A stretch of 55,882 nt of DNA from assembly GCA_020848455.1 (NCBI GenBank), contig JADLAB010000353.1, positions 1 through 55,882 of the forward strand, given 5' to 3'. Under the pieces are notes generated by a model. It was given only the letters and a program-made list of their open reading frames with translations, was not told where the DNA came from and did not search any database. A program made the translations under genes and the position numbers. This document shows positions 1 through 55,882 of the stretch, piece by piece. Origin of the DNA: Polyangiaceae bacterium. GTDB lineage: Bacteria; Myxococcota_A; Polyangia; Polyangiales; Polyangiaceae. The first letter of the stretch is position 1. Each line of letters opens with the position of its first letter.

Positions 1-2
1 AG

Positions 3-338
3 CTCGGTTACGTGTGCCAGGTCGTGCGCGAGGGCGAGACCGCGAGCGTGCAGGTCTTCCTCGACGCGGGCGGCTGCTACACCTTCCTCGGCCACGCCTA
101 CCCGGACGTCACCGAGGTCGACCTCACTTTGAAGCCCGACTTCGGCCCGAACCCGCCGCCGCTGCTCGCCATGGCGGCCAACACGACGATCTCCCAGGAT
201 GGCGACAGCGGGCCGCAGGCGGCCATCGGCCGCAAGGACTGCTTCAAGAACCCGCTGCCGATCGGCGCCGCCGCACGCATCGAGGTGCGCGCCCGCACGG
301 GCAGTGGCCCCATCGCGGTCAAGGTGTTCAAGAAATAG
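3..338 (+). CDS. Secreted beta-rich domain protein, 5'-truncated by the window edge
   Basis: The reading frame is open from the first bases and ends at a TAA at 336-338, so the N terminus lies outside the window; an internal GTG at 12 is probably not the real start. The visible part (about 110 residues) resembles the C-terminal domain of the next gene: both share a GxCYT motif, an acidic V/I-x-E-x-D-x-x/I-x-x pattern, a 'LAxD/LAMAAN' stretch, an isolated CFK and a final V-K/R-V-F/Y. That makes the two genes tandem paralogs. In both proteins the two conserved cysteines could form a disulfide in the envelope. I do not recognise a named family. Confidence 0.7.
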   Translation, partial: LGYVCQVVREGETASVQVFLDAGGCYTFLGHAYPDVTEVDLTLKPDFGPNPPPLLAMAANTTISQDGDSGPQAAIGRKDCFKNPLPIGAAARIEVRARTGSGPIAVKVFKK

Positions 339-560
339 CCCGTCGCGGAGCCGCCGGCCGCCGGTTGCGCTACAGTCCTCATCGCGCCGCCACACTCCCG
401 CCCCATCCGGCGCCGAGGCGCGCCGGCGGGCGAGGTGCGAGAGGCGCGCACCTGTGAAGACAACGGCCTCCCCGGCCGTCCATACTGCAAGAAACACCGA
501 CCCGGAGCCGTTGCTCCACCGGTGCTTGGCTCATTGGCTTCGACAACAGGAGGCTCCGCC

Positions 561-1391
561 GTGCTCCGTCCACTCCGTCCACTCGCCGTCGTCCCCGCGC
601 TCGCCGTCACCGTGGCTGCTCTGGCGGGTTGCCCGCGCGAGAGCCAGCAGCCCCAGCCTGGCCCCTACGGCTACGGCGCGTCGCAGCCCTACCCGCCCGG
701 CACGACGCCCTATCCGGCGGGGACCTACCCGTACCCGACGGCCACGGCGCCGTACCCGACCGGCACGGCGCCCTACCCGACCGGCACGGCGCCCTACCCG
801 ACCGGCACGGCGCCCTACCCGACGGCCACGGCTCCGCAGCCGACGGCGAGCGGCTGGCCGTTCCCGTTCCCCTTCCCCTTCCCGACGGGGACGGCGACGG
901 CACCCCAGCCGACGAGCACGGCGCCCGCCCCGACGAGCCCGTTCCCCCTGCCCGGTCCGGCGCCTACTGCAGGCGGTGCCACGGCGCAGCCCATCGACCC
1001 CAACCTCGCGAGCGCCGCGACCGTGCCGCTCATGGCGGTCGCGCAGCAGGAGGCGGCTGGCATGCGCGAGACGACCCCGATCGTCGCGGCGAACTTCCAG
1101 CAGGGCCAGACGATGGACGCTCCGTTCCAGATGATGCCCGGCAAGTGCTACACGGTGATCTCCGTGGGCGCCGGCATCAACGAGATGGACATCAAGATCG
1201 TCGCGCTGCAGCCGATCCCCGGCGTCCAGAACCCGGTCCTCGCCCAGGACAACTCGCAGGGCTCGACGGCCGTGCTCGGGGGCCGCGGCAACTGCTTCAA
1301 GTGGTCGTGGCCGTTCGGCATGAACGCCAAGGCCGTGTTCACGGCGACGGTGGGCCAGGGCGTCGCCGCCGGCCGCGTCTACGAGAGGTGA
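561..1391 (+). CDS. Lipoprotein with Pro/Thr tandem-repeat linker and C-terminal GxCYT domain
   Basis: The start is the GTG at 561: it follows an AGGAGG ribosome site at 548-553 with 7-nt spacing and gives a lipoprotein signal peptide ending in LAGC (cysteine about residue 23). The upstream in-frame ATG at 435 would bury this signal. After the lipid-anchored cysteine comes a linker of about 120 residues rich in Pro, Thr, Tyr and Gly, with repeats of the form GTAPYPT encoded by four near-identical 21-bp units. The last 110 residues form a globular domain paralogous to the preceding truncated gene (MPGKCYTV, NCFKW motifs). It is probably an outer-membrane or surface lipoprotein with the linker spanning the periplasm or surface layer; function unknown. 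Confidence 0.8.
   Translation: MLRPLRPLAVVPALAVTVAALAGCPRESQQPQPGPYGYGASQPYPPGTTPYPAGTYPYPTATAPYPTGTAPYPTGTAPYPTGTAPYPTATAPQPTASGWPFPFPFPFPTGTATAPQPTSTAPAPTSPFPLPGPAPTAGGATAQPIDPNLASAATVPLMAVAQQEAAGMRETTPIVAANFQQGQTMDAPFQMMPGKCYTVISVGAGINEMDIKIVALQPIPGVQNPVLAQDNSQGSTAVLGGRGNCFKWSWPFGMNAKAVFTATVGQGVAAGRVYER
747..830 (+). repeat. Four in-frame 21-bp tandem repeats
   Basis: Four consecutive 21-bp units (747-767, 768-788, 789-809, 810-830) encode APYPTGT-type heptapeptides. Units 2 and 3 are identical; units 1 and 4 differ by one or two bases. The unit length is a multiple of three, so copy-number change would keep the reading frame and simply lengthen the lipoprotein linker. Confidence 0.9.
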
Positions 1392-1394
1392 GAA

Positions 1395-1429
1395 GTCGTC
1401 GGTTTTCCGTAGTCAGTCGTCGGTTCCGA
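1395..1429 (+). repeat. Degenerate heptad repeat array (5 x 7 bp)
   Basis: Immediately after the stop codon at 1391 the sequence divides exactly into five heptads: GTCGTCG, GTTTTCC, GTAGTCA, GTCGTCG, GTTCCGA. They follow a loose GTNNTCR consensus. Similar arrays occur at 41046-41093 and 41129-41163, and a second heptad type at 9422-9456 and 27705-27746. Confidence 0.7.
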
Positions 1430-1480
1430 GAGGAAATCGGGCGGGCGCCACCGCGGCTCGCGCCCGCGACTCGCCCCAAC

Positions 1481-1525
1481 CGGCCGTAACTGGCCCGACC
1501 TCGGGTCTACCCCGAGTTACGGCCG
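1481..1525. terminator. Inverted repeat between convergent genes, candidate bidirectional terminator
   Basis: An 11-bp perfect inverted repeat (CGGCCGTAACT at 1481-1491 and its complement at 1515-1525) surrounds a second, mutually exclusive hairpin (CTCGGG at 1500-1505 with CCCGAG at 1511-1516). The 16-bp string starting CGGCCGTAACT recurs as a direct copy at 1595-1610. The site lies between the stop of the plus-strand lipoprotein and the stop of minus-strand glyA. There is no U-tract, so the terminator role is inferred from position. Confidence 0.45.
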
Positions 1526-1664
1526 CTTCGAGCGGCTTCTCGGGACGAATCCGCGCCGCATCCACCACACGTCGCGCACTTGCGCGCGTGCCATCGGCCG
1601 TAACTGGCCCCGGCGGCGCGGGGACTGACCCTGCCCGCTGCTCGGCGCCGGGGCGACGACTCCG

Positions 1665-2936
1665 TCAGTGCGGGATGCCCGGCGCCGGGAAGGCGCCACA
1701 GAGCTCGCGCACCTCGCCCGCGACGCGCGCGAGCACGGCCGCATCGCCGACGTGCGCCGCGACCTCGTCCATCCAGGCCGCGATGCGCTGCATCTCGCCG
1801 GGCCCCATGCCGCGCGAGGTCACCGCCGGCGTGCCGAGGCGGATGCCCGACGGGTCGAAGGGCTTGCGGGTGTCGAAGGGCACCGAGTTGTAGTTGCACA
1901 CGATGCCCGCGTGCTCGAGGGCGACGGCGTACGGCTTGCCCGCCAGGCCCTTCGGGGTCATGTCGACGAGCAAGAGGTGGTTGTCGGTGCCGCCCGTCGT
2001 GGGGGCGAAGCCGCGCGCCGCGAGCGCCTCGCCGAGGGCGCGCGCGTTCTCGACCACGCGCGCCGCGTACACCTTGAACGCGGGCTCGAGCGCCTCCTTG
2101 GCCGCGACCGCGATGGCCGCCGTCGTGTGGTTGTGCGGACCGCCCTGCAGGCCCGGGAACACGGCGCGGTCGATGGCGCTCGCGTGCGCGGCCTTGCACA
2201 TGACGAGCCCGCCGCGCGGACCGCGCAGCGTCTTGTGGGTCGTCGAGGTGACGACGTCCGCGATGCCGACCGGGCTCGGGTGCACGCCGCCCGCGACGAG
2301 CCCGGCGATGTGGGCGATGTCCGCGGCGAGGATGGCCCCCACCTCGTCGGCGATGCTGCGGAAGGCCGAGAAATCGATGGTCCGCGGATAGGCCGTCGCG
2401 CCACACCAGAGGACGCGCGGCCTGTGCTCGCGCGCCAGCGCCCGCACCTCGTCGAAGTCGATGCGGTGGTCGCTGCGCCGCACGCCGTAGGCGACACTCC
2501 GGAAGTACTTGCCGGTGATGCTGACGCTCCAGCCGTGGGTGAGGTGCCCCCCCGCGGGCAGGCCGAGGCCCATCACGACGTCGCCCGGCTGACAGAAGGC
2601 GAGGTAGACGGCGAGGTTCGCGGGGCTGCCGGAGTAGGGCTGGACGTTGGCGTGATCGGCACCGAAGAGCTTCTTCAGGCGCTCGACCGCGAGGCGCTCG
2701 ACCGCGTCGACGCCCTCCTGCCCCTGGTAGTAGCGCTTGCCCGCGTAGCCCTCGGAGTACTTGTTCGTGAACACCGAGCCCGAGGCCTCGAGCACGGCGC
2801 GCGAGACGTAGTTCTCGCTCGCGATGAGCCGCACCGTGTCGGCCTGACGCCGCTCCTCGGCGCGCACCAGGCCTGCGATCTCGGGGTCGACGTCGGCGAG
2901 CGCGGGCTCGCGCCAGGAATCGGTCTTGCCGGTCAT
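1665..2936 (-). CDS. glyA: Serine hydroxymethyltransferase
   Basis: Converts serine and tetrahydrofolate to glycine and 5,10-methylene-tetrahydrofolate, the main one-carbon source in the cytoplasm. The 423-residue length is normal for the family. Visible hallmarks are the N-terminal LIASENYVS, the YYQGQEGVDAVE region, and the PLP-binding motif TTHKTLRGPRGG with the lysine at about residue 235. The ATG at 2936 overlaps the stop codon of the upstream E2 gene as ATGA, so glyA translation is probably coupled to that gene; a further upstream in-frame start is possible but would extend into the E2 coding region. Folate enzymes recur in the window (folP at 33.5 kb) but are not linked to it. Confidence 0.96.
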   Translation of the reverse strand: MTGKTDSWREPALADVDPEIAGLVRAEERRQADTVRLIASENYVSRAVLEASGSVFTNKYSEGYAGKRYYQGQEGVDAVERLAVERLKKLFGADHANVQPYSGSPANLAVYLAFCQPGDVVMGLGLPAGGHLTHGWSVSITGKYFRSVAYGVRRSDHRIDFDEVRALAREHRPRVLWCGATAYPRTIDFSAFRSIADEVGAILAADIAHIAGLVAGGVHPSPVGIADVVTSTTHKTLRGPRGGLVMCKAAHASAIDRAVFPGLQGGPHNHTTAAIAVAAKEALEPAFKVYAARVVENARALGEALAARGFAPTTGGTDNHLLLVDMTPKGLAGKPYAVALEHAGIVCNYNSVPFDTRKPFDPSGIRLGTPAVTSRGMGPGEMQRIAAWMDEVAAHVGDAAVLARVAGEVRELCGAFPAPGIPH

Positions 2937-4327
2937 AGTTCGAACTCCGCGCGGCCGAGCACGTCGGCGACGCGCCACAGAAACGAGTTGGCGAGCACGC
3001 CGTCGACGACCCGGTGGTCGTACGACAGCGCGGCGTACATGACGGGGTGGATGACGATCGCGTCCTCGCCCTCGCGCGTCACGACCACCGGCCGCTTCTT
3101 GATCTCGCCGATGCGCAGGATGGCGACGTTGGGCTGCGAGATGATGGCGCCGCCATAGAGATTGCCCTTGCGACCGGGGTTGCTCACCGTGAAGGTCGTG
3201 CCGCTGAGGTCGTCGGCGGTGACCTTGCCGTCGCGCGCGCGGGCCGCAAGCTCGTCGATCGCGCGCGCGATGCCGCGCACCGAGAGCTCGCCCGTGTTCT
3301 TGATGCTGGCGACGAGCAGGCCGCCGGGCGTGTCGATGGCGATGCCGACGTGGATGTCGCGCAGCACCACGAAGGCGTCGTCGAGCACGCGCGCGTTGAG
3401 GTGCGGGTGCTCGCGCAGCGCCCTCGTGACGGCCGCCACCACGAAGGCGAGGAAGGTGAGCGACACTCCGTCCTTCTCGAATGCGGCCTTGTGCGCGTCG
3501 CGCAACCGACTGGTCGCGGCGAGGTCGATCTCGGCCACCGTCACGACGTGCGGCGCGGTGTGCACCGAGTAGACCATGTGGTCCGCCGTGATGCGGCGCC
3601 GGCGACTGAAGGGCACCACCTCGTCGCCCGGCCGCGGCACGTAGGGAGGCACCTTGTACGCGCGGTAGCCCGCCCCCGGGACCGGGACCGGAGCGGACCC
3701 TACGGCGAGGAGCTCCGCCACGGCGCCGACCGCGCTCGGCGCCGTCGGCGGAGGCGCGGGCGGAGGCGTCGGGGCAGGCGCGCTCTCCGAGCCCGGCGCC
3801 ACGGCCGCGGAGCGCACGTCCTCGCGCGTGATGCGCCCGTGCTCACCGGTCCCGCGCACGGCGCCGAGGTCCACGCCCTGCTCGCGCGCGAGCTTGCGCG
3901 TGGCGGGCGAGCTCAGCGCCGACGGCGCGCTCGGCGCGGGGCTCGCGGGCGCCGCGGGCGGAGTCGCCGCGGCAGCCGGCGCCGCGGTCGGCGCGGGCGG
4001 AGTCGCGGCCGCAGCCGGAGTCGAGGCCGCCGCGCGCGGCTCCGAGGCGCCCGGGCCCGCGGCTCCGCCCGCCGCGGGGCTCGGCGCGGTGGCCGACTCG
4101 TCGAGCACGCAGAGCAGGCCACCCGTCGGAACGATGTCGCCCTCGGCGACTGCGAGCTTCGCGACGCGCCCGTCGGCAGGCGACGGCAGCTCGCTGTCGG
4201 CCTTGTCGGTCGCCACCTCGACGAGCGGCTGCTCGCGCCGCACGTAGTCGCCGACCTGGCAGCGCCACTTCGTCACGGTGCCCTCGGCCACGCTCTCGCC
4301 GAGCTGCGGCATCTTCACGTCGATCAT
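2933..4327 (-). CDS. 2-oxo acid dehydrogenase complex E2 (dihydrolipoamide acyltransferase)
   Basis: Core acyl-transfer subunit of a 2-oxo acid dehydrogenase complex, moving the acyl group from lipoyl-lysine to CoA. The 464-residue protein starts at ATG 4327 behind a GGAGGAG ribosome site. Domains in order: lipoyl domain (1-75, ATDKADSE with lipoylated K42), an Ala/Pro-rich swinging linker, a peripheral subunit-binding domain (SPATRKLAREQGVDL...GRITREDV), a second Pro/Ala linker, and the catalytic domain ending in YDHRVVDG with the catalytic His and Asp. No E1 or E3 gene adjoins it, so the substrate (2-oxoglutarate, branched-chain or pyruvate) cannot be fixed; the catalytic domain looks more like the SucB/BkdB side. 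It overlaps glyA by 4 nt. Confidence 0.92.
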   Translation of the reverse strand: MIDVKMPQLGESVAEGTVTKWRCQVGDYVRREQPLVEVATDKADSELPSPADGRVAKLAVAEGDIVPTGGLLCVLDESATAPSPAAGGAAGPGASEPRAAASTPAAAATPPAPTAAPAAAATPPAAPASPAPSAPSALSSPATRKLAREQGVDLGAVRGTGEHGRITREDVRSAAVAPGSESAPAPTPPPAPPPTAPSAVGAVAELLAVGSAPVPVPGAGYRAYKVPPYVPRPGDEVVPFSRRRRITADHMVYSVHTAPHVVTVAEIDLAATSRLRDAHKAAFEKDGVSLTFLAFVVAAVTRALREHPHLNARVLDDAFVVLRDIHVGIAIDTPGGLLVASIKNTGELSVRGIARAIDELAARARDGKVTADDLSGTTFTVSNPGRKGNLYGGAIISQPNVAILRIGEIKKRPVVVTREGEDAIVIHPVMYAALSYDHRVVDGVLANSFLWRVADVLGRAEFEL

Positions 4328-4532
4328 GCGAGCTCCTCCAGCCAGCCTCCAGCCTGCGAGTGCGGGCGTAGACGGTATTCTGGCCGGGATCCACTGCCGC
4401 TCGCAGGGCCCCTCGGCGCGCCGGGCGTGCTGGCGGCTCGTACCCGACCCTCGGGCGTGCGTCCGACCCCTCGCGGGGGCCTCGGGCTCTCGGCGCTCGC
4501 GCGCACGCGGCGCGCGGGCTACACCGTCCGAG

Positions 4533-5114
4533 ATGCTCGTGTCGGTGCGCCACCTCGTCGACCGCTGGCGCCACCCACGCTCGCGGGCCGACGAGCTCGC
4601 CTCGCTGCGGGCGCGCTTCGCGGCCCAGCCGGGGCGCTTCGGCGCGAGCGCACCCGAGCGCGCCCTCGCCCTCGAGCTGCGCGCCAGGCGCGGCGCGCTC
4701 GCCGCGGCGTTCGGCCAGCTAGCCGCGTGCCGCTCGTGCGCCCGCGGCCGCCCCCTGCCGGCCGGTCGCTGGCCAGGCGGCGCGTGCTGCGGCGCTCGCA
4801 CGCTCGACCTCTTCAGCCCGGACGAGGTCGGCGCACTCAAGCTCGGTGGCACGCGTGCGGCTGCGCTCGAGCCACCGCGCGGCGATCACGCGGGCTGTGC
4901 GTTCCGCGGCGCCGAGGGCTGCACGCTCGCGCCCGAGGACCGACCGAACGTGTGCGTGCGCTACGTGTGCCTCGAGCTGCGGCGCGAGCTCCACGCGCGC
5001 CCCGACTGGTGGGCCGTCGCGCGGCAGGCGCGCGACCTCGGCGCGACCTTCGAGCGCTTCTGCGCCGCCCGGCGGCCGCCCGAGCGACCGTGGGACGAGC
5101 TCCGCCACGGCTAG
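4533..5114 (+). CDS. YkgJ-like cysteine-cluster protein
   Basis: A 193-residue soluble protein with the cysteine layout of the YkgJ (putative zinc- or iron-chelating) family: CRSC, then ACCG about 20 residues on, then GCxFRGxxGCTL, then RPNVCxRYVC. An arginine-rich helical N terminus precedes the cluster. It is divergent from the E2 gene (205-bp spacer) and converges on the esterase gene, the two stop codons sharing the palindrome CTAG at 5111-5114. The family's biochemical role is poorly defined, and the assignment rests only on cysteine spacing. Confidence 0.6.
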   Translation: MLVSVRHLVDRWRHPRSRADELASLRARFAAQPGRFGASAPERALALELRARRGALAAAFGQLAACRSCARGRPLPAGRWPGGACCGARTLDLFSPDEVGALKLGGTRAAALEPPRGDHAGCAFRGAEGCTLAPEDRPNVCVRYVCLELRRELHARPDWWAVARQARDLGATFERFCAARRPPERPWDELRHG

Positions 5115-6064
5115 CGGCGCACCGTCGCCTCGACGAGGGCGCCGTACACGAGCGCGGTGCCGCGCGCCGAGGTGCCCGAGAAGTGGCTCCCGCCGTGGAC
5201 CACCCAGAGGGCGACGGGCGCGGGACAACCGGCGATGCCGAAGGTGGCCGACTCCTCCCCGGGGATCGACGCATCGAGGTCGAGGGTGCCCGACCGCTCG
5301 AGCGCGCCGGTGCAGCCGTTGCGCTTGCCCCAGGCGAGCACGGTGTCGCGCGCCGAGGGGTGCGGCGGCACGTCGCGGCGGTCGAGCACGGAGCCGCCCT
5401 CGAAGTGCACGAGCTTGTCGGCGTCCGCGTTCACGGCCACGACGGCGAGCGGCGGGCGCGCCGGACAGGGCTCGTCGTCGCGCGGACCGGCGGCGCCGAG
5501 GGTCCCGATGCCGGTGACGCGTGCGTCGGCGCACGCGAGCCGGTGCGCCATGAAGCCGCCGTTCGAGAAGCCGACGACGAAGATGCGCGCCGGGTCGATG
5601 CCGGGGTCGCTCGCCGCTGCCGCGACGATGCGCGACAGGCGCGCGACGTGGTCGGGGCCCCGGTGCTCGAAGTCGCAGCAGGCCGCGCCGGCGTTCCAGA
5701 AGCGCTGGCCGTGGCCGTCGGCGTCGCCGTCGGGTGCGGCGTAGGCGAAGCCGAGCTGGCGCGCGAGCCCCGCGACACCGAGGACCTCGACCAGGCGCGC
5801 CCCCGACGCACCGAGCCCGTGGAGGAAGAGCACGAACGGGACGGGCGCGCCGCCGCGGGCCCCGAAGACGATGCCCGCGCGCTCGGCGGCCGCGCCGGCG
5901 GCGCTCGCGGTCGCGGACGCGGTGGCGGCCCCGGTCGGACCGGCGGCGACGGACGCGGTCGTCGTCGCCGCGCCCGAGCGCGAGGTCGCGCCGGGGCCGC
6001 CCGACGGCGCGGAGCTGCACGCCTGGCAGCCGAGCAGCAGCGACGCAGCGAGAAGTGAGCGCAT
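5111..6064 (-). CDS. Alpha/beta-hydrolase lipoprotein, PHB-depolymerase/feruloyl-esterase-like (LpqC type)
   Basis: A 317-residue predicted lipoprotein: the signal peptide ends in LLLGC (cysteine about residue 13) and is followed by an Ala/Ser/Gly-rich linker of about 40 residues. The hydrolase domain shows an oxyanion-type HGLGAS stretch, the nucleophile elbow GFSNGGF, and a C-terminal HGGSHFSG with the likely catalytic His. This pattern matches the esterase-PHB depolymerase family, which acts on polyesters or carbohydrate-bound esters outside the cytoplasm; the real substrate is unknown. It lies 60 bp downstream of the pilT-like gene on the same strand, so it could share the transcript. Confidence 0.8.
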   Translation of the reverse strand: MRSLLAASLLLGCQACSSAPSGGPGATSRSGAATTTASVAAGPTGAATASATASAAGAAAERAGIVFGARGGAPVPFVLFLHGLGASGARLVEVLGVAGLARQLGFAYAAPDGDADGHGQRFWNAGAACCDFEHRGPDHVARLSRIVAAAASDPGIDPARIFVVGFSNGGFMAHRLACADARVTGIGTLGAAGPRDDEPCPARPPLAVVAVNADADKLVHFEGGSVLDRRDVPPHPSARDTVLAWGKRNGCTGALERSGTLDLDASIPGEESATFGIAGCPAPVALWVVHGGSHFSGTSARGTALVYGALVEATVRR

Positions 6065-6123
6065 GGCGCCGTCATAGCGCCGCTGGGCCCCGAGGGAAGC
6101 GCCGTGCACGCCGGAGCCTCCCG

Positions 6124-7200
6124 TCACGTCGGGCGGGGACGGTTCTTCGCAGCGCGCTCGAAGGCCTCCTTGTCGCTCGCCTTCTCGATCGCCACTTCGG
6201 CGCTGACACGACCGGCCGCGAACAGCTGCATGAGCGCCATGTCCAGGGTCTGCATGCCGACGCCCTGCCCGGTCTGCATGGCGCTCGCGATCTGGAAGAT
6301 CTTCGCCTCGCGGATGAGCGCGCGCACGGCGCCCGTGCCCACCAGCACCTCGTGAGCCGCACAGCGGCCCCGCCCGTCGGCGGTCTTGAGCAGCTGCTGG
6401 GCCACGATGCCGGCGAGGCTCTCGGCCAGCATGCCGCGCACCTGGGGCTGCTCGTCCGCCGGAAACGCGTTGATGATGCGGTCGATGGTGGCGGGCGCGC
6501 TGTTGGTGTGGACCGTCGCGAACACCAGGATCCCGAAGCTCGCGAGCTGCAGCGCGAGCTTCATGGTCTCGTTGCCCCGGAGCTCGCCGATGAGGATGAC
6601 GTCCGGGTTCTCGCGGCCGGCGGAGCGGATCGCGACCGCGAAGCTCGAGGCGTGCGGTCCGACCTCGCGGTGGGTCACCTGCGCCTTGCGCGGCGCGTGC
6701 ACGAACTCCACCGGATCCTCGATGGTGAGGATGTGGCAGGCGCGGGTGTCGTTGATGTGGCGGATCATCGCCGCCAGCGTGGTCGATTTGCCCGAGCCGG
6801 TCGGTCCGGTGACCAGCACCAGGCCCGAGCGGCGCTCCGCGAGCGCGCGCACGACGGGCGGACAGGCGAGCTCCTCGAGGGACAGGACCTTGGTCGGGAT
6901 GGTGCGGAACACGGCGCCGATGCCGCTCTCCCGGTAGAAGTAGTTGGCGCGAAAGCGGGCGGTGTCGGCGTACGCGTAGGCGAAGTCGAGATCGAGCTCC
7001 TGTTCGATGTGGCGGCGCTGCTCCGGGCTCACGATCGAGAAGAGGAGCCCCTCGAGCTCGGCCGCGCCGAGCGGCGGGTGCTCGAGGGGCACCAGATCGC
7101 CGTGGGTGCGCACGAGCGGCGGGTAGCCGACGGCGAGGTGGAGATCGCTGCCCTTTCTGCCGAGCAGCTCGTCGAACAGGCGATGCATCGTGTGGGTCAT
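6124..7200 (-). CDS. pilT: Type IV pilus retraction ATPase (PilT/PilU family)
   Basis: A 358-residue cytoplasmic hexameric ATPase predicted to drive pilus depolymerisation. It has the PilT N-terminal domain (LLGRKGSDLHLAVGYPP), Walker A GPTGSGKST, Asp-box TIEDPVEFVH, Walker B-like PDVILIGELRGNE, and a His-box with HTNSAPATIDR intact. The C terminus carries RALIREAKIFQI and GMQTLDMAL, as in PilT/PilU. Whether it is PilT or PilU cannot be settled by eye. It is 50 bp downstream of a second, divergent PilT-family gene and probably in one operon with it. No pilin or assembly genes are nearby. Confidence 0.88.
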   Translation of the reverse strand: MTHTMHRLFDELLGRKGSDLHLAVGYPPLVRTHGDLVPLEHPPLGAAELEGLLFSIVSPEQRRHIEQELDLDFAYAYADTARFRANYFYRESGIGAVFRTIPTKVLSLEELACPPVVRALAERRSGLVLVTGPTGSGKSTTLAAMIRHINDTRACHILTIEDPVEFVHAPRKAQVTHREVGPHASSFAVAIRSAGRENPDVILIGELRGNETMKLALQLASFGILVFATVHTNSAPATIDRIINAFPADEQPQVRGMLAESLAGIVAQQLLKTADGRGRCAAHEVLVGTGAVRALIREAKIFQIASAMQTGQGVGMQTLDMALMQLFAAGRVSAEVAIEKASDKEAFERAAKNRPRPT

Positions 7201-7250
7201 GGTCGCTCGCGAAAGAGACGGCGGAGAGTCGAGCCGGGGGACCGGGCGCG

Positions 7251-9242
7251 TCAGACGGCGAAGTCCGCCGCCTCGGCGAAGGCCTTGGCGGCGGCGAGCG
7301 TGCAGGTGCCGGCGCGGACGAGCTCGGCGAGCGAGTCGTCGAGGCGCACGATGCCGAGCGCCTTGCCGCGCTGCTGCAGGCTCGGGATCTGGAAGGTCCG
7401 GGAGTCGCGGATGAGGTTCCACAGCGGGACCGAGCCGGGCAGGAGCTCCGCCGCCACCGCGAGCCCGCCCTTGGTGGTCGGCACGAGGCGCTGGCTCACG
7501 ATGAGGCGCAGCCCGCCGGCGAGCGTCATGCGCACCTGTCCCTCGTCGGCCGGCGGGAAGAGATCGATCAGCCGGTCGATGGTCTTCGCGGCGCTCGGTG
7601 TGTTCATGGTTCCGAGGACCAGGTGGCCGGTCTCGCTGGCGGAGAGCGCCATGCGCACGGTCTCGGTGTCGCGCAGCTCGCCGACGACGATGACGTCGGG
7701 ATCCTCGCGCAGCGAGGCCTTGAGGGCGCTCGCGAAGGAGCGCGTGTGACGGCCCACCTCGCGCTGGCTCATGAGCGCCTGCTTGCGCGGGTGGAGATAC
7801 TCGATGGGGTCCTCGACGGTGATGACGTGGTGGGTCGTGTCGCGGTTGATGATGTCGACGATGGCGGCGAGCGTGCTCGTCTTGCCGTGACCGGTCGGCC
7901 CGGTGACCAGGATGAGCCCCTGGTGGTGGCGCGTGGCGTCGGCGATGGCCCCGGGCAGCCCCAGCGACGCGAGCGTCGGCACCTCGGCGGGCACGACGCG
8001 CAGGCACAGCTTGTAGCCGCCCTGGTGGCGCGCGGCGTTGGCCCGGAAGCGCCCGAGCCCCGGATGCGCGAGCGCGAAATCGCACGATCCGTCGCGCGCG
8101 AGCGCGGCCCGCACGCGCTCGGGCACGGTGCGCTCGACGAGCTGCTCGACGGCGCTCGGCTCGAGCGGCGCACCCGATGGGCCGAGCTCGCCACCGACGC
8201 GCAGCAGCAACGGTCGACCGGCCACCAGGTGCACGTCGCTCGCGTGCGCGCGGCAGGCCTGCGCGAGGATGCGCTCGAGCTGCGCGTCGAGGCTCGGCAC
8301 GGCTCGGTCCGGTGCCGGCACGTCGGCCGCCACGCCGCCCGAGACTCGGACGCGGGTCGGGGCGCTCGCGGCGTGAGCGCGCGCCGGCGCTGCGGGGGAC
8401 TCCACGTCGAGCTGGAACGCCTCGTCGTCGGGCTGCGCCGGGCTCGAATGCACCGGTTGCCCGTGGCCGTGGCCGTGGCGGTGCGCGCGCCCGGACTCCG
8501 GTGGCTGGCTCGCGCGCCTCGGGGGCGGCCGCGTCGCGGGCCCGGGCGCAGGCTCTGGCGGCCGCCGCAGCCCTCCGGGCGGCGCGCTCGCCGGCGCGGA
8601 GCGTGCCGCCGCATGCAGCGCGTGACCACTCGCCCGCCGGGGCCGCTCGGGCGCGGCCTCCGCGTGGGCGCTCGCCCGGGGCCGCGCGTGGGCGTGCTGC
8701 GCGTGGTCGCTCGCCCGCCGGGGCCGCTCGGGCGCGGCCTCCGCGTGGGCGCTCGCCCGGGGCCGCGCGTGGGCGTGCTGCGCGTGGTCGCTCGCCCGCC
8801 GGGGCCGCTCGGGCGCGGCCTCCGCGTGGTCGCTCGCCCGGGGCCGCGCAGGCGTCGTGTGGGTGGGGTCGGCAGGGTCGCTCGGTGGCACGCTCGGGCG
8901 GCGCGGTCGCAGGCTCGCGGGCCGCTTCGGACCTGCGGCCGGACGCGACACGGCGAAGCGCGCGTAGATCGCGCCGTCGCGGAGCGAGGCGACCGCCACC
9001 ACCGAACCGAGGCCGGCGAGCTTCACGCTCCACTGGGTGGGCTGCGCGTCGAGCGCGTCGAGGTGCCGACCGCCACCCACGGCGCTCAGCATGAGCACCA
9101 TGGCGGGGTCGTCGGGCGCCATCGTGTCGATGGGCTCGAGGCGACCCGCCACCCTGGCGCACGGCAAGCGGCCGGTCATGAGGGCGACCTCGCTCACGTC
9201 GTCGCGGCCGAGGTGCTGCAGGAGCTCGAGGATGTTCTTCAC
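7251..9242 (-). CDS. Divergent PilT-family ATPase with His/Ala/Pro-rich repeat insertion
   Basis: A 663-residue protein, nearly twice normal PilT length. Residues 1-100 look like a degenerate PilT N-terminal (PAS-like) domain. Residues about 105-300 are low complexity (Ala, Pro, Arg, His) and include 27-residue repeats. Residues about 315-663 are a PilT-like core: a second N-domain (RAHASDVHLVAGRPLLLR), Walker A GPTGHGKTST, Asp-box VEDPIEYLHP, Walker B PDVIVVGELRDTE. The His-box histidine of the usual LHTNSA motif is Asn here (GTMNTPSAAKTIDR), and the Walker A has His in place of the usual Ser. The start is a GTG without a clear ribosome site. It may be a regulatory or specialised partner of the adjacent canonical ATPase. 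Confidence 0.82.
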   Translation of the reverse strand: MKNILELLQHLGRDDVSEVALMTGRLPCARVAGRLEPIDTMAPDDPAMVLMLSAVGGGRHLDALDAQPTQWSVKLAGLGSVVAVASLRDGAIYARFAVSRPAAGPKRPASLRPRRPSVPPSDPADPTHTTPARPRASDHAEAAPERPRRASDHAQHAHARPRASAHAEAAPERPRRASDHAQHAHARPRASAHAEAAPERPRRASGHALHAAARSAPASAPPGGLRRPPEPAPGPATRPPPRRASQPPESGRAHRHGHGHGQPVHSSPAQPDDEAFQLDVESPAAPARAHAASAPTRVRVSGGVAADVPAPDRAVPSLDAQLERILAQACRAHASDVHLVAGRPLLLRVGGELGPSGAPLEPSAVEQLVERTVPERVRAALARDGSCDFALAHPGLGRFRANAARHQGGYKLCLRVVPAEVPTLASLGLPGAIADATRHHQGLILVTGPTGHGKTSTLAAIVDIINRDTTHHVITVEDPIEYLHPRKQALMSQREVGRHTRSFASALKASLREDPDVIVVGELRDTETVRMALSASETGHLVLGTMNTPSAAKTIDRLIDLFPPADEGQVRMTLAGGLRLIVSQRLVPTTKGGLAVAAELLPGSVPLWNLIRDSRTFQIPSLQQRGKALGIVRLDDSLAELVRAGTCTLAAAKAFAEAADFAV
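8631..8849 (-). repeat. 81-bp tandem repeat, about 2.7 copies, in-frame
   Basis: Two consecutive 81-bp units (8631-8711 and 8712-8792) appear identical, and a third (from 8793) matches to about 8849 with one mismatch. Each encodes 27 residues containing RPRRASDHAQHAHARP-type sequence. The near identity, including synonymous positions, indicates recent duplication inside the PilT-like gene. Confidence 0.9.
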
Positions 9243-9354
9243 CAGCCGACCAGGTTACGCCAAGTGGCGCGGCGCCGGACAGCGTCTCGAAGCGGGTCGC
9301 GTGCCGCCGTCCCCTGGGCTCGCTCGCCTCCGAGCAGCAAGAAGGCGACGACCG

Positions 9355-9378
9355 CGGAGACGCGGAGACACGGAGAGC
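9355..9378 (+). repeat. Degenerate octad repeat (3 x 8 bp)
   Basis: Three consecutive octads CGGAGACG, CGGAGACA and CGGAGAGC lie in the 247-bp spacer between the stop of the thioredoxin-fold lipoprotein and the start of the PilT-like gene. The spacer holds no recognisable gene. Confidence 0.55.
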
Positions 9379-9421
9379 GGCACGGAGCCGGGCAAGGTTC
9401 AGCGGCTCCATCCACGCTCCG

Positions 9422-9456
9422 GCTTCTGGGCCTGAAGCCTGGAGCCAGAAGCCTGA
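9422..9456 (+). repeat. Degenerate heptad repeat array, AGCCNGA type (5 x 7 bp)
   Basis: Five heptads in register: GCTTCTG, GGCCTGA, AGCCTGG, AGCCAGA, AGCCTGA. The array also contains a 9-bp inverted repeat (GGCTTCTGG with CCAGAAGCC), so the RNA could fold. The flanking 17-mer starting GCTCCGGCTTCTGG is repeated exactly at 27699-27715, where the same kind of array follows. Confidence 0.7.
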
Positions 9457-9489
9457 CACCACCACATCACGCTCGGGCCGAGCTCCCTT

Positions 9490-10218
9490 CTAGAGTGCCG
9501 TGCCCGCGAGCGCCTTCTGGATGGCGCGATCGACTGCGGGCGGCGAGAAGCCTTGGACCAGCACGCCCCCCACGTCGAGGACCGGGATGCCGGCACCCCG
9601 CATGCCGGCGCGCTCGAGCTTCTGCACCATCTCGGCGCGCGCCGCCGAGTCCTCGTCGATGTCCTTGTGCACGACCGTGACGCCGCGACGCCTGAGGTAG
9701 GCCTCGGCGATATGGCACGGCTCGCACCACGCGGCGCCGTAGACGATCGCGGTCAGGCCGCTCAGCGCCCGCGGATCATCGAGCGGCGGCGTCGAGCGCG
9801 GCGGGGCGTCCCGGTCGGTGCCGGGCTCCGGCTGCTCGTGGGCCGCGAAGGCCTGCCGGCGCTTGTCGAGCAGGCTCTCCCACTCGGCGCGGGTCACCGT
9901 GTGGACGGGGTAGCTGCCGTCGGCGCCCGCCGTGCGGAGGTCGGCGACGTAGAAGAGCGCGCCCTCGCCCTGCAGTGGCGCCGTCACGACGACGCGCACC
10001 AGGCCGCGCCCCTGCTTCGGCACGGCGCCGACCTCCGTGGCGGTGTGCGTGGCGCCGCGCTCGTCCACCCACGTGAGCAGCAGGTTCGGGGTGTCGTTGC
10101 GCAGCTCGAGCGGCGGCAAGGAGGTGGCCGTCGCGGCGCCGCTCTCGCTCCGGTCGCAGGCGCTCGGTGCCGCGACCGCGAGCGCGAGCGCCAGCAAGAC
10201 GAGCGCGCTCCGCAGCAC
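9490..10218 (-). CDS. Lipoprotein with C-terminal glutaredoxin/thioredoxin-like CxxC domain
   Basis: A 242-residue envelope protein. The GTG at 10218 is preferred because it begins 4 nt after the ABC-F stop and gives a clean signal peptide (LALALAVAAPSAC); the in-frame ATG at 10281 would overlap the ABC-F gene. The middle region carries a DUF-like beta domain (LPPLELRNDTPNLLLTW) followed by a Pro-rich spacer. The C-terminal 80 residues are a glutaredoxin-like fold with CEPC active site (YGAAWCEPCHIAEAYL), a cis-Pro region GIPVLDV and an RAIQKAL helix. It probably handles thiol/disulfide exchange in the periplasm; partner unknown. Confidence 0.75.
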   Translation of the reverse strand: MLRSALVLLALALAVAAPSACDRSESGAATATSLPPLELRNDTPNLLLTWVDERGATHTATEVGAVPKQGRGLVRVVVTAPLQGEGALFYVADLRTAGADGSYPVHTVTRAEWESLLDKRRQAFAAHEQPEPGTDRDAPPRSTPPLDDPRALSGLTAIVYGAAWCEPCHIAEAYLRRRGVTVVHKDIDEDSAARAEMVQKLERAGMRGAGIPVLDVGGVLVQGFSPPAVDRAIQKALAGTAL

Positions 10219-10222
10219 CGCC

Positions 10223-12328
10223 TCAGCGCGCCGCGCCGCCGAGCTCCTCACCGAGCGTCGCCCATTCCTCGAGCATGCCATCGAGCCTGCGCTGCAGAGT
10301 CTGCTCTTCCTCGGCGAGCTTCGCCAGTGCGAGCCAGTCCTCGCCGGGCGGCTCCTTCAGCCGCTCACGCATGCCGGCGAGCCTCTGCTCGGCCGCCGCC
10401 ACCTCGCGCTCGAGCTCGACGAGGCGGCGCTGCTTGCGCTCGAGCTCGCGCTTCTCGCGCTTCTGAGCCTCGTACGACGCGGCCTCGGCGGCGGGCGCGG
10501 GCACGGGCGCGCCGGCACCGCGCGCCGCGTCCGGGCCACCCGCCGCCGTCGCTGCCGAGCGGCGCACGCGCCGCCCCTCGCCCGTGTCCGCCGCCGCGCT
10601 CGCCGCCGCCGCGCCCCGCCCGTTCGCGCCCGCGGCGCGCTCGGCCGCGGGGCTGGCGGCCGGCCGGCTCGATGCGCGCGCCGCGGCCGGCGCAGGCGCC
10701 CGCCCCTTCGCCGACGACGTCGCGGGCGCCGCGGCCCGGCGCGTCTGCGCGACGAAGTCGCGGTAGTTGCCCTCGTAGACGTCGATGCCCCCCTCGTGCA
10801 TCGCGACGATGCGCGTCGAGACGGTCTCGAGAAAGCGGCGGTCGTGGGACACGAAGACGACGCTCCCGTCGAAGCCGCACAGGGCCTCCTCGAGGATCTC
10901 GGCGGCCGGCATGTCGAGGTGGTTCGTCGGCTCGTCGAGGAAGAGCAGGTTCATCGGGTGCAGGAGCAGCTTGGCGAGCGCGAGGCGGCTGCGCTCCCCG
11001 CCGGAGAAGCTCGCGACGCGCCGGAACGGGTCGTCGCCGTAGAAGCGGAAGCGCGCCAGGTAGGCCCGCGCCCCGTCGTCGTTGAAGTCGCCGCGCACGC
11101 TGCGCACCTCCTCGATGGCGCTGCGCCGCTCCTCGAGCGAGCCGAGGTGCTGGTCGTAGTAGCCGGACGCGAGGTTCGCGCCGCGCTTGACCTCGCCGCG
11201 ATCCTCCGGGGCGCCCTGACCCGAGAGCAGCCGGAGGAGCGTCGTCTTGCCGGTACCGTTGGGGCCGATGACGCCCACGCGGTCGCCGCGCCGCACCAGC
11301 AGATCGAAGGGACCGAAGAGCCGACGGCCGCCGCGCGACGCCGTGAGGCCGTGGCAGTCGAGCACGAGGTCGCCCGAGCGCGGTGCGTCGACGAAGCGGA
11401 AGCGCACGCGCGCTGCGCGCTGCCACACGTCCTCGGGCCGGTCCACGCGCTCGAGCTTGTCGAGCATCTTGCGGCGGCTCTGCGCCTGCTTGGTCTTCTG
11501 GCCCGCGATGTTGCGGCGGATGAAGTCCTCGGTCTTCTGGACGAAGGACTGCTGGCGCTCCGCGAGCTCGCGCTCGCGCTCGAGGTCGGCGGAGCGCGCG
11601 ACCGCGTACTCGCTGTACGGCAGCGAGTAGACGCGGAAGGTCTTGCGCCCGAGCTCCATCGTCTGCGTCGTCACGTTGTCGAGAAAGGCGCGGTCGTGCG
11701 ACACGATGAGCTGGGCGGCGGACTGGCCGTTCAGGTAGTCCTCCAGCCACGCGATGGTCTCGAGGTCGAGGTGGTTCGTGGGCTCGTCGAAGAGCATCAG
11801 GCCCGCCGGCTTCGTGAGGCAGATGCCGAGCCGCAGCCGTCCGCGCTCGCCGCCCGACAGGCTCGCGATCGGCCGCGCGAGATCGCGGTCGCCGAAGCCG
11901 AGGTGCTGGGCCACCATCGCGACGCGCCGCTCGACCTCGTCGCCGCCCGCCACGTGGTAGCGCTCCATCGCGTGGGCGAGCGTCGCGAGGGCGCGGTCGG
12001 TGCCGCTCGCCGCGGCCTCCTGCGCCGCGTGGAGCTCGTCGCGGAGCGCGAGCAGCTCGCCGAAGCCCGAGAGCAGCGCCTCGGCCACCGTGCCCGTGGC
12101 ACCGAGCTCGTGCGACTGCCGGTAGTAGGACAGGCCCGCCTCCTTGTCGTACTGCACGCTGCCGGCGTCGGGCGCGAGCTCGCCCGCGAGGATGCGCAAC
12201 AGGGTCGTCTTGCCGGCGCCGTTGGGCGCCACGAGCCCGGCGCGCTCCCCCGCGTTGAGCACGAAGGTGACGTCCTCGAAGAGCGGCTCGTGCGTGTAGC
12301 CGAAGCGCAGGCCGGCGACCTGGAGCAT
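10223..12328 (-). CDS. ABC-F family ATPase (Uup/EttA-like) with C-terminal coiled coil
   Basis: A 701-residue soluble protein with two ATP-binding cassettes and no membrane domain, the signature of ABC-F translation factors that act on the ribosome. NBD1 has GAGKTTLLR and SLSGGERGRLRL; NBD2 has GPNGTGKTTLLR and FSGGERSRLALA; the interdomain linker (about 240-320) is Lys/Arg rich. After NBD2 come an Ala/Pro-rich linker of about 90 residues and a C-terminal coiled coil (EREVAAAEQRLAGMRERL), as in Uup. The start at ATG 12328 follows an AAGAG ribosome site. The lipoprotein gene downstream begins 4 nt after its stop, suggesting co-translation. Confidence 0.9.
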   Translation of the reverse strand: MLQVAGLRFGYTHEPLFEDVTFVLNAGERAGLVAPNGAGKTTLLRILAGELAPDAGSVQYDKEAGLSYYRQSHELGATGTVAEALLSGFGELLALRDELHAAQEAAASGTDRALATLAHAMERYHVAGGDEVERRVAMVAQHLGFGDRDLARPIASLSGGERGRLRLGICLTKPAGLMLFDEPTNHLDLETIAWLEDYLNGQSAAQLIVSHDRAFLDNVTTQTMELGRKTFRVYSLPYSEYAVARSADLERERELAERQQSFVQKTEDFIRRNIAGQKTKQAQSRRKMLDKLERVDRPEDVWQRAARVRFRFVDAPRSGDLVLDCHGLTASRGGRRLFGPFDLLVRRGDRVGVIGPNGTGKTTLLRLLSGQGAPEDRGEVKRGANLASGYYDQHLGSLEERRSAIEEVRSVRGDFNDDGARAYLARFRFYGDDPFRRVASFSGGERSRLALAKLLLHPMNLLFLDEPTNHLDMPAAEILEEALCGFDGSVVFVSHDRRFLETVSTRIVAMHEGGIDVYEGNYRDFVAQTRRAAAPATSSAKGRAPAPAAARASSRPAASPAAERAAGANGRGAAAASAAADTGEGRRVRRSAATAAGGPDAARGAGAPVPAPAAEAASYEAQKREKRELERKQRRLVELEREVAAAEQRLAGMRERLKEPPGEDWLALAKLAEEEQTLQRRLDGMLEEWATLGEELGGAAR

Positions 12329-12405
12329 GGCGCGGCTCTTTAGCACAGCCGGCGCCGTCCGATCGCGGCGCTGGCCGGGGCGCGGGCGTTTGGTAGCATG
12401 GGCGC

Positions 12406-13464
12406 ATGCGACGTCTTCACTTGGGCCTCGGCTGGATGTGCCTCGGGGTGTTCTTGAGCTGCGCCGGCAGCAAGGCCACGAACCGGGACAGCTGCCCCAT
12501 CGGCGCCGAGACCTGCGCCTGCACGACGGGCGGCAGCTGCGATCCGGGCCTCGCGTGCCTGTCCAACATCTGCGTGAACCCGAACTCGAACCACGGCGGC
12601 GGGGGCAGCGGCGCGGGCAACACCTCGTCCACGACCACGACCACGGGCACGGGCGGCTCGCAGAACTGCCACCCCGAGGGCTGCCAGGCCATCGACGTCG
12701 TGTTCGCGCTCGACGGCTCCGGCTCGATGATGGAGGAGATCTCGGCGCTCTCGGCGGCGCAGGCCTTCACGCAGATCACGGGCGTGCTGGCCGGCGTGAA
12801 CTGCGGCAACATCCAGTACCGGATCGGCGTCACCGACGACAACGACGGCGGCTGGAAGCAGGTCGGCGGCGCGCCCTGGTTCGACTCGCAGCAGATGACG
12901 CAGAGCGAGATCGCCAGCGCCTTCGCGGCGGCCGCCGCGCAGGTGTCCGCCGGCAGCGGGACCGACCCGGGTTGCGAGCACGTGCTGACGAGCGCCAAGA
13001 ACCTGCTCGTGAACGACGCCACGGGCTTTCTCCGCCCGGACGCGATCCTCGTCCTCGTGCTCGTCACCGACGTCGACGACTACGGCGCGTACGACCAGCT
13101 CGGAGGCAACACCTGCGGCATCGGCTGCACGACGCCGCCGCCGCCGCTCAACACGACCTACGACGCCCTGCTCGCGCTCAAGGGCAACGACCCGAAGGGC
13201 CTCGCCACCGTGGTCGTCGCCGGCGATCCGAACGTCAACAACGGCGTGAACTTCTGCGGCCAGCCCGGCAGCTGCGGCTGCAACGGCCTCGACTGCGGCG
13301 TGTTCCACGCCGACCGCCTGTTCTCCTTCGCGGGCATGCTGCAGGGCTCGAACGGCTACTTCGGCAACCTGTGCAGCGGCGCGGCGTCGGTGCCGACCGA
13401 CGTGCAGGCAGCGTTCGCGAACAACATCAACCTCGCCTGCCAGACGTACATCCCGCCGAACTGA
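12406..13464 (+). CDS. vWA-domain lipoprotein
   Basis: A 352-residue predicted lipoprotein with signal peptide ending FLSC (cysteine about residue 19). After a short Cys-rich segment (CPIGAETCACTTGGSCDPG...CLSNIC) and a Gly/Ser/Thr linker, a von Willebrand factor A domain begins with VVFALDGSGSM, giving the DxSxS metal site (MIDAS). Several later cysteine pairs (CGIGC, CGQPGSCGCNGLDCG) suggest disulfides outside the cytoplasm. It is likely a surface or periplasmic adhesion/scaffold protein. It stands 121 bp upstream of the TerB-like gene on the same strand. Confidence 0.82.
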   Translation: MRRLHLGLGWMCLGVFLSCAGSKATNRDSCPIGAETCACTTGGSCDPGLACLSNICVNPNSNHGGGGSGAGNTSSTTTTTGTGGSQNCHPEGCQAIDVVFALDGSGSMMEEISALSAAQAFTQITGVLAGVNCGNIQYRIGVTDDNDGGWKQVGGAPWFDSQQMTQSEIASAFAAAAAQVSAGSGTDPGCEHVLTSAKNLLVNDATGFLRPDAILVLVLVTDVDDYGAYDQLGGNTCGIGCTTPPPPLNTTYDALLALKGNDPKGLATVVVAGDPNVNNGVNFCGQPGSCGCNGLDCGVFHADRLFSFAGMLQGSNGYFGNLCSGAASVPTDVQAAFANNINLACQTYIPPN

Positions 13465-13585
13465 AGCTGCGCCGGGAGCTCGAAGCGCGGGGCCGTCGCG
13501 CGCGCGCGAACGCCCGGCGCGCGGGGCCGGAACGCGCGCGTCCGGGCTGTGCCCGCGGGCCAAAAGGCGCTAGGGTCGGCGGGCC

Positions 13586-14071
13586 ATGGAACAGCGACTC
13601 GGACGCGACGTGTTTCTCGCCCTCGCGGCGGTGGGGTGGGCCGACGGCAAGCTCGACGAGGACGAGGCCGACGCCATCGTGCGGACGGCGCTCGAGGAGG
13701 GCCTCGACCTCGACGAGATCACGAGCATCGAGGAGGCGACCAAGAAGCCCGTCGACATCGGCGCCATCGATCTGCGCAGCATGTCGAAGGCCGACCGGCT
13801 CTTCGTCTACGCGGTCGCCTCCTGGATGGCGCGCATCGACGGCGTCGTCGCCGACAAGGAGCGCCAGGCGCTCGACAAGCTCGGCGAGGCGCTGCGCCTG
13901 CCCGAACGACCGCGGCAGTACGCCGACGACATCGCGCGCGAGATCGGGCAGGCCGCCGACAGCGACAAGCCCGCGTTCTTCAACCTGCCGAAGCTGCGCC
14001 GCACGCTCAAGGTCCGCCTTCAGGAGGCGCAGGCCCTGCGCGCCGCCAAGGGCGACGACGAGGTGGAGTAG
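13586..14071 (+). CDS. TerB-like (tellurite-resistance TerB family) protein
   Basis: A 161-residue, all-helical acidic cytoplasmic protein. Two acidic motifs, VGWADGKLDEDEAD and ARIDGVVADKERQ, are spaced as in the two halves of the TerB fold, where they form metal-binding sites. TerB-family proteins are found in stress and envelope-associated signalling contexts; despite the name, resistance to tellurite should not be assumed from one gene. The neighbours include two vWA proteins and a PP2C phosphatase within 7 kb, which echoes the contexts reported for Ter systems. Confidence 0.72.
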   Translation: MEQRLGRDVFLALAAVGWADGKLDEDEADAIVRTALEEGLDLDEITSIEEATKKPVDIGAIDLRSMSKADRLFVYAVASWMARIDGVVADKERQALDKLGEALRLPERPRQYADDIAREIGQAADSDKPAFFNLPKLRRTLKVRLQEAQALRAAKGDDEVE

Positions 14072-14137
14072 GCGCCCGCTAGCTCGCGCGGCGCCCGGCT
14101 TTCGCCCCCGGCACCGCCCCCCCAGCGGGCGTCGTCA

Positions 14138-14165
14138 TTGACAACGGCCGGTGGGAATGCATAAT
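14138..14165 (+). promoter_or_regulatory. Sigma-70 promoter upstream of rplS
   Basis: A perfect -35 box TTGACA (14138-14143) and a -10 box CATAAT (14160-14165) are separated by 16 bp. This is the best housekeeping-type promoter in the window and explains expression of the stand-alone rplS gene about 90 bp downstream. Confidence 0.75.
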
Positions 14166-14177
14166 CCCGCGCCCCGT

Positions 14178-14214
14178 CACCCCCCAGGGGGTGGTGTCTC
14201 CCCGACACGTCGGG
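14178..14214 (+). promoter_or_regulatory. Structured 5' leader of rplS (two hairpins)
   Basis: Two consecutive hairpins follow the promoter: CACCCC/GGGGTG (14178-14183 with 14188-14193) and CCCGAC/GTCGGG (14201-14206 with 14209-14214). They lie wholly in the untranslated leader about 40 nt before the start codon. Ribosomal protein genes are often autoregulated through such leaders; I see no match to a named motif. Confidence 0.4.
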
Positions 14215-14255
14215 CTGCAGCGCCGGCTCTCGCGGTCGGCCACCGAGGTTCGCCC

Positions 14256-14627
14256 ATGTCTGCTACGTCGAACGCCAACATCCTCGCCTCTCTCGAGTCC
14301 CCGCAGAAGCGCGCCGACGTGCCGCAGTTCCGCATCGGCGACACCGTGCGCGTCAACTACCGCGTGGTCGAGGGCGACAAGACGCGCGTGCAGGCCTTCC
14401 AGGGCATCGTGATCAAGCGCCACCGCGGCGGTCTCACGGCCACCTTCACCGTCCGCAAGGTGAGCTTCGGCGTCGGCGTCGAGCGCACGTTCCCGGCGCA
14501 CAGCCCGCGCATCGAGAGCGTGGAGCTGGTGAGCTCGGGTGACGTGCGGCGGGCGCGGCTCTTCTACCTGCGCACCCTGCGCGGCAAGGCCGCTCGTGTG
14601 AAGGCGCGCAAAGAGCAGCGCACCTGA
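14256..14627 (+). CDS. rplS: 50S ribosomal protein L19
   Basis: Binds at the interface of the large and small ribosomal subunits. The 123-residue product shows the L19 signatures [42 protein letters not shown] and RRARLFYLR. The ATG at 14256 follows a GAGG site. In many bacteria rplS ends an rpsP-rimM-trmD operon; here it stands alone with its own promoter and leader, between the TerB-like and FHA genes. Confidence 0.97.
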
Positions 14628-14635
14628 GGCGCCCC

Positions 14636-14690
14636 GGCGAGCGGAGCGCGGCGACGGGTCGCATGCCCGTCGATCCGTGCCGCGCTCGCC
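14636..14690 (+). terminator. Two-tier hairpin after rplS, candidate terminator
   Basis: Nine bases after the rplS stop, an outer stem (GGCGAGCG at 14636-14643 with CGCTCGCC at 14683-14690) encloses an inner 7-bp stem (CGACGGG at 14652-14658 with CCCGTCG at 14666-14672). No U-tract follows, so it may act as a pausing or 3'-protective structure rather than a classical terminator. Confidence 0.5.
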
Positions 14691-14967
14691 CCGCCGATCG
14701 GCTCGGCCGCCCTCGAGACGTGGCAGCGGTCGTGGACCAGCCCGTGGCGTTCGTGCGCGTGCTGCGCCGAGCCCGTGCCGGTCGCTCGACCCCGCGCCGC
14801 GGCGCGGGCCGCGGGCGCGCCCACCGGGTGAGCGGCGGTGCCGCGCGCGCGAACCTTGAAGGAATTCGCACATCGCGCGATGATGCCGCCGCTCGGGTGG
14901 GTGCGCTCCCGTGGCGCCAGGCAGCTCCGCTTGTCGCAGCTGGCACCCAAGTGTACGAAGGGATGAG
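14691..14967 (+). other. Spacer before the FHA cluster, no gene seen
   Basis: Together with the hairpin this completes a 340-bp stretch between rplS and the zinc-ribbon/FHA gene. It contains a GC-palindromic segment around 14800-14820 and a somewhat AT-richer patch (about 14852-14870) where a promoter for the downstream cluster might lie. I find no box good enough to name. Confidence 0.35.
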
Positions 14968-16818
14968 ATGAACTGTCCGCGATGTGGCTCTGCCAACCCG
15001 CCGTCGAACCAGACGTGCGCGGTGTGCTCGGCCCCCCTGATGGGTGGGCCGCCCGCGTACGGGCCGCCGGGCTTCGGCCCTCCGCCGCCACCCCCCGTCG
15101 GTGGGCCCCCGGGCTACGGGCCACCCCCGGGAGGGGGTTTCGGTCCCCCGCCGCCGCCTCCCATGGGCGGCCAGCCCGGCTTTGGACCACCGCCGCCTCC
15201 GCCGATGGGCGGCCAGGGTGGCTTCGGGCCGCCCCCACCCCCGATGGGCGGACCGCAGGGGTTCGGAGGGCCGCCTCCCGGTGGTGGGCCTCCGGGCTTC
15301 GGCCCTCCCCCGCCGCCGCCTCCGATGGGCGGGCCACCCGGCTTCGGGCCGCCGCCACCGATGGGCCCCGGCTTCGGACCGCCCCCGATGGGCGGGCAGC
15401 CCGACTTCGGACCGCCCCCGATGGGCGGGCCACCGGGTTTCGGACCGCCGCCGCCGCCCCCCCCGATGGGCGGGCCACCCGGCTTCGGGCCGCCGCCGCC
15501 ACCGCCACCCATGGGCGGCCCGGCCGGCTACGGGCCCGGTGATGGGTTCGGACCGCCGCCCATGGGCGGCCCGCCCGGCTACGGGCCCGGTGATGGGTTC
15601 GGACCGCCGCCCGGGCCACCGCCCGGAGGGCCCGGTTTCGGACCGCCACCGGCCGCTGGTGGCTACGGGCCGCCGCCACCTCCGGGGGGCGGCGGTGGCG
15701 GCTACCCTCCCCCGCCAATCCCGGCGGGGTATCCGCCCCCGCCGCAGGATCAGTACCCGCCCGGTCAGGGCCAGGGCGGCTTCGGTCCGCCGCCCGGTCA
15801 GGGCCAGGGCGGCTTCGGTCCGCCGCCCGGTGGGGGTGGCGACGAGCTCGGGGCGACCGCCTTCGCTCCAGGCATGGGGCCGCCGAACTTCGGCCCGCCT
15901 CCGCCGATGGGCGGACCGCCCCCGATGGGGCCGCCCGGCATGGGGCCGCCCCCGATGGGGCCGCCCGGCATGGGGCCGCCTCCGATGGGGCCGCCCGGCT
16001 TCGGGCCGCCTCCGCCGCCGATGGGACCGCCGGACTTCGGCCCCCCGCCGCCGATGGGGGGACCGCCCGGCATGGGGCCGCCTCCGATGGGGCCGCCTGG
16101 CATGGGACCGCCCGGCTTCGGGCCGCCCCCGCCCCCCCCGGGGCCGCCGGGCCCACCCGGCTTCGGGCCTCCCCCGCCCCCCCCGGACTTCGGCCAAGGG
16201 GGTCCGGGGTTCGGACCGCCGCCAGGGCCGCCGCCGGGACCGCCGGGATACGGCCCCCCACCGGGGCCGCCGGGGTATGGCCCGCCGCCGCCCCCGCCCC
16301 AGTACGACCAGCCGCCCGCCTTCGGGCCGCCGGGCGGCTTCGAGCCGCAGCCTCAGCCCCCTCAGTACGAGCCGCCGCCGCCGCCCCCTCAGTACGAGCC
16401 GCCCCCTGCCGGCCCCGAGGCGCGACCTCCGGCTGCACCCCCGCGACCGGCGCCCCCGACGCCCCGCAAAGACGCGCCCGCCGGACCGCGGCGCGTGCTC
16501 GCCGGCTTCCTCGTGAGCTTCCAGGACGACCCCTACGGGACGTTCTGGGCCCTGCACGAGGGGGACAACCTGGTCGGCCGCGCCGAGACGGCCGTGAAGG
16601 TGGACGTGGCCATCGCCCACGGCACCACCTCGACGCGCCACGCGACGATACGCTGCAACGACGGGGCGATCGTGCTGAGCGACATGCAGTCGACCAACGG
16701 CACGTTCCACAACCAGCAGCGGCTCGCGCCGCAGGCGTCGGTGCAGCTGAACGACGGAGACAAGGTCCGCTTCGGCGGGTACACGGTGAGCGTCATCGGT
16801 CTCGCGGGGCGGACCTGA
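14968..16818 (+). CDS. Zinc-ribbon / Gly-Pro-Phe low-complexity / FHA protein
   Basis: A 616-residue protein in three parts. Residues 3-20 are a zinc ribbon (CPRC...CAVC). Residues about 25-505 are an extreme low-complexity tract of Pro, Gly, Phe and Met (units such as GPPPPMGGPPGFGPP). Residues about 510-616 are an FHA domain with GRAE, the STRHA phosphothreonine-binding loop and STNGTFHN. No signal peptide or membrane segment is visible, so it should be cytoplasmic. FHA domains bind phosphothreonine peptides; the long disordered arm could make it a multivalent scaffold. It is the first gene of a plus-strand run that includes a PP2C phosphatase and other FHA proteins. The ATG follows an AAGGGA site. 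Confidence 0.85.
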   Translation: MNCPRCGSANPPSNQTCAVCSAPLMGGPPAYGPPGFGPPPPPPVGGPPGYGPPPGGGFGPPPPPPMGGQPGFGPPPPPPMGGQGGFGPPPPPMGGPQGFGGPPPGGGPPGFGPPPPPPPMGGPPGFGPPPPMGPGFGPPPMGGQPDFGPPPMGGPPGFGPPPPPPPMGGPPGFGPPPPPPPMGGPAGYGPGDGFGPPPMGGPPGYGPGDGFGPPPGPPPGGPGFGPPPAAGGYGPPPPPGGGGGGYPPPPIPAGYPPPPQDQYPPGQGQGGFGPPPGQGQGGFGPPPGGGGDELGATAFAPGMGPPNFGPPPPMGGPPPMGPPGMGPPPMGPPGMGPPPMGPPGFGPPPPPMGPPDFGPPPPMGGPPGMGPPPMGPPGMGPPGFGPPPPPPGPPGPPGFGPPPPPPDFGQGGPGFGPPPGPPPGPPGYGPPPGPPGYGPPPPPPQYDQPPAFGPPGGFEPQPQPPQYEPPPPPPQYEPPPAGPEARPPAAPPRPAPPTPRKDAPAGPRRVLAGFLVSFQDDPYGTFWALHEGDNLVGRAETAVKVDVAIAHGTTSTRHATIRCNDGAIVLSDMQSTNGTFHNQQRLAPQASVQLNDGDKVRFGGYTVSVIGLAGRT

Positions 16819-16986
16819 CCCAGCGCGCGCCGCGTCCGACCCGGTGGAGGGACGCGGGGCAGCGGGGCCAGGGTCCAGGCTCGTCGGGGTTGGCGCAGCG
16901 CGCGCTCTCGTCTAACGGCCAGGTATGCTCGCACTAGGCGGCGCGGTCCGGCAGCGGGCACGCCCTCGGAACCACGGAGAAGTCGC

Positions 16987-19278
16987 ATGACCGATCAGGC
17001 ACAGCGATGTCGCGCGCGCGCTACCGAAGCGACACCGGCACGGGAGACGGGCCCCTCCGGCGCGTGCGCCCTGGCAGCGCGCCGGCTGGCGCGCGGGGTG
17101 GGCCTCGCCGCCGTCGCGGGGCTGGTCATGCTCTGCGCGGGACTGGCCCACGCGGCGCCGACCGCCAAGATCATGCGCATCGACCCCCGGGCCAGCATGG
17201 ACTCCGGCGTGCCCCTCATCTCGATGGTGGTCGATCTGTCGGAGTGGCGCTCGACCAGCGACGCTCTGGCGGGCTGCGGGACGCCCAACAGCTCCAACGA
17301 CTACCTCGACTGCGCCGCCGACTCGCTCGAGCGCGGCGAGGCCACGTACAAGCCGCTCAAGTGGCCGGGCGAGCCCGCGAGCGGCGAGCCCGACATCGGC
17401 GCCGAGAAGCAGAACGCTCAGCTGCTCGTCACCGTGGACGGCGTGGACATGCCCGCCGAGTACACGGCGCGCACGCGCTGGGGCAAAAGCAAGGACCAGC
17501 CGGGGGTCGGAACGGCCTACCTCATCCTCATCGACGCTTCCGGCAGCATGGGCGGCCGCCTCGACCACGCCAAGATGGTGGCCAAGGCCTTCATCGACAA
17601 GAAGGACCGCAACGACATCTTCAACATCAAGGCGTTCAACGACATCGCGGTGTTGCCGGGCTCGGGCTGGCTGAACGACGCCAACGCCCTCAGGGGCGCC
17701 ATCGACTCCGTCGCCAAGACGTCCGCGACCCAGGGCCGCGCCCGACCGCTCTTCAACCTCATCAAGCAGGCGACGATCGACGGCTTCTCGGAGCTCGGCA
17801 ACGTCGGCCAGCGCGTCGAGACGCCGATGCACCAGGCGCTCATCGTGCTGTCGGACGGGTGGGCCGGCACCGACGCCAGCTCGGCGCCGCCGCTCGCCAT
17901 CGAGCTCGGCAACTACCTCGCCAAGGGCATCCTCGACGAGAACAACCTCACGCTGCCGCGCATGCCGATCCCGGTCGTGAGCGTCTGGTTCCCCGTGACG
18001 GCGATGGAGGAGTTCTTCGAGAACTCGCGCGAGTTCATGAAGAACCTGCCCGTGCCCTCGGTGGGTGGCGGCTTCTTCCTGGTGCGCGACGGCAAGGAGA
18101 ACCGCGCGGGCAACATCGTGGCGGCGGTCAAGCGCCGCTTCGACCAGATGCACATCGTCAAGTGGAAGGTCGCCTGCCTGCAGCCCAACTTGAACCAGAC
18201 GCTCAAGCTCGCGTTCATCCGCACGAGCGTCAACATCGCGGGCGACAGCTTCGTCAACGCGCCGCTCGGCGTCGACCCCACCCTCTGGCCGCTCGACGTC
18301 AACGTCGAGGAGACGACCAAGGCCGCGAGCAAGGACCCCATCTACCCCGGCGGAAAGGTGCAGATCTACGGCAACTTCTGCTGGGGCAACGACGCGCAGC
18401 GCGCCGAGCTCTACCTCATCCCGAAGAACCAGGACCTGCCCGAGACGATCAAGAACATGACCGTCGAGGACGCCAAGAGCCTGCGCGACTCGCTCACCAA
18501 GGGCGGCTTCCGCGGCACGGCGATCAAGAGCGGCGAGAACTTCGTCGAGTTCCAGCTGCCCGACAACGAGAAGTTCCTGACGGGCAAGGAAGACAACTAC
18601 ACCGCGCGCATCATCGTGCTCGACGGCAAGAGCAAGCGCTTCAGCGCCGTGACCCAGAGCGCGGTCATCTCCGTCAAGGCCAAGAAGCCGCCGATGAGCC
18701 TGGTCACCATGCTCCTCATCGGCGGAGGGGCCTTCGGCGGCACGGTCATCCTGCTCCTGCTCGTCACGGTGTTCCGGAGCGGCGGCAAGCGCCGCGGCGG
18801 CGGTGGCGGACCGCCGCCTCGACCGGTCGTCGCGGCCGGCGGCCCCGCGCCCGCGCCGTTCCCGCAGCCCGCCCCGGTCATGCCCGGTCCGATGCCGATG
18901 GCGCCGGCCCCCGCCCCGATGGGCCCGCCGGGCGGCGCCCCCTCGCCGTTCGGAGCGCCGCCCGCCGCGGCGGCGCCCCAGATGGTGCAGCAGGCCACGC
19001 TCTCCGGCCCGCCTGGCATGTTCCCGATCACGCCGGGCCGCGAGGTGCGCGCCGGGCGCGACCCCGGCACGTGCGAGATCGTGCTGAGCGAGCCGCGGGT
19101 GAGCGGCACGCACGCCACCATGAAGATCGACGGTGGGCAGCTGTTCGTGCGCGACGAGGGCTCGAACAACGGCACCTTCGTGAACGGCGGGCGCATCCAG
19201 GCGCACGTGTGGACGCCCGTGGGTCAGGGTGCCAGCGTGAAGTTCGGCCCGATCGAGTTCAGCGTGCGGCTGGAGTAG
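16987..19278 (+). CDS. vWA - transmembrane - FHA signalling protein
   Basis: A 763-residue protein starting at ATG 16987 behind GGAG. A signal sequence (about 35-57, ending AHA) sends the following part to the periplasm. A vWA domain begins near residue 178 with LILIDASGSM (MIDAS D183, S185, S187). A beta-rich region follows, then one transmembrane helix (about 571-596, LLIGGGAFGGTVILLLLVTVF), a Gly/Arg stop-transfer, a Pro/Ala linker and a C-terminal FHA domain (GRDPGTCEIVLSEP, SGTHATM, NNGTFVNG). Topology therefore links a periplasmic ligand- or metal-binding vWA to a cytoplasmic phosphothreonine reader. It is 24 bp from the PP2C gene. The vWA-plus-PP2C pairing recalls TerY-type systems, but the membrane FHA fusion differs. 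Confidence 0.86.
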   Translation: MTDQAQRCRARATEATPARETGPSGACALAARRLARGVGLAAVAGLVMLCAGLAHAAPTAKIMRIDPRASMDSGVPLISMVVDLSEWRSTSDALAGCGTPNSSNDYLDCAADSLERGEATYKPLKWPGEPASGEPDIGAEKQNAQLLVTVDGVDMPAEYTARTRWGKSKDQPGVGTAYLILIDASGSMGGRLDHAKMVAKAFIDKKDRNDIFNIKAFNDIAVLPGSGWLNDANALRGAIDSVAKTSATQGRARPLFNLIKQATIDGFSELGNVGQRVETPMHQALIVLSDGWAGTDASSAPPLAIELGNYLAKGILDENNLTLPRMPIPVVSVWFPVTAMEEFFENSREFMKNLPVPSVGGGFFLVRDGKENRAGNIVAAVKRRFDQMHIVKWKVACLQPNLNQTLKLAFIRTSVNIAGDSFVNAPLGVDPTLWPLDVNVEETTKAASKDPIYPGGKVQIYGNFCWGNDAQRAELYLIPKNQDLPETIKNMTVEDAKSLRDSLTKGGFRGTAIKSGENFVEFQLPDNEKFLTGKEDNYTARIIVLDGKSKRFSAVTQSAVISVKAKKPPMSLVTMLLIGGGAFGGTVILLLLVTVFRSGGKRRGGGGGPPPRPVVAAGGPAPAPFPQPAPVMPGPMPMAPAPAPMGPPGGAPSPFGAPPAAAAPQMVQQATLSGPPGMFPITPGREVRAGRDPGTCEIVLSEPRVSGTHATMKIDGGQLFVRDEGSNNGTFVNGGRIQAHVWTPVGQGASVKFGPIEFSVRLE

Positions 19279-19302
19279 CCCGGCCAGCCTGGAAAGCGCA
19301 CC

Positions 19303-20631
19303 GTGCCCGTCCCCACCACGCCGGACTCCCCCCACGCGCACGGCGCCGGCGGGGGTCTGCGCCTCGAGTACGGGCAGACGAGCGACCCCGGCCGCGACCC
19401 CGCCAAGCAGGTCAACGAGGACAGCTGCGGCTACGCCGAGACCAAGTTCGGCCACCTGTTCGTCATCTGCGACGGGATGGGTGGCCACGTGGGCGGCAAG
19501 GAGGCGAGCACCATCGCCATCCGCACCATCTTCGAGACCGTCGCGGCGACGCCGAGCGGCACCCCGCCGCCCGCCGCGCTGCGCGCCGCCATCGAGGAGG
19601 CGGCGCGCCGGGTGTACCACTTCGGTGGCGCGGGGCAGCACCTGCAGCGGCCGGGCTCGACCTGCGTCGCCGTCCTGATCCACGAGGGCGGGCTCGAGGC
19701 GGCGCACGTCGGCGACAGCCGGGCGTACGCCATCCGCAGCGGCGAGATCTACCGGCTCACGCGCGACCACTCGATGGTCCAGAACCTGGTCGATTCCGGC
19801 GTCCTCACGGAGGCCGAGTCGATCGGCCACCCGGACGCCAACAAGATCACCCGCGCGCTCGGCATGACCCCGAGCGTGGACGTCGACGTGCGGCCCGAGC
19901 CGATGGAGCTGTTCGAGGGCGACGTCATCCTCCTCGCGAGCGACGGCCTGACGGACATGGTGCGCAACGAGGAGATCCTCGCGACCACGCTCGGGGCCCT
20001 GCCCGCGGGGGGCATCCAGCACGCCTGCGATCGCCTGGTCGCGGTCGCGAACGACCACGGGGGTCACGACAACGTGACGGTGCAGCTCGTCCGCGTGCTC
20101 GAGGCAGCGCAGAAGAACGTGGCCCCCACGATGGCGGACCAGCCACTCGCCCTGCCACCGGGCCCGGAGGCGGCGCGCCCCAAGCCGACCACCGTCGAGA
20201 CGCCCGCGTTCCGCGTGTCGAGCACCGTCACGGACGAGGCCCACGACGTGCCGCCCCTCGCCCTGCGCCCGCTCGAGGCGCCGCCGGGGCCGGGCGGCGC
20301 GCGCGCCGCCTCCGCCGCGGGCGTAGCCCTCGCGGCCGGTCCGCAGCCCGGCCCCGTGCCGGCAGCTCCGGCGGGCGTGCCCGGCAACCTGAGCACCACC
20401 ACGCCCGATGGGCCGGGGCCCACCATCATCGACGCCCACGGGAGCGGCGCGCTCGGCGCGACACCGCTCGCGGGTCCGGTCGGCCACGCGCACCGCTACG
20501 CCCCGATCCCGCCCCCGGCCTGGAGCGGCGCCCACGAGCCGCCGCGACGCCTGCTCTACCTCGTGCTCGGCATGGCGAGCGCGATCGGGATCCTGCTCGC
20601 CCTGCTCATCTGGGCGCTCTGGTATCGCTGA
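19303..20631 (+). CDS. PP2C-family Ser/Thr protein phosphatase with C-terminal membrane anchor
   Basis: A 442-residue protein from GTG 19303. The catalytic domain (about 20-265) has the PP2C metal ligands in order: VNEDS, ICDGMGGHVGG, GDSRAYAI, LLASDGLTD and HDNVTV, so it should be active. A Pro/Ala-rich linker of about 150 residues leads to a C-terminal transmembrane helix (LVLGMASAIGILLALLIWALW), placing the phosphatase on the cytoplasmic face of the membrane. It would reverse threonine phosphorylation read by the FHA proteins on either side. No protein kinase is encoded in the window. Confidence 0.92.
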   Translation: MPVPTTPDSPHAHGAGGGLRLEYGQTSDPGRDPAKQVNEDSCGYAETKFGHLFVICDGMGGHVGGKEASTIAIRTIFETVAATPSGTPPPAALRAAIEEAARRVYHFGGAGQHLQRPGSTCVAVLIHEGGLEAAHVGDSRAYAIRSGEIYRLTRDHSMVQNLVDSGVLTEAESIGHPDANKITRALGMTPSVDVDVRPEPMELFEGDVILLASDGLTDMVRNEEILATTLGALPAGGIQHACDRLVAVANDHGGHDNVTVQLVRVLEAAQKNVAPTMADQPLALPPGPEAARPKPTTVETPAFRVSSTVTDEAHDVPPLALRPLEAPPGPGGARAASAAGVALAAGPQPGPVPAAPAGVPGNLSTTTPDGPGPTIIDAHGSGALGATPLAGPVGHAHRYAPIPPPAWSGAHEPPRRLLYLVLGMASAIGILLALLIWALWYR

Positions 20632-20690
20632 GACACGGACGCAGGCGGACGCCCACGCGCCGGCGGCATCGTGGTAACAACTGACGCCGT

Positions 20691-23600
20691 ATGCTCCCCG
20701 GCTTCGGCAAGCAGGCGATCACCATCGGCAGCGCCCCGAGCTGCGACATCGTGCTCCCGGGCACCGCCCCCGAGCACGCGCGCATCGTCCACCAGGGCGG
20801 CGGCAAGCTCGTGTTCGTCGCGAGTGCCGCCGGCCAGTCGTTCGCCGACCGCCGACCGCTCGCCGCCGGGGAGCAGGTCGCGTTCGACTTCCGCGCGCTC
20901 TTCCACGTCGGCCAGGCGCAGGTCCCCTTCGACCACCCCGCCATCACGCTGATGCTGATGGCCCGGGGCGCGCACCCCGCGCCCGCGGGCCAGCTCGTCA
21001 TCGGCCGCGACGCCACGCGCGCTTCGCTCGTCGTCGGGCACCCGAGCGTGTCGAGCCTCCACGCCACGCTGAACGCGGACGCCCTCACGCTCACGGACCA
21101 CGGCTCGACGAGCGGCTCGTACGTCGGCGGGCAGCGCATGCCGCCGAACACGCCGACGCCCGTGGCGGCCCAGGGCGTCGTGTTCTTCGGGCCGGTGCCG
21201 GTACAGGTGAGCCTGCTGCTGCAGCTCGCCGGCCGCGGGCAGCCGCAGGCGGCCGCGCCCTGGGCGCCGACACCGGGCATGATGCCCGCGCCGCAGGCGC
21301 AGCCGTCGGCGCAGATGGCGGCCCAGCCCGCCGCGCAGCCGCAGGGCGTGGGCACGATGGCGGTGCCCGCGGCGCAGGCGCTCGCGGTGGCGCAGGCCTC
21401 GGCGGCGGCCGGAGGCGGCGCGGGCGGCCCCTCGATGCCCGGGGGCCAGGCGCAGCTGAAGAAGCACAAGACGGTCTTCGGCCAGCTCGACTTCAACGCC
21501 ACGGCCGGCGGCGCCGCGGTGAAGACCATCGGCCGCACGCCGAACAACGACATCGTGGTGCCCCACGCGCAGGTCTCGTCGCGCCACGCCGTCGTGCACC
21601 AGATCGGCGGCCAGCTCTACGTCGAGGATCGCGGCAGCGCCAACGGCACCTACGTCCAGGGCCATCGCATCGCGCCCGGACAGAAGGTCGCCATCCGCAC
21701 GGGCGAGAAGATCTACGTCGGCCCGATGCCGCTGCAGCTCAACATCTCGGCGACGGGCGCGGTCGAGGTGGCCTACGAGGCCTACTCCGAGGAGCGCTGG
21801 GGCGGGCGCCCGCTCTACGAGATCGAGGCCTGGAGCCTCGTCGTGCAGGTTCCCGACCGCGACCGCAAGGGCGAGACCAAGACGCTGCTCGACAACATCT
21901 CCTTCAAGGCCCTGCCGGGCGACATGATCGCCCTCATGGGGCCGAGCGGCGCCGGCAAGACGACGCTGCTCATGACGCTCAACGGCTACATGCCGCCCAC
22001 GAGCGGCATGGTGCGCATCAACGGCGAGGACCTCTACAACATCTACGACACGCTGCGGGGCTCCATCGGCTACGTGCCGCAGGACGACCTCGTGCACCCC
22101 GAGCTCACGGTGTTCGAGGCGGTGCGCTACAGCGCCAAGTTCCGCCTGCCGCCCGACTACTCGAGCGAGGAAATCGACCAGCGGGTGATGCAGACCATCA
22201 AGGACCTCGGCCTCGAGGGCGTGGCCAACCTGCAGATCGGCGCCCCCGAGAAGAAGACCTTGTCGGGCGGCCAGCGCAAGCGCGTCAACATCGCGCTCGA
22301 GCTCGTGACCGACCCGGTCATCCTCTACCTCGACGAGCCGACGAGCGGGCTCGCCTCCGACGACGCAGCGAGCCTCATCCACCTGTTGCACGACCTCGCC
22401 AAGGCCACCGGCAAGACGATCATCATGACGATCCACCAGCCGGCCAAGGACGAGTTCGAGAAGTTCAACATGGCGCTCATCCTCGGCTACGGGGGCGTGC
22501 CCATGTTCTTCGGGCCGACGGCGCCCGACGCCTACCGCTTCTTCGGCAACTTCGCGCAGCGCAGCCGCCCGGGCGCCGTCATCGACAATCCGCGCGACAT
22601 GTTCGCGGTGATCACCGAGCGCGAGAAGCCGATCTTCGAGCAGCTCAAGGCCCAGAATCCCAACGCCGAGCGCCACGAGGCGCGCTACCAGGCGGCCCTG
22701 CAATGGCGGCAGGAGTACTACCAGGACGCCAACCCCATCTACCGGCGCATGTACTCCGGCCGGCGCGCCGTCGGCACGGGCGACGGGGCACGCGCCATCC
22801 CCGAGCGGCGCCCCTCGACCAAGGGGCAGTTCCGCCTGCTCCTGTCGCGCTACTTCAAGACCAAGGTGCGCGACGTCGGCGGCACCGTGATCATGTTCGC
22901 GCAGGCGCCCATCATCGGCATCCTGCTCGCGGCGGTGTTCGGCGGCCAGCAGGCGGCCGCACCCGCCTGGTGCCTCGGCGCCCTGCAGGAGGTGCGCGAC
23001 AAGTACAAGGACCAGATGAAGGGCGGCGGCGAGATCATCCTGCAGCAGACGCAGGATCACACCGGCGCGCTCTTCTTCCTGGTGGTGGCGGCGATCTGGT
23101 TCGGCACCTCGAACGCGGCGCGCGAGATCGTGCGCGAACGGTCCATCTACCTGCGCGAGCGCATGGTGACTCTGGGCCTGTTCAACTACGTCATGTCGAA
23201 GTTCGTGCTCCTGGCGCTCTTCTGCGTGGTGCAGTGCACGCTCCTGCTCAGCATCGTGTTCTTCGCCCTGAAGTTCAGCGGCGGCATGCAGGCCTTCGCG
23301 CTCGAGCTCGCTGCGCTCACCGCCACGGCGGTCGTGGCCGTGGCGATAGGCCTGCTCCTGTCGACGATCGTGCAGTCGAGCGAGGCGGCGATGGCGCTCA
23401 CGCCCATCGCGCTCATCCCGCAGGTCGTGCTCGGCGGGCTCATGGTCCCGGCCACCACCATCCCGAAGCTGGCGTTCCTCATGTACGGCATCCCGGCACG
23501 CTGGGGCTTCGAGGCGGTCGTCATGCACGAGCGCCTGGCGATCTCGAGCGATCCGGCGTGGCTCATCGACCTCAGCCAGCAGCTGTCGGGCAAGCTGCCC

Positions 23601-23792
23601 CCGGAGGACTTCTTCGAGGAAGGCGGGAAGTTCCGCTGCGCCATCGCCCAGATGGCGAGCGACTCCCTCAACGGCGCCTGGGGCTTCAGCACCTTCGAGC
23701 AGCGCTATCTCCCCTACGCGGTCATGGCGGGGATGACGCTGGTCCTGTTCATCCTCATGTGTGTCATCCTCAAGCGCCGCGATCCAGTGTGA
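20691..23792 (+). CDS. FHA-domain ABC exporter (ABCG/Rv1747-like), three FHA-type repeats
   Basis: A 1033-residue half-transporter. Residues about 1-85 are a degenerate FHA-like domain (IGSAPSCDIVLP, EHARIV); about 95-175 a second (GRDATRAS, SSLHATL, STSGSYVGG); about 265-345 a canonical FHA (GRTPNNDIVV, SSRHAVV, SANGTYVQG). An ATPase domain follows with GPSGAGKTTLL (about 417), LSGGQRKRV (about 525) and VILYLDEPTSGL, of the ABCG type. The C-terminal 300 residues hold about six transmembrane helices (ABC2 type). The order FHA-NBD-TMD is that of mycobacterial Rv1747, whose FHA domains are read by a Ser/Thr kinase. The substrate here is unknown; a lipid or glycolipid is an inference from the family. 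Confidence 0.9.
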   Translation: MLPGFGKQAITIGSAPSCDIVLPGTAPEHARIVHQGGGKLVFVASAAGQSFADRRPLAAGEQVAFDFRALFHVGQAQVPFDHPAITLMLMARGAHPAPAGQLVIGRDATRASLVVGHPSVSSLHATLNADALTLTDHGSTSGSYVGGQRMPPNTPTPVAAQGVVFFGPVPVQVSLLLQLAGRGQPQAAAPWAPTPGMMPAPQAQPSAQMAAQPAAQPQGVGTMAVPAAQALAVAQASAAAGGGAGGPSMPGGQAQLKKHKTVFGQLDFNATAGGAAVKTIGRTPNNDIVVPHAQVSSRHAVVHQIGGQLYVEDRGSANGTYVQGHRIAPGQKVAIRTGEKIYVGPMPLQLNISATGAVEVAYEAYSEERWGGRPLYEIEAWSLVVQVPDRDRKGETKTLLDNISFKALPGDMIALMGPSGAGKTTLLMTLNGYMPPTSGMVRINGEDLYNIYDTLRGSIGYVPQDDLVHPELTVFEAVRYSAKFRLPPDYSSEEIDQRVMQTIKDLGLEGVANLQIGAPEKKTLSGGQRKRVNIALELVTDPVILYLDEPTSGLASDDAASLIHLLHDLAKATGKTIIMTIHQPAKDEFEKFNMALILGYGGVPMFFGPTAPDAYRFFGNFAQRSRPGAVIDNPRDMFAVITEREKPIFEQLKAQNPNAERHEARYQAALQWRQEYYQDANPIYRRMYSGRRAVGTGDGARAIPERRPSTKGQFRLLLSRYFKTKVRDVGGTVIMFAQAPIIGILLAAVFGGQQAAAPAWCLGALQEVRDKYKDQMKGGGEIILQQTQDHTGALFFLVVAAIWFGTSNAAREIVRERSIYLRERMVTLGLFNYVMSKFVLLALFCVVQCTLLLSIVFFALKFSGGMQAFALELAALTATAVVAVAIGLLLSTIVQSSEAAMALTPIALIPQVVLGGLMVPATTIPKLAFLMYGIPARWGFEAVVMHERLAISSDPAWLIDLSQQLSGKLPPEDFFEEGGKFRCAIAQMASDSLNGAWGFSTFEQRYLPYAVMAGMTLVLFILMCVILKRRDPV

Positions 23793-23819
23793 GACGTGGC
23801 TCGCAGCGCCCACCCAGCC

Positions 23820-26549
23820 ATGCGTAGTCGTCGATGCCGAAGTACCCGCGCACGCGCCGCGGGCGCGCTCCTGGCGGCCGGCCTCGCGCTCGGGCCGAGC
23901 CTCGCGCGTGCGCAGCAACCGCAGCCCGAGCCGCCGCCGGACCAGAGCTACGATCAGTACGGGCGGCCCATTCCCAGGCCCGCCCAGCCCGAGCCCGAGA
24001 AGAAGAAGCCGACCCCGCCGAAGCCGCTCAACTACGTGCCGCCCGTCTACCCCGAGGAGGCCCGCAAGCTGGGCCTCGAGGGCGAGGTCATCCTCAAGCT
24101 GAGCGTGAGCACCGAGGGCAAGGTCGACGCGGCCGAGGTCGCGACGCCCGGTGGCCACGGCTTCGACGAGGCCGCGCTTGAGGCCGCGAAGGGCCTCTCC
24201 TTCGAGCCGGCGCGCAGGCCCGACGGCACGCCCTTCGCGGCGCGCATTTCGTATCGCTACGCCTTCAAGCTCGCGCCCGCGGAGCCAGCCGGGCCGGAGC
24301 CGGCCGCGGTGAAGACCGGCGTGCTCAGCGGCAAGGTGCTCATCCAGGCCATCGACGAGCCGCTCGCCGGTGCCACCGTGACGATGGTCGGGCCGGGCGG
24401 GGTGCCGCGCGTCACGGTCGTGACCGGCGTCGACGGCACCTTCAGCTTCCCCGATCTCTTGCCGGGCGCCTACCAGCTCGGCGTGAGCGCCCCGGGCTAC
24501 GTCGACTTCAGCGCCACCGAGGACGTCGAGGCCGGCGCGGAGAGCATCGCCACCTACCGCGTGTCGGCCGAGCTCGCGGGCGCCATCGAGGTCACCGTCG
24601 AGGGCGACCGGCCGCCGCGCGAGGTCACGCGCCGCACGCTCGAGCAGCGCGAGATCGCGCGCATCCCGGGCACGAGCGGCGACGCCCTGCGCTCGGTCCA
24701 GAGCCTGCCCGGCGTGGCGCGTCCGCCGGGTCTCGCGGGCCAGCTGCTGGTGCGCGGCTCCGGGCCCTTCGACACGGCGACCTTCATCGACGGCATCCCG
24801 GTGCCGCTCATCTACCACTTCGGCGGGCTCTCGTCGGTCGTGCCCACCGAGCTCTTGAGCAAGATCGACTTCTACCCGGGCAACTTCTCGAGTCGCTACG
24901 GTCGCGTGATGGGCGGCATCGTGGACGCGGGCATCCGCTCGCCCAAGAACGAGTACCACGGCATGGCGCAGGTCGATCTCATCGACTTCCGGCTCATGGC
25001 CGAGGGGCCCATCCCGGGCTTCCCGCCGGGCTGGACCTTCGCCGCCGCCGGGCGCCGCAGCTGGCTCGACACCTGGCTCGGCCCGGTGCTCGAGGAGGCG
25101 GGCGCGGGCGTCACGCAGGCGCCCGTCTACTACGACTACCAGTTCCTCGTGGAGAAGCGTGCCCCCACCTGGCGCTACCGCACCTCCTTCTACGGCTCCG
25201 ACGACAAGCTCGAGCTCGTCGTCAAGGAGCCCGCGCCCGGCGAGCCGGCGCTGTCCGGGGACATCGGTCTGCACACCGCCTTCATGCGCCTGCAGTTCCA
25301 GGCCGACGGCAACCTGACGCCGCGCGACCGCATCGAGTCCGTGTTCGCGCTCGGGAGCGAGAACATCGACTTCGGCCTCGGGGAAATCTACTTCATGCTG
25401 CGGGCGCGCTCGCTGACGGGGCGGCTCGAGTACACCCACACGTTCTCGGACGTGCTCAAGCTCAACGTCGGTGCCGACGTCAACGCGGGCCTCTACGACG
25501 TCAAGGTGCGCCTCCCGTCCCCGCCGGGTCCGGGGCAGCCCCCGAACCAGCCCTTTTCGACCAGCGTGCTCGACGAGTCGAACGAGCAGGGGACGGCGAT
25601 CCGCCCCGCGGGCTACCTCGAGTTCGAGCTCACGCCCGACAAGCGCCTGCGCATCGTGCCGGGGCTGCGCATCGACTACACGAAGGACACGAAGCGCCTC
25701 GACGTGAACCCGCGCCTCACGGCGCGCTACCTCATCGCCGACGAGCTGCCCAAGACCGCCGTGAAGGCCGGCATCGGCGTGTTCACGCAGCCGCCGCAGT
25801 TCCAGCAGTCCGCGAGCAGCATCGGCACGCCCGATCTGCGCTCCTCGCGCGCCATCCACTACGCGCTCGGGCTCGAGCAGGACATCACCGAGCAAGTCGA
25901 CGTCTCGGTGGAGGGCTTCGTCAAGCAGCTCAACGACCAGATCGTGGGGCGCCCGTCTGCGAGCGGCACCGGGCTCGACTACGACAACAAGGGCCTCGGC
26001 TACGTGGTCGGCGCCGAGGTGCTGCTCAAGTACAAGCCGGACAAGCACTTCTTCGGCTGGCTCGCCTACACCCTGTCGCGCAGCGCGCGCCAGAACGGCC
26101 CGGGCGAGCCCGAGTACCTCGTGAGCTTCGACCAGACGCACATCCTCACGGTGCTCGGCAGCTACCAGGTCGGCAACGGCTGGGAGTTCGGCGCGCGCTT
26201 CCGGCTCATCTCGGGCAACCTGCTGACGCCGAACGTGTGCGACTTCACCGACAAGGAGTGCGATCCCAAGCGCATCGGCGGCTTCTTCCACGGGCCGAGC
26301 GGCGCCTACACCGCCGTGCCCTTCGGCTCGGTCACGAGCGAGCGCCTGCCGGTGTTCCACCAGCTCGACGTGCGCGTCGACAAGAAGTGGGAGCTCGACG
26401 GCTGGCAGCTCTCGACCTACCTCGACGTGCAGAACGCCTACAACTCCCTCAACGTCGAGGGGCTCGTCTACAACTACAACTTCACCGCGCGGCAGTACCT
26501 GACCGGCATCCCCATCCTGCCGAGCGTCGGCCTGCGAGGAGAGTTCTGA
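23820..26549 (+). CDS. TonB C-terminal domain fused to a TonB-dependent outer-membrane receptor
   Basis: A 909-residue protein starting at ATG 23820 (signal peptide ending ARAQ near residue 33), 27 bp after the ABC gene. Then come a Pro/Lys-rich segment; a TonB C-terminal-like domain (about 50-140: YPEEARKLGLEGEVILKLSV, FDEAALEAAKGLSFEPA); a carboxypeptidase-regulatory-like beta domain (about 160-230: GVDGTFSFPDLLPG); a plug domain (QSLPGVARPPGL, LVRGSGPFDTATFIDGIPV); and a beta barrel ending in a terminal aromatic (LRGEF). It is predicted to take up or export a large substrate across the outer membrane. Carrying its own TonB-like domain is the odd feature. Confidence 0.85.
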   Translation: MRSRRCRSTRARAAGALLAAGLALGPSLARAQQPQPEPPPDQSYDQYGRPIPRPAQPEPEKKKPTPPKPLNYVPPVYPEEARKLGLEGEVILKLSVSTEGKVDAAEVATPGGHGFDEAALEAAKGLSFEPARRPDGTPFAARISYRYAFKLAPAEPAGPEPAAVKTGVLSGKVLIQAIDEPLAGATVTMVGPGGVPRVTVVTGVDGTFSFPDLLPGAYQLGVSAPGYVDFSATEDVEAGAESIATYRVSAELAGAIEVTVEGDRPPREVTRRTLEQREIARIPGTSGDALRSVQSLPGVARPPGLAGQLLVRGSGPFDTATFIDGIPVPLIYHFGGLSSVVPTELLSKIDFYPGNFSSRYGRVMGGIVDAGIRSPKNEYHGMAQVDLIDFRLMAEGPIPGFPPGWTFAAAGRRSWLDTWLGPVLEEAGAGVTQAPVYYDYQFLVEKRAPTWRYRTSFYGSDDKLELVVKEPAPGEPALSGDIGLHTAFMRLQFQADGNLTPRDRIESVFALGSENIDFGLGEIYFMLRARSLTGRLEYTHTFSDVLKLNVGADVNAGLYDVKVRLPSPPGPGQPPNQPFSTSVLDESNEQGTAIRPAGYLEFELTPDKRLRIVPGLRIDYTKDTKRLDVNPRLTARYLIADELPKTAVKAGIGVFTQPPQFQQSASSIGTPDLRSSRAIHYALGLEQDITEQVDVSVEGFVKQLNDQIVGRPSASGTGLDYDNKGLGYVVGAEVLLKYKPDKHFFGWLAYTLSRSARQNGPGEPEYLVSFDQTHILTVLGSYQVGNGWEFGARFRLISGNLLTPNVCDFTDKECDPKRIGGFFHGPSGAYTAVPFGSVTSERLPVFHQLDVRVDKKWELDGWQLSTYLDVQNAYNSLNVEGLVYNYNFTARQYLTGIPILPSVGLRGEF

Positions 26550-27661
26550 TGCTGCCGAGAACCGTGCTCTCGGGCCCGCGTCGTCCGGGCCGCTACCGGC
26601 GTGCGGTGCTCGCGGCGCTGGCAGGTGGCCTGCTCTTCGGACCGAGCTGCGCGGCCTCGTTCCTGCCGTCGAGCTACGTGAACAGCCTGCGCGTCCTCGC
26701 GGTCACGATCGACGCGCCCTACGCGGCGCCGGGCGACGAGGTGACGTTCCGCATGACGGTCCACGACGGCCTCGATCCCGTCAACGGCCCGCGCGCCATC
26801 CAGGTCGTGTGGATCGGCGGCTGCTTCGACCCCGAGGGCGACCGCTACTACCTCTGCTTCCAGCAGCTGGCCGAGACCCTCGCGGGCCTCGCGGGCGGGG
26901 GCCCGCCGCCGACCGAGCTGCTCAAGCTCGACCTCGTCGCGCCGACCTCGAGCGGCGTGCCGGATCTGTCGAGCTTCACGCTGCGCCTGCCCGACGACAT
27001 CATCTCGCGCCGGCCCCCGCCGGTCTCGGGCCCGCACTACGGGATCGGCTACGTGTTCTTCGCCGCCTGCGCCGGCACGCTGGCGCCGGGCGAGCTCACC
27101 TCGCCCTCGGGCGGCGCCGTGCCCGACTTCCCCATCAAGTGCCTCGACGCGAACGGGCAGGAGCAGGGTCCCGAGAGCTTCGTGCCGGGCTACACGCAGG
27201 TCTACGCTTTCGCCGACGGCCGGAGCAACACGCCGCCCCCCGTCGCCGGGATTCGCCTTGGCGACTTCGAGCTGCCCGAGGACGCCGCGCTCGCGCCCAC
27301 CGTGCCGCGCTGCCCGCTCACCGCCGACGACCGCAGAAAGAGCGGCTGCGCGCGCCCCACCGACGACGCCTGCGTGGACCTCGACTTCGAGGTGCTGGTC
27401 GGCGACGTGGCCGAGGTGGATCCCGACTCCAAGGGCCCACTCGGCGAGACGCGGCGCGAGGTCGTGTGGGAGAGCCACTTCGCCGACGGCGGCGACTTCG
27501 CCTCGGATCTGTTGCTCGTCAGCTCCTCGGAGGGCGGCCCGCAGCCGCACGTGACGAGCTGGACGCCGCCCTCCGAGCCCGGCGTCGTCACCTTCTGGGC
27601 GGTGGGGCGCGATCAGCGCGGCGGCGCGAGCGTGGTGCGCCGCTTCGTGCGCGTCGAGTGA
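26549..27661 (+). CDS. Putative lipoprotein, partner of the TonB-dependent receptor
   Basis: A 370-residue protein whose ATG overlaps the receptor stop (TGATG) and follows a GAGGAGA site, so the two are translationally coupled. The N terminus has a basic region and hydrophobic stretch ending GPSC (cysteine about residue 34), a plausible though imperfect lipobox. The mature part is beta-rich with about eight cysteines (GGCFDPEGDRYYLCFQ, CPLTADDRRKSGCARPTDDAC), and ends in a region resembling an Ig-like domain (GVVTFWAVGRDQRGG). Coupling suggests it is the surface or periplasmic partner of the receptor. I do not recognise a named family. Confidence 0.75.
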   Translation: MLPRTVLSGPRRPGRYRRAVLAALAGGLLFGPSCAASFLPSSYVNSLRVLAVTIDAPYAAPGDEVTFRMTVHDGLDPVNGPRAIQVVWIGGCFDPEGDRYYLCFQQLAETLAGLAGGGPPPTELLKLDLVAPTSSGVPDLSSFTLRLPDDIISRRPPPVSGPHYGIGYVFFAACAGTLAPGELTSPSGGAVPDFPIKCLDANGQEQGPESFVPGYTQVYAFADGRSNTPPPVAGIRLGDFELPEDAALAPTVPRCPLTADDRRKSGCARPTDDACVDLDFEVLVGDVAEVDPDSKGPLGETRREVVWESHFADGGDFASDLLLVSSSEGGPQPHVTSWTPPSEPGVVTFWAVGRDQRGGASVVRRFVRVE

Positions 27662-27704
27662 CGAGCCTGCCCTGCAGGCGCGTACGTGCGTGCACTCCGC
27701 TCCG

Positions 27705-27746
27705 GCTTCTGGGCCCGTAGCCCGGAGCCCGAAGCCCGGTGCCCGT
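27705..27746 (+). repeat. Degenerate heptad repeat array, AGCCCGG type (6 x 7 bp)
   Basis: Six heptads in register: GCTTCTG, GGCCCGT, AGCCCGG, AGCCCGA, AGCCCGG, TGCCCGT. The 17 bp at 27699-27715 are identical to 9416-9432, and both arrays then continue with their own heptad variants. The array lies between the convergent stops of the receptor-partner lipoprotein (27661) and the double GST_N gene (27773). Confidence 0.7.
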
Positions 27747-27772
27747 AGGCACGTCTCGAGCCGAGTCTCCCT

Positions 27773-28468
27773 CTAGAGCGCGTACGTCTCGGCGAGGTAG
27801 CGCACGATGTCGGCCGACTCGAACATCTCGCGACCGGTGTTCGGATCGAAGAGGTAGGGGACCTGCATCTTTCCCGAGCGGGCGACGAAGGCCGGGCGGC
27901 TCGGGCTCCGCTTCGCGACGTTGTGCAGCACGTACGGCAGCTCGAGCTCGCACAGGGTCTCCCGCGCCAGCCGGCAGTAGGGCGAGGCCTCGAAGCTCCA
28001 GAGCTCGAGGGGGCGCTCGGGCGCCCGCGCCGGACGGTGACGGGCGCCCTTGCCCGCGCGCGCGAGGCTCGCCGCGGCGGAGCGCGCCGTGTCGAGGGGG
28101 CCGAGGGCGAGCCTGAACGGGGCGCGCCCGCTGCCGTAGGTCGCGTGGAGGTAGCGCACGATGGCCGCCGACTCGTAGAGCTCGCGGCCGGTGTTGGGAT
28201 CGACGAGAAAAGGGAACTGCGCCTTGCCGCCGCGGCGCTCGACCTCGGCGCGGAAGCGCCCGCCGCCCTTCGGGCACGGGTACACCAGGGCCTCGAGATC
28301 GAGCTCGGACAAGGCCTCGCGCACCTTGCGGCAGAAGGGACAGCCCTCGAACTCGTAGAGCTCGAGCCGCTCATCCGGGCGCGCTCCGTGCGCCGTCGTG
28401 GCGAGCCCGGCGCCGAGCTCGAGCACGCTCGACAGGTAGGAGGTGGTGACGTCGACGACGCGGTTCAT
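27773..28468 (-). CDS. Protein with two tandem GST N-terminal/glutaredoxin-like domains
   Basis: A 231-residue cytoplasmic protein made of two thioredoxin-fold modules of the GST_N type. The first (about 33-115) has EGCPFCRKVREAL with a dithiol CPFC; the second (about 150-231) has EASPYCRLARETL with a single cysteine. Each ends with a matching FLVDPNTGRELYES...IVRYL or YLFDPNTGREMFES...IVRYL segment, proving internal duplication. No GST C-terminal helical domain follows. Similar double-GST_N proteins occur in plants and cyanobacteria; the substrate is unknown, though glutathione-linked redox chemistry is likely. Confidence 0.8.
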   Translation of the reverse strand: MNRVVDVTTSYLSSVLELGAGLATTAHGARPDERLELYEFEGCPFCRKVREALSELDLEALVYPCPKGGGRFRAEVERRGGKAQFPFLVDPNTGRELYESAAIVRYLHATYGSGRAPFRLALGPLDTARSAAASLARAGKGARHRPARAPERPLELWSFEASPYCRLARETLCELELPYVLHNVAKRSPSRPAFVARSGKMQVPYLFDPNTGREMFESADIVRYLAETYAL

Positions 28469-28573
28469 GCGGTGGGCGATCCTTCGGGTGGGGCGGTGCG
28501 CGACGCTCGACGCTGGCGCATTCGTGCTCGGTGCGCAAGCGCTCGGTGTCGCGGCCGCACGGGCGCGCCCCGC

Positions 28574-29137
28574 TCATCCGAACGGCGACTGGGCACGCGG
28601 GAACACCCTGCGAGCGAGCGCGCGGCCGAGGAACAAGCCGAGTAGCCCGAGCACCCCCGCGGCGATGGCGGCGCCGACCAGCATGCCCTGCAGCGGGTTG
28701 TTCATTTGCTCGCCGAGGAGCTTGCCGGGAAAGAACAGGCCGAGGACGATCCCGCCGACGACGCCGATGCCGCTCACGACCTCGACGAGCACGTGGCTGC
28801 CGAGCCACCCGAGCAGGCCCCGCGCGTGCATCCCGCCGCCGGCGCGCCGCGCCTCGGGATCCACCGGACCGGGCTCGTGGTCGTCGAGCGGCCCGCCACG
28901 CGGCCGCAGCGCGCGGTAGACGAGGCCGCCCACGAGCAGGCTGCCCACGAACACGAGCACGGTGCCGAGCGCGAACCAGCCGGCCACGCCGGCGAACCCG
29001 ACCAGCATGCCGGCGCCCATGGCCCCGCGCTCGCGCCAGACGTGCCGGCGCACGCGCCGCGCCGCCTGGTCGAGCTCCTCGTCGGTGACCTCGCGCGCCG
29101 GGCGCGGACCCGTGACGTTCTCGGGCGGAGCACTCAT
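28574..29137 (-). CDS. Small multi-pass membrane protein, unknown function
   Basis: A 187-residue protein with a charged N terminus (about 1-35, EELDQAARRVRRHVWRER) and four hydrophobic stretches (about 40-55, 57-75, 115-135 and 148-165). Between helices 2 and 3 a charged loop carries DDHEPGPVDPEARR. The helices are Gly-rich. A 105-bp spacer separates it from the GST_N gene downstream and a 27-bp spacer from the small lipoprotein gene upstream, all on the minus strand. I do not recognise the family. Confidence 0.65.
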   Translation of the reverse strand: MSAPPENVTGPRPAREVTDEELDQAARRVRRHVWRERGAMGAGMLVGFAGVAGWFALGTVLVFVGSLLVGGLVYRALRPRGGPLDDHEPGPVDPEARRAGGGMHARGLLGWLGSHVLVEVVSGIGVVGGIVLGLFFPGKLLGEQMNNPLQGMLVGAAIAAGVLGLLGLFLGRALARRVFPRAQSPFG

Positions 29138-29164
29138 GGCCCGAGCTGGTACGCGGCCAAGGCC

Positions 29165-29599
29165 TCAGTCCTTCCCTGCGCCGGGCCGCGGCGCGCCGGT
29201 CGCGGCCGGCTCGGCCGTGCCGGGTGAGGTCGACGACAAGAGCACGCGCCCGGTCTGCGCGTTGACGCTGAGCAGGATGCCCTTCCTGTCGCACAGGAAC
29301 TGGTAGCTGTGGTTCGCGTAGTCGAAGACCTTGAGCACGCAGCTCTTCTCGACCAGCTGCGCGATGTAGAGATCGCGCACGCCGACCGGGTCGCGCCCGT
29401 CGACCATCATCTCGACCTTCTCGGGGCTCGAGGCGCACACGTGGCCGGAGCGCTTGAAGGTCTCCTGCGTGAGCAGGCTGACCCACGGCTCGGTGAGCGT
29501 GACCTCCGGGGTCACGCAGCTCGAGCCCCGGCAGCCGCCGAGCGCGAGCGCCGTCGCCGCCACGAGCGCCATCCCTCCTAGAGTCGCCGATCGCACCAT
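29165..29599 (-). CDS. Small lipoprotein, unknown function
   Basis: A 144-residue protein with a textbook lipobox (LALGGC, cysteine about residue 23). The mature part has four more cysteines (GSSC, GHVC, KSCVL, QFLC) and the pattern VGVRDLYIAQLVEKSC, followed by an Ala/Pro/Gly tail. A GGAGG site lies just upstream; its spacing is 2 nt to the ATG at 29599 and 5 nt to the in-frame GTG at 29596, so either codon may be used. It sits 46 bp downstream of the acyl-CoA dehydrogenase gene, on the same strand. Function unknown. Confidence 0.7.
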   Translation of the reverse strand: MVRSATLGGMALVAATALALGGCRGSSCVTPEVTLTEPWVSLLTQETFKRSGHVCASSPEKVEMMVDGRDPVGVRDLYIAQLVEKSCVLKVFDYANHSYQFLCDRKGILLSVNAQTGRVLLSSTSPGTAEPAATGAPRPGAGKD

Positions 29600-29645
29600 C
29601 ACCTCCGCTTTGCGAAGCATACTCCGCGGGCCTGCTCGGCGCGCG

Positions 29646-31361
29646 TCACAGGATGTCGAGCACGTACCCGCCGTCGCCGTAGGCGCGGGCGGCGGATTCC
29701 TTGCGGAGCTCGTCGTCGTTGGCCTCGAACTCGTCGGTGTTGTGCTTGAGCCGCTTGCGCGCGAGCGCGCCGAAGATGCGCGTCCACTCGATCTGACGAC
29801 GCGCGCCCTCCTCGCCGTGCTTCTCGATGGCACGCGTGGCGCGCGCGAGGCACGCCGAGAGCGCGTAGAGGTCGATGGCGGTGTCGGCCACGCGCCGCTG
29901 CACGTATTGCATCTCGGCGATGTCGCGCCCGTGCTTGCGCAGGGTGTTCTCGACGTGGCGCGCCAGGATGGCGGTGAACTCCTCGACGATCACCGCCTCG
30001 CGCGCCAGCACCGGGTGAGCACGGGTCAGCCGCTCGGGCACGAGCATGCTGCGCGCCTTGCCCAGAGCGAAGTCGCGCAAGAGACCGAAGCCCTTGATGG
30101 GCTCCCGCATGGCGCGCGCGACCTCGGCGAGCTTCTGCCCCGGACCTGCCATGCCGGCGAGCGCGATGAAGCAGCGCAGGATCTCGTTCGTGCCCTCGAA
30201 GATGAGGTTGATGCGGGCGTCGCGCAGCATGCGCTCGTACGGGTAATCTCCCATGTAGCCGACGCCGGCGGCGATCTGCAGCGTCTCGTTCACGACCCAC
30301 CACAGGGTCTCGGACCCGAACACCTTGCAGATGGCGCTCTCGAGCGAGTAGTCGGTGACGCCCGCGTCCACGAGGCCGGTCGTGAGGTAGGTGGCGGACT
30401 CGAGCGCGTAGGTCTGCGCCAGCATGAGCGCGATCTTGTCCTTGATGAGGCCGAACTCGCCGATGCGGCGGCCGAAGGCCTGCCGCTCCTGCACGCGCTC
30501 GACCGCGAGCTTGACGAGCGCCCGGCACGAGCCCGTGCACCCCGCGGCGAGCCCGAGCCGCCCCGAGTTCAGGACCTCCATGGCCACCCGGAAGCCGCGG
30601 CCGACCTCGCCGACCACGTTCGCCACGGGCACCTTCACGTCGTCGAAGTACACGCTCGTCGTGGACGAGCCCCGGATGCCGAGCTTGTGCTCGTTCGGCC
30701 CGTTCCGCACCCCCTCGCCGCGCTCGACGAGGAAGGCGGTGAGCTTGGGCTTCTGGGTCTCGAAGTCGCTGGTGCGCGCGAACACCGTGAACACGTCGGC
30801 AAAGCCGCCGTTCGTGATCCACAGCTTGGACCCGTTGAGCACGTAGTGGCTGCCGTCGGGCGCGAGATCGGCGCGCGTCTTGATCGCAGCGGCGTCCGAG
30901 CCGGCGACCGGCTCGGTGAGCGCGAAGGCCGCGACGCGCTCGCCCGTGGCGAGCGCCGGCAAGAAACGTCGCTTCTGCTCGGCCGTGCCGTAGAGGAGGA
31001 TCGCCTTCAGGCCGATCGACTGGTGGGCGCCGAGCGTGACGGCGAGCGAGGCGTCGTGGGCGCCCACCTCCTGCATCACGCGGCTGTACGCCGTGGCCGA
31101 GAGCCCGAGGCCGCCGTGCTCGCCCGCGATCTGCAGGCCGAAGAGGCCGAGCGCCTTGGCCTCGGCGAGCACGTCCGCGCCGATCTCGTGGCTCTTGTCG
31201 ATGGCGGCGGCGTCGACCTTCGTCTCGAGAAAGCGCCGCACGCTGTCCAGCATGAGCTCGAGATTCTCGCGCTCTTCGGCGCCGAGCTCGGGGAAGGGGA
31301 ACACGACGTCCTCGGCGAGCACGCCGTGGAACATGGCCTTCATGAAGCACTGCTCTCTCAT
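29646..31361 (-). CDS. Acyl-CoA dehydrogenase, very-long-chain type
   Basis: FAD enzyme of fatty-acid beta-oxidation, introducing a double bond into acyl-CoA. The 571-residue length and C-terminal extension match the VLCAD/ACAD9-like branch rather than the 380-residue short/medium-chain enzymes. Visible motifs: FALTEPVAGSDAA and KLWITNGGFADVF (substrate/FAD site), RRIGEFGLIKDKIA (FAD), and YERMLRDARINLIFEGTNEI, with the catalytic Glu in the final FEGTNEI. The ATG at 31361 follows GAGGAGA with good spacing. A second helical domain (about 430-571) completes the dimer-forming region. The electron acceptor genes (ETF) are not nearby. Confidence 0.94.
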   Translation of the reverse strand: MREQCFMKAMFHGVLAEDVVFPFPELGAEERENLELMLDSVRRFLETKVDAAAIDKSHEIGADVLAEAKALGLFGLQIAGEHGGLGLSATAYSRVMQEVGAHDASLAVTLGAHQSIGLKAILLYGTAEQKRRFLPALATGERVAAFALTEPVAGSDAAAIKTRADLAPDGSHYVLNGSKLWITNGGFADVFTVFARTSDFETQKPKLTAFLVERGEGVRNGPNEHKLGIRGSSTTSVYFDDVKVPVANVVGEVGRGFRVAMEVLNSGRLGLAAGCTGSCRALVKLAVERVQERQAFGRRIGEFGLIKDKIALMLAQTYALESATYLTTGLVDAGVTDYSLESAICKVFGSETLWWVVNETLQIAAGVGYMGDYPYERMLRDARINLIFEGTNEILRCFIALAGMAGPGQKLAEVARAMREPIKGFGLLRDFALGKARSMLVPERLTRAHPVLAREAVIVEEFTAILARHVENTLRKHGRDIAEMQYVQRRVADTAIDLYALSACLARATRAIEKHGEEGARRQIEWTRIFGALARKRLKHNTDEFEANDDELRKESAARAYGDGGYVLDIL

Positions 31362-31410
31362 CGTCTCCTCGCGGCGGCGGACGGCTTGGTGCGGTCCGGT
31401 CGGGGCCCGG

Positions 31411-33291
<1,881 letters not shown>

Positions 33292-33481
33292 GGCGCCAGT
33301 CGGGGACCCTAGCAGACGGTGGGGGCTGGTTCTATGTGAACCGCCGCGAGGCCCCCGATCCTCGCACCGATGTGGGACCATGTGCTCAACACGCCGCAAG
33401 CCCGGGCCGTGTGCACCGGTCCCCGAGCCGCGCCGCGGCCCGTGGCCGGGCGACCGCGCGACCGCGCGGAGCGCTCGCGAG

Positions 33482-34417
33482 ATGCTTCCGAAAATGTTGG
33501 GAATTCGAGCGCGATTCGTGACCCGTTTGCGCGCGCCCGTTCGACATAAGGACGTCGTGCGTCTCATGGGGATCCTGAACGTGACGCCCGACTCGTTCTA
33601 CGACGGCGGCACGTACGGGGACGAGGAACGGGCCCGGGCTCGGCTCGACGAGCTCGTCCGCGACGGCGCCGACATCGTCGACCTGGGCGCCGAGTCGACC
33701 CGGCCCGGCGCGCCCGAGGTCGACGCCCGCGAGCAGCTCGCGCGGCTCGGCTCGCTCGTCGGGCGGGCCGTCGCCGCGGCGCCGTGCGTGTCGGTCGACA
33801 CCACCCTGCCCGAGGTGGCGGAGCGCGTGCTCCGCGCCGGGGCGCACATGGTGAACAGCGTGTCCCTCGAGCCGGCGGCCGAGCTCGGCCGGCTGTGTGC
33901 GCGGCACGGGGCGACGCTCGTCCTCACGCACTGCCGCGGACGCATGAGCGCCATGGCCGGGTTCTCCGCGTGCGCCGAGGACGCCTACGGGGACGTGGTC
34001 GCCGACGTGCGCCGCGAGTGGGAGGCGGCCGCGGCGCGCGCCCTCGGCGCCGGGCTCGCGCCGAGCGCCCTCGTGATGGACCCGGGGCTCGGCTTCACGA
34101 AGAGCGCCGCGCACTCCCTCGAGCTGTGCGCGCGCCTCGACGAGCTCGTCGGCATGGGCTACCCGATCCTGGTGGGGCCCAGCCGCAAGAGCTTTCTCGC
34201 CAAGGTGGTGGCGGACGAGGCCGGCATCGCCGCGCCGGCGGCCGCCGACCGCCTCGGGGCGAGCCTGGCTGCGGCGCTGCTCTGCGCGGCCCGCGGCGCC
34301 CGCATCCTCAGGATCCACGACGTCGCCGCCACGCGCCAGGCGCTTGCCTACGCGCGCGCGCTCGCGAAGGTGCGCCGCCCCGCGGCGGCCGAGACCGGGG
34401 GGCCGGCCGATGCTTGA
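33482..34417 (+). CDS. folP: Dihydropteroate synthase
   Basis: Joins p-aminobenzoate with dihydropterin pyrophosphate in folate synthesis. The product is 311 residues from ATG 33482 (29 residues before the first motif, as expected; in-frame ATG at 33494 is an alternative). Conserved motifs: MGILNVTPDSFYDGG, DLGAESTRPGA, MDPGLGFTK, GPSRKSFL and RIHDV; Tyr replaces the usual Ser in the DSF(S)DGG loop. The stop overlaps the start of cdaA by 8 nt, so the two are translationally coupled. A folP-cdaA pairing is known in several deltaproteobacterial-type lineages. Confidence 0.96.
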   Translation: MLPKMLGIRARFVTRLRAPVRHKDVVRLMGILNVTPDSFYDGGTYGDEERARARLDELVRDGADIVDLGAESTRPGAPEVDAREQLARLGSLVGRAVAAAPCVSVDTTLPEVAERVLRAGAHMVNSVSLEPAAELGRLCARHGATLVLTHCRGRMSAMAGFSACAEDAYGDVVADVRREWEAAAARALGAGLAPSALVMDPGLGFTKSAAHSLELCARLDELVGMGYPILVGPSRKSFLAKVVADEAGIAAPAAADRLGASLAAALLCAARGARILRIHDVAATRQALAYARALAKVRRPAAAETGGPADA

Positions 34418-35639
34418 CGGCCTCGAGCACCTGTTCAGCGCGCGGCCCGCGGTCGAGCTGCTGCGCGATCTGCTGGACATCTTTCTCGTCGCCTTCCTCA
34501 CCTACCGCGCCCTCGTCGTGCTGAAGGGCACGCGGGCGATGCAGATGGGCATCGGCTTCATGGTGTTCGGCCTGCTCTACCTCGCGGGCAAGTACGCCTC
34601 GCTCGCCACGCTGCAGCAGCTGCTGTCCTACGTCGGGGCGCAGCTCATCCTCATCATGGTGGTCGTGTTCCAGAACGACATCCGGCGCGCGCTCATCCGC
34701 GTCGGCTCGCGCGCCTTCCTCGGGCGCGGCCACAAGCAGCAGTCGCGCGTGGTCGAGGAGGTCGTGGCGGCAGCGACCGAGCTCGCGCGCCATCGCATGG
34801 GCGCCATCATCGCCCTCGAGCAGGACGCCAACGTGCTCGAGTTCGTGCGCAACGATGGGATCGCGATGGACTCGGTCGTCACGCGCGAGCTCCTCGTCTC
34901 GCTCTTCATCCCGGAGAGCGTCAACAAGACCCACGACGGCGCCGTGCTCATCCGCCACCTGCGCATCGCGCGCGCCGGCGTGTTCTTCCCCATGCCGGAG
35001 TCGAAGATCACCGACGCGGCGCTCGGCTCGCGCCATCGCGCGGCGATCGGCATCACGGAGGAGACCGACGCCGTCGTCGTGGTGGTGAGCGAGGAGCGCG
35101 GCACCATCAGCCTGTGCCAGAACGGCGACATCGAGTCGAACCTCGACGGCCAGCAGCTGAAGGACACGCTCATCAAGCTGTTCACCAAGGCCGAGACCCC
35201 GCGGTCGAAGCGGCCCCCGGAGCGGGCGCCGGTCTCCGAGCGACCGAGCGCGCGTCCGCCGGCGAGCAAGCTCCCGCGCTCGAAGGGGGCCGCGGGCGGC
35301 GGGGCGGACGCGACGGGCGCACACGAGGCGATCGACTCGGTGCGCCCGGGACCCCCGCCGCGCGCGCGCACGACCACGCCCCTGCCAGTGGCCACGCCGC
35401 GCGAGCTGCCGCCCGAGGACGTGGAGGACGAGGACGTCGGGCCCGGGTCACGGGGCCACAGCCGCTCGATGACCCCGAGCACCATCCCCTTGTCGCTCAT
35501 CGCGGCCGCGACCAACGAGGACTCGCAGGCCGGGCTCGACGAGCCCGAGCCGGAGCCGCCACCGCAGCGCGGACCCAGCCGGCCGATGCCCCAGACGCAG
35601 AAGCCCGCGCGGGTCGAGCAGGGAGTGGACGAGCCGTGA
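34410..35639 (+). CDS. cdaA: Membrane diadenylate cyclase CdaA with long C-terminal tail
   Basis: Makes cyclic di-AMP from two ATP. The 409-residue protein has three N-terminal transmembrane helices (about 15-90), then a DAC domain with HDGAVLIRHLRI (DGA, about 176) and SRHRAAIGITEETDAV (RHR, about 207-209), the two catalytic signature motifs. A normal CdaA ends near residue 275; here a tail of about 135 residues (Pro/Arg/Ser/Glu-rich, no predicted fold) follows. It overlaps folP at its start and cdaR at its stop (GTGA), a three-gene coupled unit. The divergent pgpH gene supplies the degrading enzyme. Confidence 0.94.
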   Translation: MLDGLEHLFSARPAVELLRDLLDIFLVAFLTYRALVVLKGTRAMQMGIGFMVFGLLYLAGKYASLATLQQLLSYVGAQLILIMVVVFQNDIRRALIRVGSRAFLGRGHKQQSRVVEEVVAAATELARHRMGAIIALEQDANVLEFVRNDGIAMDSVVTRELLVSLFIPESVNKTHDGAVLIRHLRIARAGVFFPMPESKITDAALGSRHRAAIGITEETDAVVVVVSEERGTISLCQNGDIESNLDGQQLKDTLIKLFTKAETPRSKRPPERAPVSERPSARPPASKLPRSKGAAGGGADATGAHEAIDSVRPGPPPRARTTTPLPVATPRELPPEDVEDEDVGPGSRGHSRSMTPSTIPLSLIAAATNEDSQAGLDEPEPEPPPQRGPSRPMPQTQKPARVEQGVDEP

Positions 35640-36565
35640 GCCGCCGCAGCGACGTCTGGTTGCGCATCAAGGGCGTCGTCTTCGACAACCTGTGGTTGAA
35701 GGTGCTGTCGCTCCTGTTCGCGGTCGGGTTCTACAGCTTCATCAACGGCTCGCGGGTCGTCCAGCGCACCGTGAGCGTCCCGCTCATCGCGGACATGCCG
35801 CCGCAGAGCTCGCAGCGCGAGCTCATGAACCAGCTGCCGAACGCCGTCACGGTCACCGTGAGCGGCACCGAGGCGCAGCTCGACGCGCTCCGGGCGATCG
35901 AGCCCGTGCACCTGAACCTCGCCGAGGGCCGGATCGAGCGCGTGGACTTCGAGCCCGAGATGCTGTCGCTGCCCCCGGGCGTGAAGGCGGAGCGCATCGT
36001 GCCGGCCGCGCTCAACCTGCGCTGGGAGGATGTCGTGAGCCGGCAGGTGCGGGTGGAGGTGCGCCTGGCGGGCGAGCCTGCCAAGGGCTTCGTGGTGAGC
36101 GGCTCGCCGCTGGTCGACCCGCTCATCGTGACGGCCACCGGCCCGAAGTCCGCCGTGCTCACGCTGCAGATCGTGCGCGCCGCCGATTTCTCGGTGTCGA
36201 ACCTCACCGACGGCGAGCACAAGCACACGCTCGCGCTCGACCGGCCCCCCGACCTCGTGAGCTACGACCGCGAGAGCGTCGACGTGCTGGTGCGCATCGA
36301 GCGGCAGCTCGGACGCGCGGCCTTCTCGCACCTCGCCGTGGAGGTGGTCGGCTACCCGAAGGCCAAGACCCTGCCGCCGAAGATCGACGTGCACGTCTCC
36401 GGCACCCCCGAGGCCGTCGCGGCGCTCTCGGCCGAGCTGCTCCTGCCGCGCGTGATGCCCGGCCCCGACGCCGAGAAGGCGGGCAGCGTGCTGCTCGACG
36501 TGCTGGTGGACGCTCCGAACGTGAAGATCGACATCCTGCCGCCGCGCGTGCTCGTGAAGTTCTGA
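35636..36565 (+). CDS. cdaR: YbbR-domain protein CdaR, regulator of CdaA
   Basis: A 309-residue single-pass membrane protein: one N-terminal transmembrane helix (about 15-37, NLWLKVLSLLFAVGFYSFI) followed by three or more YbbR-like beta domains facing the periplasm. In Firmicutes CdaR binds CdaA through its YbbR domains and modulates c-di-AMP synthesis. The GTG start at 35636 overlaps the CdaA stop, so production is coupled. In Firmicutes the next gene is glmM; here it is an unrelated methyltransferase, so the classical cdaA-cdaR-glmM order is broken. Confidence 0.9.
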   Translation: MSRRSDVWLRIKGVVFDNLWLKVLSLLFAVGFYSFINGSRVVQRTVSVPLIADMPPQSSQRELMNQLPNAVTVTVSGTEAQLDALRAIEPVHLNLAEGRIERVDFEPEMLSLPPGVKAERIVPAALNLRWEDVVSRQVRVEVRLAGEPAKGFVVSGSPLVDPLIVTATGPKSAVLTLQIVRAADFSVSNLTDGEHKHTLALDRPPDLVSYDRESVDVLVRIERQLGRAAFSHLAVEVVGYPKAKTLPPKIDVHVSGTPEAVAALSAELLLPRVMPGPDAEKAGSVLLDVLVDAPNVKIDILPPRVLVKF

Positions 36566-36678
36566 CGTGACGCGCTCAGCGCGGGCGGCGCAAGGGTGCG
36601 GAGCGACGCCCCGAAAAGTGACGGCGGCGGCGCGCGCTCGTGAAACCCGGGCGCGCTCGTGGGAGACTGGCGACGGAC

Positions 36679-37623
36679 ATGTCGGACCCATCCACACCCG
36701 AGGCACCCGCCGCGGCCTACAGCTGGCTCGTCGGCTTCGACGGCGACTGGCGCGACACCTGGTGGAGCCAGGACTTCCTCGAGCTCGTGGCCGCGCGGCT
36801 GGGGCTCGGGGAGCGCCGCTCGCTCGTCGACGTGGGCTGCGGAGTCGGCCACTGGGGGCAAAGGCTCCTACCCCTGCTCCACTGCGATGCGACGCTCGTC
36901 GGCGTCGACCGTGAGCCCGCGTTCGTCGCGCGCGCTGCCACCGCGGCGCAGGCGCGGGGGCTCGCAGCGCGCGCGACGTACCGGCAGGCCCTCGCCGAGG
37001 CCCTGCCGCTCGCGACGGCGAGCGCGGACCTCGTCACGTGCCAGACCGTGCTGATGCACGTCGCCGACCCCGCCGTCGTCGTGGCGGAGATGGCACGCGT
37101 CGCTCGCCCCGGCGGCCTCGTGCTCGCGGCCGAGCCGAACAACTTCGGCGAGAAGGCGAGCGCCCTCGTGGCCGCTCCCGGCCTATCGCGCACCGATCGC
37201 CTCGCGCTGCTCGAGCTCGAGGCCGTGTGTCAGGACGGCAAGCGGCTCGCAGGTAGCGGCGACAGCTCCGTCGGCGAGCGGCTGCCGGGCCTGTTCGCGG
37301 CGGCGGGCCTGTGCGACGTGCGCGTGAGCCAGAACGAGAAGTGCGCCCCGCTCATCCCGCCCTACGACACGCCCGGCGAGCGCGCCGAGCTGCGCCAGAT
37401 GCTGAGCTGGATCGACGGGGGCGTGTGGCTCGGCGTCGGCGGCACGCGCGAGCAGACCCAGGCGTGGTACCTCGGCGGCGGCGGCGATCCCGCGCGCTTC
37501 GACGGTCTGTGGTCGGTGGCGCGGCGCGAGGCCGAGGCGTGGAAGGCCGCCGCCCTCGCCGGGACGGTCAGCGGCGCGCGCGGCCCCACCTTCTACCTCG
37601 TGGCGGGCAGGCGCGGACCGTAG
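36679..37623 (+). CDS. SAM-dependent methyltransferase (class I)
   Basis: A 314-residue cytoplasmic protein. The Rossmann core is clear: motif I VDVGCGVGHWGQRLLP, acidic end of beta2 LVGVDREP, an LTC/VTCQTVLMHV post-I region and ARVARPGGLVLAAEPNN. The C-terminal 130 residues form an extra helical part with a conserved Trp-rich segment (WLGVGGTREQTQAWYLGGG). Substrate unknown. It starts 113 bp after the YbbR gene and ends 1 bp before the convergent BMP gene, so it is probably a separate unit. Confidence 0.88.
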   Translation: MSDPSTPEAPAAAYSWLVGFDGDWRDTWWSQDFLELVAARLGLGERRSLVDVGCGVGHWGQRLLPLLHCDATLVGVDREPAFVARAATAAQARGLAARATYRQALAEALPLATASADLVTCQTVLMHVADPAVVVAEMARVARPGGLVLAAEPNNFGEKASALVAAPGLSRTDRLALLELEAVCQDGKRLAGSGDSSVGERLPGLFAAAGLCDVRVSQNEKCAPLIPPYDTPGERAELRQMLSWIDGGVWLGVGGTREQTQAWYLGGGGDPARFDGLWSVARREAEAWKAAALAGTVSGARGPTFYLVAGRRGP

Positions 37624-37624
37624 C

Positions 37625-38638
37625 CTACTCGCGCGGCACCGCCATCTCGCCCGCGGCGATGCGCCGGCGCAGCTCCGCGACCTCGGCCTTCACGCCGTCG
37701 GGGACGTCCGCGGCATGCGGGCCCTCGCTCACGTAGCCGACCCCGTCCTCGGCGATGCCGAAGGAGCGCAGCCCGCCCTCGAAGGCGCCCGTCTCGAGCG
37801 CGGCGATGGTGTCGAAGACGGCCACGTCCACGCGCTTGATCATGCTCGTGACCACGGTGCCCGGCTTCTCGTCGTACTGGTCCGAGTCGACGCCGATGGC
37901 GCGCACGCCCATGTCGTGCGCCGCCTCGAAGACCCCGTGCCCGGTCGTGCCCGACGCGTGGTAGAGCACGTCCGCACCCGCGGAGATCTGGCTCACGGCG
38001 ACCGCCTTGCCCTTGGCCGGGTCGCGAAAGGCCTCCGGCGTCGTGCCGGCGTAGGCGGCGTGCACCTGGCAACGCGGGCACACGGTGCGCACGCCGGCGC
38101 GGTAGCCCGCCTCGAAGCGGTGGATGAGCGGGATGTCCATGCCGCCGACGAAGCCCACGTGGCCCGTCGCGGTGATGAGGCCCGCCACCGCCCCGACGAG
38201 AAAGGAGCCCTCCTCCTCGCGGAAGCCGAGCCCCACCACGTTCGCGGGCATGACCCCGTCCTCGGGCGGGGCGTAGTCGACGCACGCGAACTTGGTGGCG
38301 GGGAAATCCCCGGCGACGACGTTGATGTCGGTCGAGAAGATGAAGCCGACCCCGATCACGAGGTCGAAGCCGCGCGCGCCGAACAGGCGCAGCGCGGCCT
38401 CGCGATCCTCGGCGCCCGTGGGCTCGAGCAGCTCGACCGTCACGCCGCGCTCGCGCTCGGCGCGCGCCACGCCCTCGTAGGCCGAGTCGTTGAAGCTCTT
38501 GTCACCGCGCCCGCCCACGTCGAAGACGAGCCCCACGCGGAGCGCGCTCGACCCGGTCTTCGGCAGCTCGGCGCCCGGCACCGGCACGAGGAGCGCGAGG
38601 GCGGCGAGCGCCGCGGTCGCGAGCGCGAGCCGTTTCAT
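37625..38638 (-). CDS. BMP-family (PnrA-like) ABC substrate-binding protein
   Basis: A 337-residue periplasmic protein with an N-terminal signal (ATAALAALALLVPVPGAE). The BMP/PnrA fold is recognisable: GLVFDVGGRGDKSFNDSAYEG, IGVGFIFS, GFVGGMDIPLIHRFEAGY and GVDSDQYDEKPG. BMP proteins bind purine nucleosides or lipid-like ligands and feed an ABC importer, but no importer genes lie here. The start codon overlaps the stop of the HEAT lipoprotein (ATGA), so translation is coupled. The lack of a lipobox suggests a free periplasmic protein. Confidence 0.85.
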   Translation of the reverse strand: MKRLALATAALAALALLVPVPGAELPKTGSSALRVGLVFDVGGRGDKSFNDSAYEGVARAERERGVTVELLEPTGAEDREAALRLFGARGFDLVIGVGFIFSTDINVVAGDFPATKFACVDYAPPEDGVMPANVVGLGFREEEGSFLVGAVAGLITATGHVGFVGGMDIPLIHRFEAGYRAGVRTVCPRCQVHAAYAGTTPEAFRDPAKGKAVAVSQISAGADVLYHASGTTGHGVFEAAHDMGVRAIGVDSDQYDEKPGTVVTSMIKRVDVAVFDTIAALETGAFEGGLRSFGIAEDGVGYVSEGPHAADVPDGVKAEVAELRRRIAAGEMAVPRE

Positions 38639-39927
38639 GGCGCCTGCAGGATCGCGCAGACGACGGCCCCGCGCACGCGCGGATCCGCGTCGCCGAGCAG
38701 GCCGAGGGCGCCGCGGTAGTCGCCGAGCGCCACGTAGAGCGCACCGGCCTCGCTGCGGTCGTCACCGCTCGGAGACTTCGCCTGCCGCTCGAGGGCCGCG
38801 AGCGCGCCCGCATCGCCCGCGTGCGCCAGCGCCCGGACGGCGGCGCGCCCCGCCGGCCCATCCTGCTCTGCGTACTCCGCGAGGCGCTTGTGCGCCTCGG
38901 CCTGCGCCTCCGGGGCTCCACCGGCGGCGAGGCGCGCGTGCGCCGCGACCGCGACGACGTCGTCGGGCGAGCTCCGCGCCGCCTCGACGGCCGCGCGCAG
39001 GGCCGGCCAGCCGAGCGGCGCCGCCTCGATGGCGCGCACCCGCGCCGCGCTCGCGCCGTCCTCGATGCTGCGCTCGAGCGCGGCTGCCGCGACGTGGGCG
39101 AGGTCCGTCGCGTCGGCTGGCGCTCGGTCGCCCACGAGCGCGAGCGCGACCTCGACGCCGATGCGACCGCTGGCGCGCGAGAGGAGGCGTTCGAGCTCGA
39201 CCTGTCCCCCGGCGGCACGGCTCGCGGGCGCCGCCCAGGCGGCCACGATGCGCACGCGGTCGGCCTCCTCGGCCGCCTCCCACACGTCCTTCAGTCGCAG
39301 GACGGCCACCTCGCCCCCGACCCGGCCGATGCCCGCGAGCGCGAGCGCGCGCACCTGCTCGTTCGGGTCGAGGCGCGCTGCCTCGAAGAGCGCGTCGACG
39401 TCGCTCTCGGTCGCAGCCGCCGCGGCCGACAGCACCGCCGCCTGCCGCACGATGCCGCTCGGATCGTGCAGCAGCCGCACGCGCCAGGCGCGCGCCTCCT
39501 CCGAGCGCTCGGCGCCGAGGCCGCGCGCGGCGGCGGCGCGCCACCCGTCGAAGGAGCTCTCGAGCCGGTCCACGTACTCGCTCGCCGAGACGCTCCCCGC
39601 GTCGGCGCGCAGGAACGCCGACCAGGCCGCCGCCTCGTCGTCCGCCGCCGAGCGCTCCCGGAGCGCGGCGTCGAGCGCCCCCGCGCAGGGTCGCAGCGCG
39701 AACAGCGTCTGCCGGCCGACCTCGCCGCGGGCGTGCTCGATGTCCCGCCCCCCGAGCCCGAGCGCCGTGTCGCGGGCCTCACCGCGCGGGATGGGCTCGG
39801 GGTCGGCGAGCCGCTCGACGAGGCGGGCGCGAAAGGCCTCGAGATCGCCGGCCCGAGCGGCTTCTACCACCGGGGAGGCGGCACAACCGGTCAGCGCGAG
39901 CGCCGCGGCAATCCAGCAGAGTCGCAT
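38635..39927 (-). CDS. HEAT-repeat lipoprotein
   Basis: A 430-residue lipoprotein (ALALTGC, cysteine about residue 15) built almost wholly of Ala-rich helical pairs in the HEAT style, e.g. DPSGIVRQAAVLSAAAAA, DPNEQVRALALAGIGRVGG and, at the C terminus, DADPRVRGAVVCAIL. HEAT arrays are protein-binding scaffolds. It is coupled by an ATGA overlap to the BMP-family binding protein, suggesting they act together in the periplasm. A GGAG site precedes ATG 39927. The spacer to the divergent DAGK-like gene is 190 bp. Confidence 0.8.
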   Translation of the reverse strand: MRLCWIAAALALTGCAASPVVEAARAGDLEAFRARLVERLADPEPIPRGEARDTALGLGGRDIEHARGEVGRQTLFALRPCAGALDAALRERSAADDEAAAWSAFLRADAGSVSASEYVDRLESSFDGWRAAAARGLGAERSEEARAWRVRLLHDPSGIVRQAAVLSAAAAATESDVDALFEAARLDPNEQVRALALAGIGRVGGEVAVLRLKDVWEAAEEADRVRIVAAWAAPASRAAGGQVELERLLSRASGRIGVEVALALVGDRAPADATDLAHVAAAALERSIEDGASAARVRAIEAAPLGWPALRAAVEAARSSPDDVVAVAAHARLAAGGAPEAQAEAHKRLAEYAEQDGPAGRAAVRALAHAGDAGALAALERQAKSPSGDDRSEAGALYVALGDYRGALGLLGDADPRVRGAVVCAILQAP

Positions 39928-40117
39928 GCTGCTCCGTTCCTTACCCGCTGGCCGGACCGGCGTCGACCGGGACCGGCCGGATGGCAGGACAGAGGCGCCG
40001 CGTGCGCAGCCACGCGCGGCGGCGGCGGACGACGCCCGGACGGCGGGTCCGCGTCCCGCGCTCGGCGAACCGTGCTACGTGCAGCGCGTCCCGCCGGCTT
40101 GCGGCGCTCGCGCCCCG

Positions 40118-41041
40118 ATGCACATCGCGCTCATCGTCAACCGCACGGCACGGCGCTTCGTGCGCCAACCCGCCCTGCTCGAGAGGCTGGCATGGGCCGC
40201 CCGCGGGCGCGCCACGGTGCACGTGACGAGCACGCTCGAGGAGCTGCGCGCGGCAGCGGCGCGCGCCGTCGGGGCGGGGGCCGGGCTCGTGGCGCTCGCC
40301 GGCGGCGACGGCAGCCTCATGGCGGGCCTGACCGCGCTCCGGCGCGCCGCCACCGACGCCGGCCGGCCCCTGCCCGCGATCGCGGCCCTGCCGGGGGGCA
40401 CGGTCTCGACCGTGGCGCGCAACTTCGGCATCGCGGGCGATCCGGCGCGCTGGCTCACGCGCGTGCTCGCCCTGCCGGACCACACGCGCCCGTGGCCGAG
40501 CCTCGCGGTGCGCGGCGACGGCGAGACCCGCCTCGGCTTCATCTTCGGCACGGGGCTCGTGGCGCGCTTCTTCGAGCAGTACTACGCGCGCGGCGCGCCG
40601 GGCTACACGGGCTCGGCTGCGATGGTGGCGCGCATCTTCGTCGAGTCCTTCGGCAACGGCCCGCTGGCGCGTGCCGTGCTCGAGCCGCTGCCGTGCCGCC
40701 TGCAGGTCGAGGGGCGAGCGCTCGCACCCGACGCCTGGTCGCTCGTGTGCGCCGCCGTGGTCCCCAACCTCGGCATCCACATGCTCGTGACCTACCGCGC
40801 CGCCGAGGACGCGACGCGTCCGCACCTGGTCGCGACGTCGCGTCCGCCGCGCGCGCTCGGGCCGCGCATGCCCTGGGTCCTCGCGGGGCGCTCGCTCCGC
40901 GGCGAGCACGACGGGCTCGTCACGTCCTTCGCGCTCGACTTCCCTGCCCCCGACGGTCCCTACGTGCTCGACGGCGAGCTGTTGCGCGCGCGCCGCGTCG
41001 AGGTGAGCGCCGGCCCGGTGCTGCGCCTGTGGATGCCATGA
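40118..41041 (+). CDS. Diacylglycerol/sphingosine-kinase-like lipid kinase (YegS/LCB5 family)
   Basis: A 307-residue soluble protein. It has the ATP-binding motif ALAGGDGSLMAGLTAL (usual GGDGT, here GGDGS) and the second glycine motif ALPGGTVSTVARNFGI. A C-terminal beta domain (about 140-300) carries GTGLVARFFEQYY and ends YVLDGELLRARRVEV, where the conserved DGE is present. It likely phosphorylates a lipid or long-chain-base substrate at the membrane. Its stop (41041) is followed at once by an inverted heptad array. Confidence 0.85.
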   Translation: MHIALIVNRTARRFVRQPALLERLAWAARGRATVHVTSTLEELRAAAARAVGAGAGLVALAGGDGSLMAGLTALRRAATDAGRPLPAIAALPGGTVSTVARNFGIAGDPARWLTRVLALPDHTRPWPSLAVRGDGETRLGFIFGTGLVARFFEQYYARGAPGYTGSAAMVARIFVESFGNGPLARAVLEPLPCRLQVEGRALAPDAWSLVCAAVVPNLGIHMLVTYRAAEDATRPHLVATSRPPRALGPRMPWVLAGRSLRGEHDGLVTSFALDFPAPDGPYVLDGELLRARRVEVSAGPVLRLWMP

Positions 41042-41045
41042 GAGA

Positions 41046-41093
41046 GTTGTCAGTTATCAGTTATCAGCGTCGGTTGTCGGTTGTCGGTTGCGA
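41046..41093 (+). repeat. Degenerate heptad array, left arm (GTTRTCR type)
   Basis: Reads GTTGTCA, GTTATCA, GTTATCA, a 6-base GCGTCG, GTTGTCG, GTTGTCG, GTTGCGA: six full heptads plus one with a 1-base deletion. It begins 4 bp after the DAGK-like stop. The three heptads at 41046-41066 are complementary to the right arm at 41129-41149. Confidence 0.75.
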
Positions 41094-41128
41094 GCGCAGA
41101 GGCTCGCCACGTCCCGCTCAGGGATACC

Positions 41129-41163
41129 TGATAACTGATAACTGATAACCGATGACGGACAAC
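41129..41163 (-). repeat. Degenerate heptad array, right arm, inverted
   Basis: On the plus strand reads TGATAAC three times, CGATGAC, GGACAAC: five heptads in register, i.e. GTTATCA-type repeats on the minus strand, ending 5 bp before the stop of the sigma-54 activator. With the left arm it forms an inverted repeat of about 21 bp with a 62-bp loop between two convergent genes, which may also act as a bidirectional terminator. Confidence 0.75.
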
Positions 41164-41168
41164 TACCG

Positions 41169-43091
<1,923 letters not shown>

Positions 43092-43214
43092 GGCTCCACC
43101 ATGGCCGAGCGACGCGCTGCCGGTCAACCGCTGCGACCACCCGGACATGGCAACGCCGGCCACCGCCCACGCAGGCGGGGCCGGCGTCGCAACCGGCGTC
43201 CGGGGCTGGTCAGG

Positions 43215-45761
43215 TCACTCGGCGCGCGCGCGCAGCCGAGCGATGACCGGCCCGTAGAGGGCCGTGTCGATGCCGATCTTCTTGTCGTCGCGCGTGGCGC
43301 GCGTCTTGTCGAGCAGGGCCTGCAGCTTGTCGGCCATGGCCGCGTCGCCCTTGCCGCACAGCCGGTCGAGCACCGACACCGCCGCGTCGCGCACCGAGGC
43401 GCTCTTCATCTTCGGCAGGATCTCGATGAGCTTGTCCTTCGAGCTCTCGTCGCCGAGGATGGCCAGCATGTAGGCCGCCTTCACGCCCTGGAAGGAGGTC
43501 TTCGGATCCTGCGAGGCCGGCTCCTCCATCTTGGCGAGGTAGCACTTCGGACCGTTGCCCTTGCAGGCGTTGAGCAGCGCCTTGACCTGGCGCAGCTGCG
43601 CCGAGTAGTCCTCGCCGACCGAGTCGACCGCCAGCACACCGTCCTTGAGGCAGGTGGGCTCCTTGGAGCCGTCACAGTCGTTGAGCAGACCCTTGGCCGT
43701 GTCGACCTGCGTCGGGTGCAGATCCTTGTCCTTGTCCGCCGTCGGCTTCAGCTTCTCCTTGTAGCACTTCTCGTCCTTCGCATCCTTGCACTCGGTGAGG
43801 ATGGTCTTGGCGAGCGCGACCTCGGGGTACTCGACGAAGGAGTTCTCTTCGCCGCTGAAGGTCGCCTTGGTCTTCTCGATGAAGCAGGCGGCGTCCTTGT
43901 CTTTGCAGGTGCTCAGCATGCTCTTGGCTTCGGTGCGCTCGTCGGTCGTGAGCGTCTTGTCGTCGTCCTTGGCGAAGGGCGCGAGCGCATCCTGGAAGCA
44001 CTTCTTGTCGGCCTCGGTCGGGGCCCCGCCGCCCTTGCCGACGCACTTCTGGTAGACGAGCCGCGCCATCGCCGGCTTCGCGTACTTCTTCACCTCGTCG
44101 AAGGCGTCCTTGAAGCACTCGCGCGCCTCGCACGGCGAGGTGCCGCCCGGGAGCACCGACTTCGCGAGGCCGATGTCCGCCTTGGCGCGGTAGGTCTCGA
44201 GGATCTTGCCGATGCAGGCGTTGTCCATCTCCTTGCAGCCGTCGGTGATCTCCTTGACCATCTTGGCGCGCGCGTCGAAGCCCTTCTGTGCGTCGGCGCC
44301 CGAGGGCTTGATGCGGAGCGCAGCGAGCTTGTCGAGCATGTCGAGCTGGCCCTCGCCCACGAGCTTGAGCGCCAGGAGGAGCGCGGCGCTCTGGATGCTC
44401 GTCAGGGTCCGGGCATCGTCCTCCTTCAGCTCGAGCGCATCCTGCACCGCGAAGGCGGCGATGTCGGGGTCGTAGAACAGGCGCGCCTGGTTGAGCATGA
44501 TGAGCCGCGCGCTGTCCTCGGTGTAGAACTTCGTCTTGGCCGGGGTCTTCGCGTAGACCTCCTTCCACGCGGCCTCGGACTCGTCGCTCTTCGGGAGCTT
44601 CGCGAGCTCGTTGGCGATCTGCGCCTTCAAGACGGCGTCGTCGCCGGCGGCCTTGATCGCGGCGATGAGGGCGCCGGTCGCCTCGGCCCGGCCGAGCGAC
44701 GCGAGGATGATGGCCGCGCTCGCGACGTGCGCGGTGCCGGCCATCTTCTCCTTCTCCTTGTCGTCGACCTTGAGCAGGCCGGTCCAGTCGACGCCGGTGG
44801 TCGGCGGGCCGCTGCGCTTGGCGGCCTCGGCCGTCGCCTTGATGGCGTCGAGGTTCACCTTCTTCGAGAAGTCGACGATGTCCTTGTCGTCGCTCGTCAG
44901 CACCTTGAGGGCGGCCTCCATGCTCGGCTTGCCGACGCGAATGAGGGCGATGAGCGCGGTCGTCCCGATGCCCCACTTGGCCTTGTAGGGCGAGATGACG
45001 GCCTTGATGAGCGACGGCACCGCCTTCTTGCTCTTCAGGTAGCCGAGCAGCTTCGCCGACGTCGCCTGCCAGAACTGCTCGTTGCTCGCCGCCGTCATGT
45101 CGGTGAGCGTGTTGTCGAACGGCTTGTCGAGCGTCTTGATGAGCTGGTCTTCCCAGGCGGGGTCGAGCAGGTCGATGAGCGCCCCGTCGACCGTCTGGTA
45201 GAAGGTCTTGTTCTGCGCCTTCTTCGAGGAGGCCGGCAGCGCGAGGAACAGCTTGAGGAGCGCGCCGGAGGCGGCCTTCAGCTTCATCGAGCCGACCGCG
45301 CGCACGACGTTGTTCATCGCCGAGTCGATCTCGCCCGGGCGCCCCTGGTCGGCCTTGTAGGCGTCCATCGCCTTGACGAGCGCGTCGGCGGCCTTCTCGT
45401 GGCGCGAATCGGCCAGCATGTTGAGCAGCTTGGCCTGCAGCACCTCTTCGAGCTCGCCGCTCGACGCCACCGTGGCGAGCGGCTCGACGATCTTGTCGAG
45501 CAGGGCCTTGACCTTGGCGTCCTCGAGCGGCGCGTCCCGGTTCTCGGCCTGGCTCATGTGGTCGTTGAACATCTGGAGCAGACGCTCGACCGCCGCGTTG
45601 CGCTTGCCAGGCTTGGTGAGCCGGTCGACGTGCGTCATCGGGTCGCGCTCGTCGCCACCACAGCCGGTCACCGACACCGCGGCCACGAGCGCCGAGGGCA
45701 CCGCGAGCCCGATGAGCACGGCCCCAACCATCGAGCGCACACGACGCACCGAACGCACCAT
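43215..45761 (-). CDS. Large lipoprotein with HEAT-like N half and Cys-paired repeats
   Basis: An 848-residue lipoprotein (SVTGC, cysteine about residue 34). The N-terminal 500 residues are Lys/Ala-rich HEAT-like helices (VLQAKLLNMLADSRHEKAADALVKAM, AVPSLIKAVISPYK). Residues about 505-740 hold at least seven repeats with two cysteines each, on a pattern AKxxLxxCK(D/G)x(4-6)C(F/Y), e.g. LTECKDAKDEKCY and LLNACKGNGPKCY. HEAT-like helices resume at the C terminus. Paired cysteines in an exported protein suggest disulfide-clamped helical hairpins. Start at ATG 45761 behind CAGGAGGA with 6-nt spacing, the best ribosome site in the area. Function unknown; a scaffold is likely. Confidence 0.82.
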   Translation of the reverse strand: MVRSVRRVRSMVGAVLIGLAVPSALVAAVSVTGCGGDERDPMTHVDRLTKPGKRNAAVERLLQMFNDHMSQAENRDAPLEDAKVKALLDKIVEPLATVASSGELEEVLQAKLLNMLADSRHEKAADALVKAMDAYKADQGRPGEIDSAMNNVVRAVGSMKLKAASGALLKLFLALPASSKKAQNKTFYQTVDGALIDLLDPAWEDQLIKTLDKPFDNTLTDMTAASNEQFWQATSAKLLGYLKSKKAVPSLIKAVISPYKAKWGIGTTALIALIRVGKPSMEAALKVLTSDDKDIVDFSKKVNLDAIKATAEAAKRSGPPTTGVDWTGLLKVDDKEKEKMAGTAHVASAAIILASLGRAEATGALIAAIKAAGDDAVLKAQIANELAKLPKSDESEAAWKEVYAKTPAKTKFYTEDSARLIMLNQARLFYDPDIAAFAVQDALELKEDDARTLTSIQSAALLLALKLVGEGQLDMLDKLAALRIKPSGADAQKGFDARAKMVKEITDGCKEMDNACIGKILETYRAKADIGLAKSVLPGGTSPCEARECFKDAFDEVKKYAKPAMARLVYQKCVGKGGGAPTEADKKCFQDALAPFAKDDDKTLTTDERTEAKSMLSTCKDKDAACFIEKTKATFSGEENSFVEYPEVALAKTILTECKDAKDEKCYKEKLKPTADKDKDLHPTQVDTAKGLLNDCDGSKEPTCLKDGVLAVDSVGEDYSAQLRQVKALLNACKGNGPKCYLAKMEEPASQDPKTSFQGVKAAYMLAILGDESSKDKLIEILPKMKSASVRDAAVSVLDRLCGKGDAAMADKLQALLDKTRATRDDKKIGIDTALYGPVIARLRARAE

Positions 45762-45849
45762 GACATCCTCCTGCCTAGACGTGCCAGAACCGAGCCACCG
45801 CCACGCCCACCCGAGCGCACATGGTGACCGGGCGGGCTCGCACGAGCGC

Positions 45850-45869
45850 CCCGCACCGTGCGGTGCGGG
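45850..45869. other. Perfect 9-bp-stem hairpin in the spacer before the Cys-repeat lipoprotein
   Basis: CCCGCACCG (45850-45858), a 2-nt loop, CGGTGCGGG (45861-45869). It lies 100 bp downstream of the CysQ-like stop and about 80 bp upstream of the lipoprotein start, both on the minus strand. It could end the upstream transcript, be an operator, or sit in the leader RNA of the lipoprotein. There is no U-tract. Confidence 0.5.
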
Positions 45870-45892
45870 CCGACGCGGCCCAGGCGCCGAGA

Positions 45893-45921
45893 AACTAAGC
45901 CGGTACCGAGGATGGTGTCAA
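45893..45921 (-). promoter_or_regulatory. Possible promoter for the Cys-repeat lipoprotein
   Basis: On the minus strand a perfect TTGACA (45921-45916) is followed after 17 bp by TTAGTT (45898-45893), a weak -10 box. It lies just upstream of the hairpin at 45850, so the hairpin would fall in the leader of this transcript. Confidence 0.35.
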
Positions 45922-45970
45922 CGCGCGCGGAGAGGCTCGGAGAAGCTCCCCGGGGGCAGCGGCGCCGACA

Positions 45971-46852
45971 CTAGCGCGGGGCGCGGCCCCCCACCTCGGC
46001 GACACGGCCCAGGATCTCCGCGTGCAGGAGGCCGTTCGTCGCGCAGAGGCCGCGGCCGAGCGCGAGCTCGGGCTCGGCGTAGTCGATGGGCGCCCCGCGG
46101 AGGTCGGTCAGCCGCCCGCCGGCCGCCGCGAGCACCGCCTCCGGGCCGCAGCTGTCCCACTTCTTCACACCCGGACCGTCGTGGACGTACACGTCCGCGA
46201 GGTCGCGACACAGGCGCGCCACCTTCACGCCGACCGAGCCGCAGCGCTCGACCGGCGCCGGTGTGCCGAGCGCGGCGTGCAGCGGGCCGACGAGCGGCGC
46301 CGCGTGCGAGCGGCTCGCGACGACGCGCGCCTCGGCGCCCGTCCTGCGGCGAGAGACGCGGAGCGGTGCCCTGCCGCCGGCGGCGTCCTCCCACCACGCC
46401 TCGCCGCCCACGCGCCCGGCGTAGACTTCGCCGCTCACGGGCAGCGCCAGGACGCCGAGCGCGGGCCGACCCGCGTCGCACAGGCCGATCATGACCGCGA
46501 ACTCGCCGTTGCGCGCCAGGAACTCGCGCGTGCCGTCGAGCGGGTCGACGAAGAAGACGCGCGGCCGGGCGAGCGCCCGCGCCACGGCCACGTCCGCCCC
46601 CGGCTCCGCGGCGCTCTCCTCGGCCACGATGCCCGCCTCCGGGAACGCGCGCGCGAGCTCGCGACAGATGAGATCGTTCGCGGCCCGGTCGGCGCGCGTG
46701 ACGGGGTCGCCGGGCCCCTTGTACGCGACCTCGAGGTCGGAGGCGCCGTACGCATCGAGCACGAGCGTCGCGGCGCGCCGGGCGATCGCCACGACCACGC
46801 CGAGCTCGTCGGCGGGCGAGGACGCCGGCGCACGCACCTCGTGCCCGCTCAT
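45971..46852 (-). CDS. CysQ/inositol-monophosphatase family phosphatase
   Basis: A 293-residue Mg-dependent phosphatase. Family motifs: GDPVTRADRAAND, VAEESAAEPG (metal Glu), FVDPLDGTREFLARNGEF (DPLDGT core) and KKWDSCGPEAVLAAAGG (WD...GP). The spacing and the KKWDSCGPEA end are closer to CysQ (3'-phosphoadenosine 5'-phosphate phosphatase) than to inositol monophosphatase, but the substrate is not proved. Its ATG overlaps the aldo/keto reductase stop (ATGA), so the pair is co-translated. Confidence 0.88.
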   Translation of the reverse strand: MSGHEVRAPASSPADELGVVVAIARRAATLVLDAYGASDLEVAYKGPGDPVTRADRAANDLICRELARAFPEAGIVAEESAAEPGADVAVARALARPRVFFVDPLDGTREFLARNGEFAVMIGLCDAGRPALGVLALPVSGEVYAGRVGGEAWWEDAAGGRAPLRVSRRRTGAEARVVASRSHAAPLVGPLHAALGTPAPVERCGSVGVKVARLCRDLADVYVHDGPGVKKWDSCGPEAVLAAAGGRLTDLRGAPIDYAEPELALGRGLCATNGLLHAEILGRVAEVGGRAPR

Positions 46853-47820
46853 GTCGCGATCCCGTAGCGCTTGAGCCGGGTCGAGAGGTCCGCGAGCGCC
46901 GTGTCCGGCAGGTAGCGCGGACCGGGTCCCGCCTCGCGCACGAGCTCGTCGAGCTGGCGCACCCGGCGCGGCCCGAGGACCACGCTCGTGACGAGCGCGT
47001 TGGCGAGCGCGAAGCGCAGGGCCGCGGCCCGCAGGCTCAGGACCTCGCCGCCGACCAGGGGCCGGAGCGCGTCGAGCTGCCGCAGCCGGTGGCGGAGCTC
47101 GTTCGGCTTCCAGCGGAGCGCGCGGTGGTCGCCCTCCTCGAACACCCTTTCCGGACCCCAGTGGCCGGTGAGCAGGCCGTGCGCGAGCACGCTGCGCGCG
47201 AGCACCGCCGTCGGCCCCGCCACGAGCTCGTCGCTGAGGCGGTGCAGATCGCGCGCCGCGAACGGGTTGTAGGCGAGCTCCACCACGTCGGCCCCGAGCG
47301 CGATCGCCCGGTGGGCGACGTCGTAGCTGCCGGCGCTCACACCCCAGGCCTCGAGCTTGCCCTCGGTGACGAGCTGCTGCAGAAAGTAGGCCGCGTCGCG
47401 CTCGCGCAGCACGGGCTCGCTCGGGTTGTGCAGGAGCACGACGTCGAGCTTGTCGCGCCGGAGCCGCTCGCGGCTCGCCTCGAAGGCGCGCCCGAGGCTC
47501 GCGGGGTCGAAGCGCTTGTCGGCGGCCGCCTCCGGCCCGTCGCCGGCCTCGGCGCGCAAGGTCCCGATCTTGGTCACGATCCGGACCGACGTGCCCGCGA
47601 GCCGCGCGCCGAGCTTCTGCTCCATCGCGCCGCGCCCGTACACGTCCGCCGTCTCGAAGAGCGTGATGCCGAGCTCGAGCGCGCGGTCGATGACCCGGTC
47701 CACCTCGGCGTCGGCGACCGGCCCGTAGCCGTCGCCGGACAGTCCCCAGGTGCCGAGCGCGAGCTCGCTCACCTCGTGGCCGAGCCGGCCGAAGGGACGG
47801 GTACGCACGGCCGGAACCAT
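46849..47820 (-). CDS. Aldo/keto reductase
   Basis: A 323-residue NADPH-dependent oxidoreductase with a TIM-barrel fold. Motifs: LALGTWGLSGDGYG, LFETADVYGRGAMEQKLG (catalytic Asp and Tyr), VTKIG (Lys), VVLLHNPSEP (His), and the C-terminal cofactor region SVVLGPRRVRQLDEL. All four members of the D-Y-K-H tetrad are present. ATG 47820 is preferred; longer in-frame starts lie in the rpmI leader region. The partner gene encodes a CysQ-like phosphatase; no shared pathway is evident. It is divergent from rpmI. Confidence 0.88.
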   Translation of the reverse strand: MVPAVRTRPFGRLGHEVSELALGTWGLSGDGYGPVADAEVDRVIDRALELGITLFETADVYGRGAMEQKLGARLAGTSVRIVTKIGTLRAEAGDGPEAAADKRFDPASLGRAFEASRERLRRDKLDVVLLHNPSEPVLRERDAAYFLQQLVTEGKLEAWGVSAGSYDVAHRAIALGADVVELAYNPFAARDLHRLSDELVAGPTAVLARSVLAHGLLTGHWGPERVFEEGDHRALRWKPNELRHRLRQLDALRPLVGGEVLSLRAAALRFALANALVTSVVLGPRRVRQLDELVREAGPGPRYLPDTALADLSTRLKRYGIAT

Positions 47821-47844
47821 ACACGCTCCGGGCCGGCGTGTCGC

Positions 47845-47874
47845 TTGACAGGGCGGCCCCCGTCTGCTCATATG
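47845..47874 (+). promoter_or_regulatory. Sigma-70 promoter for rpmI-rplT
   Basis: Perfect TTGACA (47845-47850), 18-bp spacer, CATATG (47869-47874). About 155 nt of leader follow, with a 7-bp stem (TCTGCGC with GCGCAGA, about 47903-47929) and a smaller GCCTC/GAGGC hairpin near 47971-47987, in line with ribosomal-protein autoregulation. Confidence 0.55.
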
Positions 47875-48030
47875 CGCGGCCCCGCGTGGACTGCGTCTGC
47901 GCTGGGCGATCACGGGCGCAGAGCCGCGCGTGGTCGCACTTCCCGCACGCATCTCGGCGGGCGCCGGCAACGGCCTCTTTTGCGGAGGCGGCCCCCGAGA
48001 GCGCAACGTGTAGCGTATGAGGAGCTACCC

Positions 48031-48228
48031 ATGCCCAAGATGAAGACCAACCGCGCCGCTGCCAAGCGCTTCAAGCTCACCGGCGGCGGCCACGTGCGCC
48101 GCTCCAAGGGCGGCCTGCAGCACGGCATGATCAGCAAGAACCGCAAGCGCTGCCGTCGCCTCCGCAAGAACGACATGGTCGACAACACCATGGAGAGGCG
48201 CATCAAGACGCTCCTGCCCTACGGCTGA
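48031..48228 (+). CDS. rpmI: 50S ribosomal protein L35
   Basis: A 65-residue basic ribosomal protein; MPKMKTNRAAAKRFKLTG and the GMISKNRKRCRRL region are typical of L35. ATG 48031 follows GAGGAG. It is usually preceded by infC; here the promoter and leader come first and the divergent aldo/keto reductase beyond, so infC lies elsewhere. Confidence 0.97.
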   Translation: MPKMKTNRAAAKRFKLTGGGHVRRSKGGLQHGMISKNRKRCRRLRKNDMVDNTMERRIKTLLPYG

Positions 48229-48261
48229 GCGGGAGCGCCCCGAGCGATGCGAGGCTGAGTC

Positions 48262-48606
48262 ATGCGAGTCAAACGCGGAGTCAAGGCGCGCCGCAGGCGC
48301 AACCGGGTCCTGAAGGCGGCCGAGGGTTTCTTCGGCGGTCGCAAGAACCGCATCAAGCAGACCATGGAGGTCGTGCGCTGCTCGTGGGCGTACTCCTTCT
48401 ACGGCCGCCGTCAGCGCAAGCGCGACATGCGGCGGCTCTGGATCGTGCGCATCAACGCCGGCGCGCGCCAGAACGGGTTGTCCTACAGCAAGCTCGTGCA
48501 CGGCCTGAAGAAGGCCTCGATCGGGCTCGATCGCAAGATCCTCGCGGATCTCGCGGTGCGTGATCCGGCCGCCTTCAGCGCGGTCGTCAAGGCCGCAGCG
48601 GCCTAG
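48262..48606 (+). CDS. rplT: 50S ribosomal protein L20
   Basis: A 114-residue rRNA-binding assembly protein. Typical motifs: [50 protein letters not shown] and [23 protein letters not shown]. It follows rpmI after 33 bp. In other bacteria L20 represses its own operon by binding leader RNA, which may be why a leader precedes rpmI. Confidence 0.97.
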
Positions 48607-48719
48607 CCTGAGGAGCTTCGCCCGCCCCGGACCCAGCACGGGGCGGCGAGCGCGGCGCGGCGCGGGCGTGGAGCGCCTCGCGCCGCACGCGTTTTGTCGA
48701 CCGGGACCTGCCGACGCCC

Positions 48720-49820
48720 ATGACCGACCCGACCGCCCCAGAGTCCGCCGCCCGCCGCATCGAGGTGGGCCTCACCACCCTCGGCGACGGCTTTCGCGAC
48801 GAGTTCGCGCGCGCCGCGGACGAGCACGCCCTGCGCGCGGCGCAAGCCAAGGTGCTCGGCAAGAAGGGCGACCTCACGCAGCTGCTCGCCCTCATGCGCG
48901 ACGTCGGGACGGCCGACCGGCCGCGCATCGGCGCGCTCGTCAACACCTTCAAGGCCGAGGTCGAGCGGGCGTTCGCCGCGCGCCTGCAGGAGCTCGGCGA
49001 GGCCGCCCGGCGGGCGGAGCTCGAGGGCACGCCAGCCGACCTCACCCTCCCGGGTCGGCTGGAGCTCCGGCGCGGGCATGCGCACCCCATCGCGCAGGTG
49101 CGCGACGAGGTGCTCGACGTGTTCCGCGACCTCGGCTTCGCGGTCGCCGACGGGCCCGAGGTCGAGCTCGAGGAGGTCAACTTCACGAAGCTCGCCTTCC
49201 CGCCGGACCACCCGGCGACGGACATGCAGGACGGCTTCTGGGTCGACGTCGCGCGCCGCGGCGCGGCCTCCCCGGCGCGGGCGCTGCTGCGCACGCACAC
49301 GACGACCGTGCAGGTGCGCGAGCTCATGGCGCGCAAACCACCGCTCGCCGTGGTGAGCGCCGGGGCCGTCTACCGCCGCGACGACGACGTCACGCACTCG
49401 CCCATGTTCCACCAGATCGACGGCTTTCTCGTCGACGAGAACGTGAGCTTCGCCGAGCTGAAGGGCGCGCTCACCGCGTTCGCGCGCGGCATGTACGGTG
49501 CCGACGCGCCCGTCCGCTTCCGGCCGAGCTACTTCCCGTTCGTCGAGCCGGGGGCCGAGCTCGACGTGGGCTGCGTGTTCTGCCGGCCCGGCGACGGGAG
49601 CCGCGCGAGCTGCCGCATCTGCAAGGCCACCGGGTGGCTCGAGGTGCTCGGCTGCGGCATGATCCACCCCGAGGTGTTCGAGCACTGCGGCCTCGACCCG
49701 GAGCGCTACACCGGCTTCGCCTTCGGCATGGGGCTCGACCGGGTGGCGATGCTGCGCTTCGGCATCCCCTCGATCCGGCTGCTCTTCGAGAACGACCCGC
49801 GCTTTCTCGAGCAATTCTGA
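48720..49820 (+). CDS. pheS: Phenylalanyl-tRNA synthetase alpha subunit
   Basis: Catalytic subunit of the (alpha-beta)2 synthetase that charges tRNA-Phe. The 366-residue product has an N-terminal coiled coil (about 1-100, KKGDLTQLLALMRDV), then class II motifs: GPEVELEEVNFTKLAFPPDHPATDMQD, LLRTHTTTVQVR (motif 2 region), PMFHQIDGFLVDENVSFAELKG and GFAFGMGLDRVAMLRFGI (motif 3). A CxxC...CxxC group (CVFC, CRIC) sits in the insertion near residue 286. The beta-subunit gene pheT, its usual neighbour, is absent; a sigma factor follows instead. Confidence 0.96.
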   Translation: MTDPTAPESAARRIEVGLTTLGDGFRDEFARAADEHALRAAQAKVLGKKGDLTQLLALMRDVGTADRPRIGALVNTFKAEVERAFAARLQELGEAARRAELEGTPADLTLPGRLELRRGHAHPIAQVRDEVLDVFRDLGFAVADGPEVELEEVNFTKLAFPPDHPATDMQDGFWVDVARRGAASPARALLRTHTTTVQVRELMARKPPLAVVSAGAVYRRDDDVTHSPMFHQIDGFLVDENVSFAELKGALTAFARGMYGADAPVRFRPSYFPFVEPGAELDVGCVFCRPGDGSRASCRICKATGWLEVLGCGMIHPEVFEHCGLDPERYTGFAFGMGLDRVAMLRFGIPSIRLLFENDPRFLEQF

Positions 49821-49987
49821 GGGCTCTGCCGTCCGCGCTCGGCGCCGACACGCACCGCCGACGCGCCGGCACGAACGCGACGCCCCGGTCGACCGCCGCG
49901 GCGCGGGTCCCGAAAGCTTTGGCCCCCGTCGCGCGTAGTTAGAACCGAGGCCTACGCCGAGTCCAAGGACCACAAACGACTATCGCC

Positions 49988-50002
49988 TGGCACCGCTCTT
50001 GC
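49988..50002 (+). promoter_or_regulatory. Sigma-54 (-24/-12) promoter upstream of a sigma-70 factor gene
   Basis: TGGCAC (49988-49993), 5 bp, TTGC (49999-50002): an exact match to the sigma-54 consensus core, with the invariant GG and GC 10 bp apart. It faces the downstream sigma-70-family gene. Confidence 0.7.
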
Positions 50003-50056
50003 GAGCCAGCAAATCGACCCCATGTTCTATGGCACGTCCCGACAGCGCAAGCCAGC

Positions 50057-50071
50057 TGGCACGGAGCGTGC
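50057..50071 (+). promoter_or_regulatory. Second, weaker sigma-54-like element
   Basis: TGGCACG (50057-50063), GAGC, GTGC (50068-50071) followed by T: the GG-N10-GC spacing is kept, with one mismatch in the -12 box. It lies 69 bp after the first element. A further TGGCAC at 50030 lacks a -12 partner. Confidence 0.4.
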
Positions 50072-50448
50072 TCACCTCCCGATCGAACCCTCAGCAAGAA
50101 AACCTGCGTTCCGCCGTTCTCCCGGAATCAACCGACCCCCTGGTCCGTTGAGCCCCGTCCCTCGACCGGCCCGGCCCCGCCCCGTGCGGTAGCCGGGTCC
50201 CCTGCCCCTGAACCCGGGCCACGGCCACGCACCGCAAAGACCTCATGAGCCTTCCGTCCGCCGCCTCGACCCTCCGACAGAGCCCGCGCCGCGTGCGCTC
50301 GGCCCCTGCCGCGCGGGCCACCGGCAGCCGCAAGCCCGCGCGCTCGGCTCCGCCCCCCTCGTCGACGACCCGCAGCGCCGCTGCCGGCCGGAGCGCGGCG
50401 GGCAGCCGGGCAGCATCCGCCGCCATCCCCACGCTCGAGGAGACGACC

Positions 50449-51867
50449 ATGAGCAACCCCCGCGCTGCCACCACGCTCGACACGGCCACGGCGCTCGACC
50501 TGGAGCCCGAGGCCCTGGACGACCTCGAGCGCGAGCTGCCGCCGCTCATCGACGACGACGAGTCCGAGACGACCGCGGTGCGCGCGCGCGTGCCCGGCGA
50601 GCCTGGCATCGGCAACGTCGAGCCGGCGACCGAGGCGCCCGCCGGGGGCGCCGACCCGCGCTCCGTGGCCGGGGACTCGATGCTCGCCCGCTACTTCCGC
50701 GACATGGCGACGCACGCCGTCATGGGCCACGCCGAGGAGGTCGAGGCCGCCAAGGCGGTCGAGGCCGCCGAGGTCGCGCACTGGGCCGCCCTGCTCGCGT
50801 ACCCCGCGGCTGCGCCCTTCCTGCTGCAGGCCCTCGAGGAGGACATCGCCGCGCTCGGTCCCGAGACCTTCGAGGTGCCCGAGATCGCTCTGCTCCAGAA
50901 GCTCCTGCGCAACAAGAAGCCGACCGCCGCCACGCAGCGCCGCTACGACGAGCTCTGCCGCGTCCTCGCCCAGCGCGTGCAGCTCCCGGACTCGGACCGG
51001 CTCTGGGTGTCGCGCGCCCACGTGCTCCTGCGCGAGATCGGCAAGCGCCCCGACCCGTCCGCCTGGCGCCAGCAGGTGGTCGGCCGCCCGCTGCCGTACG
51101 TGCCGCCGACGCGCGCGTACCGCCGCCATCTCGAGCTCGTCGACGAGACCTTCGGCGCGCAGCTCGCCGCCAAGAACCGCTTCGTCAAGGCGAACCTCCG
51201 GCTCGTCGTGTCGATCGCCCGCCGCTACAACCGCGGCAAGATGGCCCTCATCGACCTCATCCAAGAGGGCAACATCGGCCTGATGAAGGCGGTCGAGCGC
51301 TTCGACTATCGGCGCGGGTACCGCTTCAGCACGTACGCCTCGTGGTGGATCCGCCACGCCATCAACCGCGCGCTCGCCGACAAGGGTCGCGCCGTGCGCA
51401 TCCCTGTCCACATGCTGGACACGTACAACCGCGTGGCGCGCGCGACGCAGGCCTCGCTCGCCCGGCTCGGCCGCGAGCCTACGGTCGAGGAGCTCGAGCG
51501 TGCCACGGGCGTCCCGCGCGAGAAGCTCGACAAGGTGAAGAGCTTCTCGGCCGACGCGCCCTTCTCGCTCGACCGCCCGGTCGGCGACGAGGACGGCCGC
51601 AAGTTCGTGGACTTCCTCGAGGAGGAGGACGCGGTCTCGCCGTACGACCACGTCGCCGGCCAGTACTGGACCGACGAGGTGCGGCGGCTGCTCACCAAGC
51701 TGACGCCCATCGAGTCGAACATCATCCGGTGGCGCTTCGGCCTCGACAACGAGAGCGAGCTCACGCTGAAGGAAATCGGCGACAAGTATGCCCTGTCGCG
51801 CGAGCGCATCCGGCAGCTCCAGGAGCAGGCCCTCGCCAAGATGCGCCGGCAGATGCGCGAGTTCTAG
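50449..51867 (+). CDS. RNA polymerase sigma factor, sigma-70 family (group 2 type)
   Basis: The preferred start is ATG 50449 (GAGGAGA site), giving 472 residues; the in-frame ATG at 50245 has no ribosome site and would add a 68-residue Ser/Ala/Arg-rich extension. Regions: an acidic N-terminal segment; region 1.2 (DSMLARYFRDMATHAVM); region 2 (NLRLVVSIARRYNRGKM, DLIQEGNIGLMKAVERFDYRR, FSTYASWWIRHAI); region 3 (RIPVHMLDTYNR, REPTVEELERATG); region 4 (TPIESNIIRWRFG, LKEIGDKYALSRERIRQLQ). The NCR between 1.2 and 2 is about 150 residues. It is probably a specialised (stationary-phase, developmental or stress) sigma, as in myxobacterial SigB/SigC; this is inferred. Confidence 0.92.
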   Translation: MSNPRAATTLDTATALDLEPEALDDLERELPPLIDDDESETTAVRARVPGEPGIGNVEPATEAPAGGADPRSVAGDSMLARYFRDMATHAVMGHAEEVEAAKAVEAAEVAHWAALLAYPAAAPFLLQALEEDIAALGPETFEVPEIALLQKLLRNKKPTAATQRRYDELCRVLAQRVQLPDSDRLWVSRAHVLLREIGKRPDPSAWRQQVVGRPLPYVPPTRAYRRHLELVDETFGAQLAAKNRFVKANLRLVVSIARRYNRGKMALIDLIQEGNIGLMKAVERFDYRRGYRFSTYASWWIRHAINRALADKGRAVRIPVHMLDTYNRVARATQASLARLGREPTVEELERATGVPREKLDKVKSFSADAPFSLDRPVGDEDGRKFVDFLEEEDAVSPYDHVAGQYWTDEVRRLLTKLTPIESNIIRWRFGLDNESELTLKEIGDKYALSRERIRQLQEQALAKMRRQMREF

Positions 51868-51920
51868 AGGCACGCTCGGCCCCAGCGCGACGTGTGCTTG
51901 CCGCGGATCCCACGCGGAGT

Positions 51921-51936
51921 GCGCGCACGTGCGCGC
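51921..51936. other. Perfect 16-bp palindrome after the sigma-factor gene
   Basis: GCGCGCACGTGCGCGC, 54 bp after the stop codon. Perfect self-complementarity over 16 bp; could be a protein-binding site or an RNA hairpin with a minimal loop. Confidence 0.55.
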
Positions 51937-52020
51937 CTGCGGGGGGCGCTGTTTCCGACGCGGGTCGGGCGCACACGCGTGGCCGGCGACCGACAACTTC
52001 TTTTCCGCACCCCTGACAGC

Positions 52021-52052
52021 GGTGTCGCGGTCGCCGCGGCGTGTGCGACACC
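52021..52052. other. Inverted repeat (8-bp arms) in the sigma-factor/lipoprotein spacer
   Basis: GGTGTCGC (52021-52028) and GCGACACC (52045-52052) with a 16-nt GC-rich loop, in a 393-bp spacer (51868-52260) that otherwise holds no gene. A transcript of the sigma-factor gene could end in this structure. Confidence 0.45.
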
Positions 52053-52260
52053 CGGTCCGCGGGTCGCGGCGCCGGGGGCGATCGCCGGCACGCACGGTGG
52101 CGCCGCTGCTCGGGGCCTGGCGCCGCGCAACCCGCTTGACCGGCGTGGCGAGCGGTGTCACTGCGTGGCGGACCTCGGGAGCGGTGCGCACGGACCGGAA
52201 CCGGCGTTCCGGATGGTCGAGCCCGCCTACGCGGCGGCCGGCCGGAAGAGCGGAGTGGTC

Positions 52261-52743
52261 ATGGGTACGACGAACCAAGTCCTACTGGTGTGTCTGGCAG
52301 CCGGCCTCGCGATGGGTTGCCCCAAGAAGGGCAACCAGCCGACCTCGGAGCCCGCGCCGACGGCGACGGCCACGACCACGCCCACGGTGGTGGGGCACGC
52401 GACCGCCATGGCGCTCGCCGATCTCGGCGACTTCGACCAGAAGATGGCCGACGAGATGGTCGCCCGCGCGATCCGGAACGCGCGCGGCTGCACCGCAGCG
52501 CTCGACAAGACGCCGAAGAGCGCCGAGGTCGACGTCGTGTTCGACGGCGACAAGGGGCGCATCACCGACGTCAAGCTCGACGGCTTCTCCGGTCTGTCGG
52601 AGCAGGGCACGAGCTGCATCAAGAACGCCTTCACGGCCGAGGTCGTGCCGCCCTTCGCCGGCGGGCAGAAGACGGTGAAGTACACCCTCGAGCTGCCGGC
52701 CATCGCGCCCGCCGCCTCCGCCAAGCCCGAGAAGAAGCCGTGA
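52261..52743 (+). CDS. Small lipoprotein, AgmX/TonB-C-like domain
   Basis: A 160-residue lipoprotein (LAMGCPKK, cysteine about residue 20) with a Thr/Pro linker and one globular domain. The domain reads AIRNARGCTAALDK, AEVDVVFDGDKGRITDVKLDGFSG, GTSCIKNAFTAEVVPPFAGG: two conserved cysteines and a VDVVF...GRITDVKL beta-hairpin like the TonB/AgmX-type repeat domain found in myxobacterial envelope proteins. It is translationally coupled (GTGA) to the next gene. Confidence 0.75.
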   Translation: MGTTNQVLLVCLAAGLAMGCPKKGNQPTSEPAPTATATTTPTVVGHATAMALADLGDFDQKMADEMVARAIRNARGCTAALDKTPKSAEVDVVFDGDKGRITDVKLDGFSGLSEQGTSCIKNAFTAEVVPPFAGGQKTVKYTLELPAIAPAASAKPEKKP

Positions 52744-53333
52744 GTCGGTCCTGGCCCGTCACCGGCCTCACCGGCGCAGGGCTCGCCCTCGCCGGCGTGC
52801 TCGTGGCCGGCTCCGCCCGCGCGCAGGACGCGGAGCCGGCCGAGCCCGAGGCCCCCGCGGAGGCTGCACCGCCGAAGCCGTCGGCGAGCGCTTCCGGCGC
52901 CCTGCTGGCGGCCGAGCCCGGGGACGAGGCCGAGCCGCTGCGGCTGCGCTACCCGCCGACGTCGGTGCGCTGGGGTCTCATCGGCGCCGGGGCCGGCCTC
53001 ACGCTCGGGGCGTACGCCGCCTCGCTCGTCGCGGCCTACACCGCGACCGACGTGCCGGGCATCGACAAGCTCAAGATCCCGGTCATCGGACCGTGGTGGA
53101 CGCTCGGCGTGAGCGCCTGTCCCGACAGCGACCCGGAGTGCGGCGCGGCCGTCTACTTGCGCGGGGTGGGCTACGTCTTCGACGGCCTGTTCCAGCTCGC
53201 CGGCCTCGCCATCATGGCCGAGGGCATCTTCATGACGACCGAGGCCGAGCCGACGCTGCCCGCGCCGGAGGTGAGCATCGTCCCGCTCGCCAGCCCGACG
53301 CTCGCGGGCCTCGGGGTCGTCGGCGTCTTCTGA
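52740..53333 (+). CDS. Exported membrane-associated protein, unknown function
   Basis: A 197-residue protein from GTG 52740 that overlaps the lipoprotein stop (GTGA). A signal peptide (about 1-29, ending ARAQ) is followed by an acidic Ala/Pro/Glu linker (about 30-75) and two or three hydrophobic segments (WGLIGAGAGLTLGAYAASLV; GVGYVFDGLFQLAGLAIMAEGIFM) with a CPDSDPEC loop between them. Coupling to the small lipoprotein suggests a two-protein envelope unit. Family not recognised. Confidence 0.7.
   Translation: MSRSWPVTGLTGAGLALAGVLVAGSARAQDAEPAEPEAPAEAAPPKPSASASGALLAAEPGDEAEPLRLRYPPTSVRWGLIGAGAGLTLGAYAASLVAAYTATDVPGIDKLKIPVIGPWWTLGVSACPDSDPECGAAVYLRGVGYVFDGLFQLAGLAIMAEGIFMTTEAEPTLPAPEVSIVPLASPTLAGLGVVGVF

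Positions 53334-55882
<2,549 letters not shown>

Follow-up and report, generated by a model that had tools for sequence, protein, structure and literature searches.

Rv1747 of Mycobacterium tuberculosis is an FHA-ABC transporter in which phosphorylation by PknF promotes condensates of the FHA region and the phosphatase PstP reverses them (PMC9312465), and which may export PIMs (PMC5549992). Related domains are combined differently in the TerY-P triads, in which a vWA protein and a PP2C phosphatase accompany a kinase with a fused zinc ribbon (PMC11090510), and in Sulfolobus, where the FHA protein ArnA and the vWA protein ArnB interact through phosphorylation (PMC6509490). Here we analysed a stretch of 55,882 nucleotides from a Polyangiaceae bacterium (hereafter the window), which contains a run of six genes coding for FHA, vWA, PP2C, ABC exporter, TonB-dependent receptor and lipoprotein-like proteins (Table 1). 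In the open-access literature searched, we found no paper describing this gene combination.

All six genes lie on one strand, with spacers of 168, 24, 59 and 27 bp between genes 1 to 5 and a 1-nt overlap between genes 5 and 6, the start of gene 5 being taken as the ATG at 23820 (its longest ORF begins with the GTG at 23796). Pfam assigns FHA domains to genes 1 and 2 and, in two stretches, to gene 4, which also matches ABC_tran and ABC2_membrane; gene 3 is assigned to PP2C. In gene 5 a TonB_C domain of its own at the N-terminus is followed by CarboxypepD_reg, Plug and TonB barrel, the last two above cut-off, and gene 6 has no Pfam match. The first-pass annotation had given the same genes, coordinates, strand, spacers and domains, FHA domains in three genes included, almost exactly as found here; it did not list the TonB_C region of gene 5, a Cys4 zinc ribbon in gene 1 and a third, degenerate FHA-like segment in gene 4. 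Elsewhere on the contig, the minus strand encodes a further phospho-reader regulator, an FHA-GAF-sigma54 activator (41169-43163), as well as a PgpH-like protein with 7TM-7TMR_HD and HD domains (31411-33567), a protein with two tandem glutathione-S-transferase N-terminal/glutaredoxin-like stretches (27773-28468) and a T2SSE-type ATPase domain within a long ORF (6124-9465).

Table 1. Features of the gene run and its upstream flank, in positions of the window.
Feature	Position	Strand	Basis
rplS (ribosomal protein L19), upstream flank, outside the system	14256..14627	+	NCBIfam TIGR01024
Gene 1, zinc-ribbon/FHA protein	14968..16818	+	ORF, Pfam
DELGATAFAP, candidate phosphothreonine motif in gene 1 linker	15841..15870	+	Sequence motif
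Gene 2, vWA/FHA protein	16987..19278	+	ORF, Pfam, model, hydropathy
MIDAS residues of the vWA (DASGS ... SDG)	17521..17868	+	Canonical in window
Gene 3, PP2C	19303..20631	+	ORF, Pfam, hydropathy
PP2C tail sites of T-x-x-D/E type (APTMAD, TTVE, STVTDE, PTIIDA)	20119..20436	+	Motif search
Gene 4, FHA-ABC exporter	20691..23792	+	ORF, Pfam
Gene 5, TonB-dependent receptor	23820..26549	+	ORF, Pfam
Gene 6, lipoprotein-like secreted protein	26549..27661	+	ORF; structure prediction of low confidence

A core of four co-directional genes, coding for the zinc-ribbon/Pro-rich/FHA protein, the vWA/TM/FHA protein, the PP2C and the ABCG-type FHA exporter, recurs in the same arrangement in about twelve genera of the family, and also in one genome from a second family of the same taxonomic order. 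The vWA/FHA protein matched 24 of 39 relatives (the genome of the window counted), almost all of them from this family, with two genomes from the second one, and in a wider draw of 38 genomes from the phylum it gave four matches, all within the same family. Among the fetched loci, gene 1 was found in 22, the PP2C in 21, the vWA gene in 29 and the ABC gene in 26, the last two counts not being independent because both proteins served as baits. When 15 other flanking genes of the window were followed in the same way, rplS aside, one recurred in two loci and none of the remaining 14 in more than one; the farthest of them lie outside the reach of the fetched loci, so that only the nearest provide a fair control. 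The order of the core is thus conserved far beyond chance. This supports a conserved phospho-signalling and transport unit, a candidate system in the first-pass annotation, which had named a lack of conserved order in relatives as its refutation.

This unit is neither fixed in its setting nor invariant in its parts. rplS lies upstream in 17 fetched loci and was not found in five others in which core genes are present (L046, L048, L049, L050 and L053), so that the genomic setting of the cluster varies. No PP2C match was found between the vWA gene and the exporter in L035, L043 and L055, three of the clusters, and in genome G006 the vWA gene is on a separate contig, indicating that not every part is needed. 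The distance from PP2C to exporter ranges among relatives from an overlap to 6.5 kb, the largest insert being that of L046, and a single transcript cannot therefore be general. Between PP2C and exporter, L048 carries a gene for a Cys-rich secreted protein of 440 residues (10039-11361). Most members of the family possess one FHA-exporter per genome, and a plasmid search with the exporter gave no match. The six genes had initially been considered as one unit: this stands for the four-gene core, whereas the receptor/lipoprotein pair is clade-specific and the run is not indivisible.

The exporter encoded by gene 4 begins with a degenerate FHA-like segment, followed by FHA-B, FHA-C, the nucleotide-binding domain (NBD) and the ABC-2 membrane domain, in the order typical of ABCG proteins. 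Its two N-terminal FHA domains are separated by a linker that, judged from composition only, is disordered. FHA-C is canonical, with phosphothreonine-binding residues present in most relatives; in FHA-B, Asn is replaced at one binding position by Ser, or by Ala in one case. A conserved Thr where FHA-C begins (KxKTVxG) was not counted as a phosphosite, as it may be a structural beta-strand residue.

In the gene 2 product, hydropathy indicates a signal peptide ahead of the vWA ectodomain and a single TM helix, with KRR after it, between the ectodomain and a disordered linker that leads to the FHA domain; this would place the vWA in the periplasm and the FHA in the cytoplasm. The vWA scores under the Pfam cut-off (20.5 vs 27 bits) and sequence searches with an ectodomain profile gave no relative of solved structure, but the predicted ectodomain (pLDDT 88) has a clear vWA fold, residues 109-334 aligning to vWA domains with Z of about 16-17.6. 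The predicted topology is also that of the first-pass annotation. As to a vWA set into a beta-sandwich, the arrangement of vWA2/ArnB, Foldseek listed ArnAB (8s05, E 1.3e-7) for the ectodomain, with TM-scores of only 0.27 and 0.35. The binding residues of the gene 2 FHA are kept in most relatives where this domain was within the alignment; the conserved Thr in its ATLSG motif may likewise be a structural beta-strand residue and was set aside as a phosphosite. The MIDAS is canonical in the window and degenerate in most relatives, making metal-dependent binding by the vWA unlikely as a general mechanism.

Gene 3 scores above the Pfam cut-offs for PP2C and remains below the Stp1/IreP equivalog cut-off (206.4 vs 230 bits). 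Its catalytic domain, predicted to be cytoplasmic, is followed by a disordered tail of about 150 residues and, consistent with the membrane anchoring suggested earlier, by a C-terminal TM anchor predicted from hydropathy. Catalytic motifs were recognized in most relatives, some motif searches having failed where frames break or vary. The tail is rich in Thr followed by an acidic residue at +3. At this position FHA domains can select Asp, as Rad53-FHA1 strongly does (PMC4037201). In 14 PP2C tails we counted 45 T..[DE] and 20 T[VILM].[DE] motifs where 10.1 and 1.6, respectively, were expected, the expectations coming from shuffles that ignore shared ancestry and local repeats. Versions of the motif with Ser, Ala, Pro, Gly or Gln were not enriched in these 14 tails, and a control of five paralogous PP2C proteins from the same genomes had no T[VILM].[DE] in their tails against 1.5 expected. 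The hydrophobic forms tested were not found in the PP2C tails of L033, L047, L048 and L053. We propose the T-x-x-D/E motifs as candidate phosphothreonine docking sites. A further candidate lies in gene 1, which encodes a Cys4 zinc ribbon (residues 1-20), a Pro/Gly-rich linker of 487 residues and a C-terminal FHA domain. This linker has only two Thr in the window, one of them inside the DELGATAFAP motif, and a related motif occurs in the window and nine relatives among 18 zinc-ribbon homologs, being missing in the other eight. The recurrence of such a motif in a Thr-poor linker points to a second possible docking site.

Taken together, these observations lead us to propose, with a probability of roughly 55%, that the core encodes a phosphothreonine-gated, Rv1747-like exporter module that has a phosphatase of its own and, in the periplasm, a sensor or scaffold. 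Gene 4 would be the ABCG-type exporter, moving a presumptive substrate outwards, and its N-terminal FHA tandem would bundle or gate it. A Ser/Thr kinase encoded elsewhere would phosphorylate Thr residues in the PP2C tail and in the linker of the zinc-ribbon protein, and these sites would be bound by the FHA domains that genes 1, 2 and 4 encode. The exporter would thereby join the sensor, the phosphatase and the zinc-ribbon protein in one multivalent, membrane-attached assembly, much like the Rv1747 condensates that form on phosphorylation. Kept in this assembly through its own tail, the PP2C would strip the phosphates and reset the system, while the periplasmic vWA of gene 2 may relay the state of the envelope, or a ligand, to its own cytoplasmic FHA. 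In one clade, a TonB-fused outer-membrane receptor and a lipoprotein might lengthen the path to the outer membrane. Points against the proposal are the clusters without a PP2C or vWA gene and the PP2C tails and zinc-ribbon linkers in which the candidate motifs were not found. The more ambitious form of this proposal is rather doubtful: the phosphothreonine/FHA network would be self-contained, with the phosphatase recruited via the phosphorylated T-x-x-D/E repeats of its tail and the periplasmic vWA reporting the envelope state, and both would jointly control the exporter, itself coupled to the TonB-fused outer-membrane channel in that clade.

The kinase would have to come from outside the run, as already noted in the first-pass annotation: the Ser/Thr kinase catalytic-loop motif is found in none of the six frames of the window. 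This lack of a neighbouring kinase says little, because each of five genomes has at least 138 Ser/Thr kinase matches. Only genome G011 has kinases inside the cluster, two in number. Both are of the Hanks type with a hydrophobic N-terminal half, lie between PP2C and the FHA-exporter (L046, 9684-11297 and 13537-15195 on the reverse complement of the locus), and are the strongest candidates for a kinase of the cluster. A cluster-linked kinase was otherwise rejected, since kinases in or near some relatives are expected from their density and no shared position was seen.

Concerning genes 5 and 6, it is almost an even question whether they rather form an independent uptake pair that settled behind the exporter in one clade, a reading compatible with the exporter module proposed for the four-gene core. 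TonB-dependent receptors usually import, and the pair is missing behind the exporter in most relatives. Receptor and lipoprotein directly follow the exporter in the window, in its congener G001 and in G006, G020 and G015. In the exporter tree the pair-bearing loci and L010 make up a single clade (support 0.994). In L010 a nucleotidase gene and an opposite-strand gene displace the receptor from the exporter. The former, immediately behind the exporter (17883-19349), encodes a 5'-nucleotidase-like metallophosphatase. Against independence, four genera keep the pair immediately downstream of the exporter, with 41-55% identity, and between two congeners most substitutions in genes 4-6 are at third codon positions, suggesting that the pair is under purifying selection. 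In addition, Oar, a TonB-dependent transporter of Myxococcus xanthus, works in secretion (PMC6434023). Gene 6 is of unassigned family and is conserved beside gene 5; its structure model is poor (pLDDT 54).

It is unlikely that the FHA, vWA and PP2C proteins constitute a general envelope phospho-signalling hub, with the ABC protein acting mainly as a membrane scaffold and not as an exporter of a dedicated substrate. The two to three FHA-like domains ahead of the transporter and a core without substrate genes would fit such a hub, but in the window gene 4 has intact Walker A (GPSGAGKTT) and signature (LSGGQRKR) motifs, and of the core genes the exporter is one of the most alike between relatives. 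Still less credible is a metal- or stress-sensing or defence switch of the TerY-P type, built from vWA, PP2C, zinc ribbon and kinase, with the exporter as a chance output. As in the triads (PMC11090510), vWA, PP2C and zinc ribbon are found together; however, the vWA of the cluster is not cytosolic and TerY-like but has a signal peptide, a TM helix and an FHA domain, the metal site of this vWA is degenerate in most relatives, and the zinc ribbon is carried by an FHA protein and not by a kinase, of which the window has no motif. Nor was any TerY model matched in PADLOC, NCBIfam or Pfam, and the likeness to TerY triads suggested initially does not hold. Finally, a chance neighbourhood of unrelated genes, conceivable where FHA and kinase genes are very numerous, is rejected for the four-gene core by synteny, the same order being found in many genera while the near flanks do not recur.

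Ser/Thr kinases and FHA proteins are very numerous in myxobacteria, and the genome of the window has at least 138 Ser/Thr kinase and at least 51 FHA matches. The exporter module proposed here is a compact conserved unit that brings together reader domains, an eraser, a likely sensor, an output and named candidate phosphosites, and it thereby makes FHA logic in myxobacteria directly testable.

ArnA has a zinc finger; compared with the ArnA/ArnB pair, the vWA of the cluster is predicted to be periplasmic and has its own FHA domain, and evidence of shared ancestry goes no further than the fold. Gene 5 resembles MxcH/Oar-type transporters in its succession of N-terminal TonB_C region, CarboxypepD_reg, plug and barrel, and its TonB_C region with the part that follows matches positions 1-240 of the MxcH model, but it scores far under the cut-off (93.9 vs 925 bits) and is paired with a lipoprotein of unassigned family. 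The comparison with Rv1747, made in the first-pass annotation, holds: gene 4 and Rv1747 share an FHA tandem with a disordered linker, then an NBD, then a membrane domain, in the same order (PMC9312465, PMC5549992). Where PstP reverses the Rv1747 condensates, the cluster encodes its own PP2C, for which we propose the reset role. It differs from Rv1747 in having no adjacent kinase, in the phosphatase, vWA-FHA and zinc-ribbon-FHA proteins encoded beside the myxobacterial exporter, in the extra degenerate FHA-like segment of that exporter, and in belonging to a Gram-negative envelope, to which one clade adds a TonB receptor. The cluster thus offers a Gram-negative comparison for Rv1747.
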